Part shown: positions 1-62,063 of the stretch, one piece after another
How the letters are laid out: every line of letters starts with the position of its first letter
Position numbering within the stretch: the first letter of the stretch is position 1
Source: Bacteroidaceae bacterium
Lineage (GTDB): Bacteria; Bacteroidota; Bacteroidia; Bacteroidales; Bacteroidaceae
Reading direction: 5' to 3'
DNA: 62,063 bases
NCBI GenBank assembly: GCA_017541025.1
Contig: JAFXZY010000052.1
Location: 1-62,063, forward strand
Program-made: the position numbers and the translations under genes
Notes under the pieces: generated by a model
Database searches by the model: none
Seen by the model: only the letters and a program-made list of their open reading frames with translations
What the model was told of the DNA's origin: nothing

Positions 1-1
1 A

Positions 2-376
2 GGGTACGACTATCAAGTGGACTTCGACATCACCTGGGCAACGGAGCCCGAAGGTACTATCCTGCTGCAGAACCCTTACGCCAAAGTATATCTTGCCGAC
101 CCGATAGGCGGATGGATAGGCTTCAGTCGTGACGGCTACCTTTATACCTTTAATTATAAGGGTAAGGTAGGCAAGAAAGAGCACATCGCCATCAAGGGCA
201 CTAACCGAAGCACCTCGCTCTACGTGAACGGCAAACTGGTGCAGGAATTAAGCATAGAAAAGCGTTTCTATGCTAAAGATAAGACATACAACTACGTCCA
301 AACCCTCATCTTCCCACTACAGAAAACGGGTAAGTTCAATAGTCAGATATCAAACTTTAAAGCAAAAAAGATGTAA
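2..376 (+). CDS. C-terminal fragment of a probable GH20 beta-N-acetylhexosaminidase
   Basis: The reading frame is open from the window edge to a stop at 376, so only about the last 124 residues are seen and the start lies upstream. What remains looks like the jelly-roll (LamG-like) domain that ends many Bacteroidota secreted beta-hexosaminidases: the stretches GFSRDGYLYTFNYK, SLYVNGKLVQEL and YVQTLIFPL are typical of it. The catalytic barrel is not in the window, so the enzymatic class is inferred from this accessory domain only. A hexosaminidase would fit beside the GH92 mannosidase downstream (N-glycan-like substrates). Other secreted glycosidases with the same tail cannot be excluded. Confidence 0.55.
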   Translation, partial: GYDYQVDFDITWATEPEGTILLQNPYAKVYLADPIGGWIGFSRDGYLYTFNYKGKVGKKEHIAIKGTNRSTSLYVNGKLVQELSIEKRFYAKDKTYNYVQTLIFPLQKTGKFNSQISNFKAKKM

Positions 377-387
377 AAAAAATAAAA

Positions 388-418
388 TTCTTCACTCTTC
401 ATTCTTCATTCTTCATTT
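388..418. repeat. TTCTTCACTCTTCATT-type short repeat, intergenic
   Basis: Units of CTTCATT / CTTCACT repeat head to tail between the hexosaminidase stop and the tRNA promoter. The same unit recurs inside coding regions at about 36058 and, on the other strand, near 47454-47560. Confidence 0.8.
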
Positions 419-425
419 TTTGTTG

Positions 426-433
426 TATCTTTG
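426..433 (+). promoter_or_regulatory. -7 box of the tRNA-Arg promoter
   Basis: TATCTTTG matches the Bacteroidota -7 consensus TAnnTTTG and lies 24 bases before the tRNA 5' end. A run of T ending in G just upstream can serve as the -33 element. Confidence 0.6.
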
Positions 434-457
434 CATCCGCAAAACAGCAAATAGGTC

Positions 458-532
458 GGTTCGGTAGCTCAGTTGGATTAGAGCAGCAGCCTTCTAAGCT
501 GCGGGTCAAGGGTTCGAGCCCCTTCCGAATCA
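458..532 (+). tRNA. tRNA-Arg (anticodon UCU)
   Basis: A full cloverleaf can be folded. Acceptor arms GGTTCGG and CCGAATC pair with one G-U; there is a D-arm with AGCTCAGTTGGATTAGAGC. The anticodon stem GCAGC/GCTGC carries the loop CTTCTAA with anticodon TCT at 493-495, and the T-arm AAGGG/CCCTT carries the loop TTCGAGC. The CCA end is not encoded. It reads AGA codons. It stands alone, with its own promoter and terminator. Confidence 0.95.
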
Positions 533-542
533 CTTCAACTTG

Positions 543-567
543 AGCCCTTCACACCGAGGGGCTTTTT
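543..567 (+). terminator. Rho-independent terminator after tRNA-Arg
   Basis: AGCCCTTC pairs with GAGGGGCT over eight bases (one G-U) around the loop ACACC and is followed by five T. It ends only 17 bases before the next start codon. Confidence 0.8.
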
Positions 568-583
568 AATTTATCAGAAAACG

Positions 584-1051
584 ATGAATACAAATAAAGA
601 ATTTATACAGATGGCCATAGAGGAAGCCCGTGAAGGCATTCGGAAAGGCCACGGAGGACCGTTTGGAACAGTCATTGTCAAGGACGGGAAAGTTATAGCC
701 AAAGGACATAATATGGTACTGGTAAACCATGATCCTACTGCTCATGGGGAAGTGATTGCCATTCGCAAGGCTGGTAAAGCGCTGGGCACACACGACCTTA
801 GCGGCTGTACACTTTATACAACAGGCGAACCTTGCCACATGTGCCTGTGTGCTATTATGTGGGCCAATATTGATAAGGTATATTACGGATGCACCATTGC
901 GGACAACGGTAAAATTGGCTTCCGTGATGACAAATTCAATACCATCTTTGGAGGTCGTGACAAGTTAGGTGATATGCTTACAGAACTGAGCCGCGAGGAA
1001 TGTCTGCAACTCTTTGAAGAATATAACAATATTAATCACACAACCTACTAA
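584..1051 (+). CDS. Guanine deaminase-like nucleoside deaminase
   Basis: 155-residue zinc-dependent cytidine/deoxycytidylate deaminase-fold protein. The catalytic signature is complete: His54-x-Glu56 (TAHGE) and the PCxxC pair Cys84/Cys87 (PCHMC). The length, the GGPFGTVIVKDG opening and the DPTAH context match bacterial guanine deaminases (guanine to xanthine) better than TadA, whose motif is normally NPIAHAE. It would feed purine salvage together with xpt and the xanthine permease near 42-44 kb. Start ATG at 584 sits just after the tRNA terminator, and no separate -7 box is visible in the 17-base gap, so transcription may come from terminator read-through. The next gene follows after 14 bases. 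A different nucleoside deaminase is the main alternative. Confidence 0.8.
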   Translation: MNTNKEFIQMAIEEAREGIRKGHGGPFGTVIVKDGKVIAKGHNMVLVNHDPTAHGEVIAIRKAGKALGTHDLSGCTLYTTGEPCHMCLCAIMWANIDKVYYGCTIADNGKIGFRDDKFNTIFGGRDKLGDMLTELSREECLQLFEEYNNINHTTY

Positions 1052-1065
1052 CAATCCATAATGTT

Positions 1066-1788
1066 ATGAAAGATTTTCAGTTTAAGTACATTGGCGAGGC
1101 ATTGATCCTTGCCGTTGGTCTCTTCCTGGCAGGAGGAGCCATTAAAAGTGGTATTGTAAAGTTCAAGGAGATGGACCGAACCGTCACTGCAAAAGGACTT
1201 TGCGAGAAAGAGGTGAAGGCTGACAAGGTAACGTGGCCCTTGAAGTTCAAGGAACTGGGCAACGATCCTGCCGAACTATACGACCGTATCGAGAGCAATA
1301 CTCAGACTGTTGTTTCGTTCCTGAAGTCCAACGGCCTGAGCGAAGAGGAAATCTCTATTGCACCACCCGCTATGGTTGACCAGCAGGCTAACATGAGCTA
1401 CAGCAGCGAACAAGTGCGCTACCGCTACAAGGCCAACTGCGTAGTTACCGTAGTGAGCAAGAATGTGGATCTGGTTCGTAAAATAGTAAGCAATCAGGCT
1501 AAACTGATGCGTCAGGGAGTAACCATCGTTAGTAACGAGTACGACGAGACTTCCAACGTTACCTACGAGTTTACCGGACTGAATGACATCAAGCCGGAGA
1601 TGATTGCGGAGGCTACCAAGAATGCCCGTAAGACTGCCGAGCAGTTTGCTACCGACTCCAACAGCGAGTTAGGTAAGATTAAAACAGCAGACCAAGGTCA
1701 GTTCAGCATCAACGACCGTGACCAGAATACTCCTTGGCTCAAGAACATTCGCGTAGTAACCACTGTGGTTTACTACCTGAAAGACTAA
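1066..1788 (+). CDS. SIMPL-domain (DUF541) protein, membrane anchored
   Basis: 240 residues. A single hydrophobic segment at about residues 9-26 (ALILAVGLFLAGGAI) anchors the protein, and the rest is the SIMPL fold of periplasmic or extracytoplasmic proteins such as BP26/YggE. Features are the early AxGLCEKEVKAD strand, the paired-helix region with QVRYRYKANCVVTVVS, and an EATKNARKTAEQFA helix before the final VTTVVYYL strand. The role of the family is poorly defined (stress and outer-surface proteins). It begins 14 bases after the deaminase and is probably cotranscribed with it. Confidence 0.8.
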   Translation: MKDFQFKYIGEALILAVGLFLAGGAIKSGIVKFKEMDRTVTAKGLCEKEVKADKVTWPLKFKELGNDPAELYDRIESNTQTVVSFLKSNGLSEEEISIAPPAMVDQQANMSYSSEQVRYRYKANCVVTVVSKNVDLVRKIVSNQAKLMRQGVTIVSNEYDETSNVTYEFTGLNDIKPEMIAEATKNARKTAEQFATDSNSELGKIKTADQGQFSINDRDQNTPWLKNIRVVTTVVYYLKD

Positions 1789-1798
1789 GGGACTAACC

Positions 1799-1906
1799 CT
1801 TAACCCCTCTCCAAAGGGAAGGGAGAAACGGGAACGATAACGAAAATTTTTTCAACTTGTCCCCCAAAGTATTTCTCCTCGCCCTAAAGGGAGAGGACGG
1901 GAGAGG
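1799..1906. repeat. CTCTCC / AAAGGGAGAGG palindromic intergenic repeats
   Basis: Two copies of a short GC-rich inverted motif (CCCTCTCC and AAAGGGA GAGG) flank a spacer carrying ACGATAACG between two convergent genes. The same motif is found inside the kinase gene at 2041-2145 and inside the GH51-GH127 gene near 19650-19685. It could act as a weak bidirectional terminator here. Confidence 0.6.
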
Positions 1907-1909
1907 GTC

Positions 1910-3154
1910 TTAATACTGATCATACAACTCCTGCAGGAGGGTGAGTTTCTCGCCCTCCTTTTTTTCTATGTACGTGCCACCGTAATAGAAGCAAGCAAAG
2001 CCACCTGAGACTATACCCCATTTGGTGCTCTCGATTAAGTCGAGAAGCCTCTCCCCGGCCCTCTCCACAAGAGAGGGAGTATTTTCATCGTTGTTCCATT
2101 CATTCTCCCCTTTTTTGGAGGGGTTGGGAGAGGCTGCTATTTGTCTGGCTAAGGAGGCAATGACACCACCGGCGAAGTTGTCGCCACAGCCTGTGCTGTC
2201 ACCCTTGCGACCTTCTTTTAATGCCTTGCCCACAGCGGCAGAGACGGGCATCGTATGCATGGGAACCTTTCCGAAGAGAGTACTGTCTGCCCAGAGATAG
2301 ACATCGCGGGCTCCGTTGGTAACCAACACTGCACCAACTTCTTTCTCTGCAAAGAAAGAGATGGCTGAGGGAATATCCTGGCAACCACTCAAGCGAAGTG
2401 CTTCCTCGTGATCAACAATCAACAGGTCTATAAAGCGGTAAGCTTCGTCTCCGTCACCCATAGGCCATCGCTGAGATGGATTTTCCTTCTCGTTCAAGAA
2501 ATCATAAACCGTATTGACAATGGTGAGGTGACCTTTCTCCTTTACTATTTTGAGCATACCGCTCAGTCCCTGATGAATACAGGGAACTAAGGCAGTACCG
2601 CCAAAAACACAGATGTCTGAGTCATAGAAACTCTCATCTATCTCCTCGGGCAAATAATGCCATGAAGCGCCGATGGTGTTCACAAAGGTACGCTCACCAT
2701 GTCCATTGTCAAAATTGGGATCTGAAAGCACACTGGTAGAAGCAGTCTCACTACTTCTCTCTATTCGATAGTGACTCAAATCTACAGGAGTCTGGCTCAA
2801 CTTCTGCATAAGGTCCCTACCTACTTCCTTATCTCCCCTGCAGCCATAAAAGAATACCTCGCTCTCTTTATAAGCAATCTGTGCGGCATTAATGAGTGCC
2901 ACAATGCAAGGTCCGCCGATATTTTCCTTATCGGCTTTGCGTCCATCGGTAAGTTTGGGCAAGATTTCTGTTTCGAAACTATCACCCGAGAAACGCTCCA
3001 GTTCCTCTTCGAAGGTCAGCTTACCCGGTTCCAATCCGCCATCGCCGGGCTTTTTACTCAGATACTTGCGGAAGAGTTCCGACGTAAAATCCACCTTATC
3101 ATATATGCGGTCCATGAGGCAGCAGCCGACACCGCTGATTCGTACTTTATGCAT
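1910..3154 (-). CDS. PfkB-family sugar kinase with an in-frame repeat insertion
   Basis: 414-residue ribokinase/PfkB-fold kinase. The ATP/anion-hole motif GDSTGCGDNFAGG carries the catalytic base at about Asp325. An NIGGPCIVALINAAQ substrate-lid region and the C-terminal GIVSGGFACFYYGGTY helix are also typical. The phosphate acceptor is not readable from sequence; the operon (isomerase upstream, class II aldolase further upstream) suggests a ketose such as fructose or xylulose. Residues about 337-376 are an insertion made of CTCTCC-type repeat DNA (SPNPSKKGE, ENTPSLVERAGERLL) that separates the ATP motif from the following helix without breaking the frame. It is the last gene of the minus-strand unit. 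Confidence 0.85.
   Translation of the reverse strand: MHKVRISGVGCCLMDRIYDKVDFTSELFRKYLSKKPGDGGLEPGKLTFEEELERFSGDSFETEILPKLTDGRKADKENIGGPCIVALINAAQIAYKESEVFFYGCRGDKEVGRDLMQKLSQTPVDLSHYRIERSSETASTSVLSDPNFDNGHGERTFVNTIGASWHYLPEEIDESFYDSDICVFGGTALVPCIHQGLSGMLKIVKEKGHLTIVNTVYDFLNEKENPSQRWPMGDGDEAYRFIDLLIVDHEEALRLSGCQDIPSAISFFAEKEVGAVLVTNGARDVYLWADSTLFGKVPMHTMPVSAAVGKALKEGRKGDSTGCGDNFAGGVIASLARQIAASPNPSKKGENEWNNDENTPSLVERAGERLLDLIESTKWGIVSGGFACFYYGGTYIEKKEGEKLTLLQELYDQY
2041..2145. repeat. Repeat DNA inside the PfkB kinase gene
   Basis: CTCTCCCC, CTCTCC, AGAGAGGGAG and CTCCCCTTTTTTGGAGGGG blocks lie in the coding sequence. They match the intergenic copies 150-250 bases away and keep the frame open. 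Confidence 0.7.
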
Positions 3155-3156
3155 TG

Positions 3157-3292
3157 AGAATTAACAATTAACAATTAATAATTAACAACGATAACCAATA
3201 ACCGATAACCAATAACCGATAACCAATAACCGATAACCAATTAAAGTTTTCGTTATCGTTGACGTTATCATTGACGTTATCATTGACGTTAG
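3157..3292. repeat. Mixed short tandem repeats between kinase and isomerase genes
   Basis: Three arrays in a row: TTAACAATTAACAATTAA units, then four copies of ATAACCAATAACCG, then GTTATCGTTGACGTTATC / ATTGACGTTATC units. Relatives of the last unit also occur at 6320-6344, 27462-27512 and 61877-61904. Confidence 0.85.
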
Positions 3293-3295
3293 ACT

Positions 3296-3970
3296 TTATA
3301 AGAACTTACCATAGTCCGAGCAAAGAAGGTGCAGGGGTTCTTCGTCTTCCTCAATCTCCGGGAAACGTCCCACGGGATTATAGAAGCGGTTGTCCGTATT
3401 ATCGTCATTGCACTGACTCACCTCACCTACCATTACCTTTCCCTTCCCGGGTTCGCCATAGAAACGATGGTAGAGGTATTGCTCCATACAGATACTCTGT
3501 CCGGGACGAAGGATAACCGTTCCGCCTGGCTCCATCGTATGCTCTATGCCATCTATGCGGTAATGTACCTGTGTATCGGCAAACTGCTCGTTCTTATCGG
3601 CATTATAGAGTTCAATCACCAAGTTTCCGCCGCCACGATTGATGATGTCCTCCATCTTCGACCAATGGAAGTGCATAGGAGTCTCCTGGTTCTCTTCCAC
3701 AATCATAATCTTCTCTGCGTATGGTTTCTTGTCCATACCGTACTTGCCGTTGCGAATGGTAAAAAGGAACAAACCGCAGCGCAGGAAGTCGCCAGAACCA
3801 AAGTCGGTGATGTCCCATCCCAACATACGTTCCACAATATAATCTACTTTCTGGCGGTTGGCCTTCCAGTCTTGAAGGCTCCACTCTGCCCATTCGGGCA
3901 AAACAAACTGACGTGATGCCAAAAACTCCTTGGCCTCGCGCTGAATCTGATTAATTTCGCTTCGTTTCAT
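3296..3970 (-). CDS. D-lyxose ketol-isomerase family (cupin sugar isomerase)
   Basis: 224 residues from the ATG at 3970. An in-frame ATG at 4000 adds ten residues encoded by repeat-like DNA and is less likely. It is a single-domain cupin of the D-lyxose isomerase family, with metal ligands visible as His100-x-His102 and Glu107 (TPMHFHWSKMED) and a later His near 168 (EQYLYHRFYG). Known members convert D-lyxose to D-xylulose and usually also D-mannose to D-fructose. Next to a secreted alpha-mannosidase, the mannose-to-fructose activity is the attractive reading, but that is inference. It lies between GH92 and the PfkB kinase on the same strand. Confidence 0.8.
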   Translation of the reverse strand: MKRSEINQIQREAKEFLASRQFVLPEWAEWSLQDWKANRQKVDYIVERMLGWDITDFGSGDFLRCGLFLFTIRNGKYGMDKKPYAEKIMIVEENQETPMHFHWSKMEDIINRGGGNLVIELYNADKNEQFADTQVHYRIDGIEHTMEPGGTVILRPGQSICMEQYLYHRFYGEPGKGKVMVGEVSQCNDDNTDNRFYNPVGRFPEIEEDEEPLHLLCSDYGKFL

Positions 3971-3991
3971 AATATTGTTAGTTTTTATTTT

Positions 3992-4062
3992 ATTGAACAT
4001 TGAGCATTGAACATTGAGTATTAGTTGTTCGTCCTTCGTTATTCGTCCTTCGTTGTTAATTG
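3992..4062. repeat. ATTGAACATTGAGC and TTCGTCCTTCGTTATTCG short repeats
   Basis: Two unit types repeat head to tail in the gap between the isomerase and GH92 genes, followed by a TTGTTAATTGTTAATT run. Confidence 0.75.
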
Positions 4063-6249
4063 TTAATTAAAGAAGTTAACGTTCCCGGGGGTAGGCTTTC
4101 TTCCCATCTGTAACTCCAGGGTGCCACCAGCCATTAACTGTTCGTGCGTAAGGAAAGGCTTCGAGAGAGGCTGGCCGTTCAGTCGGGCACTTTGGATATA
4201 TTTGTTTTCTTTTGAGATATCTTTAGCATTGATAATGAACGACTTACCATTTGGCAGATGAAGTGTTGCTTTCTCAAAGAAAGGACTGCCGATGGCATAG
4301 CTGGTTGTTCCTGGCGTGACTGGGAAGAAACCCATCATGGAGAAGACAACGAATGCCGACATGCCACCACCGTCCTCATCGCCCGGCATACCAAGGAAGG
4401 AGTCGATGAAGTAGGTATCGATAAGACTATGGATATACTTCTGTGTTTTCCAGGGCGCTCCCACATAGTCATACAGATAAGGTATATGGAAGCTGGGTTC
4501 GTTGCCCATCTGGAACATACCCATCAGCCCCGTAGCATCGGGCAACACATTGTAGAAACGGAACTTGGCCGTCCCCACGCCCATGTGGAAGAGCTCGTCC
4601 AACTTGGCCTCGGCCTTCTTGTGTCCGCCCATCAGGGTAAAGAGTCCTTCCAGATCGTGTTTTACATCCCAATTGAAGATATAGGCATTGTTCTCGGTGA
4701 AGTAAGCGCGTCCGTCGTGCATGGGATTAAAGGGCTCCACCCACTCTCCCTTATCGTCCTTGGGCCACATCATGCCTTTATCGGTGCGGAAGACATTACG
4801 GTAAAACTTCGAGCGTTCCATAAAGAGTTTCTCGTCCTCTGTCTTACCTAACATCTTGGCCATCTGAGCGATACACCAGTCGGAATAGCTGTTCACAGTT
4901 GTCAGCGAAACGCTCTGTCGGCGCTCCCAGTTGGTATCCACTTCCGGTACGGTTTCAGGTTCACCGGGTTGTAAAGCGGGATAGTAGCCATGTGTATTAT
5001 AGAATGTATCCAGCGGAGTAGCCGGTCCTGTACGCCAAGGCAGCATGGTACGTTCCAACGAGTTCTTGCGGAAGCCCTCGTAGGCTGTTGCCAGATCGAA
5101 TCGCAACCCCTTGACCCAGGCATCCAGCATCCACACGGCAGCGAAGTTACCCGTCATAGCAGCCCATTCGCCCGAGGTCAAGGCAAAGCGTGGCATAACG
5201 CCACTCTCCTTATACATCTCAATCAGGGAGTTAATCTTCTGCAACTCAACATCAGGATTCAGAATAGTATGCAGCGGTTCCAAGGCAATATGCGTATCCC
5301 ACAACCAGTTGTCCACAAAGAACGGTTCGTCTGACGTGTGTACCTTATGGTCCCATGCACTGTAGAAACGTCCGTACTCGTTGATGTCCACCATACGTTC
5401 CTGACAACGGTAGAGTGCCGTGTAGAATGTACGCATGTGCGATTCCGTTCCCCCGCTCACCTCTATCTGTCCAAGTCGTTTTTCCCACGTCTTTTTTGCA
5501 TCCTGTTTAATGCGTTCGAAGTCGAACTTCGGAATCTCGCGTTCCATATTATCCTTTGCCTGCTTCTTATCAATATAAGAAATTCCGTAGCGCATCGTCA
5601 CTACACTTTTCTGGCTGTCAGCCGTCAGCATCAAGTGCTTGACGTCCTGGCCGGGATAATGTATATTGTGCATTTCGCAGTCGAACTCGGCATACAGATA
5701 AGCCGTCATGTTTTCCTTGCATTCAGGCTGTCCGAACTCAGCGGTTCCTGTTACCACCCGATTGCCCTCATGGTCGTAGGAGCCGATAGCAGTACGACTG
5801 CGGAAACGTAAGGTATGATTGCCCTTTCCCTCGAAGGTCATGCGAATGATACCACTCTTCTTGGAGGGTGCGAACTCGAAGGTCACGCCATCCAACTGGG
5901 CACAATAGTAATAAGGATGTGTCTCCTCGTTGTCGATGATACCGGGTGCCGACCAGAACCCTTCCGTGTTGTCTGTACAGAAAGGCATAAAACCGAATAC
6001 CCAGTGCCTACGATGGTTAGGCATCTGTAGGGCAAAGTCTTCAATCCAGTCGTCCAGCATACTGCTGCGCAGCGGAACAAATCGTAGCATCTCGTTTGGC
6101 AGATGCATCGTTTGGCGTGTTGTTTCCAACAAGACACTCACGCCACCGATAGTCGGGTCTGCATAATCAGCCACAGATTTCTTGGAGTCAGCATAAGATA
6201 GCAATGGCAAGCAGAAACAAAGCCCCAGTATAATTTTCCTTAAAGTCAT
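4063..6249 (-). CDS. GH92 exo-alpha-mannosidase, secreted
   Basis: 728 residues with a signal peptide (MTLRKIILGLCFCLPLLSYA). The family-92 architecture is clear: an N-terminal beta-sandwich (DPTIGG, VFGFMPFCTDN) and an (alpha/alpha)6 catalytic domain with SYSDWCIAQMAKMLG, GNEPSFHIPYLYDY and PGDEDGGGMSAF, the last holding the Asp/Glu region that acts as base. GH92 enzymes are calcium-dependent inverting exo-mannosidases acting on N-glycans or mannans. This copy is close to the usual 720-760 residues. Linkage specificity cannot be read. It is preceded by the aldolase and followed by the isomerase in the same transcription direction. Confidence 0.92.
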   Translation of the reverse strand: MTLRKIILGLCFCLPLLSYADSKKSVADYADPTIGGVSVLLETTRQTMHLPNEMLRFVPLRSSMLDDWIEDFALQMPNHRRHWVFGFMPFCTDNTEGFWSAPGIIDNEETHPYYYCAQLDGVTFEFAPSKKSGIIRMTFEGKGNHTLRFRSRTAIGSYDHEGNRVVTGTAEFGQPECKENMTAYLYAEFDCEMHNIHYPGQDVKHLMLTADSQKSVVTMRYGISYIDKKQAKDNMEREIPKFDFERIKQDAKKTWEKRLGQIEVSGGTESHMRTFYTALYRCQERMVDINEYGRFYSAWDHKVHTSDEPFFVDNWLWDTHIALEPLHTILNPDVELQKINSLIEMYKESGVMPRFALTSGEWAAMTGNFAAVWMLDAWVKGLRFDLATAYEGFRKNSLERTMLPWRTGPATPLDTFYNTHGYYPALQPGEPETVPEVDTNWERRQSVSLTTVNSYSDWCIAQMAKMLGKTEDEKLFMERSKFYRNVFRTDKGMMWPKDDKGEWVEPFNPMHDGRAYFTENNAYIFNWDVKHDLEGLFTLMGGHKKAEAKLDELFHMGVGTAKFRFYNVLPDATGLMGMFQMGNEPSFHIPYLYDYVGAPWKTQKYIHSLIDTYFIDSFLGMPGDEDGGGMSAFVVFSMMGFFPVTPGTTSYAIGSPFFEKATLHLPNGKSFIINAKDISKENKYIQSARLNGQPLSKPFLTHEQLMAGGTLELQMGRKPTPGNVNFFN

Positions 6250-6258
6250 AACAATAAT

Positions 6259-6344
6259 AGTTGAGAGTTTAGAGTCAGTTTACAGTCACTTTATAGTTAA
6301 AATATTAAAAGGTTAAAAAGTTTTCGTTATCGTTGACGTTATCG
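6259..6344. repeat. GTTGAGAGTTTAGAG and GTTATCGTTGACGTTATC repeats
   Basis: AGAGTTTAGAGTCAGTTTACAG units, then the TTTTCGTTATCGTTGACG family seen also near 3250, fill the gap up to the aldolase stop codon. Confidence 0.75.
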
Positions 6345-7172
6345 TTATCTATTGCTTTCAAAAAGTAGGATATGCTCTGTTACGACTTCGCGTGACGCAT
6401 CAATCATCACCTGCTTCAGGGGGATGTAACCCTCATCGGGCTTTTGTGCAAGGCGTTCGCTGATTCGCTTCATAATGCCGCGCTGGATGGCTGTTGCCAC
6501 ATTTATCTTGCATATTCCGTTATGGATGCAGGCCTTGAAGTCCTCCACGCTGGTTCCGCTGCCGCCATGAAGCACCAAAGGCAGTTGGTTGGCTTCATGA
6601 ATCTCTATGAGTCGTTGTATGTTCAACTGCGGCGTATGCACATAATGTCCGTGCAGGTTACCGATGGCAACGGCCAGTGCGTCAATGCCCGTCTCCTGAA
6701 CAAAGCGAACTGATTCTTCAACATCCGTAAAGACATCGGCTGTATCTTTTCCGCAGTCGCCCACTTTTCCCAGCTCGGCCTCCATATCCACACCGGCAGC
6801 CTTGGCTATACGGGTTACTGCCTTGCTGGTAGCTACATTCTCTCCAAACGGAAGAGCAGCACCGTCGAACATCACAGAAGTAAATCCTAAACGGATAGCC
6901 CGTACACAGGTCTCAAGGCTCTGACCGTGGTCAAGATGAACACACACGGGTACAGAGGCACGTTTGGCAGCTTCCAGAAAAAGCGGAGCCATCAGTTCCA
7001 TAGGTGCCTCGGGGAACTGCACCTCGGCCAACTGCAGTATAATGGGCGAACGCAGTTCCTCTGCAGCCTCCAAGGCTCCCATCACATTCTCCAAACTCAG
7101 ACAATTAAATGCTCCAACGGCATAGTGTCGTTCATTTGCATCTTTCAAGATTTCACTTAAGGTTGTTAACAT
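6345..7172 (-). CDS. Class II ketose-bisphosphate aldolase (FbaA/KbaY/GatY type)
   Basis: 275 residues from the ATG at 7172; the frame extends upstream only through repeat DNA. The zinc class II aldolase signature is present: CVHLDHGQS (Asp81, His82), IGNLHGHY (His ligand) and VLHGGSG (phosphate loop and His ligand). These enzymes cleave a ketose 1-phosphate or bisphosphate to DHAP and an aldehyde. The short length and the LAEVQFPEAP start resemble tagatose/fructose-bisphosphate aldolases of sugar catabolic operons rather than the longer glycolytic form. With the PfkB kinase and isomerase it could complete a mannose or lyxose breakdown route. Substrate remains open. Confidence 0.85.
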   Translation of the reverse strand: MLTTLSEILKDANERHYAVGAFNCLSLENVMGALEAAEELRSPIILQLAEVQFPEAPMELMAPLFLEAAKRASVPVCVHLDHGQSLETCVRAIRLGFTSVMFDGAALPFGENVATSKAVTRIAKAAGVDMEAELGKVGDCGKDTADVFTDVEESVRFVQETGIDALAVAIGNLHGHYVHTPQLNIQRLIEIHEANQLPLVLHGGSGTSVEDFKACIHNGICKINVATAIQRGIMKRISERLAQKPDEGYIPLKQVMIDASREVVTEHILLFESNR

Positions 7173-7195
7173 GTAAAGATTAAAGTTTATGGTTT

Positions 7196-7251
7196 TTTTG
7201 TTAATTGTTATCGTTTTAAACTGTAAACAGTAAACGGTAAACAAAGAATAG
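7196..7251. repeat. TTAATTGTTA and AAACTGTAAACAGTAAAC short repeats
   Basis: Units of (A)ACTGTAA / ACAGTAA repeat between the acetylesterase stop and the aldolase start. The same unit builds the perfect inverted repeat at 58890-59002. Confidence 0.7.
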
Positions 7252-9207
7252 TTAATTGTTTATTATTTGAACAAACGGGCTCATTGGCAGACCGTTTTGC
7301 CCGTACACATTCGCTCGGATGGGGTTGTTCTTCCATGCATAGCGGATAGAGATAGGATTCACTAACGGTGAGCGGATTACGATGCGGTCGCCCCTACCCT
7401 CTGCCTCAGCATTCACGTAATTGCCATCAGGCCCTGCCACCTCAAACTCATAGATCGGACCGTTCTTCAGAAGCGGTTGTGATAACGTGCACACCACTGT
7501 GCCATTCTCAGTCACCGCCTTTATTACCTCTGGCGATAATGCTACACGTTTGTTCCACAACTGCTTTTCGAAGGCCAGCGCCACTCGTTCCGCCACATCT
7601 TTCTTACGCAAAGGATGAATATCAACAGTCTCGCCTCGGTCGATGGTCACAACCAATTCTGCGTGTGCATCTTCCTTGGCAACTAATCGTTGGGCTTCAC
7701 GCACCACTGACCAACCCGTGTTCTGAGGCTGTTCCGAAGGTTCTCTGTAATTGGCCAACTGGATAATCACAAATGGCAACTCCGGACGTTCAAAAGCCTG
7801 ACGCCAGTTGGATATCATCAAGCGCAACAATGGAGCATAGTCGGAGGCAGAACCACCATCAGCATTAGATTCTCCCTGATACCATACCGCACCGGCTATG
7901 GCAAAAGGAGCCAAGGGATGAATCATACCATTATATAAGGTAAAGGGTTGGTATTGCAGGTCGACACCATGACTGATGCTGTGAGGCATCTCCGCTCCCA
8001 TCTGTAATTTCCATTGCCTGCCCAACGGCAGCACATGGTCATTGCCGAAGACCAGTTGATAAGGTTTTTCCTTGTAGAAATACGGTTTGCCGCTTTTGTT
8101 GATAAAGCGGATGGTAATGACGTTTTCGCCCTCGCGGAGCAAACCCTCGGGCACCTGATAACGACGAGGCGGATACTGATAGCCTGTGCTGCCTATGCGC
8201 TGGCCGTTAAGGTAAGTCACATCGCTATCATACAGCGTGCCCAACAGCAGTTTAGCAGCCCGGCCTGCATGCTCCTTATTAATTATAATGTGTTGGCGCA
8301 ACCAAAGGGAGCCAATCCATTCGCTCCGGTCAGGTAATAGATTGTCCTGATCCACCACAGGCCAAGAGGAATCATTGTAATCCAACTGGGTAAACTGCCC
8401 CACACCTGGGTCGTTCTTATCCAACAGATCCTGCCAGCACTGGTTAGCAAGTGAGGCCGCCTGTTGCTGCGCCTTTACAAATGCATCGTTCTGATACAAT
8501 TGAGTCTGGCGATACAGAACGGGATAATACTTGAGCAGGGTGTCAGCAGCAATCCACGCCTCGATGGGGGTGCCGCCCCATGCGCTCTCAATGATGCCCT
8601 GGGCAACGCCCTTCTCACGCTGCAACTGTTTACCTAAGAAATAGCCAATGGCAGAGAACTTCCAAGCATTCTCTCGGTTCAGGGGCTTCCACTCAGCAGG
8701 ACGCAGATCAGCCGACGGTCCATGGGTATCGGTCTGATAAGGCACATGGAACAGCCGTACCATTTGGTTCTCATCATCCAGTTCCTCTGGATATTGTGGT
8801 GAAACGCGTTCCAAGGTAGTCTCCATATTCGACTGCCCACTGCAGAGCCAGACATCGCCGATAAAGACATCAGAGATGTCAAGTTGAGAGTTTAAAGTGT
8901 AGGGTTTAGAGGTATTATTTTTTACCTCTTCCATCTTACTTCTTACCTCCAGCGTGTACGGGCCTCCCGCTTTCATAGCAGGAAGGTTCACGCGCCAGTA
9001 ACCATTGACATCTGCTGTTGTAGTGCAGGATTTCCTGTTCAGTGTAACGGTGATGGTTTCCTGCGGGTCAGCCTGCCCCCATACTGGGATAGGCATACCA
9101 CGCTGTAGCACCATCCCATTCTGAAATATCTGCGGCAGTCTAACCTCTGCATTGCATAGCGTACAGATCATCGCAAAAACACATAAAAAAAGAAATGTCT
9201 TTTTCAC
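7252..9207 (-). CDS. Sialate O-acetylesterase-like SGNH carbohydrate esterase
   Basis: 651 residues with signal peptide MKKTFLFLCVFAMICTLCNA. The N-terminal LPQIFQNGMVLQRGMPIPVWG block, the nucleophile motif CSGQSNM (Ser126) and the late WYQGESNA block define the SASA/DUF303 esterases, with a galactose-binding jelly roll between about 260 and 400 (GSLWLRQHIIINKE, LLGTLYDSDVTYLNG). Such enzymes remove acetyl groups from sialic acids, xylan or other glycans. Residues about 88-112 contain an insertion of repeat DNA (KNNTSKPYTLNSQLD) just before the catalytic block. It is the first gene of the five-gene minus-strand unit and has its own -7 box at 9234. Confidence 0.85.
   Translation of the reverse strand: MKKTFLFLCVFAMICTLCNAEVRLPQIFQNGMVLQRGMPIPVWGQADPQETITVTLNRKSCTTTADVNGYWRVNLPAMKAGGPYTLEVRSKMEEVKNNTSKPYTLNSQLDISDVFIGDVWLCSGQSNMETTLERVSPQYPEELDDENQMVRLFHVPYQTDTHGPSADLRPAEWKPLNRENAWKFSAIGYFLGKQLQREKGVAQGIIESAWGGTPIEAWIAADTLLKYYPVLYRQTQLYQNDAFVKAQQQAASLANQCWQDLLDKNDPGVGQFTQLDYNDSSWPVVDQDNLLPDRSEWIGSLWLRQHIIINKEHAGRAAKLLLGTLYDSDVTYLNGQRIGSTGYQYPPRRYQVPEGLLREGENVITIRFINKSGKPYFYKEKPYQLVFGNDHVLPLGRQWKLQMGAEMPHSISHGVDLQYQPFTLYNGMIHPLAPFAIAGAVWYQGESNADGGSASDYAPLLRLMISNWRQAFERPELPFVIIQLANYREPSEQPQNTGWSVVREAQRLVAKEDAHAELVVTIDRGETVDIHPLRKKDVAERVALAFEKQLWNKRVALSPEVIKAVTENGTVVCTLSQPLLKNGPIYEFEVAGPDGNYVNAEAEGRGDRIVIRSPLVNPISIRYAWKNNPIRANVYGQNGLPMSPFVQIINN
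8878..8936. repeat. Repeat DNA inside the acetylesterase gene
   Basis: AAGTTGAGAGTTTAAAGTG and related units, like those at 6259 and 42755, are translated in frame as part of residues 88-112. Confidence 0.55.
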
Positions 9208-9233
9208 TTTGCTTGGTTACACGTTTACGAATG

Positions 9234-9241
9234 CAAAAATA
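9234..9241 (-). promoter_or_regulatory. -7 box of the mannosidase/acetylesterase unit
   Basis: On the minus strand this reads TATTTTTG, the Bacteroidota -7 form, 27 bases before the esterase start. Confidence 0.5.
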
Positions 9242-9340
9242 CAATATTTTTCTCAAACCAAGAAACAGTAAGCGCATTTTTTTTCATTCGCTTTCATATA
9301 AATCGTAGCCTTAATTTTTGTTTTTTTTCTCACTTAATCA

Positions 9341-9348
9341 TACCTTTG
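9341..9348 (+). promoter_or_regulatory. -7 box of the GH5-GH43 gene
   Basis: TACCTTTG with a TTTTTG element ending 20 bases upstream at 9320: a good Bacteroidota -33/-7 pair, about 60 bases before the start codon and divergent from the box at 9234. Confidence 0.65.
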
Positions 9349-9406
9349 CAGAAAATTATCCATTGTACGTAGAATAAACAGGAAAAAAAATAAAACTTTT
9401 AAACTT

Positions 9407-12400
9407 ATGAAAAAACTAACGACTATTCTTTGGGCGTGTTTGACCGCCGTGATGGTGGAGGCACAGGTGCAAAAACCGTTACCGTCGCTGCACGTTGAAG
9501 GGCGATGGCTGGTAGATACGCATGGCAACCATGTGGTACTGCACGGTGTGATGGATACTCCCAACATGTACTTCAATGATTATCGTTGGGGGTCCCCTTG
9601 GGGTAGCAACCCTGTGGCATACGATAATAATGGTGCCACAAAATGTAAGGCATACTTTAAGAAACTCTTTATCGGTCTTGAAAAGGCTCACTGCGACGTG
9701 TTCCGCCTTCACATGGATCCTGCATGGACTAATGACCCCTCCAGTTCCTATACTTATCCTGGTGCAAAAGATCAAGCGGCTGGTGTTGGAGGCGAAGCGG
9801 ATATCAGGAAGTTTAATCCTACCCGTCTGAAGAATTTCCTCAAGACCCTTTATTTCCCTTTGGCTAAAGATGCCATCAATCACGGAATGTATGTTGTCGT
9901 ACGCCCACCAGGTGTATGTCCTGGTGATCTGAAGGTGGGCGATTACTATAACGACTATCTGATGACCGTATGGGATATCTTCACACAGAACGATTCCATT
10001 AAGAAATACGCTGGACAGATTAGCATCGAGTTGGCTAATGAACCCGTTTCCTTGAAGAATGCCGAGGGGAAGGACGAGCCTGCCGCCTTACACGATTACT
10101 TCCAACCCGTGGTGAATAAGATTCGTGATAACGGCTTTACGGGCATTATCTGGGCCCCTGGTACAGGCTGGCAAGCTAATTACACCAGCTATGCCTCCTT
10201 CCCCATCGAAGGTCCCGATATAGGCTACGCCGTACACGACTACACCGGTTGGTACGGGTGCAGCGACAGCCATCCTGACCCACAAAGCAAAATCAATCAG
10301 TTCCACAAGCAAGTTCCGGTGGTGGATTTTGCACCCGTCATTATTACCGAAGTTGACTGGAGCCCTGTGAACCCCGACAAGGAAGGACACTACAACGAAC
10401 ACGGCGAATGGGTTCAGCCCAACTACGGAACATGGAGCACCGGCTCTACATCCAAGTGGGGCAAGGCCTATAAGGCAATGCTTGACTATTACGGCAACAT
10501 TTCCATGACACTCTCCGGCACCCACTGCCTCCTCGACGTGGACAAACTTGTCAACACCGGTACCGTTACACCGGCATTCGGCGGATTAGAGGAGGCCTGC
10601 GGAAAGGCTTGCTTCGACTGGTATGCCGAATATTATAACGTAGATTATGCTCATCCCGATTACAAAAACGGTTCACTGAGTGATTTGGGCAACGGAAAGT
10701 TCAAGAACCCCGTTGTGATGGCCGATTTCCCCGACCCAGACGTGATTCGCGTCGGCGATACCTTCTACATGGTATCTACCACGATGCACCACTTCCCCGG
10801 TGCCACCATCCTGAAGTCGAAGGACCTTGTGAACTGGGAATACTGCGCCCAGCCATTGGCACAGCTTTCGGATTCTGACCGCTACAACCTAATAAACGGA
10901 AAGAATGCCTACGCTGCAGGAATGTGGGCCTGCTCCATGACGTATCACGACGGAACGTTCTACATCCTGATTAACGGAAACGATGCAGGAGGATTCGTGC
11001 TCTCAACCAGCAACCCTGAGGGCACTTGGGACATGAAAAAACTCTCCCGCATCTATTACGACCCGGGCATGCTCTTCGATAACGACAAAATATACGTCGC
11101 CTGTGGCATAAATGATATAAAGATTTGCGAGCTCGACGAAAAGTTCAACTTCAAACAGGAAAAGTCTGTAGTAAAGCGTGAAGGAACGGGCCTCGAAGGC
11201 TGCCACCTGTACAAAATCGGCGAATACTATTACATCTACGCTACGTACGGCGGCTGGCCCAGTGGTCAGGTAGTCTTCCGTTCCAAGAATATCTTCGGTC
11301 CCTACGAGGAGAAGATGCTGGTGGAGAAGGTTATCGACGGGAAACCCAACACCATCCACCAAGGAGCTCTGATAGAGACTGCTACCGGCGAGTGGTGGAC
11401 CATCATGCAACAGGATGTAGGCTGCTTAGGTCGGTTCCCGAATCTCCAACCGGTGAAATGGACAGACGACTGGCCCATAGTAGGTAATAAAGGAGTACCT
11501 TACGGGACAACCACGAAACCCAAGACCGGTGCAGCTACCAAACGACAACCCTTACCCACCAATGATAACTTCCGCACATATCCTCTTGGTATGCAATGGG
11601 AGTGGAATCACAATCCCGATAACGGCAGTTGGTCACTTTTCGAGCGGCCGGGATGGCTCCGCCTGCGCACTTCCACCACTGAGACACGCTTGACCCAGGC
11701 ACGAAATATGCTCACGCAGCGCATCTTCGCCTTTGAGAAGTCCGCCTCGGTGGGAACCGTCCGTCTGGATGTCAGCAATCTGCAAGAAGGCGATTATGCA
11801 GGCATCTGCATCTTCCAGGATCCCTACGCCATGCTTGCCGTTACGGTTAGGGACGGGCAAAAACAATTGGTTTGGCGGCAGGACACCCTTCGCGTTCACG
11901 AAAACTTCACCCCATCGGAGAAGCGCGAGGCCGTAGATATTACCGACGTCATCTACCTCCGCGCCACAGTCAATTACAGCAACAGCAAGACGCAGTTCTA
12001 CTACTCCCTGGATAACGTCTCCTACACCGCCATCGGCGGCGAGACCACGCTGGGCTTCAGCCTTACCGTCTTTGTGGGCGCCCGATTTGGAATCTTCTGT
12101 TACGCCACTGACGAGGAGAGCGCCGGATTTGCCGACTTCGACTGGTTCTCCACCGAAAAGAATTACGACGAATCCATGTTCTTCCCTGACGAATTCGAGG
12201 GCTATAATCAGGATATGCTCACTGCCGAAAGTCTTGTTATGGAGAAGGAAAGTTACGATGTGCTCGTCGGCAGCAGCGTCCCCTTCACCCTCACGGCTAC
12301 CTTCCGCGACGGCCACACCGAGGACGTGGCTGCACAGGCGCACTACACCGCCAGCACTGAGAATGTAATCAGTACTTCACGCGGAAAGTTGCGCGGCCTC

Positions 12401-13072
12401 AGGGATGGAAACGTTCTGGTGGACGTATCGTACAAGGACCCCATCGGCAATCTGCTCACCACCAGCTTCACGGTCAAGTCCACCTTCTTCCCCTTAAGCA
12501 AGGACTTCATCGTTACCGACCTCGTAGGCAAGGGAACATACACCGAGAAGCTGCACGCCTTCAAACCAGCAAAGAACGGTCAGATGGGATGGCGCTACAC
12601 TGATGCCGTGGACTGGAGCGAGTATAAATATCTGGTTATACAGTTGAACCGCGAGCAGAAATGTAATGCGCACCTGAATATCTTCACCGACGGCAACGTG
12701 GAAAGCAGTTGCTACTCATCGCCTGCCTTCGGCAAGGACACCCAGATAGTAGTCAGACTGCAGGAGGCCAAGTACGGTAACGGCGATAAGGAGGGGCAGT
12801 ATCTCGACTTGAAGAACGTTCGCATCGTAAGCTTCTGGGGCAACGGCCTCGGCACAGTCATTATCGACGATATGTATCTGACGAATAACGACGACTATTC
12901 CCACGAGGAGAAACCCGATGCACTCCAATTCATGGAGGCTTCCCCCGCCACCGTTGATGTATATAGCATCAATGGCGTATGCCTTCGCCGCGATGTGAAC
13001 TCCCGTCAGGCACTCAATAACCTTCCCGCCGGCATCTATATCATCGGTGGCAAGAAGTTTGTGGTGAAATAA
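9407..13072 (+). CDS. Secreted bifunctional GH5-GH43 hemicellulase with C-terminal sorting-like tail
   Basis: 1221 residues. Signal peptide 1-20 is followed by a GH5 barrel (about 25-415) with acid/base Glu212 (ELANEP) and nucleophile Glu315 (ITEVDW). A GH43 five-bladed propeller (about 430-710) has base Asp443 (FPDPDV), then the DUF1349-like sandwich usual after GH43_12 (about 714-930), a Big_2-like Ig domain (about 940-1030) and a carbohydrate-binding-like sandwich (about 1031-1165). The last 40 residues (VYSINGVCLRR, LPAGIYIIGGKK) resemble the Por/T9SS sorting domain. The pairing of an endo-acting GH5 with a GH43 side-chain or exo enzyme suggests arabinoxylan; exact specificities are inferred. 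TrmN6 follows after 12 bases. Confidence 0.88.
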   Translation: MKKLTTILWACLTAVMVEAQVQKPLPSLHVEGRWLVDTHGNHVVLHGVMDTPNMYFNDYRWGSPWGSNPVAYDNNGATKCKAYFKKLFIGLEKAHCDVFRLHMDPAWTNDPSSSYTYPGAKDQAAGVGGEADIRKFNPTRLKNFLKTLYFPLAKDAINHGMYVVVRPPGVCPGDLKVGDYYNDYLMTVWDIFTQNDSIKKYAGQISIELANEPVSLKNAEGKDEPAALHDYFQPVVNKIRDNGFTGIIWAPGTGWQANYTSYASFPIEGPDIGYAVHDYTGWYGCSDSHPDPQSKINQFHKQVPVVDFAPVIITEVDWSPVNPDKEGHYNEHGEWVQPNYGTWSTGSTSKWGKAYKAMLDYYGNISMTLSGTHCLLDVDKLVNTGTVTPAFGGLEEACGKACFDWYAEYYNVDYAHPDYKNGSLSDLGNGKFKNPVVMADFPDPDVIRVGDTFYMVSTTMHHFPGATILKSKDLVNWEYCAQPLAQLSDSDRYNLINGKNAYAAGMWACSMTYHDGTFYILINGNDAGGFVLSTSNPEGTWDMKKLSRIYYDPGMLFDNDKIYVACGINDIKICELDEKFNFKQEKSVVKREGTGLEGCHLYKIGEYYYIYATYGGWPSGQVVFRSKNIFGPYEEKMLVEKVIDGKPNTIHQGALIETATGEWWTIMQQDVGCLGRFPNLQPVKWTDDWPIVGNKGVPYGTTTKPKTGAATKRQPLPTNDNFRTYPLGMQWEWNHNPDNGSWSLFERPGWLRLRTSTTETRLTQARNMLTQRIFAFEKSASVGTVRLDVSNLQEGDYAGICIFQDPYAMLAVTVRDGQKQLVWRQDTLRVHENFTPSEKREAVDITDVIYLRATVNYSNSKTQFYYSLDNVSYTAIGGETTLGFSLTVFVGARFGIFCYATDEESAGFADFDWFSTEKNYDESMFFPDEFEGYNQDMLTAESLVMEKESYDVLVGSSVPFTLTATFRDGHTEDVAAQAHYTASTENVISTSRGKLRGLRDGNVLVDVSYKDPIGNLLTTSFTVKSTFFPLSKDFIVTDLVGKGTYTEKLHAFKPAKNGQMGWRYTDAVDWSEYKYLVIQLNREQKCNAHLNIFTDGNVESSCYSSPAFGKDTQIVVRLQEAKYGNGDKEGQYLDLKNVRIVSFWGNGLGTVIIDDMYLTNNDDYSHEEKPDALQFMEASPATVDVYSINGVCLRRDVNSRQALNNLPAGIYIIGGKKFVVK

Positions 13073-13084
13073 CCATTGGATATA

Positions 13085-13810
13085 ATGGGCAAGAAGGATT
13101 TCTTTCAGTTCAAACAGTTTCATATTCATCAAGAGCATGCCGCTATGAAGGTGGGGACGGACAGCGACCTGCTGGGCGCTCTGGCAGCCGGCGGAAAGCG
13201 TATCCTAGACGTGGGCACCGGCACCGGTGTACTGGCGCTGATGATGGCACAACGGTTCGGGGATGCCAGGGTGACGGGCGTGGAGATAGATGACGAGGCG
13301 GTGCTGGATGCCAGCCGAAACTTCCAGGAATCGCCGTTCCGCAATCGCATCACGCTATTGCACGACTCGTTCCAGAACTTCCTCGCAGCACGGAAAGCGG
13401 AGGAGAAGCCCTTCGACAGCGTAGTATGCAACCCTCCCTACTTCGACCGCAGCCTGGAATGCCCTACCCTGGGCCGAACCCGAGCCCGCCACAGCAGCAG
13501 TCTGCCCTTCGGGGTGCTGGCACGGGGCGTGGCAAGCGTGCTGGCGGAGCAGGGCTCGTTTACCGTCTGCATCCCGCCCGAGGTGCTGAGCGACTTTAAT
13601 GCGGAATGCTTCATGGCCGGTTTCTGGCTCAAGGAAAACTTCCAGATTAAATCACTCCCCGATAAGGGAACCAAGCGCCACATCCTTATATATATAAAAG
13701 GTATAGCGTCGGCACCCACCAGGGAGCAGACCTTCTGCATGCGCAACGCAGACAAGACGGTCTCGGAATGGTACAAGGAAACGCTAAAGGATTTTCTGGT
13801 TCACCAGTAA
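13085..13810 (+). CDS. trmN6: tRNA1(Val) (adenine37-N6)-methyltransferase
   Basis: 241 residues from the ATG at 13085; a TTG three codons upstream is less likely. It is a Rossmann-fold SAM methyltransferase with VGTGTGVLALMMAQR (motif I), GVEIDDEA (acidic loop) and the N6-adenine signature NPPYF at about 115. The N-terminal FQFKQFHIHQEHAAMKVGTDSDLLG block is characteristic of YfiC/TrmN6, which modifies A37 of tRNA-Val. It begins 12 bases after a secreted glycosidase and is likely cotranscribed with it by position only. Confidence 0.9.
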   Translation: MGKKDFFQFKQFHIHQEHAAMKVGTDSDLLGALAAGGKRILDVGTGTGVLALMMAQRFGDARVTGVEIDDEAVLDASRNFQESPFRNRITLLHDSFQNFLAARKAEEKPFDSVVCNPPYFDRSLECPTLGRTRARHSSSLPFGVLARGVASVLAEQGSFTVCIPPEVLSDFNAECFMAGFWLKENFQIKSLPDKGTKRHILIYIKGIASAPTREQTFCMRNADKTVSEWYKETLKDFLVHQ

Positions 13811-13885
13811 ATCCTTGTGTTTGTACGTAAATTATCAATAACCTGTAGATGTGCCTACACTACCATTATCCAGTAGCGCTCCTGG

Positions 13886-14722
13886 TTACCCGACGTGATT
13901 GGGAGCGTTGCCAGGATCTCTCTCTGAACAATCCTTTACAATAGAAACAAGCCGGTTCAGGTTTTCGCGGCTATTGCCGGCCAGAACGCCTGACGGCTTT
14001 GTATAGTCAAGGGGCAGACCTTCGCGGTTACAGAGTACACCGCCGGCCTCTTCGAGAATCAGCGAAGCGGCAGCAAAATCCCAAGGCGAAAGAAGGTACT
14101 CGAAGTAAAGCTCACAACGGCCCATAGCCAGATAACAGAGTTCGGGAGCAGCCGCTCCGAACCGACGGATATCGTTACACTCCATGAATACATTCCGGAT
14201 AATGTCGGAACATACCTGAGCATATTCCTTGTGATAGACAGCCAGGGCCGTACACATGATACTGTCTGAGAACGGACGGTCGGACACACGAAGGGGCACA
14301 GACGGCCTGCCGCTTTGCGGATGATGCAGGAAGGCACCCTTGCCGCGCTGAGCGGCGAAGAGTTCGTCGGTCCGGGGCAGATACACAACGGCCAGCTCCA
14401 TCACTGCACCATGTTTCAGGCCCACACAAATAGCACATTCGCGAATGCCCCTGCTGTAATTGGCCGTACCGTCTATAGGGTCGATAATCCATGTGTATTC
14501 GTGCAAGAGGTCGTGCATATCTTCCTCCTCGCACAAGAAACCGCAACCGGGCAGCAAGTCGCTGAGCCGCCGGCAAAGGAATTCCTGCACGGCAATATCG
14601 GACGAAGTGACAATATTGGCAGCTCCGTCTTTCTGCGAAATCCGGAAGTCGTCGGTAAGCATCAGGCCAGATGCATCGATAACAATATTTATAACTGAAC
14701 TAAGCATATTTATTTCGTCCAT
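13886..14722 (-). CDS. Inositol monophosphatase family phosphatase
   Basis: 278 residues with the metal-binding motifs of the IMPase/CysQ/FBPase fold: GFLCEEED (about 61-68), WIIDPIDGTANYSRG with Asp81 and Asp84, and SPWDFAAASLILEEAGG near the C-terminus. The family hydrolyses inositol 1-phosphate, PAP or related phosphates; the WIIDPIDGTANY variant favours the SuhB-like group. It follows the GntR regulator by 25 bases on the minus strand and may be in its transcript. A link to arabinose or other sugar-phosphate metabolism is possible but not shown. Confidence 0.85.
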   Translation of the reverse strand: MDEINMLSSVINIVIDASGLMLTDDFRISQKDGAANIVTSSDIAVQEFLCRRLSDLLPGCGFLCEEEDMHDLLHEYTWIIDPIDGTANYSRGIRECAICVGLKHGAVMELAVVYLPRTDELFAAQRGKGAFLHHPQSGRPSVPLRVSDRPFSDSIMCTALAVYHKEYAQVCSDIIRNVFMECNDIRRFGAAAPELCYLAMGRCELYFEYLLSPWDFAAASLILEEAGGVLCNREGLPLDYTKPSGVLAGNSRENLNRLVSIVKDCSERDPGNAPNHVG

Positions 14723-14747
14723 ACTCTGTGAGTTTTATCCTGGTGCT

Positions 14748-15725
14748 TTAAACAGATGATCGCAGGTTCAGACAGCACGGATTGCGTATCACCTCTATGC
14801 CAGGCTTTCCCAAGAGAGAAGCCATCGTATGGCCCATCAGCCTGAAATCCGTACTGATGGTGGTGATACCGTCACAGAGCACCTCCTTAAGAGGTGTCTC
14901 ATTGTATGAAACAATGCCAAAGTCTCTGCCCGGTACAAAATTCTGTCGGGCAGCCTGTTTGATAACTGTCACTAAATCCCTGTCATTGACAAGTATAAAA
15001 ACATCACCTTCGTGAATACGCCGGTTCTCGATGCTGTTTAAATATTTACACTTAAAACCGTATTCCTTGCAGAAACGCATCAGGCCATAATAACGTTCAT
15101 AAGGTTCTTTCGCTTCGTTCTGAACCATAATAAAACGCTTGTACTTACTAAAATGGGGGACGCCGGAAAGAAGCGCATCGTAGGTGTCAGCTTCGAAGTC
15201 CTGCGCAACGGCAGAATACTTGCCGAGAAGTTCCCTGTCGTAATGGTCAAGCAGATATACGCGTCCGCCCAGCGAGTTGAGCAAATCTTCCGTGCCCAGG
15301 AACTTACCCGTCATGACAATATACGTCGTGTACTTTCCTTTGGCTTCTGTCAGCAATTGATTAAAGACCTCCCTATTATAATTATGGAATTGTATATTAA
15401 CAGAGCATTTGTTGTCGATGCTTTCCATGAAAGAATTATATAGATCTTCCTTGAACTCATTCAACTCATTAAATAGCATGAATATATTGTATTCTGAATG
15501 CAAATTGGTACTGTCAATATAATAGCCTTTGCCTTGCTTTGAATCAATGATTCCCCTTGACTTCAGTTCCGTAATCCCGGCAAATACAGTATCACGGGAT
15601 AAGTTGAACATACGACGGAATTCATTAATGGAAGGTATCCAGTCGCCTTTTTGTAGTCTTCCAGACGATACCTCTTCCTGCACATATTTTACAATCAACT
15701 TGTATTTCGAATCGTTGTGTTGCAT
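14748..15725 (-). CDS. GntR-family regulator with LacI-type sugar-binding domain
   Basis: 325 residues. The N-terminal winged helix-turn-helix (about 5-70) has the GntR pattern GDWIPSINEFRRMFNLSRDTV and GIIDSKQGKGYYI. Residues about 85-320 resemble a periplasmic-binding-protein-like effector domain (RYYGLMRFCKEYG, GDVFILVNDRD, FGIVSYNETPL, TISTDFRLMGHTMASLL), an arrangement known from the B. thetaiotaomicron fucose regulator. It is transcribed divergently from the GH51-GH127 gene across 215 bases and is the obvious candidate regulator of it, probably sensing a pentose or related sugar. No other transcription factor of this sort lies in the window. Confidence 0.88.
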   Translation of the reverse strand: MQHNDSKYKLIVKYVQEEVSSGRLQKGDWIPSINEFRRMFNLSRDTVFAGITELKSRGIIDSKQGKGYYIDSTNLHSEYNIFMLFNELNEFKEDLYNSFMESIDNKCSVNIQFHNYNREVFNQLLTEAKGKYTTYIVMTGKFLGTEDLLNSLGGRVYLLDHYDRELLGKYSAVAQDFEADTYDALLSGVPHFSKYKRFIMVQNEAKEPYERYYGLMRFCKEYGFKCKYLNSIENRRIHEGDVFILVNDRDLVTVIKQAARQNFVPGRDFGIVSYNETPLKEVLCDGITTISTDFRLMGHTMASLLGKPGIEVIRNPCCLNLRSSV

Positions 15726-15749
15726 TCCTTATATATGTATTTAATGGTG

Positions 15750-15757
15750 CAAAGGTA
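15750..15757 (-). promoter_or_regulatory. -7 box of the GntR gene
   Basis: Minus-strand TACCTTTG, a perfect TAnnTTTG match, 25 bases before the GntR start. Confidence 0.65.
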
Positions 15758-15804
15758 CGATAAAAAGAGAAAAAAGAAAGATAAAAAGCGAAAAGAATAT
15801 GTAT

Positions 15805-15818
15805 ATGTTATATAACAT
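15805..15818. promoter_or_regulatory. Candidate operator palindrome between GntR and GH51-GH127
   Basis: ATGTTAT followed directly by ATAACAT forms a perfect 14-bp palindrome halfway between the two divergent promoters, a plausible site for the dimeric GntR protein. A second candidate is the repeat GATACGGACTGGTACGA just downstream. Confidence 0.4.
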
Positions 15819-15863
15819 GCTAAAATAATTCCCAACTGATACGGACTGGTACGATTTATTTTG

Positions 15864-15871
15864 TATATTTG
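15864..15871 (+). promoter_or_regulatory. -7 box of the GH51-GH127 gene
   Basis: TATATTTG fits the Bacteroidota -7 consensus and lies 69 bases before the start codon. Confidence 0.6.
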
Positions 15872-15940
15872 CAGCCGGAAAGTTGCAAAAACGACAAATA
15901 CGGTCCTAAAACTAAAGAAAAAACCATTTAAAAAACAGAT

Positions 15941-18900
15941 ATGAAGAAACTATTATTATTCTCTGCTTTTGCTGTTGCCGTCTCTGCCGCGGCACAGACA
16001 CTTACCGTAGATGCAGATAAGGTATTGTGTAATGTGGAACCCCTCATTTACGGCGCCGGTGCAGAAGATGTGAACCACGAGATCTACGGAGGCCTGTACG
16101 ACCAGAAAATCTTTGGAGAGGGTTTCGAGGAACCTGCTATGGTTAGCATCAAGGGCTTTAAGCCTTACGACAGCGACTGGAGCCTTACATCGGGAATGGC
16201 CCAACTGGTAACTGCCCAGCATGGCAAGTTAATATACACGTCCAGACAAATCTCAAGCGGTACAGTTGAGGTGGAGGTGAGAATGGATAATATTAACGCT
16301 ATTGCCGGTTTTATCCTTAATGTAACTAATGCAGCTAACGGGGCCGACGCCTTCAATGGCTACGAGGTTGCCCTGAATGCCCAGAAGGGCGTACTGGTAT
16401 TAGGCAAGCACCAGCAGAACTGGCAGCCTGTTGCAGAAACCGCAACAGCTTTCAATCCTTTGGGAGAATGGAACAAGATTCGTGTTGCCATCAGCGGTGC
16501 TAAACTGGATATCTATCTGAACGGCAAACTGATACGAAAATACGAAGATACCAGCAGCCCCTTGAAGTCGGGTTACATAGGCTTGCGCTCTTACGGCGGT
16601 TCGGCAACCTTCCGTAATCTGAAGATAAACGACGAAGACATTGCCTTCGAGAGCGACTCTCCCAACGTATCGGCCATGTGGACGGCTTTGGGCGAGGGCT
16701 CATTCGAGCACGACAGCTCATCGCCCTTTACCGGCAAATATGCCCAGAAGATTAGCGGAAAAGAGGGAACGGGTATCTTCAATATGGGACTGAACCGATG
16801 GGGTATCGGCATCCGAAAAGATGAACCGCTATATCTCTCGGTCTATCTGAAGGGAACAGCACAGAAGGTGCAGGTTGTCCTGCAATCTGCCGACGGTTCC
16901 AGGGAATATGCACGTACAGAAATAAATGGTATAGGGGGATTGTGGAAACGCTTCGATGTGCCCTTAACTCCTAATGATACAGACCCCTCAGGACGCTTCT
17001 GTCTGTTGTTGGGCGAAGAGGGAACCGTATGGGCTGATCAGGTGCTGCTGCATACAGACAGCTATCCCTTCCGCTCCGACCTTACACAAGCCTTCAGAGA
17101 AGAAAACCTTACCTTCCTGCGTTATGGAGGTACAATGGTGAATGCCCGTGAATATATGACCAAGGACATGATAGGAAGCCGCCTGGAGCGCCAGCCATAT
17201 TACGGTCACTGGTACCTGTATTCCACCAACGGATTTGCCATCCCGGAATTTGTGGAGTTTGCACGTCTCATAGGCACAGAGCCGACCTTTGCCATTAACA
17301 TCGAGGATAACCCGGCAGATGTTTTAGCACTGCTTCATGAAATAGAGCCTTATAATCTGAAATTCATAGAAATAGGTAATGAAGAGAATTTGAATTCATC
17401 AGCCCGTCGCGATTACGAACATTATGTCGAACGCTACCTTATCCTATATGATGCCATCCACAAGGCATACCCCGATTTGCAGTTCATCAACGCTGCCTGG
17501 TGGCGGCCGGACCAGTTAGAGACCATGCAATATGTCTTCAGCCGGCTCGACGGGAAATGCGACTACTGGGACTATCACCCTTGGACAGAGACACCTCAGC
17601 AGGCAAAGAACATCGAGAAGGAGATTGCCCAGATGAAGGCACTCTTCTTGCAATGGAATCCCCAGACAACAATGCGCTGTGCTATTCTCGAGGAAAACGG
17701 CAATACGCATAACATGGCCCGCGCCCTTGCCCATGCCGTGATGCTGAACGTTGTACGGCGTGCCGCAGGATTCGTTCCGCTGGACAGCCCTGCCAATGCC
17801 CTGCAGCCTTACAAACAGAACGACAACGGTTGGGATCAGGGTCAGATTTTCTTCTCACCCTCACAGGTATGGATGCAGCCCCCGTTCTATGCCCAGCAGA
17901 TGGCAGCCGGGAATCATCAGCCTTTGCTCGTAGAAAGCAGTTGTTCAAACAACAACCAACTCGATTATACTGCCACTCGCAACCTTTCCGGCGACACCAT
18001 TGTGCTGCATATCGTAAACTACGCAACAGCACAGAAAAGCCTGACACTGAACCTGCAGGGAACTGGAACCGTCAATAGCATAAAGTCCTATTCGCTCAGC
18101 GGCATATCCACTGGAGAGAATACCCCCGAGCGTCCCACACGTTTCGTACCGACAGAAGCTTCCGTCGAGCCTGGTGCTAAGCTTACGCTGAAGTCCTATA
18201 GCTATACTGTGTTCGTAATTGCCGTGTCAAAGGGGCAGGATGCCGGAAAAGGAGAAATCAGACAAGTACCCTTTACCGATGTACAGGTGAAGGACCAGTT
18301 CTGGAAACAGCGTCTGGATGTTATGCGTAACACCACTATCCGCTATGCCTTTCAGAAGTGCACCGATGCGGGGCAGTTGCGCAACTTCGAGTATGCCGGC
18401 AAGATTGTAAGCGGTCAGAACAAGGTGGGCGACCTGAAATTCCTGTCAGGCAACCCCTACGACGATGCCGAGGTCTATAAGGTACTCGAGGGTGCCTCCT
18501 ACGTCCTGCTTACCCAAAAAGATCAGGAGCTGGAGGCCTATTGCGACGGAGTGGTGGACCTTATCTGCTCGGCTCAGGAACCCGACGGGTACCTGCAAAC
18601 CAATTTCACCATCCACAATCCCTTGCATCCCTGGTACGGCGGGGAAAAGTGGAAAATGGACTGGAACCTTTCGCACGAAACCTTCAATGTGGGCGAGCTT
18701 ATCGAAGCCGGTATTGCCTACTATATGGCAACAGGCAAGGATAAGCTGTTAAACTGCGCCCGCAAGGCTGCCGACAATATGCTCAGCGTATTTAACGAGA
18801 ACGGCATCCGCATGGCACCCGGTCATGCAGTTGTAGAGATGGCTTTGGTACGTCTGTACGAACTGACACGCGAGGAACGTTACCTTCAGGGCTGCAAGTT

Positions 18901-21184
18901 CTTCCTGGATTGCCGAGGCATCCGAAAGTTCGACCCCACAAGTTCTGACCAGCGTGTCAACGGCAAGTATTGGCAAGACCATCTGCCCGCTATCCAACAG
19001 CGCACAGCCGAGGGTCACGCCGTACGTGCCCTGTACTTCTACAGCGGTATGGCCGACTGGGTACGCTATTCAGGCGATCAGGACTACGAGACAGCCGTAA
19101 CAGCCATCTGGGACAATATTGCCGGCAAGAAGTTCTATATAACAGGCGGATTCGGAGCCAGAGACAATAACGAGGCTTTCGGCGAGGATTACGAATTGCC
19201 CAATGCATCGGCCTACTGCGAGACATGCGCCTCTGTTGCAGGCAGTATGTTCAATCTGCGCATGTTCCGCCTGCATGGCCAGAGCAAATACATCGACATG
19301 CTGGAACGTGCCCTATATAATACGGTATTAGACGGCTACGGCATCGCAGGCAAGACATTCTACTACCCCAACCGACTGGCCTCCAGTTCCCGTGGCGATG
19401 CGCGTTCCGAATGGTTCGGCACATCGTGCTGTCCCACTAACCTGTGTCGCCTTATCCCCTCCGTTCCCGGCTATATTTACGCCACAGACGACGAAAGCCT
19501 CTACTGGAACCTCTTCGTTGCCAGCACAGCCAAAGCAACCGTAGGCAACACCACCCTGCACTTCACCGTCACCGGCTCGTACCCCTACAAGGGCGAAATG
19601 AAACTGACAATAGATTCCATTCTCAACTCTAAACTCTCAACTTTCGGCTCTCTCCCCTCTCCCCGGAGAGGGGTCGGGGGTGAGGCCCTAAACTCCCAAC
19701 TCTCCCTAAGAGTCCGCATCCCCGGTTGGGCTGTCAATAAGCCTGTCGAAAGCGACCTCTACAGCTACGTCAACCCCACCAAAACACAGGTAATTATAAA
19801 ATTGAATGGAGAAGAAGTAACGTATTCTGTTCAAAATGGTTATGCAGTCATAAAAAATGATTGGAAAGAAGGCGACGAGGTAGAAGTCATCCTGCCGATG
19901 GAGGTTCATCAGGTTGTCTCGAACGAGAATCTGAAAAGCAACAAAGGCCTATGTGCCTACGAGTACGGACCATTGGTTTATTGTGCCGAAGGTATCGACA
20001 ATGGCGGCAAGCTCGACAACCTATACATCGAGAAAGGTGCCACCTTTACCACAGCCTCTGCCAACCAACCCTTGTCAACGCTCTTCAAGGGAGGCATACT
20101 CCAGTTGAGCCTGAACGGCAAGAAAGCCAACCTTATCCCCTACTTCGCCCGGGCCCATCGTGCCGCTTCGCCCATGATGGTTTGGATTCCTTCCGATTCC
20201 ACAGCCACACAGCAACCCATCAAATACATCGACGAAGTAATAACCTGCAACGAATCCAGCGAGAAAGCGCACAACCTACAGGGAACCAACATGCGTACAG
20301 GAACCGACCTTGGCTGGCGCGACTCAGACGGCGGATGGATTAGCTACGACATGAAAACAGACCCCGAGCGCCCTATGGACTTTATAACCAGACAATGGGG
20401 AAGCGATGCAGGCAACCGTCGTTACAACATCTACTGCAACGGCACATTGTTTGCATACGACGAGGTCAATAACTTTGCCCCAGGCGAATATTACCTGATG
20501 CGCCACCCTATCCCATTCGAGCTGACAAAAGGGAAAGAAAAGGTAACCATAAAGATGCAAGCCGTTTCCGCCAACGATATTGTAGGCGGTCTGTACGGAG
20601 CCTTTACTGCCCTCTCTCAAGATGTGCCAGAGGGAACCGTTGCAGTAGATAATATGTGGACGACCCGTCCCGCTTCGCGCACCAGCCATCAATACAGCAG
20701 CAATGGCGAAAGCGGCACTTTCCGCGCCAGGACATGGTTGGACGGATCAGGCGAGGCAGGTCAGAGTTGGACTATGAAGGTCAACAAGACCAACCGCAAC
20801 TACCTGATGCTTCTTTATTGGGGAGACGAGAGCGATACACGCAACTTCAACATCATGTGCGACGATGTGCTGGTTGCACAGGAAAGTCTCTTACACAACG
20901 ACCCAGGCAGGTTTATGATGCGTTGCTACCCCATCCCCGAAGAAGGAACTAGCGGCAAGGAAACCGTACGCATACACCTCACCTCACCCACAGGCACCAA
21001 GACAGGCGGCATCTTCTATGCCTATATGTTATCAGCCAAGGACGACGAAACCTATATCCGGCCCCTCTCTAACTCTCCACTGTATGGGGAGAACACAGTC
21101 TATAATCTGCAAGGCATGAGACTACAGGATCCCCAACCCGGCATTTACATTGTAAATGGGGTAAAACGCATATTAGGTGATTAA
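15941..21184 (+). CDS. Secreted GH51-GH127 dual arabinofuranosidase
   Basis: 1747 residues; signal peptide 1-18. The GH51 alpha-L-arabinofuranosidase part begins at about 20 (LIYGAGAEDVNHEIYGG), is interrupted by LamG-like (65-225) and CBM4/9-like (230-375) sandwiches, and continues as the barrel (380-770) with acid/base Glu481 (IGNEEN) and probable nucleophile at Glu584/585. A GH127 beta-L-arabinofuranosidase follows from about 771: Glu1078, Glu1094, Cys1096, Cys1163 and Cys1164 match the acid/base, zinc ligands and nucleophilic cysteine known from HypBA1. Two similar C-terminal sandwiches (about 1436-1555, 1586-1701) and a sorting-like tail (GIYIVNGVKRI) end it. Residues 1226-1257 are repeat-derived. 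Both anomers of furanosidic arabinose could be removed by one polypeptide. Confidence 0.9.
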   Translation: MKKLLLFSAFAVAVSAAAQTLTVDADKVLCNVEPLIYGAGAEDVNHEIYGGLYDQKIFGEGFEEPAMVSIKGFKPYDSDWSLTSGMAQLVTAQHGKLIYTSRQISSGTVEVEVRMDNINAIAGFILNVTNAANGADAFNGYEVALNAQKGVLVLGKHQQNWQPVAETATAFNPLGEWNKIRVAISGAKLDIYLNGKLIRKYEDTSSPLKSGYIGLRSYGGSATFRNLKINDEDIAFESDSPNVSAMWTALGEGSFEHDSSSPFTGKYAQKISGKEGTGIFNMGLNRWGIGIRKDEPLYLSVYLKGTAQKVQVVLQSADGSREYARTEINGIGGLWKRFDVPLTPNDTDPSGRFCLLLGEEGTVWADQVLLHTDSYPFRSDLTQAFREENLTFLRYGGTMVNAREYMTKDMIGSRLERQPYYGHWYLYSTNGFAIPEFVEFARLIGTEPTFAINIEDNPADVLALLHEIEPYNLKFIEIGNEENLNSSARRDYEHYVERYLILYDAIHKAYPDLQFINAAWWRPDQLETMQYVFSRLDGKCDYWDYHPWTETPQQAKNIEKEIAQMKALFLQWNPQTTMRCAILEENGNTHNMARALAHAVMLNVVRRAAGFVPLDSPANALQPYKQNDNGWDQGQIFFSPSQVWMQPPFYAQQMAAGNHQPLLVESSCSNNNQLDYTATRNLSGDTIVLHIVNYATAQKSLTLNLQGTGTVNSIKSYSLSGISTGENTPERPTRFVPTEASVEPGAKLTLKSYSYTVFVIAVSKGQDAGKGEIRQVPFTDVQVKDQFWKQRLDVMRNTTIRYAFQKCTDAGQLRNFEYAGKIVSGQNKVGDLKFLSGNPYDDAEVYKVLEGASYVLLTQKDQELEAYCDGVVDLICSAQEPDGYLQTNFTIHNPLHPWYGGEKWKMDWNLSHETFNVGELIEAGIAYYMATGKDKLLNCARKAADNMLSVFNENGIRMAPGHAVVEMALVRLYELTREERYLQGCKFFLDCRGIRKFDPTSSDQRVNGKYWQDHLPAIQQRTAEGHAVRALYFYSGMADWVRYSGDQDYETAVTAIWDNIAGKKFYITGGFGARDNNEAFGEDYELPNASAYCETCASVAGSMFNLRMFRLHGQSKYIDMLERALYNTVLDGYGIAGKTFYYPNRLASSSRGDARSEWFGTSCCPTNLCRLIPSVPGYIYATDDESLYWNLFVASTAKATVGNTTLHFTVTGSYPYKGEMKLTIDSILNSKLSTFGSLPSPRRGVGGEALNSQLSLRVRIPGWAVNKPVESDLYSYVNPTKTQVIIKLNGEEVTYSVQNGYAVIKNDWKEGDEVEVILPMEVHQVVSNENLKSNKGLCAYEYGPLVYCAEGIDNGGKLDNLYIEKGATFTTASANQPLSTLFKGGILQLSLNGKKANLIPYFARAHRAASPMMVWIPSDSTATQQPIKYIDEVITCNESSEKAHNLQGTNMRTGTDLGWRDSDGGWISYDMKTDPERPMDFITRQWGSDAGNRRYNIYCNGTLFAYDEVNNFAPGEYYLMRHPIPFELTKGKEKVTIKMQAVSANDIVGGLYGAFTALSQDVPEGTVAVDNMWTTRPASRTSHQYSSNGESGTFRARTWLDGSGEAGQSWTMKVNKTNRNYLMLLYWGDESDTRNFNIMCDDVLVAQESLLHNDPGRFMMRCYPIPEEGTSGKETVRIHLTSPTGTKTGGIFYAYMLSAKDDETYIRPLSNSPLYGENTVYNLQGMRLQDPQPGIYIVNGVKRILGD
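19619..19706. repeat. Repeat DNA inside the GH51-GH127 gene
   Basis: AACTCTAAACTCTCAACT units flank a CTCTCCCC-GGAGAGGGG palindrome. The insertion is in frame (LNSKLSTFGS, SPRRGVGGEALNSQLS), in the beta-sandwich after the GH127 catalytic domain. Confidence 0.75.
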
Positions 21185-21200
21185 ATGTTAGAAAGAATCA

Positions 21201-22544
21201 TTATAGAAAATATGCAAGATATGCGGGAAGATATTTCATGGTACCTTCTTTGAAGTAGTCTTTCGTGTAAACGAGGTAACGATCGTTGGCTATGCGTGAA
21301 GAGAACTTCTTGCAGAACTCATCCATTGATACATGGGTTTTGTAAGTGGAGGATTTCACTTCCACGGGGACGATCTTGGTTCCTCTTGACAGGAGGAAGT
21401 CGATTTCATAATTGTGTTTCCTACTTTCGGTCGGCCAGGTGTGGTAGAACAATTTGTTGCCAGAGCAGACAAGCATCTGTGCCACAATATTCTCGTATAG
21501 ATAGCCAAGGTTGGACGATAGCTTGTCGTTCAGGAGCTTGTTGTATAGGATATTTTCGGTGAAGTCTTTGTCCTTGAATGCAAGCGTAACAAACAGACCG
21601 GTATCGCCAACAAACATCTTATACTGCCTCAGGTCTTCGAAGGCAGACATGCCAACATTAGGGTCGTCGCAGTGGTGCGAGATGTTGACCGTCATCGATT
21701 TCTCCATTTCAGATATTAACTCTATTACATCATCAGCCTTTGCTCCGCCAATGACGCTGGATATTTGATAGCGGGAGGCATTGCTGTTAAGTTGCGCGGG
21801 GATAGCGGCGAAAATGCGGGCTGCCTTTCCTGAAGGGTCTATTTTGCCGAAATCCTCGTCGTAGATATTTAGGACAAGGCGCTTGGCTTGGTCAACTGCT
21901 TCGAAATTATTAGTGTCTATATAGGCATTAACGGCCTGAGGCATTCCTCCAACCAGCATGTACAGACGGAAATCGCGCATCAGCTTGCGGTGGGCTTCTT
22001 TTAACGGCTGAGGGTGTTCCCACACGCTGCGAAGCAAAGGGATGGTAGCGGTATCGCCCAATGCCCAACGGAATTCCTCGTAATCCATTGGATACATGTT
22101 AACGCGTTCTTCCTCACTTGGAATCAGAATGTGATCAGTGTTTTTGCGAATGGAAATAAGAGAGCCGGTTTCGATATAGTCGTAACGATGGTCACCGACA
22201 AACGATTTGATAGCTTGGCGAGCCTTGGGCTGGAACTGCACCTCGTCGAAAATGACAAGTGATTTTCGCTCCTTCAGTTGGACGTGATAAATGAGCTGGA
22301 GCCTAAGGAAGATGTAGTTGAGGTCGGATACATCGTTGAACAGGTTCAAAACTTCTTGCGAGCATTTGGTAAAGTCGATGAGGATGTAGGAGTCGTACTC
22401 ACGCTTGGCAAACTCCTCAACGATGGTGGATTTACCGATACGTCGTGCACCTTGCACCAAAAGGGCAGACTTTCCATTGCTTGTATCCTTCCATTTTAGC
22501 AAACGGTCGTAGATTTTACGCTTGAATATTCTGTCAGTATCCAT
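21201..22544 (-). CDS. DUF4143 AAA-type ATPase
   Basis: 447 residues from the ATG at 22544; an ATG at 22580 adds 12 residues. The N-terminal AAA_14 domain has Walker A GARRIGKST and Walker B LVIFDEVQ, with the ETGS sensor; the C-terminal DUF4143 region (LLNDKLSSNLGYLYENIVAQML, HTWPTESRKHNYEIDFLL, VEVKSS) carries a PD-(D/E)xK-like pattern, Glu-Ile-Asp then Glu-x-Lys. These ATPases are abundant and often multicopy in Bacteroidota; their role is not established. It points against its neighbours and is preceded by three evenly spaced repeats. Confidence 0.85.
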   Translation of the reverse strand: MDTDRIFKRKIYDRLLKWKDTSNGKSALLVQGARRIGKSTIVEEFAKREYDSYILIDFTKCSQEVLNLFNDVSDLNYIFLRLQLIYHVQLKERKSLVIFDEVQFQPKARQAIKSFVGDHRYDYIETGSLISIRKNTDHILIPSEEERVNMYPMDYEEFRWALGDTATIPLLRSVWEHPQPLKEAHRKLMRDFRLYMLVGGMPQAVNAYIDTNNFEAVDQAKRLVLNIYDEDFGKIDPSGKAARIFAAIPAQLNSNASRYQISSVIGGAKADDVIELISEMEKSMTVNISHHCDDPNVGMSAFEDLRQYKMFVGDTGLFVTLAFKDKDFTENILYNKLLNDKLSSNLGYLYENIVAQMLVCSGNKLFYHTWPTESRKHNYEIDFLLSRGTKIVPVEVKSSTYKTHVSMDEFCKKFSSRIANDRYLVYTKDYFKEGTMKYLPAYLAYFL

Positions 22545-22582
22545 GTCAGATTTTTGTGCAAAGATAAGGCTTTTGTTCATTC

Positions 22583-22663
22583 CCTCAAAATTTATTTAGG
22601 TGTTTTTCCCGAAATCCTCAAAATTTATTTGATTATATTCTCCATAATCCTCAAAATTTAGGG
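22583..22663. repeat. Three direct repeats at 33-bp spacing upstream of the DUF4143 ATPase
   Basis: CCTCAAAATTTATTT at 22583 and 22616 and CCTCAAAATTTAGGG at 22649: exactly 33 bases (about three helical turns) apart. On the coding strand each reads TAAATTTTGAGG. The rest of 22545-22886 holds no gene; it ends in the promoter of the GH2 gene. Confidence 0.8.
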
Positions 22664-22838
22664 CAAACAGTTATTCTGATGATATGCCTCCACAACTTAA
22701 CGCATCGACATAATATTGGCTTACCAGTAAATTTCTGTGTAGCAGTCTTATTGTAGCACAACGAGACAAAACAACAACTTTTTTTGTATGAGAATTGCCG
22801 ATTATAATACAATTTGATATTATTTTTTGTACAATTAA

Positions 22839-27461
<4,623 letters not shown>

Positions 27462-27512
27462 CGATAACGTCAACAACAACGTCAACGATAACGTCAACAA
27501 CAACTTGTCAAC
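27462..27512. repeat. ACGATAACGTCAACAACAACGTC-type tandem repeat
   Basis: Alternating CGATAACGTCAA and CAACAACGTCAA units after the GH2 stop; the reverse complement of the GTTGACGTTATCG family elsewhere in the window. Confidence 0.85.
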
Positions 27513-27527
27513 TAAATAAAAAAAAAT

Positions 27528-28826
27528 ATGATACAGATAATTTATGTTACAGATGCAGGAAGAGAGATAGCACAACGTTTGCTTTCAGAACTTCCCGAGT
27601 CACATTTGCTTCCTGCTAAAGCTTTTGTCTCGAACACCTTCTCGCGTAATGAAGCACTTATCTTCATTGGAGATATGGGTGTATGCGTACGTACCATTTC
27701 TTCTTTTATGAAAAGCAAGAGGACCGACCCCGACGTGATATGCGTTGACAGTTCGAGCAATTATGTAATTAGTGTTTTGAGCGGACGTATCGGCGGAGCG
27801 AATAAACTTACGCGTCGCATTGCCCGTATTTTGGGCAGTGTACCTATTATCACTACAGAGAGTGACAATGAGGGATTCTGGGGATTGGATACATTGGCAC
27901 CCCATTTTGGATGGCAGGAAGAGCACAGAGACGGACGGATGAACCATATCATCTTTCATTTCGTGAACGGCAGGCCAACTGTTCTGAAGTTAGATGTTCG
28001 TGGTGGCAGAGGTGTGGATTATCTGAAGCGTACCAGACCTGCCCACGTTTCCATGTATGATGCCGACGCTAAAATTGAAGCGGAAACCCTGCTTCTGGCA
28101 GTCAGCCCTTTCTGGAATCCTAATGTTCAGCAGTTCAGCAAATCGGTTCTTTACCGTCCACCTGTCCTGCATCTGGGAATAGACTGCATGCATGAATGTC
28201 CTGCAGGAGAGCTGCCCCGTAAGATTCGCGACTTGATGCACCAGCATAATCTTTCCGAAAAGAGCATTGCTACTATAGACACTACATCAAAGTGTGCTGA
28301 CGAGATGCTTATCCAGTCGCTGCTTATGGCTTTCCCATGGGCACAACTTAAAGTTCACGAGTTGGAAGATGGTCAAACAGACATATGTGAAGCCTGTGCC
28401 TCTGATTACGGTCCTCTACTGATGGAGAAACAAGTAGTGGACGATGTGTGCTCTGTCAGCATATCCATAACACGCGAAGCTCAGTTAGGCGGTCATGTGG
28501 AGTATGTTGGAGCTGGTCCTGGCGATCCCGATCTGGTTTCTGTTCGCGGTATGCAGTTTCTGCAACAGGCCGACCTTATCCTTTACCCTTCTGATACAGT
28601 CTCGGAACGTCTTACCCATTATGCCAAGAAAGGCTGTATGGTTCGCTCGACTGAAAATATGGAGCCAGAGGATATGCTTCAATTAATGCAGGAATATTAT
28701 AAGAAAGGTTTGCAGATTGTTCGTCTGCTTGACGGTGATCCAACCCATAACCCCATATTTACAAAAGAAAAGAAATTACTTGAGAAGGCTGATATGCGCT
28801 ACCACCTTACTCCAGGAATAAAATAA
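27528..28826 (+). CDS. CbiG-like cobalamin protein fused to a truncated tetrapyrrole methylase
   Basis: 432 residues. Residues 1 to about 210 match CbiG N and middle domains (IFIGDMGVCVRTI, VLSGRIGGANKLTRRIA, DNEGFWGLD), which open the lactone ring of cobalt-precorrin-5A. Residues 212-310 match the CbiG C domain (LHLGIDC). From about 324 (VEYVGAGPGDPDLVSVRGMQ) a CbiF/CobM-type precorrin-4 methylase begins, but it stops at about 109 residues with LTPGIK, exactly where the family has its PGVSS motif; the C-terminal half that completes SAM binding is absent. No other cobalamin biosynthesis gene is nearby. The fused methylase is likely inactive unless a partner supplies the rest. Confidence 0.82.
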   Translation: MIQIIYVTDAGREIAQRLLSELPESHLLPAKAFVSNTFSRNEALIFIGDMGVCVRTISSFMKSKRTDPDVICVDSSSNYVISVLSGRIGGANKLTRRIARILGSVPIITTESDNEGFWGLDTLAPHFGWQEEHRDGRMNHIIFHFVNGRPTVLKLDVRGGRGVDYLKRTRPAHVSMYDADAKIEAETLLLAVSPFWNPNVQQFSKSVLYRPPVLHLGIDCMHECPAGELPRKIRDLMHQHNLSEKSIATIDTTSKCADEMLIQSLLMAFPWAQLKVHELEDGQTDICEACASDYGPLLMEKQVVDDVCSVSISITREAQLGGHVEYVGAGPGDPDLVSVRGMQFLQQADLILYPSDTVSERLTHYAKKGCMVRSTENMEPEDMLQLMQEYYKKGLQIVRLLDGDPTHNPIFTKEKKLLEKADMRYHLTPGIK

Positions 28827-28838
28827 AAACTGATTATT

Positions 28839-29132
28839 GTGCATTTCCAAGGAATTATCATAGCAGTTGCCACATTTCTGATAATTGGCGTCTTTCATCC
28901 CATTGTTATTAAAGCCGAATACTACTGGGGTGTACGATGCTGGCCTCATTTTGCCATTCTGGGCGTTCTGTTGCTTACGGGTTCTCTTTTTGTCTCCAAT
29001 ACGCTTTTCGCAGCCATTTTAGGAGTAACAGGCTGTTCCTGCCTGTGGAGTATCCTGGAACTCTTCCAGCAACGAGAGCGTGTCCGGAAAGGCTGGTTCC
29101 CAATGAATCCAAAGAGGAAGGGTGATAAGTAA
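28839..29132 (+). CDS. DUF4491 membrane protein
   Basis: 97 residues with an apparent GTG start at 28839; no ATG fits the conserved N-terminus. The profile is that of DUF4491: an opening helix (GIIIAVATFLIIGVFHPIVIKAEYYWG), two further hydrophobic segments, and the conserved end SILELFQQRERVRKGWFPMNPKRK. Three transmembrane helices are predicted by eye. Function is unknown. It lies 12 bases after the CbiG-like gene. Confidence 0.8.
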   Translation: MHFQGIIIAVATFLIIGVFHPIVIKAEYYWGVRCWPHFAILGVLLLTGSLFVSNTLFAAILGVTGCSCLWSILELFQQRERVRKGWFPMNPKRKGDK

Positions 29133-29180
29133 TCATCAGGCTTGATGGTAGTATTAACTGTATAATAAAAACAAGAATCT

Positions 29181-31469
29181 ATGGTGTTAAATGTCTTGCT
29201 TGTTCTACTAATGGCCGTATGGGATGGCAAGACATTTCCATTACCCATAGACACCTTGCATTCCTACGATACATACGCTAAGGAGAGAAAGGCATTTACA
29301 AGTCGGGTACTTGCCAAGGAGATACAGCTTAATGTCCCGACTACAACAGGCAAAAGAGCCGTCGGTTCGCCCAACGATCCCGACTATGCTATCTTTGGAA
29401 CTGTGGATTATTCCATTTCTATGGATGACAAGAACCTTCAGCCGTTCGACCGTATAGCACTTGAAGTCCTTCCGACAATCAATGGAACAGGCATTGTAAA
29501 CCTAAACCTTCAGCTGAATAATGCCACACCGGCTCAGGTGGGAGCGCATCTCATAAACCTGATTCCCAATAAATGGAACCATATTGTCTATGAGTTGGGA
29601 GAACTTCCCCGCGAACACGTAAAAAGCATAAGAATTTATACAGACATCAAGGGACGCCAGCCCATAACGGGTACAGACTCTGTACATTATACTATCCGTA
29701 ACATAAGAATAGAACAAACGGGATATCAAGCCAAGGAACGAGGATGGGAACCGGAGGATAATATGGTTTCCTATTCCATGAGCGGATACCTGACAAATGG
29801 ACACAAAACGGCTGTTGTGAATCGTACACATATCGGAAAGCCTTACAGTATTATTGATATAGACAAAGGGAAGGCCATACTCAGCGGCAAGGTAACATCA
29901 TCAGCCGGAAGTATCGGCACTCTTGGAGTAATTGACTTTTCTGCCCTAACCCAACAAGGTTCTTACCGCATAGAAGTTGACAGTATTCTTTCAGAACCTT
30001 TCCCAATAGGGAATGAAATATTCCAACCTTCAGCATGGCGTGTACTGAATTATATCTTCTGTCAGCGATGCGGTTGTGAGGTGAGGGGTATTCACGATGC
30101 CTGCCATTCCGACCTTTATGCTGATTACAACGGCCGCAGTTTCTCCTATGGTGGTGGTTGGCACGATGCCGGCGACCTCTCGCAACAGACACTCCAGACA
30201 GCCGATGTCGCTTTTGCCCTCTTGGAAGCTTCCGAGAGATTTAAACATATAAATAAGGATTTGTCTGAACGTCTGAAAGAAGAAGCCATCTGGGGACTGA
30301 AGTTTATCCTGCAATGCCGATTGGGTGACGGATATCATGCATCCAGTTTAGGTTTGCTGCATTGGACGGATAACAAGTCCGGGACTTTCGATGATATTCA
30401 TACCGTTCGCAAGCAAAACCATGCCTTCGACAACTTACTGTATGCTGCTTACGAGGCATTTGCCTGTCGTGTTTTAGGAGAGCAACATCCGTTATATCCA
30501 TCGTTGTTTTCAGCAGCAAAGGAAGATTTTGAGTATGCAGCCACCCAATACGATGAAAAGGGTATTTTGCCATACGACCATATCATGGAACACACTTACA
30601 ATACGCCACCATCGCTCTTTACAGCGACTGCTTCATGGGCTGCTACACAACTTTATATTTTAACTCATGAAACATCCTATGCACAGAATGCTGCACAATA
30701 CATCAGCTATACACTACAATGCCAGGAGACCAAAGGAAAGAAGCCTGAGTTGAAGGGCTTTTTCTATCGAGATAAAAGCTGCAAGGCTATTGTTCATTTT
30801 ATCCACCAGTCACGCGAACAGCTCTATGCCTTAGCGCTGACAGACTTATGTAAGTCGCAACCAAGCAACAAAAACGCAAAACGTTGGAAGGCTGCTATAA
30901 AGCAATACGCCCAATATCTTGGAAGTCTGATACCATATACCTATCCGTATAAGATGGCGTCTTCAGGCACTTATCTTACTGACGAATATACAGACAAGAG
31001 CGGTTTCCAGTCGTTGCATATCTTTGCGCCAGACAATGCTCAAGAACTCTATGTCCGTCAATTACGTGAAGGTGGCGTACAACTGGATAATCACCATTAT
31101 GTAAAGCGTTTCCCCGTCTGGTTCAACATCTTTAACGGGAACGAAGCAGTTATCCTCTCCGCAGGAAAGGCTGCTGCTGTTTTAGGAAGGTTTCTGGGAG
31201 ATAAGGAACTGCTAAACTATGCACAGAGCCAGCTTTACTGGACAGTAGGGCTGAATCCTTTCTGCCAATCCTTAATATATGGCGAAGGCTACCGCTACCC
31301 TTCTATGGACAGTTTCTCCTCCGGAGAAATAACAGGTGAGATGCCTGTTGGTATCCGCTCCTGGAAGAATACCGACGAACCCTATTGGCCACAAACCAAT
31401 AATGCCTGTTACAAGGAAGTCTGGCTTACCTCGGCAGGCAAATGGCTTTCGCTGATTGCCGAATTCTAA
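29181..31469 (+). CDS. GH9-family glycosidase with N-terminal Ig-like domain
   Basis: 762 residues. A hydrophobic N-terminus (VLNVLLVLLMAVW) may be a poor signal sequence. About 40-170 is a sandwich domain, about 190-270 a CelD_N-like Ig domain (GYLTNGHKTAVVNRT, FSALTQQGSYRIEV), and the rest an (alpha/alpha)6 GH9 barrel: FCQRCG, GGWHDAGD with the nucleophile-activating pair Asp329 and Asp332, and proton-donor candidate Glu746 (YKEVWLTSAGKW). GH9 enzymes are inverting beta-glucanases or exo-glucosaminidases; in this operon action on mixed-linkage glucan, xyloglucan or cellulose is possible. The C-terminal motif departs from the usual NEVxIxWN form, so specificity may be unusual. Confidence 0.78.
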   Translation: MVLNVLLVLLMAVWDGKTFPLPIDTLHSYDTYAKERKAFTSRVLAKEIQLNVPTTTGKRAVGSPNDPDYAIFGTVDYSISMDDKNLQPFDRIALEVLPTINGTGIVNLNLQLNNATPAQVGAHLINLIPNKWNHIVYELGELPREHVKSIRIYTDIKGRQPITGTDSVHYTIRNIRIEQTGYQAKERGWEPEDNMVSYSMSGYLTNGHKTAVVNRTHIGKPYSIIDIDKGKAILSGKVTSSAGSIGTLGVIDFSALTQQGSYRIEVDSILSEPFPIGNEIFQPSAWRVLNYIFCQRCGCEVRGIHDACHSDLYADYNGRSFSYGGGWHDAGDLSQQTLQTADVAFALLEASERFKHINKDLSERLKEEAIWGLKFILQCRLGDGYHASSLGLLHWTDNKSGTFDDIHTVRKQNHAFDNLLYAAYEAFACRVLGEQHPLYPSLFSAAKEDFEYAATQYDEKGILPYDHIMEHTYNTPPSLFTATASWAATQLYILTHETSYAQNAAQYISYTLQCQETKGKKPELKGFFYRDKSCKAIVHFIHQSREQLYALALTDLCKSQPSNKNAKRWKAAIKQYAQYLGSLIPYTYPYKMASSGTYLTDEYTDKSGFQSLHIFAPDNAQELYVRQLREGGVQLDNHHYVKRFPVWFNIFNGNEAVILSAGKAAAVLGRFLGDKELLNYAQSQLYWTVGLNPFCQSLIYGEGYRYPSMDSFSSGEITGEMPVGIRSWKNTDEPYWPQTNNACYKEVWLTSAGKWLSLIAEF

Positions 31470-31501
31470 ATAATCAATAAACTTAAACTATTATAGACAA
31501 C

Positions 31502-34063
31502 ATGAAAACATTCTTTCCGTTCATTATCTGGTTCTGTGCCACTTTCGGTGTGCAAGCACAGACACAACCTTATCAGAATCCTAATCTGTCGGCCCACGAA
31601 CGTGCTGTTGATCTATGCTCCAAGTTAACATTGGAAGAAAAAGCTCAGTTGATGCTCGACGAAAGTCCTGCTATCCCTCGGTTGGGAATAAAAAAGTTCT
31701 TCTGGTGGAGCGAAGCCTTACATGGTGCTGCCAACATGGGCAATGTAACCGTATTCCCAGAGCCTGTTGCGTTAGCTGCATCTTTCAACCCGGATATGGT
31801 TTACAAATGTTTCGATGTAGCCTCTACCGAGTTCCGTGCCCAGTACAACCATCGTATGCACGACTTAAAGGGCGAAGACGAGAAGTTCCACAGCCTCTCT
31901 GTTTGGACTCCCAACGTAAACATCTTCCGTGACCCAAGGTGGGGACGCGGTCAGGAGACCTACGGAGAAGACCCATACCTTACAAGTGTTATGGGAACGC
32001 AGGTAGTACGCGGTTTGCAAGGTCCGGAATCATCCAAATACCGTAAGCTATGGGCCTGCGCCAAACACTATGCTGTACATAGCGGACCGGAATATACCCG
32101 TCATTCGGCCAATCTGTACGATGTCTCTCCTCGAGATATGTGGGAGACTTATATGCCAGCCTTCAAGACCTTGGTACAGGATGCCAAGGTGCGTGAGGTG
32201 ATGTGTGCCTACCAGCGTTTGGACGATGACCCGTGTTGCGGTTCACAGCGTCTGCTGCAAACCATTCTACGTGACGAGTGGGGTTTCCAATACCTCGTTG
32301 TGAGCGACTGTGGTGCTGTGAGTGATTTCTATACCAGCCATAAGTCTTCATCCGATGCTGTACACGGTTCAGCAAAAGCAGTTTTAGCAGGAACTGATGT
32401 GGAATGCGGTTACGGCTATGCCTACAAGAGCATACCTGAAGCTGTAAAACGCGGTTTTATTACTGAGGCTGAAGTTGATAAGCATGTTATACGCCTGCTG
32501 GAAGGACGTTTCGACTTGGGTGAGATGGATGACCCTTCTCTTGTAGAGTGGTCCAAGATACCCTACTCTGCTATGTCAACTAAAGAGTCAGCCGACCTGT
32601 CATTGGATATGGCTCGTCAGACTATTGTCCTTCTGCAGAACAAAAACGACATACTTCCATTAAAGAAAGGAGAACGCTTGGCCGTTATAGGCCCGAATGC
32701 CGCCAATGCTCCCATGATGTGGGGAAACTACAACGGAATGCCCAACCATACAATAACTATCTTAGATGGTATTAAGGCTAAACAAAAGAAGTTGTTCTAC
32801 GACAAAGGTTGTGATTTGACATACGACAGGGTGATGGACTGCCTGATGGCCTCACAATGTTCCTTCGAAGGCAAAAAAGGCCTGAAGGGAACTTTCTGGA
32901 ACAACAGGAAGATGGAAGGACAGCCTGTTACTACACAGTATTACACCACCCCGTTAGCCGTAACAACAGCCGGTATGCATAACTTTGCTCCAGGTGTACA
33001 ACTTGAAGACTTTTCTGCTAAGTATGAGACAACTTTCACACCGAAAGAAGCCGGAGAGTATGTAGTAAACGTGGAAGGTTGCGGACACTTTGAACTATTC
33101 ATTGACGGGGAGCGTAAATTCCGTCATCATACTTGGCGTACCACACCCAACCGAGTAGCCATTCAGGCAGAAGCAGGCAAGAGTTACAATATAGAGGTAC
33201 AGTTCTCGCATATTCAAACTTACAATGCTAATCTAAAGATTAATGTAGCCAAGGAGTTCCCTATTGATTATCAGCAGATTATCAGTCAGCTTAAGGGCAT
33301 AAATAAAGTCATCTTCGTTGGTGGCATTTCTCCAGCTCTCGAAGGTGAGGAAATGCCTGTTAATATTGATGGCTTCAAGGGGGGCGACCGTACCCATATT
33401 GAACTTCCTGCCGTTCAGCGCAATTTCCTGAAAGCATTGAAGGAAGCTGGGAAACAGGTTATCTTTGTCAGTTGTTCCGGCTCGTGTATAGCTTTACAAC
33501 CCGAGACAGAAACCTGCGATGCCATCGTGCAAGTGTGGTATCCCGGTCAGGAAGGAGGAACTGCTGTGGCTGATGTTCTCTATGGCGATGTGAACCCAAG
33601 CGGAAAACTGCCTGTTACATTCTATAAGAACAGCAGTCAGTTGCCCGACTATGAGGACTATTCCATGAAGGGCCGTACTTACCGTTACTTCAACGATGCA
33701 CTCTTCCCCTTCGGTTATGGTATGAGCTATACCAGCTTCTCGTTAGGAGAGCCTGTTGTATCAGGGTTAACTGTTAACGTTCCTGTTACTAATACAGGCA
33801 AGTTTGACGGAACAGAAACCGTACAACTCTATATCCGTAACCTACAAGACCCCGAAGGTCCGTTGAAGAGCCTCCGTGCATTCCAACGTGTTAACGTGAA
33901 AGCAGGCAAAACTGTTACGGCAGAATTGAAACTTACAAACAACAGCTTTGAGTTCTGGGATCCTGAGACCAACACCATGCGTGTAAAGCCTGGGAAATAC
34001 GAGGTTCTTGTGGGAACCAGTTCACAAGACAAAGACTTGAAGAAACTGAGTATCAGCATTTAA
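31502..34063 (+). CDS. Secreted GH3 beta-xylosidase with PA14 insert
   Basis: 853 residues; signal peptide ends after GVQAQ. The N-terminal GH3 barrel has WWSEALHG, NIFRDPRWGRGQETYGEDP, KHYAVHSGPE and nucleophile Asp269 (VVSDCGAVSD). The second domain begins near 365 and is split by a PA14-like domain (about 450-590), then resumes with ISPALEGEEM, which carries the probable acid/base, and closes with a fibronectin-III-like domain (about 750-853). This layout and the ALHG sequence fit xylan 1,4-beta-xylosidases of Prevotella. Located 32 bases after the GH9 gene and 12 bases before a GH43. Confidence 0.88.
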   Translation: MKTFFPFIIWFCATFGVQAQTQPYQNPNLSAHERAVDLCSKLTLEEKAQLMLDESPAIPRLGIKKFFWWSEALHGAANMGNVTVFPEPVALAASFNPDMVYKCFDVASTEFRAQYNHRMHDLKGEDEKFHSLSVWTPNVNIFRDPRWGRGQETYGEDPYLTSVMGTQVVRGLQGPESSKYRKLWACAKHYAVHSGPEYTRHSANLYDVSPRDMWETYMPAFKTLVQDAKVREVMCAYQRLDDDPCCGSQRLLQTILRDEWGFQYLVVSDCGAVSDFYTSHKSSSDAVHGSAKAVLAGTDVECGYGYAYKSIPEAVKRGFITEAEVDKHVIRLLEGRFDLGEMDDPSLVEWSKIPYSAMSTKESADLSLDMARQTIVLLQNKNDILPLKKGERLAVIGPNAANAPMMWGNYNGMPNHTITILDGIKAKQKKLFYDKGCDLTYDRVMDCLMASQCSFEGKKGLKGTFWNNRKMEGQPVTTQYYTTPLAVTTAGMHNFAPGVQLEDFSAKYETTFTPKEAGEYVVNVEGCGHFELFIDGERKFRHHTWRTTPNRVAIQAEAGKSYNIEVQFSHIQTYNANLKINVAKEFPIDYQQIISQLKGINKVIFVGGISPALEGEEMPVNIDGFKGGDRTHIELPAVQRNFLKALKEAGKQVIFVSCSGSCIALQPETETCDAIVQVWYPGQEGGTAVADVLYGDVNPSGKLPVTFYKNSSQLPDYEDYSMKGRTYRYFNDALFPFGYGMSYTSFSLGEPVVSGLTVNVPVTNTGKFDGTETVQLYIRNLQDPEGPLKSLRAFQRVNVKAGKTVTAELKLTNNSFEFWDPETNTMRVKPGKYEVLVGTSSQDKDLKKLSISI

Positions 34064-34075
34064 TAAGGCTGTTCT

Positions 34076-36031
34076 ATGAGACATCTGAAATTATTGGCCG
34101 CATTGGCAATTGTTGTTCCGTCAATTGCACAGAACCCCATCATTCACAACCAGTTTACAGCCGACCCTACTGCGCGTGTCTTTAATAATAAGGTATATCT
34201 ATTCCCTTCGCACGACATACCTGCACCCATAGGCCAACGGCAAGATTGGTTCTGCATGGAAGACTACCACGTCTTTTCGTCGGAGAACCTGACAGAGTGG
34301 ACAGATCACGGTGTTATCCTTTCTCAGCAGGATGTTCCTTGGGGGAAGCCTGACGGCTATTCCATGTGGGCACCAGACTGTGTATTCAAGAATGGTAAGT
34401 ATTACTTCTACTACCCCAATGCTCCACGCGAAGGAAGAGGATTTGCCATAGGTGTAGCCATTGCCGACCAACCCGAAGGGCCTTATACACCTGAGAAAGA
34501 ATCAATCAAGGGAGTCGGCGGCATAGATCCTTGCGTGCTGATAGATGACAATGGGGCTGCCTATCTATATTGGAGTGGTATGGGAATACGAGGTGGCCGT
34601 CTAAAGGAAAACATGACGGAGTTGGAGAATGGCAGTCAGGTTATGGAAGGACTGCCCGAAGGATTCAAGGAAGGGCCTTTTGCATTCAAACGCAAAGGAA
34701 GATATTATCTCACCTTCCCTTGGGTACGCAAAGATCAGGGAACCGAGACACTTGCCTATGCTATGAGCGACTCTCCTTTAGGTCCTTGGCAGTTTAAGGG
34801 TCTTATAATGGAAGAACACGATAACCGATGCTGGACAAATCATCACAGCTTGGTGGAATACAAGAGCCAATGGTACCTGTTTTATCATCGCAACCATTAT
34901 TCACCCAATATGGATAAACGTCGTTCGGCCTGCATCGAAAAGGTTTCCTTCAATGCCGACGGAACGATTCAGGAGGTGAAACAGACGCTACGTGGCGTAG
35001 GTATTACACATGCAACCGACAGAATAGAAATAGACAGATACAGTTCTGTTAGTGATGGTGTTACTACTGACTTCAACGATACTACATCAACTTTTAACGG
35101 CTGGCATGCTACATTGGAGAAGAAAGGCTCTTGGCTGAGATACAACGATGTAGATTTTGCCGGCATTTCCGACAGCTACGTCGTAGTAAAAGCTAAGGCT
35201 AATACAAATACCAGTTTCACCATCCGGGATAAATCGGAGAAAGGAAAGGTAATGGCAAAGCTGACAATAACTGTTGAAGGAGAAACGGGACCTTTCCGTC
35301 GTGATATGAGAGGACAATGGATGACGCTTACTGTACCAGTTAAATTTGTGCCAAAGGGAACCACTAACTTATGTGTTGTATGTGAAGGCCCTGAGGTAAG
35401 TATCGACTGGTTGCAATTCAAGAACCGTACTACCTACATGAAGCCAGCCACCTCAACAAGTACCCAACCTGACGCTGAAGGTTTTATCCGCAGATGGATG
35501 CTGTTGGAACCTATCAGGCAGGATATCCGCTCAAATGTTATCTTTACAAACACCTGGTTGCGTGAGGCTTTTAGCAAAGAGTATTTCAACGGACAACTAA
35601 CAGTCTTGCCCAAGGACGGACAGAAGGTGAAGGTCGGAAGTCAGAAACTTGCCTGGCACTTGTTGGACAGCGATACATACAACGTAAAACTCTTCCGTTT
35701 TGCTGAGAAATGGGGGCAGCAGACATACGGTTCTTTGTTTTGGGCCGTTACGGTTATTGATTGTCCAGAAGAAATACGTGATGTCCGACTGGCAGCAGGC
35801 AGCAACGGTGCCTCTATGTGGTGGCTGAATGGCGAGGAAGTGTTGTTGCTCGAGGGTGACCGTCGTATGGTAGAGGATGATGGCATGTCGCAACGGATAA
35901 CCCTTAAGGAAGGACGCAACATCCTTCGGTGTGCTGTCATTAACGGCCCCGGGCTAAGCGATATGTGCGTCCGTTTCTTGGATGAGAAAGGCGCTCCGGT
36001 TACTGGTTATTTATTGAAAATTGAATATTGA
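34076..36031 (+). CDS. Secreted GH43-CBM6 arabinofuranosidase/xylosidase
   Basis: 651 residues; signal peptide 1-18. The GH43 propeller spans about 20-310, with base Asp in FTADPTARV, pKa modulator Asp in GGIDPCVLIDD and acid Glu in GFKEGPFAF. A CBM6-like domain follows (about 335-450, WHATLEKKGSWLRYNDVDF, VSIDWLQFK), and a C-terminal jelly roll (about 470-651) resembles the accessory domain of xylan esterases. Such GH43-CBM6 proteins remove arabinofuranose from arabinoxylan or xylose from oligosaccharides. The next gene starts six bases after its stop. Confidence 0.87.
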   Translation: MRHLKLLAALAIVVPSIAQNPIIHNQFTADPTARVFNNKVYLFPSHDIPAPIGQRQDWFCMEDYHVFSSENLTEWTDHGVILSQQDVPWGKPDGYSMWAPDCVFKNGKYYFYYPNAPREGRGFAIGVAIADQPEGPYTPEKESIKGVGGIDPCVLIDDNGAAYLYWSGMGIRGGRLKENMTELENGSQVMEGLPEGFKEGPFAFKRKGRYYLTFPWVRKDQGTETLAYAMSDSPLGPWQFKGLIMEEHDNRCWTNHHSLVEYKSQWYLFYHRNHYSPNMDKRRSACIEKVSFNADGTIQEVKQTLRGVGITHATDRIEIDRYSSVSDGVTTDFNDTTSTFNGWHATLEKKGSWLRYNDVDFAGISDSYVVVKAKANTNTSFTIRDKSEKGKVMAKLTITVEGETGPFRRDMRGQWMTLTVPVKFVPKGTTNLCVVCEGPEVSIDWLQFKNRTTYMKPATSTSTQPDAEGFIRRWMLLEPIRQDIRSNVIFTNTWLREAFSKEYFNGQLTVLPKDGQKVKVGSQKLAWHLLDSDTYNVKLFRFAEKWGQQTYGSLFWAVTVIDCPEEIRDVRLAAGSNGASMWWLNGEEVLLLEGDRRMVEDDGMSQRITLKEGRNILRCAVINGPGLSDMCVRFLDEKGAPVTGYLLKIEY

Positions 36032-36036
36032 AAAAT

Positions 36037-37494
36037 ATGAAAAAGATATTCCTTTTATTCTTCACTCTTCACTCTTCATTCTTCATTAGTCGCAGCGCGG
36101 CTCAAGTAGGTGCACCCTATATTCACGACCCGTCAACCATTGCTGAATGCGAAGGCAAGTATTATACCTTCGGAACAGGCGGCGGAGGACTTATCAGCGA
36201 AGACGGATGGTCCTGGCATGCTGGTGCCGAACGCCCAGGCGGAGGTGCTGCGCCGGATGTCCTGAAGATTGGCGACCGCTACCTTGTTATATATGGTGCA
36301 ACTGGAGGCGGACTGGGAGGCGGACATAACGGACGCATCCTTACCATGTGGAATAAGACGCTCGACCCTAAATCGCCCGACTTTAAGTACAGTAACCCTA
36401 TTGAAGTCGCATCAAGTGACGGGATGGAAGACTGCGATGCTATTGATCCCTGCTTACTGCTCGATCCGTCAACAAATCGTCTGTGGACAACATACGGCAC
36501 CTATTTCGGCACTATCAGGCTGATTGAGTTAGACCCAAAGACGGGTGAACGCATAAAAGGCAATCAGGAGAAAGACATTGCCATCGACTGCGAGGCAACA
36601 GACCTTATCTGGCGCAACGGCTGGTATTATCTGTTGGGTACTCACGGCACCTGCTGCGACGGCGTGAACTCAACCTATAACATAGTGGTGGGACGTTCCC
36701 GGAATGTGGAAGGTCCTTATATAGATAATGTAGGGCGTGATATGTTCCATGGCGGAGGCCGCATGGTCATTGCTGCAGGTGACCGCAAGACAGGTCCCGG
36801 GCACTTCGGACGAACCATCATCGACGAGGGTGTAGAGGTGATGTCTTGCCACTTCGAGGCCGACTTCGATATGAGCGGACGCAGCGTTCTGGGTATCCGA
36901 CCTTTGCTTTGGAAGAACGACTGGCCTGTGGCTGGTGAACCTTTTAAGGGTGGAACCTTCGAGATTGAGTCGGAGCGTCGCGGCTACTCGCTGGAACTGA
37001 GTGTCGATTTCGTTCGCATGGAGCAGGAACGCCAGCGTTTCTGGCAGATTGACCCTAACGAACCCGTAAAGGTCCTCCCCGACCAGAAGTTAGAGGATGT
37101 CATCGGCACATGGCCCAAGGGCGATATTCCTGTGCGTTGTAGCGACTATATGTTCCGCCCCTGGCAACGCTGGAGCATCACTCCCGTTCCTGAGGCTGGT
37201 GGCTATCTGGGCGGTCCTTACTTCCGTATCGTCATCGAGGGGACTGAACGTACGCTGACGGCAACTGCCAATCTGGAAGTTACCACCGTACCTTCCTTCA
37301 CGGGTAAGCCCGAACAGCTATGGCGCATCGAACAGCTCACAGATGGCACCTACCGCATCATGCCGAAGGCTATTCCCGGCCAGCAGGGGCTGAACACGCG
37401 TTATGTACTGTATTCCATTGCCGACAGCACCCCCACGTTGGCTCCTTACGACTTCAGCACAGACAACGCGAAATGGAATTTCCGTAATCACTAA
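36037..37494 (+). CDS. Secreted GH43-family arabinanase-like enzyme
   Basis: 485 residues from the ATG at 36037 (a TTG lies three codons upstream). The propeller residues are visible: base Asp in PYIHDPST, modulator Asp in DAIDPCLL and acid Glu in IDCEATDLIW; GNWYYLL-like strands and the DFDMSGRSVLGIRPL block resemble endo-1,5-alpha-L-arabinanases. The C-terminal third (about 330-485) is a lectin-like extension (WSITPVPEAGG, LWRIEQLTDGTYRIMP). Most of the signal peptide, FFTLHSSFFI, is encoded by the CTTCACTCTTCATT repeat, so the export signal appears to be built from repeat DNA. Confidence 0.85.
   Translation: MKKIFLLFFTLHSSFFISRSAAQVGAPYIHDPSTIAECEGKYYTFGTGGGGLISEDGWSWHAGAERPGGGAAPDVLKIGDRYLVIYGATGGGLGGGHNGRILTMWNKTLDPKSPDFKYSNPIEVASSDGMEDCDAIDPCLLLDPSTNRLWTTYGTYFGTIRLIELDPKTGERIKGNQEKDIAIDCEATDLIWRNGWYYLLGTHGTCCDGVNSTYNIVVGRSRNVEGPYIDNVGRDMFHGGGRMVIAAGDRKTGPGHFGRTIIDEGVEVMSCHFEADFDMSGRSVLGIRPLLWKNDWPVAGEPFKGGTFEIESERRGYSLELSVDFVRMEQERQRFWQIDPNEPVKVLPDQKLEDVIGTWPKGDIPVRCSDYMFRPWQRWSITPVPEAGGYLGGPYFRIVIEGTERTLTATANLEVTTVPSFTGKPEQLWRIEQLTDGTYRIMPKAIPGQQGLNTRYVLYSIADSTPTLAPYDFSTDNAKWNFRNH
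36058..36090. repeat. Repeat DNA encoding a signal-peptide core
   Basis: CTTCACTCTTCACTCTTC units inside residues 8-18 of the GH43 gene, matching the intergenic copy at 388-418. Confidence 0.85.
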
Positions 37495-39531
<2,037 letters not shown>

Positions 39532-39549
39532 AGCAGAAAAATCGACTTC

Positions 39550-40002
39550 CTATATCAGACCGCAGATTTCCTCCAGGAATTTGCGGTCTGTTTCGTCGAA
39601 GGTTGCTAAATGCTCGCTGTCGATGTCGAGAACGGCAATCACCTTCTTGTTATCTTCGTGGGAAAAGACAGGGACAACAATCTCGGAACGCGACTGACTG
39701 CTGCAGGCAATATGTCCGGGGAATTGTTCCACATCAGGCACGATAACCGTTTCTGCCCTTTTCCATGCTGTTCCGCAAACACCTCGTCCAAATGCAATAT
39801 GCATACAGGCTATGGGACCTTGGAAAGGGCCTAATACCAACTCGTCACCTATCACGCGATAGAATCCCGTCCACCAGAATCCCATCGTCTGATGAATGTC
39901 TGCGGCTATGTTGCTCATAATAGCTATTATATCCGACTCTCCGTCGATAATCGCCCTGATGTCTTCCACCAGTTCCTTATATTTTTCTTCTTTTGTCATC
40001 AT
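39550..40002 (-). CDS. msrC: GAF-domain free methionine-(R)-sulfoxide reductase
   Basis: 150 residues from ATG at 40002 (ATG-ATG); TAAGGAGA just upstream is one of the few Shine-Dalgarno-like sites here and decides this start over the longer frame. The compact GAF domain has the three conserved cysteines of fRMsr, Cys66 (IACMHI), Cys76 (GRGVCGTAW) and Cys100 (GHIACSSQSRSEIVVPV), and the FWWTGFYR block. It repairs free Met-R-SO in the cytoplasm. Its last codons form half of a strong hairpin that may terminate both convergent transcripts. Confidence 0.9.
   Translation of the reverse strand: MMTKEEKYKELVEDIRAIIDGESDIIAIMSNIAADIHQTMGFWWTGFYRVIGDELVLGPFQGPIACMHIAFGRGVCGTAWKRAETVIVPDVEQFPGHIACSSQSRSEIVVPVFSHEDNKKVIAVLDIDSEHLATFDETDRKFLEEICGLI
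39556..39590. terminator. Hairpin between convergent CE6-CE1 and fRMsr genes
   Basis: CAGACCGCA at 39556 pairs with TGCGGTCTG at 39582, and the stem extends inward to about 15 pairs. It overlaps the last codons of fRMsr; a short T-run follows on the plus strand. Confidence 0.55.
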
Positions 40003-40018
40003 TATTGTCTCCTTATTA

Positions 40019-41233
40019 TTATTTACGGATGTAGTGAACAGCATGGCTGCCAGGTTCTGTTAATTCCAGACGTGTACCCGTCTTGTCAATGTTGGTTCCC
40101 TGTGCCTTGCGTTTGTTTTGTGCAAGCTGATTCATAAGTCCTTGTTTTCCTTTCTCGCCACACAACTCATCTTTCATTACAGCAATTTGGTCTGCATATT
40201 CACTCAGGTATGTAACGTCTTTGTCGTCGAGTTCCATCTTGCATTTATTACTGTCATAATTCTTCACCAGCGAGTCGCCCTCGATTGACCAAGTACCTTG
40301 CATAGTAACAATTTGTACCATAGTACCTTGGAATATTTGGTGCTTCCAATTATAAGACTGACGTGTAGTGAAGGTGTGATCCTTGCGAAATTCGTATTTA
40401 ATACTTTGTTGACCGTCTGTTAAAACAGCTTCCCACGTACCAATCAGCTGTTTATCTTTAACAGGGCGAACAGTCATATAAGTGTTATTCTTGAATTTTT
40501 CCATATCTTCCTCGGAGATATTCATAAGAAACTTGTTCTCCTCATTCATGTCGGCAAAAGCCAAAATACTTTTATATAAATCAGTTCGCTTTCCGGAATT
40601 TAAGACATAATTCGAAACACGTTTTGACTGAAGCAAACTCCGGCATAAGGGTATGAATGATTCGCGGTTCGCCAATTCGTCATTTTCCATAATCATCTGG
40701 TATTCCTCCTTCTTTGTAACTGGTTTCTGAAAGTAAATCCATTCTTCGGATTGTTTCTCAAGCGTGTTTCTGGCGTTGTAGAAGTCCATAACATTATTCA
40801 GGAACTTTCTGTCGTTAAGTGTGCGCCACGATTCCTGACTGCTATTGAAGATGTTCTCATTTGTCTTCTTAAACTCTTCGGCTGTATTAAACGCACAAGA
40901 AGTTATATAATTGAAGAATATAAAGAGCGTATCGTCAGGGATACTTTCCAAACGGTCGATGTTATGCACCAGATAATTTGTGACGGCTCTGCCCCTTTCC
41001 TCAATATATGCGCGGTTCCGAATAACTGTAAGGCTCTGGTCAATGTCGTTGATGATGGTCATAGCCAACATTCTGCGAGCCTGTTCCTGTTCTTTATTCT
41101 CCAACCAGGCAGAAGTACCGAAGGTTAAGACAATAGAGACTGTTGTACCAACTATGGTAAGTAACAACTCCTTAACTGTTCCTTGAAACTTTTTGTTTCC
41201 CCAAAATTTGGGCATTCTAAATTTAGCATTCAT
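40019..41233 (-). CDS. Membrane-anchored protein of unknown function
   Basis: 404 residues. One transmembrane segment at about 19-38 (LLLTIVGTTVSIVLTFGTSAW) follows a short basic N-terminus and is followed by a helical region (ENKEQEQARRMLAMTIINDIDQSL) like that of DUF6090-type Bacteroidota proteins. From about 255 a beta-rich lipocalin-like part begins (LIGTWEAVLTDGQQSIKYEF, MQGTWSIEGDSLVKNY). No catalytic motif is recognised. The start ATG at 41233 lies 28 bases from a good -7 box. The fRMsr gene follows after 16 bases and may be cotranscribed. Confidence 0.7.
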   Translation of the reverse strand: MNAKFRMPKFWGNKKFQGTVKELLLTIVGTTVSIVLTFGTSAWLENKEQEQARRMLAMTIINDIDQSLTVIRNRAYIEERGRAVTNYLVHNIDRLESIPDDTLFIFFNYITSCAFNTAEEFKKTNENIFNSSQESWRTLNDRKFLNNVMDFYNARNTLEKQSEEWIYFQKPVTKKEEYQMIMENDELANRESFIPLCRSLLQSKRVSNYVLNSGKRTDLYKSILAFADMNEENKFLMNISEEDMEKFKNNTYMTVRPVKDKQLIGTWEAVLTDGQQSIKYEFRKDHTFTTRQSYNWKHQIFQGTMVQIVTMQGTWSIEGDSLVKNYDSNKCKMELDDKDVTYLSEYADQIAVMKDELCGEKGKQGLMNQLAQNKRKAQGTNIDKTGTRLELTEPGSHAVHYIRK

Positions 41234-41260
41234 TGTTCCTTATAATTAGATTCCGGATTG

Positions 41261-41268
41261 CAAAGGTA
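41261..41268 (-). promoter_or_regulatory. -7 box of the membrane-protein gene
   Basis: Minus-strand TACCTTTG, divergent from the plus-strand TACCTTTG at 41311. Confidence 0.65.
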
Positions 41269-41310
41269 AAATAAAATGTCCATTCTTTTACATTCTAAAA
41301 GAAAAAAATG

Positions 41311-41318
41311 TACCTTTG
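41311..41318 (+). promoter_or_regulatory. -7 box of the AlbA_2 gene
   Basis: TACCTTTG only 9 bases before the chosen ATG, so the transcript would be nearly leaderless; this also argues against the longer frame from 41276. Confidence 0.6.
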
Positions 41319-41326
41319 TTCCTGGT

Positions 41327-41953
41327 ATGAACGACAAAAAATATCTTTTAGGCCTAATTCGTGAAGGCGAACATCAGCAGCAAGACTTCAAGTATCGTGT
41401 GGCTGACGCCAGCAAACTGGCCAAATCGGTATCGGCTTTTGCCAATACCGATGGAGGAAGGTTGCTTATTGGCGTTCGCGATGACGGAAATATTTCGGGT
41501 GTTCGCAGTGAAGAAGAAATCTTTATGATGCACCAGGCAGCATATAAGTTTTGCAAGCCTGAGGCAAGCATTAAATTCGACACATACCACATTGACGGAA
41601 AGACAATCGTTATTGCCACCGTACCGCCTTCCCTCAGACGTCCTATCTGCGCATTGGACGAAGAAGGAAACAGACGGGCATATATCCGTATAGCTGACGA
41701 AAACATTGTTGCCTCACCTGTTCATCTTGCCATTTGGCGAGAATTGCAGAAACCACAGGGTATAATGCTTACGTATGATGATGAAATCCGACATCTGCTG
41801 AGCATTATGAGAGGTCGCCAGACGCTCAACCAGATTGTCAGCCTTTCACGACTCCCCCGCTATAAGGTTATTGGCTTACTGGCCCGCCTTATTCGTTTTA
41901 ACACAATTCGATGGGAGTATGATACTCAGAAATTCCTATTCAGTATGGTGTAA
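41327..41953 (+). CDS. AlbA_2 (Schlafen-type) putative DNA-binding protein
   Basis: 208 residues from ATG 41327. Residues about 10-130 form the AlbA_2/divergent AAA-4 domain: QQDFKYRVADASKLAKSVSAFANTDGGRLLIGVRDDGNISGV, PASLRRP-like VPPSLRRPICAL and RAYIRIADENI. The C-terminal 70 residues look like a winged helix (IVSLSRLPRYKVIGLLARLIRF). Such proteins are thought to act as regulators or ATP-dependent effectors; no target is apparent. It is a single-gene unit, divergent from the membrane protein. Confidence 0.8.
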   Translation: MNDKKYLLGLIREGEHQQQDFKYRVADASKLAKSVSAFANTDGGRLLIGVRDDGNISGVRSEEEIFMMHQAAYKFCKPEASIKFDTYHIDGKTIVIATVPPSLRRPICALDEEGNRRAYIRIADENIVASPVHLAIWRELQKPQGIMLTYDDEIRHLLSIMRGRQTLNQIVSLSRLPRYKVIGLLARLIRFNTIRWEYDTQKFLFSMV

Positions 41954-42031
41954 TGTCGCCAAACTACGTTGTTTTCTCTCCAACAATACTTATTAATCCG
42001 CGAATATTTTTGCTTTTATCAGATTATTTAC

Positions 42032-42039
42032 TATTTTTG
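42032..42039 (+). promoter_or_regulatory. -7 box of the xpt-permease operon
   Basis: TATTTTTG with TTTTTGC about 19 bases upstream. The 80-base leader shows no purine-riboswitch fold that I can recognise. Confidence 0.5.
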
Positions 42040-42121
42040 CAGAATAAAAGTTGGAGACGGAGACCTACTTTCGTTCTATCACTACTACCCAAAGTAATCA
42101 AATAACAATTATATTTTGACC

Positions 42122-42742
42122 ATGAATTTCCTGGAAGAGAAGATTTTAATGGACGGGACCATCAAGCAAGGGAATATCCTGAAGATAGATAGTTTCCTGA
42201 ATCATCAGATTGACATAGACATCATGCGTCAGATAGCTTACGAGCTGAAGCGTCGTTTTCGCGATGTGGAAGTTAATAAAGTGCTGACCATAGAATCCAG
42301 TGGCATTGCCATTGCGACTATGCTGGGCAATCTGTATGATGTGCCTGTGGTATTTGCCAAAAAAGGCGAATCTGCCAATGTTACGGATGACAAGTATGTG
42401 TCGCAGGCCTACTCGTTCACCCATAAGAGAATGAACAATGTGTTCGTGTCCCAGCCATATCTGCATGCTTCTGATAAGGTGCTGATTGTGGATGATTTCC
42501 TGGCAGATGGTCAGGCATCACTTGCCCTGATGGACCTTGTGCACCAAGCTGGTGCTCAGGTTGCCGGCATAGGTATTGCCGTAGAAAAAGGCTGGCAGAG
42601 AGGTGGTAAGATACTACGCGAGATGGGTTGCCGACTGGAATCCATAGCCATAATAGATGAAATGGATTGGGAAACACAGACCATTCGCTTCCGCCAACAA
42701 CCAGAACGAAAACTTACGAAGACAAATCTCAATATGAAATAG
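42122..42742 (+). CDS. xpt: Xanthine phosphoribosyltransferase
   Basis: 206 residues from ATG 42122. It is a type I phosphoribosyltransferase with the PRPP loop VLIVDDFLADGQ (about 120-131), the LTIESSGIAIATMLG block and VVFAKKGESANVTDDKYVS, all typical of Xpt, which makes XMP from xanthine and PRPP. The length is slightly above the usual 190-195. The permease follows after 47 bases, giving the classic xpt-pbuX pair; guanine deaminase at 584 would supply xanthine. Confidence 0.93.
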   Translation: MNFLEEKILMDGTIKQGNILKIDSFLNHQIDIDIMRQIAYELKRRFRDVEVNKVLTIESSGIAIATMLGNLYDVPVVFAKKGESANVTDDKYVSQAYSFTHKRMNNVFVSQPYLHASDKVLIVDDFLADGQASLALMDLVHQAGAQVAGIGIAVEKGWQRGGKILREMGCRLESIAIIDEMDWETQTIRFRQQPERKLTKTNLNMK

Positions 42743-42789
42743 AAATATCTTTTTCACCCTCAACTCTAAACTTTAAAATCTGAACTGCA

Positions 42790-44085
42790 ATGAAGGGTAA
42801 TCTTTATCAGTTGGACGGCAGGGTACCTTTGGTACAGGCAGTCCCCTTTGGGCTTCAGCATGTGCTGGCTATGTTTGTCGCCAATATTACTCCAATTATC
42901 ATCTTGGCCAATGTGGCAGGCATAGATTCTGCAGTGAGCGCGATACTGATACAAAACTGTATGATTATTGCAGGTATAGGAACACTGATACAGATCTTCC
43001 CCATCTGGCGGATAGGCTCAAGGTTGCCTATCGTGATGGGTATCAGTTTCACCTTCCTTTCCACCTCCATTGCCATAGCCACAACTCAGGGTATGGGTGT
43101 TCTCATGGGGGCAGTCATCCTTGGTGGTATCCTCGAAGGACTATTAGGACTGTTTCCAAGATATTGGACAAAACTCATTCCCCATATTGTGGCTGCTACC
43201 GTTGTTACTGCCATCGGTTTCTCTTTGTTGCCCATCGGTGCCAATTCATTTGCTGGGGGCCAGGGAGCAGCAGATTTCGGCGCTGCCCACAACTGGATTG
43301 TGGGTGCGTTCACCCTGCTGGTATGTCTTACCTTCCAGATTTTCTCCAAGGGGTTTGTGCGTTCCCTTTCCGTGCTCATCGGACTGATTGCAGGATACAT
43401 CCTTTCCCTCTGTATGGGGATGGTTGACTTTTCTGGCCTACAAAACGTGGGATTTGTTTCCTTGCCTAACTTCATGCCCTTCAAACCAGAGTTCGAGGTA
43501 GGTGCTTTTATCTCCATCCTCACTATATACATGGTTTCTGCCACAGAGACAATCGGCGATACCAGTGCACTTTGTTCTGGTGCGCTGTACCGTACCATCC
43601 ATAAGCGGGAGATGGGGGCCGCTGTTGCCTGTGATGGATTCGTGAGCAGTATTGCTGGACTTTTCGGTTGTACCCCTATCACCTCATTCAGTCAGAACGT
43701 AGGACTGGCTGCCATGTCTGGTGTCGTGAACCGCTTTGCAATAGCAACAGGTGCCTGCATCATGATTCTTGGTGGAATCTTTCCTGCTGTGGGTACCATT
43801 CTGACAACTATTCCACAAGCTGTTTTGGGTGGTTGTACCATTATGATGTTCGGTTCCATCATGTTCGCAGGTTTCCGTATGATGGCCAATTGCGGTTTTA
43901 GCGACAGAAACATGATTATTGTTGCTCTGTCGCTCAGTATAGGACTCGGCTTCACACAATCTGCAGGTCTATTTTCCATCTTCCCCAAGATGATACAGAC
44001 CATCTTTGCAGAGAACTGCGTTGCTGTAGTCTTCCTGCTGGCAGTCATCCTTAACCTTATCCTACCCAAAGAGAGAAAAGCATAA
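42790..44085 (+). CDS. pbuX: Xanthine permease (NCS2 family)
   Basis: 431 residues, twelve to fourteen hydrophobic segments. The NCS2 signature is present: QHVLAMFVANITPIIIL near the N-terminus, ATETIGDTSAL in helix 8, GCTPITSFSQNVGL in helix 10 and GGCTIMMFGSIMFAGFRM. It is a proton symporter for xanthine or uric acid by family; its pairing with xpt favours xanthine. A rho-independent terminator follows 90 bases downstream. Confidence 0.92.
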   Translation: MKGNLYQLDGRVPLVQAVPFGLQHVLAMFVANITPIIILANVAGIDSAVSAILIQNCMIIAGIGTLIQIFPIWRIGSRLPIVMGISFTFLSTSIAIATTQGMGVLMGAVILGGILEGLLGLFPRYWTKLIPHIVAATVVTAIGFSLLPIGANSFAGGQGAADFGAAHNWIVGAFTLLVCLTFQIFSKGFVRSLSVLIGLIAGYILSLCMGMVDFSGLQNVGFVSLPNFMPFKPEFEVGAFISILTIYMVSATETIGDTSALCSGALYRTIHKREMGAAVACDGFVSSIAGLFGCTPITSFSQNVGLAAMSGVVNRFAIATGACIMILGGIFPAVGTILTTIPQAVLGGCTIMMFGSIMFAGFRMMANCGFSDRNMIIVALSLSIGLGFTQSAGLFSIFPKMIQTIFAENCVAVVFLLAVILNLILPKERKA

Positions 44086-44177
44086 TCTCAGAGTTTCAGA
44101 ACTGATGGCGGCTCATTTCCAGCCCTCAATTAAAATCGTTAAACTACACTGGTATGAATGATGGAACAATCTGAAAG

Positions 44178-44208
44178 AGTGCTATCCTAAATTGGGTGGC
44201 ACTTTTTC
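44178..44208 (+). terminator. Terminator of the xpt-pbuX operon
   Basis: AGTGCTATCC pairs with GGGTGGCACT over ten positions (three G-U) around TAAATT, followed by TTTTTCTT. Confidence 0.85.
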
Positions 44209-44231
44209 TTGCGTGATATATAAAAAAAGAC

Positions 44232-44239
44232 TAAATTTG
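44232..44239 (+). promoter_or_regulatory. -7 box of the discoidin/GH3 unit
   Basis: TAAATTTG, 59 bases before the start of the discoidin protein. Confidence 0.6.
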
Positions 44240-44298
44240 CAGGCGAAAATATGAAAACAAGAGGCTAAGAACCTATGTAAACACAAATATATAATAAT

Positions 44299-45225
44299 AT
44301 GAAAAGAAACATGATGAAAATGCTGGTACTGGCTGGTACCATGGGATTGGCAACAACAGTATTGGCACAGGAAACAATCAAGACTACGCTGGTTAGCGGT
44401 ACAGGTAACGATAGAGAGGAAGGTCCTGCTATGATTTGCGACGGAGATTTCTCTACTAAATGGTGTGTTGACGAACCTTCCCTTATGCCTTATACTATTA
44501 TTCTGGACGCAGGAAGTCCTACCAGTTTTGCAGAATACGGTTTAGTTACAGGTAACGATACACAGGATTATCCCGACCGAAACCCCGTGACCTGGGTACT
44601 GAGCGGTTCTAACGATAAACAGAACTGGACAGTAATGGACAAACAGGAGAACGACCGTACACTACGCGACGAGAACTATCAGGAGTATCTGTTCAAACCC
44701 GCCCAAAAAGGACAGTTCCGTTACTATAGATTTGAGTTCAAGAAGATGGCAGGCGGCACACGCATCCAGTTGAGCGAGATAATTCTGCACAAGGTAGGCA
44801 GAACTGTTGTCAAGGCTACATTCGTAAGCGGAACAGGAAACGGGAAAGAAGGTGCAGCAATGGTGAGCGACGGCCTATTCTATACCAAATGGTGTATAGA
44901 CGAACCCAGCCGTATGCCCTACTCTATCGTATTGGATGCCGGCTCACAGATCTCCCTTTGTGAATACGGACTGGTAACCGGCGATGATACGCATAGCTAT
45001 TCGGGCCGTAATCCCAGAAACTGGAAAGTATATGGTAGCAACGATAAGAATAATTGGAAGATGCTGACAGAGGTGAAGAACGATCGCAGCATGCGCGACG
45101 AGAACGAGCAGGAATACCGATTCAGAGTAAAAGATGCTGCAGCGTATCGTTACTACAAGTTTGAATTCGAGAAGGTATGGGAAGACACCCGCATCCAACT
45201 ATCGGAAATTAAACTGTATAAATAA
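44299..45225 (+). CDS. Secreted protein of two tandem discoidin (F5/8 C) domains
   Basis: 308 residues: signal peptide (to VLAQ) and two clearly duplicated domains, about 27-165 and 168-308. They share VSGTGN, DGxFxTKWCxDEPSxMPYxIxLDAG, YGLVTGxDT, SNDKxNW and the end TRIQLSEIxL. These are discoidin/CBM32-like sandwiches with no catalytic domain, so the protein is a candidate surface glycan-binding protein for the GH3 enzyme encoded 29 bases downstream. The inter-repeat identity is high, pointing to a recent duplication. Confidence 0.82.
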   Translation: MKRNMMKMLVLAGTMGLATTVLAQETIKTTLVSGTGNDREEGPAMICDGDFSTKWCVDEPSLMPYTIILDAGSPTSFAEYGLVTGNDTQDYPDRNPVTWVLSGSNDKQNWTVMDKQENDRTLRDENYQEYLFKPAQKGQFRYYRFEFKKMAGGTRIQLSEIILHKVGRTVVKATFVSGTGNGKEGAAMVSDGLFYTKWCIDEPSRMPYSIVLDAGSQISLCEYGLVTGDDTHSYSGRNPRNWKVYGSNDKNNWKMLTEVKNDRSMRDENEQEYRFRVKDAAAYRYYKFEFEKVWEDTRIQLSEIKLYK

Positions 45226-45254
45226 GATTATTAATCATTAACCTAATCCATGAA

Positions 45255-47390
45255 ATGAAAAGGATGGTCTTTTGCACCGCTTTGCTTGTTGCAGCATGCA
45301 ACATGCAGGCTCAGACAAATAATGTAGATAACCGCTCACATCTGGAGCGTGCCCGTGAACTGTGCTCGAAACTGACACTGGAGGAGAAAGTCAGACTGAT
45401 GGAGAACGATTCTCCTGAGATAGAACGTTTGGGTATTCCTAAATGGAACTGGTGGAACGAAACGCTGCACGGTGTGGGCCGTAACGGTAAGGCTACGGTA
45501 TTCCCCATAACAATGGGTTTGGCATCGACCTTTGACGATGCGCTGGTTCAGAAATGCTTTGATGTGGCAAGCACCGAGGCACGCGCCAAGTACAACATTG
45601 CTAGAAAAGAAGGACACATGAATATATACGAAGGCCTGTCATTCTGGACTCCTAACATCAATATCTTCCGCGACCCAAGATGGGGGCGCGGTCAGGAGAC
45701 ATACGGCGAAGACCCCTATCTGACAAGCAAGATGGGACTGGCCGTCGTACGCGGTCTGCAAGGAGAAGAGGGACACCGCTACCTGAAGCTTTATGCTTGC
45801 GCTAAGCATTATGCCGTACACTCAGGTCCGGAATGGAACCGTCATTCGTTTGACGTGGAAAACCTTCCGCCCAGAGATTTGTGGGAAACCTATCTGCCTG
45901 CATTCAAGGAACTGACCACAACAGGAAAGGTGCGCGAAGTGATGTGCGCCTACCAACGTCTGGACGGTGAGCCATGTTGCGGAAACAACAGACTTTTACA
46001 ACAGATTCTGAGAAAAGAATGGGGGTATGAGGGACTGGTAACAAGCGACTGTGGGGCAATAGATGATTTCTGGCGTCCGAACAGACACGGTTTTTCGAAG
46101 ACAAAGGAAGATGCTATCTCGCATGCTGTTCTGTCCGGTACCGATGTGGAATGCGGAAACACCTACCATTCGCTGACCGAAGCGGTAAAAGCAGGAAAGA
46201 TTACGGAAGCCCAGATAGACGAGAGCCTGATAAGACTGTTGAAGGGCAGATATGAATTGGGCGACCTGGACGATCCGTCGCTTGTGGAATGGAGCACCAT
46301 CGCCCCGGACACCATAGACTGCCAGACACATAAAGACATAGCATTAGAGGCTGCCAGAAGAACCATCGTTCTGCTGCAGAACAATAACAACATCCTGCCC
46401 CTGAAACCAGAAACCAAAGTCCTGGTGATGGGAGAGAATGCTGTGGACAGCACCATGATGTGGGGAAACTACAACGGATTCCCCTCTCATACTACTACCA
46501 TTCTGGAGGGATTGCAGAAGATAGGGCAGAACGTGGAGTACTATGCCGGTATCCCTATGGTTACGCTGGCTGATGCCCCCTACTCTACCGACGAGAATTT
46601 ACTGCAGGAGAAAGTGAAGGCATCGGACGTGATTGTTTTCGTTGGCGGTATCACCCCAAGACTGGAAGGCGAAGAGATGGATGTTAAATACCCGGGCTTC
46701 AAAGGTGGTGACCGAACCAGCATCGAACTGCCTGACGTACAACGGCAGATGATAGAGAAACTGCACAAGATGGGTAAACCCATTGTGTTCGTAAATTGTT
46801 CGGGAAGCGCCATCGCTATGGCTCCGGAAAAGAGAATCTGCAATGCCATCGTGCAAGCTTGGTATGGAGGTCAGTGTGGCGGTCAGGCTTTGGCCGAAAT
46901 CCTTTACGGCAAGGTGAATCCTTCAGGAAAACTACCAGTTACTTTCTATGCAAGCACCAGTCAGTTACCCGACTTCGAGGATTACCGCATGCTGAACAGA
47001 ACATACAGATATTTCAAGGGCAAACCGCTCTGGCACTTTGGCGAAGGTCTGAGCTATACAACATTCAAACTTGGCAAGCCCGTTTATACGCCAGGTTCTG
47101 TAAAGGTGAACATTAAGAATACAGGTAAACGCGACGGTGAAGAAGTTATCCAGATTTACCTGCGTAAGGTGGATGATACAGACGGACCCATAAAAGCCCT
47201 GCGTGCCTTTAAGCGTGTAAGCCTGAAAGCGGGCGAAAGCAAGGATGTTGCCATTACGTTTACAAAGGAAAACTTTGAATGGTGGGATGTATCAACCAAC
47301 ACCATGCGCCCAGTTGAAGGCAACTACGTGATGACCGTTGGTACCGACTCAAAGAGCGGACAACAGCTGAACATCAACTTTAAACCATAA
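45255..47390 (+). CDS. Secreted GH3 beta-xylosidase/beta-glucosidase
   Basis: 711 residues without the PA14 insert of the copy at 31502. Signal peptide ends near NMQAQ. The barrel shows WWNETLHGVGRNG, NIFRDPRWGRGQETYGEDP, KHYAVHSGPEWNRH and nucleophile Asp265 (VTSDCGAIDD); the second domain has GGITPRLEGEEM and a C-terminal Fn3-like domain. ETLHG is typical for the beta-xylosidase branch. It follows the discoidin gene by 29 bases and is convergent with the PI-PLC gene. Confidence 0.88.
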   Translation: MKRMVFCTALLVAACNMQAQTNNVDNRSHLERARELCSKLTLEEKVRLMENDSPEIERLGIPKWNWWNETLHGVGRNGKATVFPITMGLASTFDDALVQKCFDVASTEARAKYNIARKEGHMNIYEGLSFWTPNINIFRDPRWGRGQETYGEDPYLTSKMGLAVVRGLQGEEGHRYLKLYACAKHYAVHSGPEWNRHSFDVENLPPRDLWETYLPAFKELTTTGKVREVMCAYQRLDGEPCCGNNRLLQQILRKEWGYEGLVTSDCGAIDDFWRPNRHGFSKTKEDAISHAVLSGTDVECGNTYHSLTEAVKAGKITEAQIDESLIRLLKGRYELGDLDDPSLVEWSTIAPDTIDCQTHKDIALEAARRTIVLLQNNNNILPLKPETKVLVMGENAVDSTMMWGNYNGFPSHTTTILEGLQKIGQNVEYYAGIPMVTLADAPYSTDENLLQEKVKASDVIVFVGGITPRLEGEEMDVKYPGFKGGDRTSIELPDVQRQMIEKLHKMGKPIVFVNCSGSAIAMAPEKRICNAIVQAWYGGQCGGQALAEILYGKVNPSGKLPVTFYASTSQLPDFEDYRMLNRTYRYFKGKPLWHFGEGLSYTTFKLGKPVYTPGSVKVNIKNTGKRDGEEVIQIYLRKVDDTDGPIKALRAFKRVSLKAGESKDVAITFTKENFEWWDVSTNTMRPVEGNYVMTVGTDSKSGQQLNINFKP

Positions 47391-47402
47391 GAGAGATAGT
47401 TC

Positions 47403-48554
47403 TTACTGAAAGACTTTCTTCTGTCCTTCGATAATGTAAAGGCCTTTCTTTACGTGTGAAGAATGAAGAGTGAAAAATGAAGAATTGAGTTTTCTTCCTG
47501 AGAGGTCATAAACTTCCTCTTGAGATTTTTCACTTTTCATTCTTTCATTTTTCACTTCGCCTATGGCATCCTGAACTACCGAAGAGGTTTCAAGGCAATT
47601 ATAGATGATAAGGTCTATGAGTTCCTGCCCCTGGTACTCATTGTCTCCGGCGAAATCCATCAGAACAAACCCCATGGGACCGCTCTTTCCCTGCATATAA
47701 TCAATAAAAGCTTTATTGCAAGTACGGGCACACTCTTGGACACCCTCGAAAGTAGAATAAGAAATACCGAAGATAGAACCTTTTTTGCTATAGCCTGAAG
47801 CATGGTTCAAGAAGAGACGGTTCTCTTTGTCCTTTATAGAACGGGCCAACATAGATTTGATGGCCGAAACCTTCTTAGCTAACTGACCTTCTGCTGCCAC
47901 ATCATACATATCCTGAGTGGACATAATCATAGAAGCGCCAGAGGGTCCGGAAAGCCTTCTGTCATACACGGAGTTATCAGCACCGCCATTAAGATAACCG
48001 CCAAAGGGTCCGCTTTCATAAGTGTCGCGACTCATAAGCAAAAGCTTGCCGCGCATATCCTTTACTGTCAGAGATGGTGAAAAATCTATAATATAGGTTT
48101 TAAATTGTGTCAGGCATTTTCCCATCTGATTAGGCCATTCAGTCTTTTGGGAACTGGATTCACTATCATCCTCATGACGCATAATAACGAAAATAAATTC
48201 CTGCGGGTGAGCATCCAGAAAGTTGCAAAGCGTAGTCAGAACATCTGTAAATTTGACATTGGTAGAAACAATGCCATGATAAATCATCATTTCCTTCCCT
48301 GTCCAGGCAGGACGAAGATCGAACATTCTTACGCCATGTTCTAACTGCTGCGCTATAGTATAAGTCTGAGTATGTGCACTTCCTGTTAAACCACTACTAC
48401 TGCAACTGCTGGTGGCTGCATCATGAGCACCAGGAATAGACAGTCTTTTCAGGAGAAGGTTATCTTCAAGTGACTGCATCCAATTCAGATAATCAATAGC
48501 CCTAAGAGGCAGCAAGCAAAAGAACAGGGTAATCAGAAAGATGTTTTTTTTCAT
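47403..48554 (-). CDS. Secreted PI-PLC-X domain phospholipase
   Basis: 383 residues with signal peptide (to LPLRA). The X-domain barrel has the two catalytic histidines, SIPGAHDAAT and MMIYHGIVS, plus MFDLRPAW and EFIFVIMRHE. Bacterial PI-PLCs cleave phosphatidylinositol or GPI anchors and need no calcium. The C-terminal 60 residues form a sorting-like tail (VYDLSGRKL, KKGLYIIEGQKKVF) in which residues about 333-346 (KNERMKSEKS) and 354-366 (SSFFTLHSS) are repeat-encoded insertions. It lies next to the replication module, both on the minus strand. Confidence 0.85.
   Translation of the reverse strand: MKKNIFLITLFFCLLPLRAIDYLNWMQSLEDNLLLKRLSIPGAHDAATSSCSSSGLTGSAHTQTYTIAQQLEHGVRMFDLRPAWTGKEMMIYHGIVSTNVKFTDVLTTLCNFLDAHPQEFIFVIMRHEDDSESSSQKTEWPNQMGKCLTQFKTYIIDFSPSLTVKDMRGKLLLMSRDTYESGPFGGYLNGGADNSVYDRRLSGPSGASMIMSTQDMYDVAAEGQLAKKVSAIKSMLARSIKDKENRLFLNHASGYSKKGSIFGISYSTFEGVQECARTCNKAFIDYMQGKSGPMGFVLMDFAGDNEYQGQELIDLIIYNCLETSSVVQDAIGEVKNERMKSEKSQEEVYDLSGRKLNSSFFTLHSSHVKKGLYIIEGQKKVFQ
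47454..47560. repeat. Repeat DNA in the PI-PLC C-terminal tail
   Basis: GAAGAATGAAGAGTGAAAAATG-like units (written in parts, 47457-47490) and TTTTCATTCTTTCATTTTTC at about 47530-47552 are translated in frame; they are the same family as 388-418. Confidence 0.8.
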
Positions 48555-48630
48555 AATAAAAAGATTAAGCTATTTGATATATATGAAATATTTTGTTTTC
48601 TTCTTCGACACAGACAGTATATATATAATA

Positions 48631-48642
48631 TAATGTACGCGC
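48631..48642. repeat. TAATGTACGCGC, copy flanking the rep gene downstream
   Basis: TAATGTACGCGC, preceded by alternating TA, is repeated at 49885-49896 on the other side of the Rep gene, again preceded by alternating TA. Confidence 0.6.
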
Positions 48643-48662
48643 GCAAGACGTAGAAAAGATAT

Positions 48663-49847
48663 TTATCTGAAAGAGGGGTTTTCTACTTTATACTGAAGAG
48701 TCACAGGACCAAAGACCTCCCGTAGTGTAAGGAAAAAAACCGCACCACACTTTTCTATCTGTTCGCAAACAAATTTAGTGGGAGCAACAATCGTCAGGTG
48801 TTTGTCTGTAATACTATCAATTCTGCAAAAGACAAAATACTGACTGAAGAAAGGTTCCCCTACCCTCTCTTGAATTAGCTGCATAAACTTGTACCACTTC
48901 TCTTGCTGCTCATCTGTAAGATGACTGGTATCAGAAGGAGACGAATGAACTTCTTCGTGAACATCGGCATCAGGAACAGCAGGATTAAGAATAAAACGCA
49001 CGCTGTCTGGATTACCTCTCTTCTTACCATTGTGATATACAGGCTCATATTCAAAAGTAAATTCTATCTCACCTCGTTTAGCAAGCTTCTCCATTTCGCG
49101 CTGCGCAGGTTTCAAGACATCACGGTGGAATACTGCCCAAGTAGAACATTTGTCCTGAAGAACCTTAGTCCTATCCTTAGTATAAACCAGCACACCCAGG
49201 AATTCCTTTAGTGCTTCATATCCAAGCGTACACATTCGGGCCTTCTTCCATGCACTCAGATAAATATACAAACGAGGTGTTCTGGGGCTTCTACATAACT
49301 TAACTATACCACCTAAATGTTCAACGTAAGCACCACTTTTGTTAAAAACAAGATCAGCAACGGAAGCATTCATATCAATTTTTATAATACCACTTCTACG
49401 TTCCTGACCTGTGGTTGTTGTATAAGTGGGTACATCAACATCAGTAAAAATTACACTTGTCTTTGTACGTTTCTGACCCGTTTCGTCTGTATAATTAAAT
49501 GTAGTATCCAATTTCGTCAGGGCTTTACATGCCTCGTGAACAGCAGCATACTCCTTGGTTTTAACTCCCAAAGACTGTAACGGGACCTCAAAAGTTATCT
49601 TGCCTTTCGACAATTCTTCTTTAGAAAAGAGTGGTCCCATCTTACCGTCAACGAAACATTCATTGATTCTGGTCTGCATTGTTGCCGCAATAGCAACAAG
49701 AACGTTTGTCTGAATAAGAGAAAAATCACCTCTTATCTGAGAGTAAACAAGTGGATTCTTAATATAATCTGAATTCTCCAACTGCTGGATAAGTTCGTTT
49801 TTCGGACTTACCATTTGCAATTTTCCGTTTGTTTTCTTTGTTGCCAT
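48663..49847 (-). CDS. Replication initiator (Rep_3-type) with DnaA-domain-I-like C-terminus
   Basis: 394 residues from ATG 49847. Two winged-helix segments typical of iteron-binding Rep_3 initiators are seen (about 20-130: NPLVYSQIRGDFSLIQTNVLVAIA; about 150-285: RLYIYLSAWKK, VFHRDVLKPAQREMEKLA). Residues about 311-394 (EQQEKWYKFMQLIQERVG, LTIVAPTKFVCEQIEK, LREVFGPVTLQYKV) look like DnaA domain I, the helicase-recruiting domain. The gene lies beside a 22-bp iteron array and par genes, so it is most likely the initiator of this replicon. The longer frame up to 49982 runs through the promoter and is rejected. Confidence 0.85.
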   Translation of the reverse strand: MATKKTNGKLQMVSPKNELIQQLENSDYIKNPLVYSQIRGDFSLIQTNVLVAIAATMQTRINECFVDGKMGPLFSKEELSKGKITFEVPLQSLGVKTKEYAAVHEACKALTKLDTTFNYTDETGQKRTKTSVIFTDVDVPTYTTTTGQERRSGIIKIDMNASVADLVFNKSGAYVEHLGGIVKLCRSPRTPRLYIYLSAWKKARMCTLGYEALKEFLGVLVYTKDRTKVLQDKCSTWAVFHRDVLKPAQREMEKLAKRGEIEFTFEYEPVYHNGKKRGNPDSVRFILNPAVPDADVHEEVHSSPSDTSHLTDEQQEKWYKFMQLIQERVGEPFFSQYFVFCRIDSITDKHLTIVAPTKFVCEQIEKCGAVFFLTLREVFGPVTLQYKVENPSFR

Positions 49848-49884
49848 TGATATTTTGGAAGTAAAAAACCCTATATTATATATA

Positions 49885-49903
49885 TAATGTACGCGCAAAG
49901 ATA
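49885..49903 (-). promoter_or_regulatory. rep promoter -7 box with overlapping TAATGTACGCGC repeat
   Basis: Minus-strand TATCTTTG at 49896-49903 lies 48 bases before the Rep start; the repeat at 49885-49896 falls in the transcription-start region, where an autoregulator could bind. Confidence 0.55.
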
Positions 49904-49965
49904 TTGTTTTTTTTAATTGAAAAGAAGAAAAAATAAATAAAAAAATATCTTTACTTGTAAAAAGG

Positions 49966-50140
49966 GATAACATTGTCCTCAAAAGGCAGAAACCAAGTCC
50001 TCAAAAACAAATTACTTCCATCTCAAAGAGAGAAAACCAAGTCCTCAAAACAAAATAACTTTTTTCTCAAGAAGAAGAAACCAAGTCCTCAAAAACAAGA
50101 TTACCTATACCTCAAAAAGGAGGTAACTTTCTCCGCAAAA
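49966..50140 (+). repeat. Iteron array A: eight direct repeats, 22-23 bp period
   Basis: The TCCTCAA core or variants start at 49976, 49998, 50020, 50042, 50064, 50086, 50109 and 50132: spacings of 22 (five times) and 23 (twice). Two forms alternate, AACCAAGTCCTCAAAA and (A)TTACTTNNNCTCAA. This is a typical initiator-binding array. Confidence 0.92.
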
Positions 50141-50263
50141 TTATATTATCTATGACAATTATAAGGTGCAAAAATAAAGCTTCATATCCCTACTCTACCC
50201 TCATTATTTTTAAAACAGAGACTAATCACCCTCTAAGTCAGATGGAAAAAATATTTCTTTATA

Positions 50264-50328
50264 AGGTTACAATCTTCTCAACATACAAGTTACCTTCTCC
50301 TCAATTCGCAAGTAACCAAGTCCTCAAA
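50264..50328 (+). repeat. Iteron array B: three direct repeats, 23 bp period
   Basis: Cores start at 50275, 50298 and 50321; the middle copy reads AAGTTACCTTCTCCTCAA. Confidence 0.85.
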
Positions 50329-50340
50329 TTCTTTCATATA

Positions 50341-50760
50341 ATTGGTTGAAGGAAATAATTTAATGTATTACAATAGGAATATTTATATAAAATGTTGTAT
50401 AACAGTGAAATAAAAATATAAATATATCCAGTTTTCAGTTAAATATTCATTATATAATTTATATCTGTCTTAAAGCAACTCTTTAAATAAAAGGGTAAGA
50501 AATCACAGAAATAGGGCTAAAGGTTACTTTCTCCTCAACAAAAAGTTACTTTTTCCTCAAAAAAAGGTTTCAAAATTCGCATTTTAAGATTGGTTTCTTT
50601 GCAAGACAAGGTTACTTTCTCCTCAGTTTTATATTTGAAAAACACTGGGTTTCAGATAGTTAGCCTCAATCTATATATAAATATAATAACATTGTTATAT
50701 TAGTAAAAAGAGAATTTTTATTAGGGATATTAACTATATCAATTATATTATATTTTTCTA
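50341..50760. other. Origin spacer: AT-rich DNA with three more iterons
   Basis: 50341-50520 and 50640-50760 are very AT-rich and could be the unwinding regions; the second holds the palindrome ATAACATTGTTAT (50686-50698). Between them lie iterons AGGTTACTTTCTCCTCAA (50521), AGTTACTTTTTCCTCAA (50544) and AAGGTTACTTTCTCCTCAG (50608). No DnaA box of the form TTATCCACA was found, and no gene. Confidence 0.6.
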
Positions 50761-50802
50761 TGTTACTGAAAAACAGCACTTTGCAACGATGACTTGCAAA
50801 AA

Positions 50803-50908
50803 AGGTAACCTCTTGTTGCGGAGTAGGTTACCTTAGATTGCAGAAAAACCTGCCTTTTGTTGAGGAGAAGGTTACTTTCCCCTATTGAATTGAGGAGAAA
50901 GTAACCTT
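50803..50908. repeat. Inverted iterons next to the par genes
   Basis: The iteron occurs here in the opposite orientation: TTGCGGAGTAGGTTACCTT (50816), TTGAGGAGAAGGTT (50860) and TTGAGGAGAAAGTAACCTT (50890). A forward relative, AAGGTTACTTTCCCC, overlaps the second, so the last two form a palindrome. Confidence 0.85.
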
Positions 50909-50916
50909 TATGATAG

Positions 50917-51306
50917 TTATATATGTGTATCACGAACATATTGACGGATAAGCTCTGCACCTTCTGGAGATATCACCTCGCCAGCCATATAGCGTTTCAG
51001 AAATTCGTTTAAGGCTGTACGTACGACGTCCTGACGGTCAACCTTACATTGCCAATGGATTTCTTCAACAGCTCTGTTGTGTCTTTCCTCGAAGAAGATA
51101 AGCTTGCCATTCTGACGAGGAATGATACTGTTGTCTTTTTTGCGACCCGGTTTCTTGTATGTCGGAACACCAGGTTCATATGTTACATTCTCCGCAATTG
51201 GAGCAGGCGGAGTACTGGTTGGAATTTTGTCATACAATTCTTCTGTTTGTGTTTTCATGCCATTAGCCAATTCGCTAATAGGTGTTAGTTGTTTAATCTT
51301 TGGCAT
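50917..51306 (-). CDS. Small putative partition/DNA-binding partner of ParA
   Basis: 129 residues. The N-terminal half is polar and proline-rich (IPTSTPPAPIAENV, KKPGRKKDN); the C-terminal half (VEEIHWQCKVDRQDVVRTALNEFLKRYMAGE) has the beta-strand/two-helix pattern of a ribbon-helix-helix DNA-binding domain. It begins 20 bases after the ParA stop and ends at the inverted iterons, the usual place of a ParB-, ParG- or ParR-like centromere binder. No known family is recognised with certainty. Confidence 0.65.
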   Translation of the reverse strand: MPKIKQLTPISELANGMKTQTEELYDKIPTSTPPAPIAENVTYEPGVPTYKKPGRKKDNSIIPRQNGKLIFFEERHNRAVEEIHWQCKVDRQDVVRTALNEFLKRYMAGEVISPEGAELIRQYVRDTHI

Positions 51307-51326
51307 AGTTCTACCCTCCCCTATTA

Positions 51327-52166
51327 TTATTCTTGTTCATTAATGAATGATAAATATGCTTCGCTTGCTTTCTTGTACCAAGCATCTGGCGTCCACTTCT
51401 TGTTACGTGTAGCCTTACCTACTATCTGTTCTGCCAAACGCATGTAATCATCTGCAGCAGTACTGTTTGGCGCGTATTCAAATAGACTCATCTGTTCCTT
51501 TGGTGCCTCGTTACATTTGGCACACTTACGAATGGGAACAGGGAATACAGGTGTATTGGGCTGTGCGCGGAAGAATTCTTGTACTTCCTTTCCCATCTTT
51601 GTCTTTTCGAACTGAGTGAGCAAATATCCCATCAGCTCTATCTTCTTCCCCATCATTTTGTTTATTTCATCCACAATGGTTCGTACAGCGTCTTTTCCTT
51701 GTACTGAGTACAGATCTGTTCTTACAGGTACTATAACGCCGTCAGAAGCCGCAATAGCGTTTTTGTTGAGGATGCTGTTACAACCAGGAGCACAGTCGAT
51801 AAGAATGTAATCATACATATCTTTAAGTGCGTTCAAGCGTATAGAAAGATAATTCTCCCTATAAACCTTATCTGCGAGCCATGTATTCAGTTCATCTATG
51901 CGAATACTACTCGGGATATAGTCCATCCCTTTGTAGCGTTCGTATACAGGAGGAGCAATGGTGTCGTCTTTTAACCAGTCGTAAAGCGTTGCTACGCCAA
52001 CTTTGTAGCTTGACCGGTCTATTGTTATGGTCATGTTGCACTGTTTATCTGTATCAACCAGCAGAACACGCTTCCCAAGTAGCCATAGTGCCGTTCCCAG
52101 GTTAATGGTTGTAGTAGTCTTTGCTACCCCACCCTTGTCGTTGATTATAGAAATTACTTTTGCCAT
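51327..52166 (-). CDS. parA: ParA-family partition ATPase
   Basis: 279 residues starting directly at the deviant Walker box: KGGVAKTTT (11-19) with the signature lysine of ParA/MinD enzymes, then VLLVDTDKQCNMT (Walker A') and YILIDCAPG (Walker B). No N-terminal helix-turn-helix, so it is a small type Ib ParA. It would segregate the replicon together with the small protein downstream. Residues 205-230 contain a CAKCNEAPKEQ segment not usual in the family. Confidence 0.92.
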   Translation of the reverse strand: MAKVISIINDKGGVAKTTTTINLGTALWLLGKRVLLVDTDKQCNMTITIDRSSYKVGVATLYDWLKDDTIAPPVYERYKGMDYIPSSIRIDELNTWLADKVYRENYLSIRLNALKDMYDYILIDCAPGCNSILNKNAIAASDGVIVPVRTDLYSVQGKDAVRTIVDEINKMMGKKIELMGYLLTQFEKTKMGKEVQEFFRAQPNTPVFPVPIRKCAKCNEAPKEQMSLFEYAPNSTAADDYMRLAEQIVGKATRNKKWTPDAWYKKASEAYLSFINEQE

Positions 52167-52192
52167 ATTCCTAATGTTATTTTTATCTGCTG

Positions 52193-52200
52193 CAAATGTA
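52193..52200 (-). promoter_or_regulatory. -7 box of parA
   Basis: Minus-strand TACATTTG, 27 bases before the parA start. Confidence 0.55.
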
Positions 52201-52219
52201 CTGTTTTATTTTTATACAG

Positions 52220-52520
52220 CAATGATATTTTTGAAATATTTTGTATATTCTGCTATATAACATATTTGAGATATGCTAATATACTGTATATTTTGCATAT
52301 TCAATATAACTAAATATAGAAAATATAAAGAAATACGATATATTCAAATAAATGAAATAATAGAAATACACAGATATACTATATATAAAAGATATAAGGA
52401 TATAAGATATATGTGAATATCTAATATATATAACATATACAATATATGTAATATATCAAACATATATGATATATAAAGAATATATAATATATATGAAATA
52501 GTTTGATTTTGTTCTCGAAA
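52220..52520. other. AT-only tract with many ATATAT palindromes upstream of parA
   Basis: About 300 bases consist almost only of A and T, with repeated elements such as GATATATAAAGAATATA and AATATATATGAAATAG and many self-complementary ATATAT cores. No gene. Position next to parA suggests a centromere (parS) or unwinding element. Confidence 0.5.
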
Positions 52521-52622
52521 CATAGGGCAGTGAGTAATAGTGTTTAAAGTTAAATAGGTGCATATAATTATTAAACTACATTAAACAAATCAGTAAACTT
52601 TGGCAGGAAATAAAATAATGTT

Positions 52623-52630
52623 TACCTTTG
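52623..52630 (+). promoter_or_regulatory. -7 box of the dnaJ-like/HAD unit
   Basis: TACCTTTG, 16 bases before the chosen ATG of the J-domain protein. Confidence 0.6.
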
Positions 52631-52645
52631 CGCAAAATTTCAGAC

Positions 52646-53053
52646 ATGAGGTTCTTTCTTAAGTTTAAATGGATTTTTCTTTTTATAGGATTTAGGTTGG
52701 CTGGTGGTAAGGGAGCATTCCTTGGCTTTCTTTTTGGTGCTTTTATAGATAGCCTGCTTTCTCCGCCAACTATCAGATTTCGTGTATATACAAACCATCA
52801 ACAATGGAATAGTCGTCCATTTGACCCATACACATACGTTGATACAAAACTAAATGATGCATACAGAACTTTAGAGATAAGTGAGAATGCAACAGATGAT
52901 GAAGTAAGACAGGCATATAAGCGTATGGCCTTAAGGTATCATCCGGATCGTATTGCATCGCAGGGAGAGGAGGCCAGAAAGGCAGCCGAACGAGCCTTTC
53001 AGCAGATTAATCAGGCAAAAGATATTATTTATAAAGCAAGAGGGCTTAAATAG
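52646..53053 (+). CDS. Membrane-anchored DnaJ-domain protein
   Basis: 135 residues from ATG 52646. One or two hydrophobic stretches (about 9-38, FLFIGFRLAGGKGAFLGFLFGAF) precede a C-terminal J domain (about 72-135) with HPD at 99-101 (YHPDR). The layout resembles a shortened DjlA without TerB. It would recruit DnaK at the inner membrane. The HAD gene follows after 27 bases. Confidence 0.85.
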   Translation: MRFFLKFKWIFLFIGFRLAGGKGAFLGFLFGAFIDSLLSPPTIRFRVYTNHQQWNSRPFDPYTYVDTKLNDAYRTLEISENATDDEVRQAYKRMALRYHPDRIASQGEEARKAAERAFQQINQAKDIIYKARGLK

Positions 53054-53080
53054 TCGGGATATTTGATATATATAAAATAT

Positions 53081-53743
53081 ATGGAAAATCAATTCAGGGT
53101 AGCATTATTTGATTTAGACGGAACATTAATCAATACAGAATACCAATACACGCAGTTTTGGGAAAGGGTAGGGGAGGAGTTGCATCTTAACATTCCAGAT
53201 TTGGCTCAGGTTATCAAAGGAAGGACACTCACATCGATTTTTCAGAATTTTATTCCGTCCGTCGATATGCAGAATGAAATTACCCGTAGGCTTGTTGTTT
53301 TCGAGAATCAGATGCAATTTCCGTTTTATCCTGGTGTTTTGGACTTTTTGGATGATATCCGGAGGAATGGCGTAAAGTGTGCTGTTGTTACCAGTTCGAA
53401 TATAGCCAAGATGGAAGCTGTTAAACGGAAAGTCCCCAATTTCGACAAGTTGTTTGACAAAGTCCTGACAGCAGAGGATTTTGCAGCTTCGAAGCCTGAT
53501 CCTTCGTGTTATATATTAGGAGCTCAGGTTTTTTCTGCCGAGAAGAGTCGGTGTGTAGTATTCGAGGATGCTGTTAATGGCCTTCAGGCAGGTATTTCAT
53601 CGGGGATTTTCACGATAGGTTTTGCGACGACCAACCCAAGGAATGTTATAGAGCCTTTATGTCATCATGTTCAGGATGATTTTGTTCATCTTTCCTTTGC
53701 TGACGTAGAAAAAATGCTTGTCAGCTATTGGCAGAAGAACTAA
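53081..53743 (+). CDS. HAD-superfamily phosphatase (beta-phosphoglucomutase-like)
   Basis: 220 residues from ATG 53081. HAD motifs: FDLDGTLINTE (nucleophile Asp), VVTSSN (motif II), the Lys in KPDPSCY (motif III) and VVFEDAVNGLQAG (motif IV). The helical cap and the length fit the subfamily of beta-phosphoglucomutase/phosphoglycolate-phosphatase-like enzymes. Substrate unknown. It ends overlapping by four bases the opposite-strand DUF4250 gene. Confidence 0.85.
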   Translation: MENQFRVALFDLDGTLINTEYQYTQFWERVGEELHLNIPDLAQVIKGRTLTSIFQNFIPSVDMQNEITRRLVVFENQMQFPFYPGVLDFLDDIRRNGVKCAVVTSSNIAKMEAVKRKVPNFDKLFDKVLTAEDFAASKPDPSCYILGAQVFSAEKSRCVVFEDAVNGLQAGISSGIFTIGFATTNPRNVIEPLCHHVQDDFVHLSFADVEKMLVSYWQKN

Positions 53744-53922
53744 CGGAACTGTTTCTGTTCTTCCAGGTATTCAAATCCGTATTGTTTCAGGAAAGCTTTA
53801 ATTTCGTTGATATCTTTACCGAAATAATTGCATAAGGACTCTAAAGAGTCGTACATGTTATCGCGCAACTGCATATTAATGCTCGAAACCAAAATATATG
53901 GGTCTTGTGGCAAGTTATCCAT
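53740..53922 (-). CDS. DUF4250 small protein
   Basis: 60 residues: LPQDPYILVSSINMQLRDNM, LESLCNYFGKDINEIKAFL and a C-terminal GFEYLEEQKQF match DUF4250, a small conserved family of unknown function. It has its own -7 box (minus-strand TACCTTTG at 53956). Confidence 0.75.
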   Translation of the reverse strand: MDNLPQDPYILVSSINMQLRDNMYDSLESLCNYFGKDINEIKAFLKQYGFEYLEEQKQFR

Positions 53923-53955
53923 CTTTGTAAAGTCAGTTTTTTTCTAAAATTGGCG

Positions 53956-53963
53956 CAAAGGTA
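53956..53963 (-). promoter_or_regulatory. -7 box of the DUF4250 gene
   Basis: Minus-strand TACCTTTG, 34 bases before the start. Confidence 0.6.
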
Positions 53964-54016
53964 CAAAAAAACGGGCTAATTGCATAGTTTCTTTTGTCTC
54001 ATATTATTCTTTTTCG

Positions 54017-54024
54017 TAAATTTG
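54017..54024 (+). promoter_or_regulatory. -7 box of the GlsB-GH31-TrmH unit
   Basis: TAAATTTG, 34 bases before the GlsB-like start codon. Confidence 0.6.
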
Positions 54025-54057
54025 CCTGCAAAAGTGTAATATTTTAAATATAAAATT

Positions 54058-54303
54058 ATGTATCACGGACTTTTAATGGGTATTATTTCGGGAATCATAG
54101 CAGGCTTTGTAGCCAGCAAGTTGTTTGACGGTCAGGGTAAAGGTTGCATTGTAAACCTTGTGCTGGGAATTATCGGCGGTGCCTTAGGCGGATGGCTTTT
54201 CAGCCTGTTTGGTTTGGGAGCAAATAGCTGGATCGGCGAGTTGATCGTTGCTGTTATCGGAGCTATGGTTTTCTTATGGGTATGGAACAAGTTGCTTAAA
54301 TAA
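54058..54303 (+). CDS. GlsB/YeaQ/YmgE-family membrane protein
   Basis: 81 residues, three hydrophobic helices with the glycine-rich pattern of the transglycosylase-associated family: GIISGIIAGFVASKLF, NLVLGIIGGALGGWLFSLFG and IVAVIGAMVFLWVW. It is a small stress-response inner-membrane protein in other bacteria; biochemical role unknown. The GH31 gene begins 26 bases downstream. Confidence 0.88.
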   Translation: MYHGLLMGIISGIIAGFVASKLFDGQGKGCIVNLVLGIIGGALGGWLFSLFGLGANSWIGELIVAVIGAMVFLWVWNKLLK

Positions 54304-54328
54304 TATCCGATTTTTCAAATTAGCCAGC

Positions 54329-57300
54329 ATGAAGTTAGGACATATCAAATGTTCTGTCTTATGCCTGCTTGTCTTTCTGTGTAGCCACATCTATGCCCAG
54401 GAGGAGCTGAACCCTGTAGCAGATCCAGCAGCAGTTGTTATAAGCGGGAATGCCCGTTTTACGGTTCTTACCAGCAAGATGATTCGAATAGAATACAGCA
54501 GCACCAAGCAGTTCGAGGACAGAGCCACCTTTGCAATTGTAAACCGTCGTTTACCCGTTCCTTCATTCACTACCGAAGAATCCGACGGCTATCTTTATAT
54601 CCGTACTACAGATGTAACCCTGAGGTACAAAATAGGTTCTGTTATAAGAGCCACAGACAAGAAACCGGATAATCTGATGGTTACTTTCTTGTTGAATGGT
54701 ATTACCTGTACCTGGTATCCGGGCAAGGACGATGCGTTGAACCTTCTGGGTACCAACAGAACCCTTGATACGGCTTGGGGAGATAATGCACGTGAGAAGT
54801 TAGAGAAAGGTCTCCTCTCTCGTGCCGGTTGGAGTATTATAGACGAGAGTCCTACTGCCACTCGAGGTGATGGAAGTACCACATTGCCTATGGCTCTCAA
54901 TCAGGATGGTTATATGTGGTGGGAGAAGGCTGCCGACACGAAGGCCATCGACTGGTATTTCCTGGGTTACGGTCATCAGTATAAAGAGTGTATCCGGGAT
55001 TTCACAAGGGTAGGGGGGCGCGTACCTTTGCCTCCCAAGTATATCTTCGGCTATTGGTATAGCAGGTATTGGGCTTATTCACAGACCGATTTCCAGAATA
55101 TCATACGTGATGTAGAGAATAACGATATCCCTATGGACGTCATTATTATGGATATGGATTGGCACAAGAGCGGTTGGACTGGGTGGAGCTGGAATACCAG
55201 CAAGATACCCAATCCCACCAATCTGATTCGCTATATGCATACCCACGGACTGCGAACAGCTCTGAATCTGCATCCGTCAGATGGAATAAAGAATTCCGAG
55301 GATCAGTACAAGAACCTGCGAAGTGCAATGGGATTGCCCTCATCGTTTACCGAGACCATCCCTTGGACTATTCAGGACTATAGTTTTGCACGTCCTTTCT
55401 TCGACAAAGTCATCCGACCGTTGGAGAAGCAGGGAGTGGATTTCTGGTGGCTCGACTGGCAACAGGAGAAGACGGTAGGAGAGCATGCCAGAGCCAAAGG
55501 GTACGAACTTACCGACGGAGCCGACAAACTGAGCGAGACGTTCTGGTGTAACCATACATTCTTCGAGGATATGCAGAAGAACCGTCCTGAACTCCGTCCC
55601 GTTATCTATCACCGGTGGGGTGGGTTAGGTTCGCACCGTTATCCCATCTGTTTCAGTGGTGATACATGGGCAGCATGGTCCACATTGGGGTACGAGATAT
55701 ACTTTACCAGCAACGCCAGCAACGTATGTTATGCTTATTGGGGCCATGATTTAGGTGGTCATCAAGGTGGCGATAACGACCCCGAGTTATTGCTTCGCTG
55801 GCTTCAGTTCGGAGCCTTCACGCCAATCTTCCGTACCCACGCCACCAACGATTCCAAGTTGGAACGCAGGATTTGGAAGTACAGTAATTTCACTCAGCTC
55901 CGCGAAGCTGTCCGTATGCGTTATCAGCTGTTCCCCTATCTATATACAGCAGCCCGTGAGACGTACGATACGGGCATTGGCATGAACCGTCCCCTCTATT
56001 ACGAGTGGCCCGAGGAGAACAATGCATACGTTTACGAGGACGAGTATATGTTTGGCAACGATATGCTTGTTGCTCCTATCTATACACCTGCCAGAAATGG
56101 TATCAGCTCCCGTAACATCTGGTTGCCTCGTGGCTTATGGTGGGACGTAACAGAAAACCGTCTCAGAGAGGGTGGGGAAGTCTTCCGTGCCAATTATACG
56201 CTCGACGAGTTCCCTGTCTTCTATCGTCCGGGAAGCGTCATACCCTTCTATCCTGTTCAGCGCAGCGTGGTTACCAATCCCGAGGAGATTATCCTGAAAG
56301 TCGTTCCCGGAGCCGATGGTACCGGCTCTTTCTACGAGGATAATGGCGACAATCAGGATTATATCTCAAACGGATGGACCCGTACTACATTCTCTTATCA
56401 GAATGTATCTTCTGCCAGCAAGCGTCTGGTTATCCGACCTCGTGAGGGTAGTTTCGAAGGCATGCCTGCCACCCGCACTTGGGCTGTTCAGTTCCTGGGA
56501 ATGACGAAAGCGCCTCAGAATGTTACGGTTAGCGGCGACGAAAGCATTACTCACGAGGAAAGTTACGATGCAGAAGCCAAGATCCTGACAGTAACCCTTC
56601 ATACATCGGTGTTAGACAAAGAGATTTCCGTTCAGGTGGATGGTGCTGAGGCTGAATCCGCAGAAGTGGCCCAGGGCGTCTCTAATGGCGAAACAGAGGA
56701 TGTTTCCTCTCTTCCTGTCGGCTCTCCTTCTTCCAGGAATCAAATCGCCCGTGCCGCTTATGTTTCCAAACTTTATGTTCGCGGTTCTGCCATTCCTGGA
56801 GGCGTTCAGGAACTAACGCCCTTTAATTCCAGAACCTATTTCAAGTATCACGGCAAGTTGCTTCCCGGTACTTTTGTAATCACTACATCAGAGCAGCACA
56901 GGTCTGGTGCCCGTTATTACAAGCCGGCACAGTTTGATTCTAATGTTGTGAACGATGGCATTAACTATACCTCAACAACTGACAGTACTGCTGCAACCTG
57001 GAACGTACTCTTCGAGGCAGATAACTATCGCTTTACCGTAACGCCCTCCAGTTCCACAGCCGGAACCATGAAGGGAGAACTCTTCACATGGTGGTACGAG
57101 TCGTGGATTTGTGGCGGTTGCGTCGAGGACAACCAGACTCCTGGTGCAGGAAACTGGCAGATTTCCAGCGGGAAGGCTATGGAACAGTCGTCCTTAAATC
57201 CATACGAATGGACTTGGACGGGTGAACTTCGTAACTATACCAGCAACGACGAGCCCAAGCGCTTCAAGATTAATGGCCAGTACGGATGGAGTCCCAAGGT

Positions 57301-57697
57301 GCTGCATCCCTATAGGCAAGACGAGAGCATCCTTACTGCCAGCGAAATATGGTACAATGGCACTTCCGATTATAAGTGGTCCATTGTCAAGGACGGATTC
57401 TACCGTATTACTGTTAACGTCTTCGAGGAAACCATCTCAGGCGAATATCTCGGCAACGATCCCGATGGAGTAGTTTCCGCCAAGTCCGAAGCTAAAGTGT
57501 TCGTCGATGTGCGCGACCGTACCATTCAGGTGGGTTCTTCCCAGGTGATGGCCGTCTTCCTGTTCTCTGCCGACGGACAGCAAATTCTGTCCGATAGCGG
57601 TAGCCAGGTAACATTGGTAGCTCCTAATGCAGGAACATACATCTTGCATGCCACCAATGGTAAGGAGAACTTTACACGCAAGATAACGATTCAATGA
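54329..57697 (+). CDS. Secreted GH31 alpha-glycosidase with SusE/F-like extension
   Basis: 1122 residues from ATG 54329; signal peptide ends near HIYAQ. GH31 N-domain (about 30-210), barrel with nucleophile Asp376 (FWWLDWQQ) and acid/base Asp445 (FSGDTWAAW), GHDLGGH, and the proximal and distal C-domains (to about 780, GSFYEDNGDNQDY). After 780 come two sandwiches, the second (about 880-1060, GELFTWWYESWICGGC) resembling SusE/SusF-type starch-binding modules, and a sorting-like tail (NAGTYILHATNG). Activity could be alpha-glucosidase or alpha-xylosidase. Its stop overlaps the next start (ATGA). Confidence 0.88.
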   Translation: MKLGHIKCSVLCLLVFLCSHIYAQEELNPVADPAAVVISGNARFTVLTSKMIRIEYSSTKQFEDRATFAIVNRRLPVPSFTTEESDGYLYIRTTDVTLRYKIGSVIRATDKKPDNLMVTFLLNGITCTWYPGKDDALNLLGTNRTLDTAWGDNAREKLEKGLLSRAGWSIIDESPTATRGDGSTTLPMALNQDGYMWWEKAADTKAIDWYFLGYGHQYKECIRDFTRVGGRVPLPPKYIFGYWYSRYWAYSQTDFQNIIRDVENNDIPMDVIIMDMDWHKSGWTGWSWNTSKIPNPTNLIRYMHTHGLRTALNLHPSDGIKNSEDQYKNLRSAMGLPSSFTETIPWTIQDYSFARPFFDKVIRPLEKQGVDFWWLDWQQEKTVGEHARAKGYELTDGADKLSETFWCNHTFFEDMQKNRPELRPVIYHRWGGLGSHRYPICFSGDTWAAWSTLGYEIYFTSNASNVCYAYWGHDLGGHQGGDNDPELLLRWLQFGAFTPIFRTHATNDSKLERRIWKYSNFTQLREAVRMRYQLFPYLYTAARETYDTGIGMNRPLYYEWPEENNAYVYEDEYMFGNDMLVAPIYTPARNGISSRNIWLPRGLWWDVTENRLREGGEVFRANYTLDEFPVFYRPGSVIPFYPVQRSVVTNPEEIILKVVPGADGTGSFYEDNGDNQDYISNGWTRTTFSYQNVSSASKRLVIRPREGSFEGMPATRTWAVQFLGMTKAPQNVTVSGDESITHEESYDAEAKILTVTLHTSVLDKEISVQVDGAEAESAEVAQGVSNGETEDVSSLPVGSPSSRNQIARAAYVSKLYVRGSAIPGGVQELTPFNSRTYFKYHGKLLPGTFVITTSEQHRSGARYYKPAQFDSNVVNDGINYTSTTDSTAATWNVLFEADNYRFTVTPSSSTAGTMKGELFTWWYESWICGGCVEDNQTPGAGNWQISSGKAMEQSSLNPYEWTWTGELRNYTSNDEPKRFKINGQYGWSPKVLHPYRQDESILTASEIWYNGTSDYKWSIVKDGFYRITVNVFEETISGEYLGNDPDGVVSAKSEAKVFVDVRDRTIQVGSSQVMAVFLFSADGQQILSDSGSQVTLVAPNAGTYILHATNGKENFTRKITIQ

Positions 57698-58533
57698 ATA
57701 TAGAGACAATATCAAGCGCCCAGAATCCGCGTATCAAGCATTTGCTGGCCCTTCAGCAGAAATCCTCCCTACGTCGTGAGGAAGGTCTCTTCGTGGTCGA
57801 GGGACGCAGGGAGTTGGAGCATTGTATAAATGCTGGTATGAAGGTAGAATGTATCTATTGTCTTGACGACAATGAACTTTCTAACCTATCAACTTTTAAT
57901 TCTCAATTCTCAATTCTCAATTCTCAACTGTCACTTGTCAAAGTGACGAAAAACGTTTACGAGCGTATTGCCTATCGTGGCAGCACAGAGGGTATAATCG
58001 CCGTCATCCGTACCCCACAGCCTCGCACTTTAGCGTCATTGCTTCAGCAAGAGGGTAGGGGAGTAAACGGACAACCGCTCTTTGTCGTTCTGGAGAGCGT
58101 TGAGAAGCCCGGCAACCTCGGAGCTGTCCTTCGTAGTGCCGATGCTGCCAATGCCACAGGCGTCATTGTCTGCGATCCGTTGACCGATTTGTATAACCCA
58201 AATCTCATTCGCTCCTCCATCGGAGCCGTCTTTACTGTACCTACCGTAGCTTGTACCTCGGAAGAGTGTATAGCTTTCCTAAAGCAGCACAGCGTGCAGA
58301 TACTTACGGCTCAGTTGCAGGATTCGCATTTGTATTACGACACTCCCATGGCAGGCCCTACGGCCATTGTGATGGGAACAGAGAGTACAGGACTTACCGA
58401 TGCATGGCGTCAGGTAGCCGATGCACATATCCGCATCCCTATGTTAGGACAGTTGGATTCGCTGAATGTCTCCGTTTCAGCGGCAATTCTACTTTTCGAG
58501 GCTGTCCGCCAGCGTCAGGCTCCGGATGCTTAG
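57694..58533 (+). CDS. TrmH/SpoU-family RNA 2'-O-methyltransferase
   Basis: 279 residues. The SPOUT motifs are clear: NLGAVLRSADAANATGV, AIVMGTESTGLTDAW and IPMLGQLDSLNVSVSAAILLFEA, with an N-terminal substrate-binding domain (ISSAQNPRIKHLLAL, FVVEGRRELEHCI). It is expected to methylate 23S rRNA or tRNA. Residues about 65-79 ([15 protein letters not shown]) are encoded by the AATTCTCAATTCTCAATT repeat, inserted between the N-terminal domain's helix and strand. Translationally coupled to GH31 by a 4-base overlap. Confidence 0.9.
   Translation: MNIETISSAQNPRIKHLLALQQKSSLRREEGLFVVEGRRELEHCINAGMKVECIYCLDDNELSNLSTFNSQFSILNSQLSLVKVTKNVYERIAYRGSTEGIIAVIRTPQPRTLASLLQQEGRGVNGQPLFVVLESVEKPGNLGAVLRSADAANATGVIVCDPLTDLYNPNLIRSSIGAVFTVPTVACTSEECIAFLKQHSVQILTAQLQDSHLYYDTPMAGPTAIVMGTESTGLTDAWRQVADAHIRIPMLGQLDSLNVSVSAAILLFEAVRQRQAPDA
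57888..57935. repeat. Repeat DNA inside the TrmH-family gene
   Basis: Four AATTCTCAATTCTC-type units translated in frame; same family as 38394-38430. Confidence 0.9.
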
Positions 58534-58615
58534 GTTTTATTGGTCTATGATCTTGCTCAATGTCAAGATTTATCCGAAACGCTTGTTTTAAACTCTAATC
58601 TTTCAACTCTACACA

Positions 58616-58821
58616 ATTTTTACTGCTACGTTAGGCGGCAAAAATTAACATTAATAGTAGCAATTGTTTCTATTAACAGCTGCATTACAGCCCACTTTTG
58701 CTGTTGCTCAATAATGTAAATAATTTTCCAAACATCTTTTCTGACCTCTTTTTCCTGTCCAGTTAGAGAAAACTTACTCCCTAACTAGAAAATTTTTGCA
58801 GCCTAACGTGGCAGTAAAAAT
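58616..58821. repeat. 206-bp element bounded by 31-bp inverted repeats
   Basis: The arms at 58616-58646 and 58791-58821 match in 29 of 31 positions (core CTACGTTAGGCGGCAAAAA versus the complement of TTTTTGCAGCCTAACGTGG). The interior carries AGTTAG/CTAACT pairs and no gene, as expected of a MITE-like or folded element. Confidence 0.7.
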
Positions 58822-58889
58822 TCTTATGCTAAAGAGCATGTTACGGCATTTTGTTGAGTTTGGGTGGTGTCAAAATATTTCTTTCAGCT

Positions 58890-59002
58890 CATTACAGTTA
58901 TTACAGTTTACAGTTTTTATTTTGGCCATAAATTGGTATACTGTATACCAGGCCAACGCCGTTTCCTAAAAATAGAAACTGTAAACTGTAATAACTGTAA
59001 TG
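58890..59002. repeat. 113-bp nested cruciform
   Basis: Arms 58890-58924 and 58968-59002 match in 33 of 35 positions and perfectly over the outer 27. They are built of ACTGTAA units. Inside, GGCC pairs with GGCC and GGTATACTGTATACC is a further palindrome, giving a long hairpin. Confidence 0.85.
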
Positions 59003-59341
59003 CGTCCCGCGTCCCAACGTCCCATTAAGGTGGTTTTGGTGTGTAAATGCACAGGCAGGGAGCAAAGGACGGATTGTAAGTAATTGAATATTAGAAAGTT
59101 GTATTATTTATCTATCTAACCGATGGCAATCAATTAGTAGTAATAAATGGTTATAAACATTATAATATTATACCTTTTATTCCCTATTTTGATTGTTTAT
59201 ACCAGAAATTGATTGATTTTCATCTATAAATTGCAAGCAATATAATTACTTCATAAAATATACATTATTATAATATCCCTATAACCCAACCCGCCTTGCA
59301 AGCATGAAACCACCTTAATGGGACGTTGGGACGCGGGACGC
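59002..59341. repeat. 340-bp element bounded by perfect 35-bp inverted repeats
   Basis: Arms 59002-59036 and 59307-59341 are perfect inverted copies containing GCGTCCCGCGTCCC and TTAAGGTGGTTT. The 270-base interior is AT-rich with no gene and no exact TAnnTTTG box. It adjoins the cruciform on the left and the ATPase promoter on the right. Confidence 0.85.
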
Positions 59342-59408
59342 TGGGACGGTTTTGTTATACTAAATGTTATTTTTCGTAAAAAAATTACGGAATATAAAAT
59401 AATATATG

Positions 59409-59416
59409 TATATTTG
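59409..59416 (+). promoter_or_regulatory. -7 box of the ATPase-TOPRIM pair
   Basis: TATATTTG, 27 bases before the ATPase start and outside the inverted repeats. Confidence 0.6.
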
Positions 59417-59442
59417 CGGCAAAATAACCAAATAAAACTGTT

Positions 59443-60552
59443 ATGCTTGTCAAATTTGCCGTAAAAAACTTCCGAGGCTTTGCGGAAAGGATTGAGTGGG
59501 ATTTGTCCCATCCCAGTAATTATGAGTTTAACAAATACGCTATTAAGAATGGCATCATCAAGAATGGTATCATATATGGCCCAAATGGCTCAGGAAAGTC
59601 CAATTTTGCCTTAGCCATTTTTGACATTGTTAACCATCTGACTCAGAAATCTCAAAAAGCAGACTTTTATAAAAACTATACTTATGGTGGAAATTCTAAA
59701 GGCCAGGTTTTTTTTGAGTATACTTTCAAGTTTGGTTCTCAGATAATAGAGTACCAATACGGCAAAAATATGTTTGGGATGTTGTTTGCAGAATCGTTAT
59801 TGGTTGATGGAAAAGAAATCTTTAATCGCAATTTTGATTCTTTATCTTTGGATGAGAATCAGTTTCCAATCAATCCGGACGCCAAAAAGAACCTTCAGTC
59901 AAATGCCAACAATATATCGATCATAAATTATCTATTAATTTCGTATCCTCTCTCCAAAGATCATTATCTCATACTTTTGAGAAATTTCGCGGATTCTATG
60001 TTGTGGTTCAGATGCCTTAAAGCAAATGAATATATAGGATTGGAAACTGGTAATACACAATTAGATGAGTATATCATACAAAATGGACTTGTGGATGATT
60101 TCTCCGCTTTTTTAAAAGCTGTCAGCGGACAAGACTACGATTTTGTTCAGCCAAATCCAAATGACAAAATGTTGGTATGCCATTTTGGAACAGGCAATAA
60201 TGTTGTTCTGTTCGACGAGATAGCGTCAACGGGCACTCTTTCATTACAACTTCTTTATTACTGGTTAAAGAAGATGGACAATGCCTCATTTGTCTTTATC
60301 GACGAGTTTGATGCATTCTATCATTTCAAATTGTCATTTGAGGTGTGCAAACAATTGTTTAACCTCAATTGTCAGGTATTCACGTCGTCACATAATACCT
60401 ATCTGATGACTAATGAGTTGCTGCGTCCTGACTGCAATTTCATCTTGCAAGATAATAAAATAAAGCCCTTGCAAGCCTGTACAGAGAAGGAACTGAGATT
60501 TGGACACAATATTGAGAAGATTTATAGAGCTGGCGCATTCTATGTTGAATAA
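59443..60552 (+). CDS. AAA/ABC-type ATPase of a probable two-gene defence system
   Basis: 369 residues. The N-terminus LVKFAVKNFRGF is the usual strand start of OLD/RecF-like ATPases; Walker A YGPNGSGKSN lies at 45-54, an ABC-signature-like STGTLSLQLL near 262, Walker B FVFIDEFDAF near 281-290 and the switch His in TSSHNTYL near 313. It belongs to the AAA_15/AAA_21 (RloA/AbiLi-like) type. It overlaps the next gene by 11 bases, so both act together. Codon use looks more AT-rich than in the glycosidase genes, suggesting transfer. Confidence 0.82.
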   Translation: MLVKFAVKNFRGFAERIEWDLSHPSNYEFNKYAIKNGIIKNGIIYGPNGSGKSNFALAIFDIVNHLTQKSQKADFYKNYTYGGNSKGQVFFEYTFKFGSQIIEYQYGKNMFGMLFAESLLVDGKEIFNRNFDSLSLDENQFPINPDAKKNLQSNANNISIINYLLISYPLSKDHYLILLRNFADSMLWFRCLKANEYIGLETGNTQLDEYIIQNGLVDDFSAFLKAVSGQDYDFVQPNPNDKMLVCHFGTGNNVVLFDEIASTGTLSLQLLYYWLKKMDNASFVFIDEFDAFYHFKLSFEVCKQLFNLNCQVFTSSHNTYLMTNELLRPDCNFILQDNKIKPLQACTEKELRFGHNIEKIYRAGAFYVE

Positions 60553-61330
60553 CGAATTGCAACTCTTTGTTTTTGAGGGTGTCCGGGCGGAATCTAAATA
60601 TGTTGACATGCTTGAACAACACTTCCTTGGCAAAAGGATTTCTGTAAAGTGTGTCTATGATGCGGAGTTATATCAGCTTTATAAAATTCTGAAAGAAGAA
60701 CCAGACTTTGATTTGGTAGAACTTCTAAAGGAGCGAAATAAGGAGAATGCCAAACTGTTGCAAAACTATAATCGAGATAGCTTTGCGTACATATACCTTT
60801 TCTTTGACTATGATGCCCATTCCACTCTGGCAAGCGATGAGAAGGTAGAAGATATGCTCAACTTCTTTGATAACGAAACTGAAAACGGATTGCTCTATAT
60901 CAGTTATCCAATGCTGGAAGCGATTCGTCATTATAAAGACATGGATAGCTTCAAAGAGCTCACAGTTAAGTGCAAACGAACCAACTGCCCATACAAAGTT
61001 GAATGTAATGAAGTTGAAGTTTGCATGAATGAGCCCCACTATAAAAATGTTTCAGCTTCAGAGTGTCAGCCTCAACTCACCAACATCAATAAATACACAA
61101 GAGAGGTTTGGCAGGAGTTGATTCGTGCCCATGTATCCAAAATGAATTATCTAGTAAACGGTGCCTTTGAATTCCCTGCAAAACCGGAACTTCAGACTGT
61201 GATATTCAGCAAGCAATTAGAAAAGCATATCAATCACAAGTGTCCAATGGTCGCAGTATTAAGTGCTTTTCCTATTTATGTGTTGGATTATTATGGTGTG
61301 GATGGGCTGAAGAAGAAGTTAAATGAATAG
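60542..61330 (+). CDS. TOPRIM/RloB-like partner of the ATPase
   Basis: 262 residues from the ATG at 60542, inside the ATPase gene's end. LFVFEGVRAESKYVDML with Glu12 and YLFFDYDAH with Asp89-x-Asp91 form the Glu...DxD pattern of TOPRIM-like nucleases; SYPMLEAIRHY (Glu126) is a further conserved-looking block. A cysteine cluster between about 147 and 180 (CKRTNCPYKVECNEVEVC) could bind zinc. The C-terminal part (FSKQLEKHINHKCPMVAVLSAFPIYVLDYYG) is not recognised. Role inferred: effector of an abortive-infection or restriction-like pair. It might instead be RloB/AbiLii-like. Confidence 0.7.
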   Translation: MLNNELQLFVFEGVRAESKYVDMLEQHFLGKRISVKCVYDAELYQLYKILKEEPDFDLVELLKERNKENAKLLQNYNRDSFAYIYLFFDYDAHSTLASDEKVEDMLNFFDNETENGLLYISYPMLEAIRHYKDMDSFKELTVKCKRTNCPYKVECNEVEVCMNEPHYKNVSASECQPQLTNINKYTREVWQELIRAHVSKMNYLVNGAFEFPAKPELQTVIFSKQLEKHINHKCPMVAVLSAFPIYVLDYYGVDGLKKKLNE

Positions 61331-62063
61331 CAAAATATACACTACAGTTGCCTGTTTGCAAAAAGTCTTCTTAATGCTTGTTCTGAAATTCTCTAGAGAT
61401 TTTTCTGCTAAGTAACGTGCAAGCAATAGCTATTATACAAGGAAACGACAAAATTCTCTAGAAAAATTCTTCACTTGAAGGAAGTATAGAACGTGCAAAT
61501 ACGTTGCTTTATTCTTGCTTCCTTACTGTAAACACCAAAAAAATAATGTATGCATCATGTATGCAACATGTAGGCTTGAAAGTGAGAGAAATTCGATAAC
61601 CATGTGGCCTCCAAGCGATTTTGTGTAGGCATGTAGGCTAATATGCGATTATTGCTCACTTGTAGTGTACTGAACCATAACCGTTTCCTCTTCATAGAAC
61701 CTAAGGTCTATGTCATTTCGCAATAAAATCACCCGTTTTCTTTGTGCGTATTAAAATAATCGTTATTTTTGCAACGTGAAGCCTCTTCATTAGGGACTTA
61801 AACTCCTTGAACCACTTGAACCATTTAAACTCTATAGTGGTTAAGGTTAGGGTTAAGATTAAGGTACGAAGTCTAGTTATCGTTGACGTTAACGTTGACG
61901 TTAGAAAAGGGGCAAGTTGGCGGCGGCCAGCACACAACTTATTGGTAAATAAACGAAGCGTTATGCTCGTCTTGCGAGTTGAAACCTGAGAAATTTCAAA
62001 GTAAGGCAAGAGAACATGATGGCTTCCATGCGTAAGCGTGGATGTCATTCATTTCTTCCTTAC
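61331..62063. other. 733-base stretch without a recognised gene
   Basis: Contents: two identical 12-mers AAATTCTCTAGA at 61386 and 61451; ATGTATGC/ATGTAGGC triplicate at about 61548-61575; a -7-like box TATTTTTG at 61764-61771; GTTAAGGTTAGGGTTAAG and GTTATCGTTGACGTTAACG repeats at 61837-61904; two small hairpins (CTCGTCTTGCGAG near 61967, GAAACCTGAGAAATTTC near 61981). An ATG near 62018 opens a frame that runs off the window, too short to call. Confidence 0.5.
61764..61771 (+). promoter_or_regulatory. Possible -7 box near the window end
   Basis: TATTTTTG; whatever it drives lies in the repeat-rich leader or beyond the window. Confidence 0.4.

Follow-up and report, generated by a model that had tools for sequence, protein, structure and literature searches.

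The window, meaning the whole stretch of 62,063 nucleotides that was analysed, is an entire contig (C79) of a 3.28-Mb genome that consists of 95 contigs and is 84% complete. A complete Rep-iteron-Par replication module lies in its chromosome-like DNA, with Rep, iterons, small protein and ParA all at the positions given by the original prediction. What that prediction lacked was a DnaA domain I at the end of the Rep protein (Rep-A) and a second module in the same genome. The following features were assigned:

44172..58839, no strand: conserved region that includes the module, with 98.1% identity to G104:C13 and mostly retained in G021, G050 and G123
48663..49847, minus strand: Rep-A (394 aa), Rep_3-type initiator with two winged helices and, at its C-terminus, a DnaA domain I
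48678..48905, minus strand: DnaA domain I of Rep-A, about aa 315-390
49966..50147, plus strand: iteron array 1, eight 22-23-bp units of two alternating sequence types
50265..50327, plus strand: iteron array 2, three units at 23-bp spacing
50328..50507, no strand: AT-rich spacer and candidate unwinding element, 77-83% A+T
50522..50626, plus strand: iteron array 3, three clear units
50794..50906, minus strand: inverted iteron copies, three clear (50816-50906) and one weak (at 50794)
50917..51306, minus strand: small protein of 129 aa, candidate ParB-like partner of ParA by its place and conservation
51327..52166, minus strand: ParA with the deviant Walker A motif KGGVAKTT, 279 aa, Pfam AAA_31 at E 9e-41
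52167..52627, no strand: candidate centromere or promoter upstream of parA, 80% A+T, with repeats at 27-bp spacing

Judged by its sequence, Rep-A is an initiator of a divergent Rep_3 type and ends in a DnaA domain I of 75-80 residues. Its start is the ATG at 49847, and the reading frame stays open upstream to 49982. The Rep_3 type was not fully borne out as predicted: Rep3_N and Rep3_C scored 20.2 and 18.9 bits, just under their Pfam cut-offs of 22.4 and 21.1, whereas DnaA_N (PF11638) matched aa 315-366 above its own cut-off (27.2 against 24.6 bits, E 3e-6). Among 15 aligned relatives, Rep3_C was found in 15 and Rep3_N in 12 at E 0.1, and the paralog Rep-B exceeds the Rep3_N cut-off (E 7e-8). 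A PDB profile search gave five matches, of which pi (2nra) was the only plasmid Rep. In its apparent WH1-WH2 layout, the iterons beside the gene, the AT-rich spacers and the adjoining par genes, the locus resembles those of the Rep_3 initiators of iteron plasmids, such as pi of R6K and RepE of F (PF01051/PF21205). Rep-A differs from these initiators in its strong divergence, below the Pfam cut-offs, and in the C-terminal DnaA domain I.

Alignment of the Rep domain profile with the DnaA domain I of the family (hhalign) reached 99% with E 9e-18, as opposed to at most 4.9% in 20 shuffles, and the PDB profile matches of the domain were 4tps and 8btg. It corresponds to the whole of DnaA domain I (DnaA_N; 4tps, 8btg, 2e0g), with 32% identity when aligned to the host's own DnaA and with the helicase-surface Pro and Phe retained. 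The position differs, being C-terminal on a plasmid-type Rep instead of N-terminal on an AAA+ initiator. DnaA models match only this part of Rep-A, as the AAA+ domain III and the box-binding domain IV are absent. The fusion was detected in 40 of 42 Rep loci from titled genome records (37 at i-E 0.001), with L066 as one Rep lacking the domain. The contigs with these loci are at most 248 kb long and come from genomes that are uncultured or metagenome-assembled; no complete genome of the genus was found.

The helicase-recruiting Phe of DnaA domain I, given as F46 in E. coli and F49 in B. subtilis (PMC5448010, PMC10201431), corresponds to F in 31 of 35 Rep domains and to Y in the other four. An Ile stands at this position in G015, of the same genus. 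At the W6 position, W occurs in 29 of the 35 domains, and the W25 position is mostly Tyr (27/35). The glutamate of E. coli E21 is shared by 2 of 35 Rep domains, but also by 0 of 31 DnaA proteins of the family. In keeping with the Phe and W6 positions, domain I probably recruits the helicase. Its partner could instead be host DnaA or one of the DnaA regulators, which would tie the replicon to the chromosome cycle. This would agree with E. coli domain I, reported to dimerise with W6 among the residues involved and to bind DiaA, HU and Dps (PMC5448010), and with the aromatic residue at the W6 position in 35/35 Rep domains. Since F or Y occupies the helicase-surface position in all 35 and no exact DnaA box lies nearby, we consider it doubtful.

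The exact motif TTWTNCACA was present in none of the seven origins, and near-match DnaA boxes numbered 2-7 per origin against shuffle means near 5, without clear enrichment. Exact TTATCCACA was likewise not found within 5 kb of the module in any of 11 contigs. A DnaA-type oriC at the module is unsupported without an exact box. In G120, three one-mismatch boxes are clustered in 400 bp at 4.3 kb from the module.

Eight iterons with six more direct and three inverted copies had been predicted, and all of them were recovered, along with the weaker fourth inverted copy at 50794. Seven of the eight units in array 1 fit a 17-mer consensus (14 fixed bases, up to 4 mismatches), and the eighth was placed by eye. 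In the window, 19 iteron-like sites were counted, including one overlapping and one inside the 129-aa gene, compared to a mean of 1.04 and a maximum of 3 in 50 shuffles. Across all seven species, 15-19 sites occurred per origin (15-19 in the six relatives) against shuffle means of 0.9-1.5, where the shuffles are mononucleotide and the consensus derives from the same sequences. The AT-rich spacers were also borne out, with 77-83% A+T at 50328-50507.

The identity of ParA was confirmed by Pfam (AAA_31, E 9e-41). For the predicted small DNA-binding protein, the open reading frame is in place but a convincing family match is missing: no Pfam or NCBIfam family matched, nothing credible appeared in the PDB, and the PHROG hit was of unknown function (E 0.09). 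Its Rep-B counterpart matched a transcriptional-repressor PHROG at E 0.027. Of a type Ib par pair, the ParA of deviant Walker type is thus present, next to a candidate partner. In the syntenic Rep-A group the 129-aa protein was found at 7/7 loci, and among Rep-B loci at 10/10. In G119 and G135, neither ParA nor the small protein was found in the 15-20 kb around the Rep-A-like genes.

The second, paralogous module of this genome carries Rep-B on contig C66. In relatives, Rep-B is linked to gyrB, ftsZ, mur genes and dnaK (e.g., G024:C1), and Rep-A to asd, pyrG and dapF (G050:C69). In the window itself, the only gene of this kind is a tRNA-Arg without another close copy. The asd gene lies within 12 kb of Rep-A in three of seven species and shares the Rep-A contig in G050, G021 and G123; it is on a separate contig in G104 and G101, and none was found in G000 and G071. 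The dnaA gene of the host is on C61, separate from the Rep-A contig in this fragmented genome.

We lean, with modest confidence, towards a locus that serves a secondary chromosome (chromid) of an uncultured genus of gut Bacteroidales as its origin of replication and partition module. What the sequences show directly is the fusion, the conservation of the iterons, the order of the par genes and, in relatives, the core-gene linkage and the skew minima. That Rep-A binds iterons, that the DNA is unwound and helicase recruited there, and that the replicon is separate and active in this strain is inferred. Rep-A would bind the iterons via its two winged helices and open the AT-rich spacer, after which domain I would recruit the replicative helicase, directly or via a loader. 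If domain I does so, DnaA boxes would be unneeded, as we propose. ParA and the 129-aa protein would segregate the copies.

In 9 of 11 contigs the cumulative GC-skew minimum was no more than 2.6 kb from the module (also 9 of 11 at 4 kb), namely at Rep-A in 3/4 and at Rep-B in 6/7. Neither of the two contigs of this genome has its minimum at the module, and the expected skew switch near 50 kb was not borne out, as the window has its minimum at 21 kb and shows a weak change at 50 kb. When ±2.5, ±5 or ±8 kb around the module were masked, 7, 8 and 4 of the 11 contigs, respectively, kept their minimum at the junction, so the skew signal is partly local.

The module could also stem from integration of a plasmid or phage-plasmid into the main chromosome, where it would be silent or act as an additional origin. 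The window without a skew minimum at the module fits this, as does pyrG, which lies 30 kb from Rep-A in G050 and is off the Rep contig in 4/4 few-contig relatives (with dnaA in the three where dnaA is listed), so that the primary chromosome could be the one with Rep-A. A fused Rep together with ParA was also found on two contigs of a viral catalogue, which indicates that the module can travel. Set against these are the skew minima at Rep-A (3/4) and Rep-B (6/7) and the state of the module, with Rep, ParA and small protein open and conserved and iterons conserved in 7/7 species, unlike a decaying insert. On balance, integration seems rather improbable.

Considerably less probable still is that the window belongs to a megaplasmid devoid of essential genes, or that it arose through an error in binning or assembly. 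Among four Rep-A contigs compared, the window was matched only at 22.7-58.8 kb, and its positions 1-7172 match a G050 contig without Rep. The tRNA-Arg and Rep-A are on different contigs in 6/6 relatives, and tetranucleotide use of C79 differs somewhat. However, Rep, small protein and ParA recur with partly shared flanks in seven species, and core genes are on the Rep-A contig in G050, with asd also in G021 and G123.

Tetranucleotide distances of C79 to C66 and to the dnaA contig were 0.10-0.13, compared to 0.07 between C66 and the dnaA contig (contigs of unequal lengths). This distance, and the rearranged flanks of Rep-A among near relatives, were counted against the secondary-chromosome reading.

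A comparison of synteny with two-chromosome Prevotella genomes had been proposed as a check. In the two-contig genomes G192 and G464, of a different genus of the same family, a related Rep shares the ftsZ contig, apart from dnaA, but it is unfused and off the skew minimum. The Rep of P. nigrescens (WP_004364903; on a 568-kb record annotated as plasmid) is related over the winged helices and a Rep-B-type middle domain. P. nigrescens-like Reps of few-contig relatives likewise occur with ftsZ and apart from dnaA where dnaA is listed. Unlike Rep-A, the Reps of P. nigrescens and these relatives have no DnaA domain I. A tblastn search of a plasmid collection with domain I of Rep-B gave no match at E 0.01, and none of the plasmid records matching three fused Reps (38, 38 and 39) covers 80% in one place. 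The Rep of the window had no match in a phage collection at E 1e-5. In an order-wide search of 247 genomes spread over many families (E 1e-15), this genome alone gave a match. No Rep-DnaA domain I fusion was described in the titles and abstract openings listed by searches of an open-access library. RctB of Vibrio cholerae ori2 is another initiator and is not known to carry a DnaA domain I. Like the present locus, ori2 is an iteron origin of plasmid type whose replicon bears core genes (PMC6090056). The second chromosome of P. intermedia is reported to have a Rep_3 gene, without iterons or plasmid-maintenance genes near it, and its replication origin and terminus were called unknown in 2015 (PMC4755523).

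A wider reading, which we put forward tentatively and think rather unlikely, is a tripartite genome with a DnaA chromosome and secondary chromosomes A and B, each with its own hybrid Rep-DnaA-I initiator and B bearing ftsZ and gyrB. Both would load helicase without DnaA at their origins, an architecture that would be new and would also occur in mobile elements. According to a 2018 review, no study had yet addressed the regulation of unwinding and replisome recruitment at the origins of chromids, and an RctB-helicase interaction had still to be shown (PMC6090056). A Rep bearing a helicase-recruiting DnaA domain would offer a direct, testable answer on replisome recruitment for one lineage. A chromid finder is described as picking chromosomes by DnaA and its homologs (PMC12456017), and Rep-DnaA-I proteins might mislead it. 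The fusion also suggests a route from plasmid initiator to chromosome initiator, and how extra chromosomes may recruit replication machinery.

Recent copying of domain I from the host DnaA was rejected, as the domain tree (12 of 76 rows dropped beforehand, few columns) separates the Rep domain of the window from DnaA. The dN/dS of the domain was not relied on, as dS was saturated and left 4 usable pairs of 15. In the tree, a Rep from a different genus (G208) clusters with the DnaA of that genus, but a single clade of all Rep domains is compatible with the data (p-AU 0.415).

The components named in the original prediction (Rep, iterons, a small protein and ParA, in order on one strand) were all present on the minus strand of the window, which is the whole 62,063-bp contig C79 from a 3.28-Mb genome of 95 contigs that is 84% complete.

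Features of the replication module
51327-52166, minus strand, ParA
50917-51306, minus strand, 129-aa small protein
between the 129-aa gene and Rep, iteron region
48663-49847, minus strand, Rep (Rep-A)

When every site with no more than 4 mismatches to a 17-mer in which 14 bases are fixed is counted as iteron-like, the window has 19 sites and six relatives have 19, 15, 19, 15, 15, and 18, against shuffle means of 0.9-1.5 for these seven. The iterons of array 1 are of two alternating types, which gives a 44-bp composite unit. The Rep-A repeats are built about GTTAC-N4-TCCTCAA, unlike those of Rep-B, the paralogous Rep of a second module in the same genome, which in this clade show GTTCC with GCACC ends. 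Upstream of parA, AT-rich repeats spaced 27 bp apart (52250-52510) are a possible centromere. A PI-PLC-X domain protein adjoins Rep (47403-48554) and is kept in six loci among those compared.

The Rep initiator is a new variant; in its probable mode of action the module resembles an iteron chromid origin. The Rep C-terminus matched Pfam DnaA_N, the helicase-recruiting domain I of DnaA, with 27.2 bits (cut-off 24.6). A PDB search with a profile built from 15 Rep relatives matched the same region to DnaA (4tps, E 1e-5; 8btg, E 3e-4), and profile-to-profile comparison placed it with the domain I of 31 family DnaA proteins at 99% probability (E 9e-18, 75 columns); 20 column shuffles reached no more than 4.9%, and 0.6% was obtained for the winged-helix part. 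As to the predicted Rep_3 type, the winged-helix part matched pi of R6K (2nra, E 0.004) in the PDB search, and both Rep3_N and Rep3_C scored slightly under their Pfam cut-offs.

Iteron Reps are described as binding iterons, with the helicase arriving via Rep and/or DnaA (PMC10797057, PMC6090056), and recruitment by DnaA domain I as direct in E. coli and indirect in B. subtilis, via DnaD and the same surface (PMC10201431). In alignment A2 of Rep domains from the genus (36 rows, with locus L066 left out), all 35 had F or Y at the helicase-surface Phe position and retained a Pro ahead of it; a further member, G015, carried Ile at the Phe position. Because no DnaA boxes were recognised at the origins and modules searched, the simplest reading would be that Rep supplies its own helicase-recruiting arm in domain I; this domain may bind DnaA itself.

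The Rep profile identified 42 loci in titled genome records, all contigs of uncultured bacteria, titled Bacteroidaceae, Prevotellaceae, or Bacteroidales with one exception (Clostridia), and from animal gut or faeces, mostly ruminant, where a source was given. The domain I model was positive in 40 of them, 37 at i-E 0.001 or better, with weaker matches in L078, L088, and L096 (L096 contains masked bases); it found no domain I in the L066 Rep, and the L081 Rep is cut by the contig end. Taken by itself, the C-terminal section of the model also matches DnaA-size frames in many genomes, so the 289 matching genomes among 399 searched in the family are not a count of Rep carriers. Fused Reps also occurred in genus g2 (G208, G190, and G239; i-E 4e-17, 2e-12, and 2e-8, respectively). 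Genus g14 showed weak domain I matches in eight of nine loci (i-E 2e-2 to 3e-6) and none in one, with Glu at the helicase Phe position in the three loci checked. The model was not positive for the five Reps of the four plasmid records or for the Reps of the few-contig genomes of genus g6. A 317-kb Segatella hominis plasmid record (L033) has annotated ftsZ, ParA, Rep, and dnaB inside 17 kb; its Rep end faintly resembles domain I by eye, without a match to the model.

Three viral-catalogue contigs carried a related Rep, unfused in one and fused in two (i-E 4e-11 and 1e-12). The latter, IMG/VR contigs L280 and L281 (67.7 and 41.6 kb), show that the hybrid initiator occurs in mobile elements and are possibly phage-plasmids; the fused Rep is accompanied by ParA and by a putative terminase of 629 aa, so judged from its appearance, which had no PHROG match.

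GC skew was examined in 11 contigs or stretches, 60-222 kb long, relative to a position immediately upstream of Rep. The cumulative minimum lay within 2.6 kb of this position in nine (a uniform distribution would give 0.9 for 4 kb; the P of 3e-9 is overstated, given the relatedness of the species and the non-uniform minima). Both exceptions were contigs of the window's genome; the skew change predicted at the window module did not appear as a cumulative minimum, and in this strain the module is a candidate active origin. The left-to-right switch at 50 kb, excluding ±2.5 kb, was positive in 11/11 and ranked below 0.05 within its contig in only two. Masking ±2.5, ±5, and ±8 kb kept the minimum in seven, eight, and four of the 11, respectively. 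Rep stood in one-sided skew over ±100 kb in two two-contig relatives, and no clear skew transition was reported on P. intermedia second chromosomes (PMC4755523). Taken together, the signal in relatives is judged genuine yet modest.

Rep-A occurred at 64% identity or more in nine other species. Rep-B, of about 490 aa and mostly 44-47% identical to Rep-A over the winged helices, was present in many species of the genus, and six genomes carried both (G000, G104, G071, G021, G050, and G123). The Rep search matched 58 of 139 genomes in all, some solely via a DnaA-size frame. ParA was 44-47% identical between types, and 95-97% (three A) and 80-96% (four B) within them. The small protein was found in 7/7 loci of the syntenic Rep-A group, 10/10 fetched Rep-B loci, and two of four more distant A-like loci.

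Core genes accompanied both modules in relatives. One contig of genome G024 (C1) carried Rep-B with gyrB, ftsZ, murC, murD, murG, mraY, dnaK, murA, and dxr, plus an ftsW-like gene scoring under the model cut-off. Rep-B lay 33-51 kb from ftsZ and adjoining cell-wall genes in three species (G024, G032, and G038, with the gene names in the latter two taken from identity to G024). In the window's genome, a homolog of the G024 DnaK was 23 kb from Rep-B, and ftsZ was on a different contig. Rep-A shared contig C69 of G050 with asd, carbamoyl-phosphate synthase parts, asnB, pyrG, dapF, dapL, and gltBD. Among seven Rep-A species, asd was 9-12 kb from Rep-A in three, elsewhere in two, and not found in two; in G024 and G032 it was on contigs other than the Rep contig. 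The tRNA-Arg(TCT) at window 458-533 had one copy of 97-100% identity per genome in seven genomes, and the first 22 kb of the window had no match on the four Rep-A contigs compared. In G021, a second FtsZ-like gene (53% identity) stands beside tRNA-Arg (C48:50987-51964), and visual inspection of the translations suggests a prophage-like block at a distance of 13-41 kb from the Rep-A module (C16:15000-43000).

Rep and ftsZ shared a contig, and pyrG was on another, in all four few-contig relatives; the counterpart of Rep-B is therefore probably the Rep/ftsZ chromosome in the genus of those relatives. Rep-A probably sits in DNA related to their other chromosome, and can then be read in two ways, as marking a third chromosome or as an additional origin on the primary one. 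In the two-contig genomes G192, G464, and G226, the contig with Rep and ftsZ was the larger (C1, 1,796,408 bp; C2, 1,954,177 bp; and C2, 1,913,733 bp, respectively) and the smaller (1.37-1.45 Mb) carried dnaA, a departure from the common pattern of dnaA on the largest replicon.
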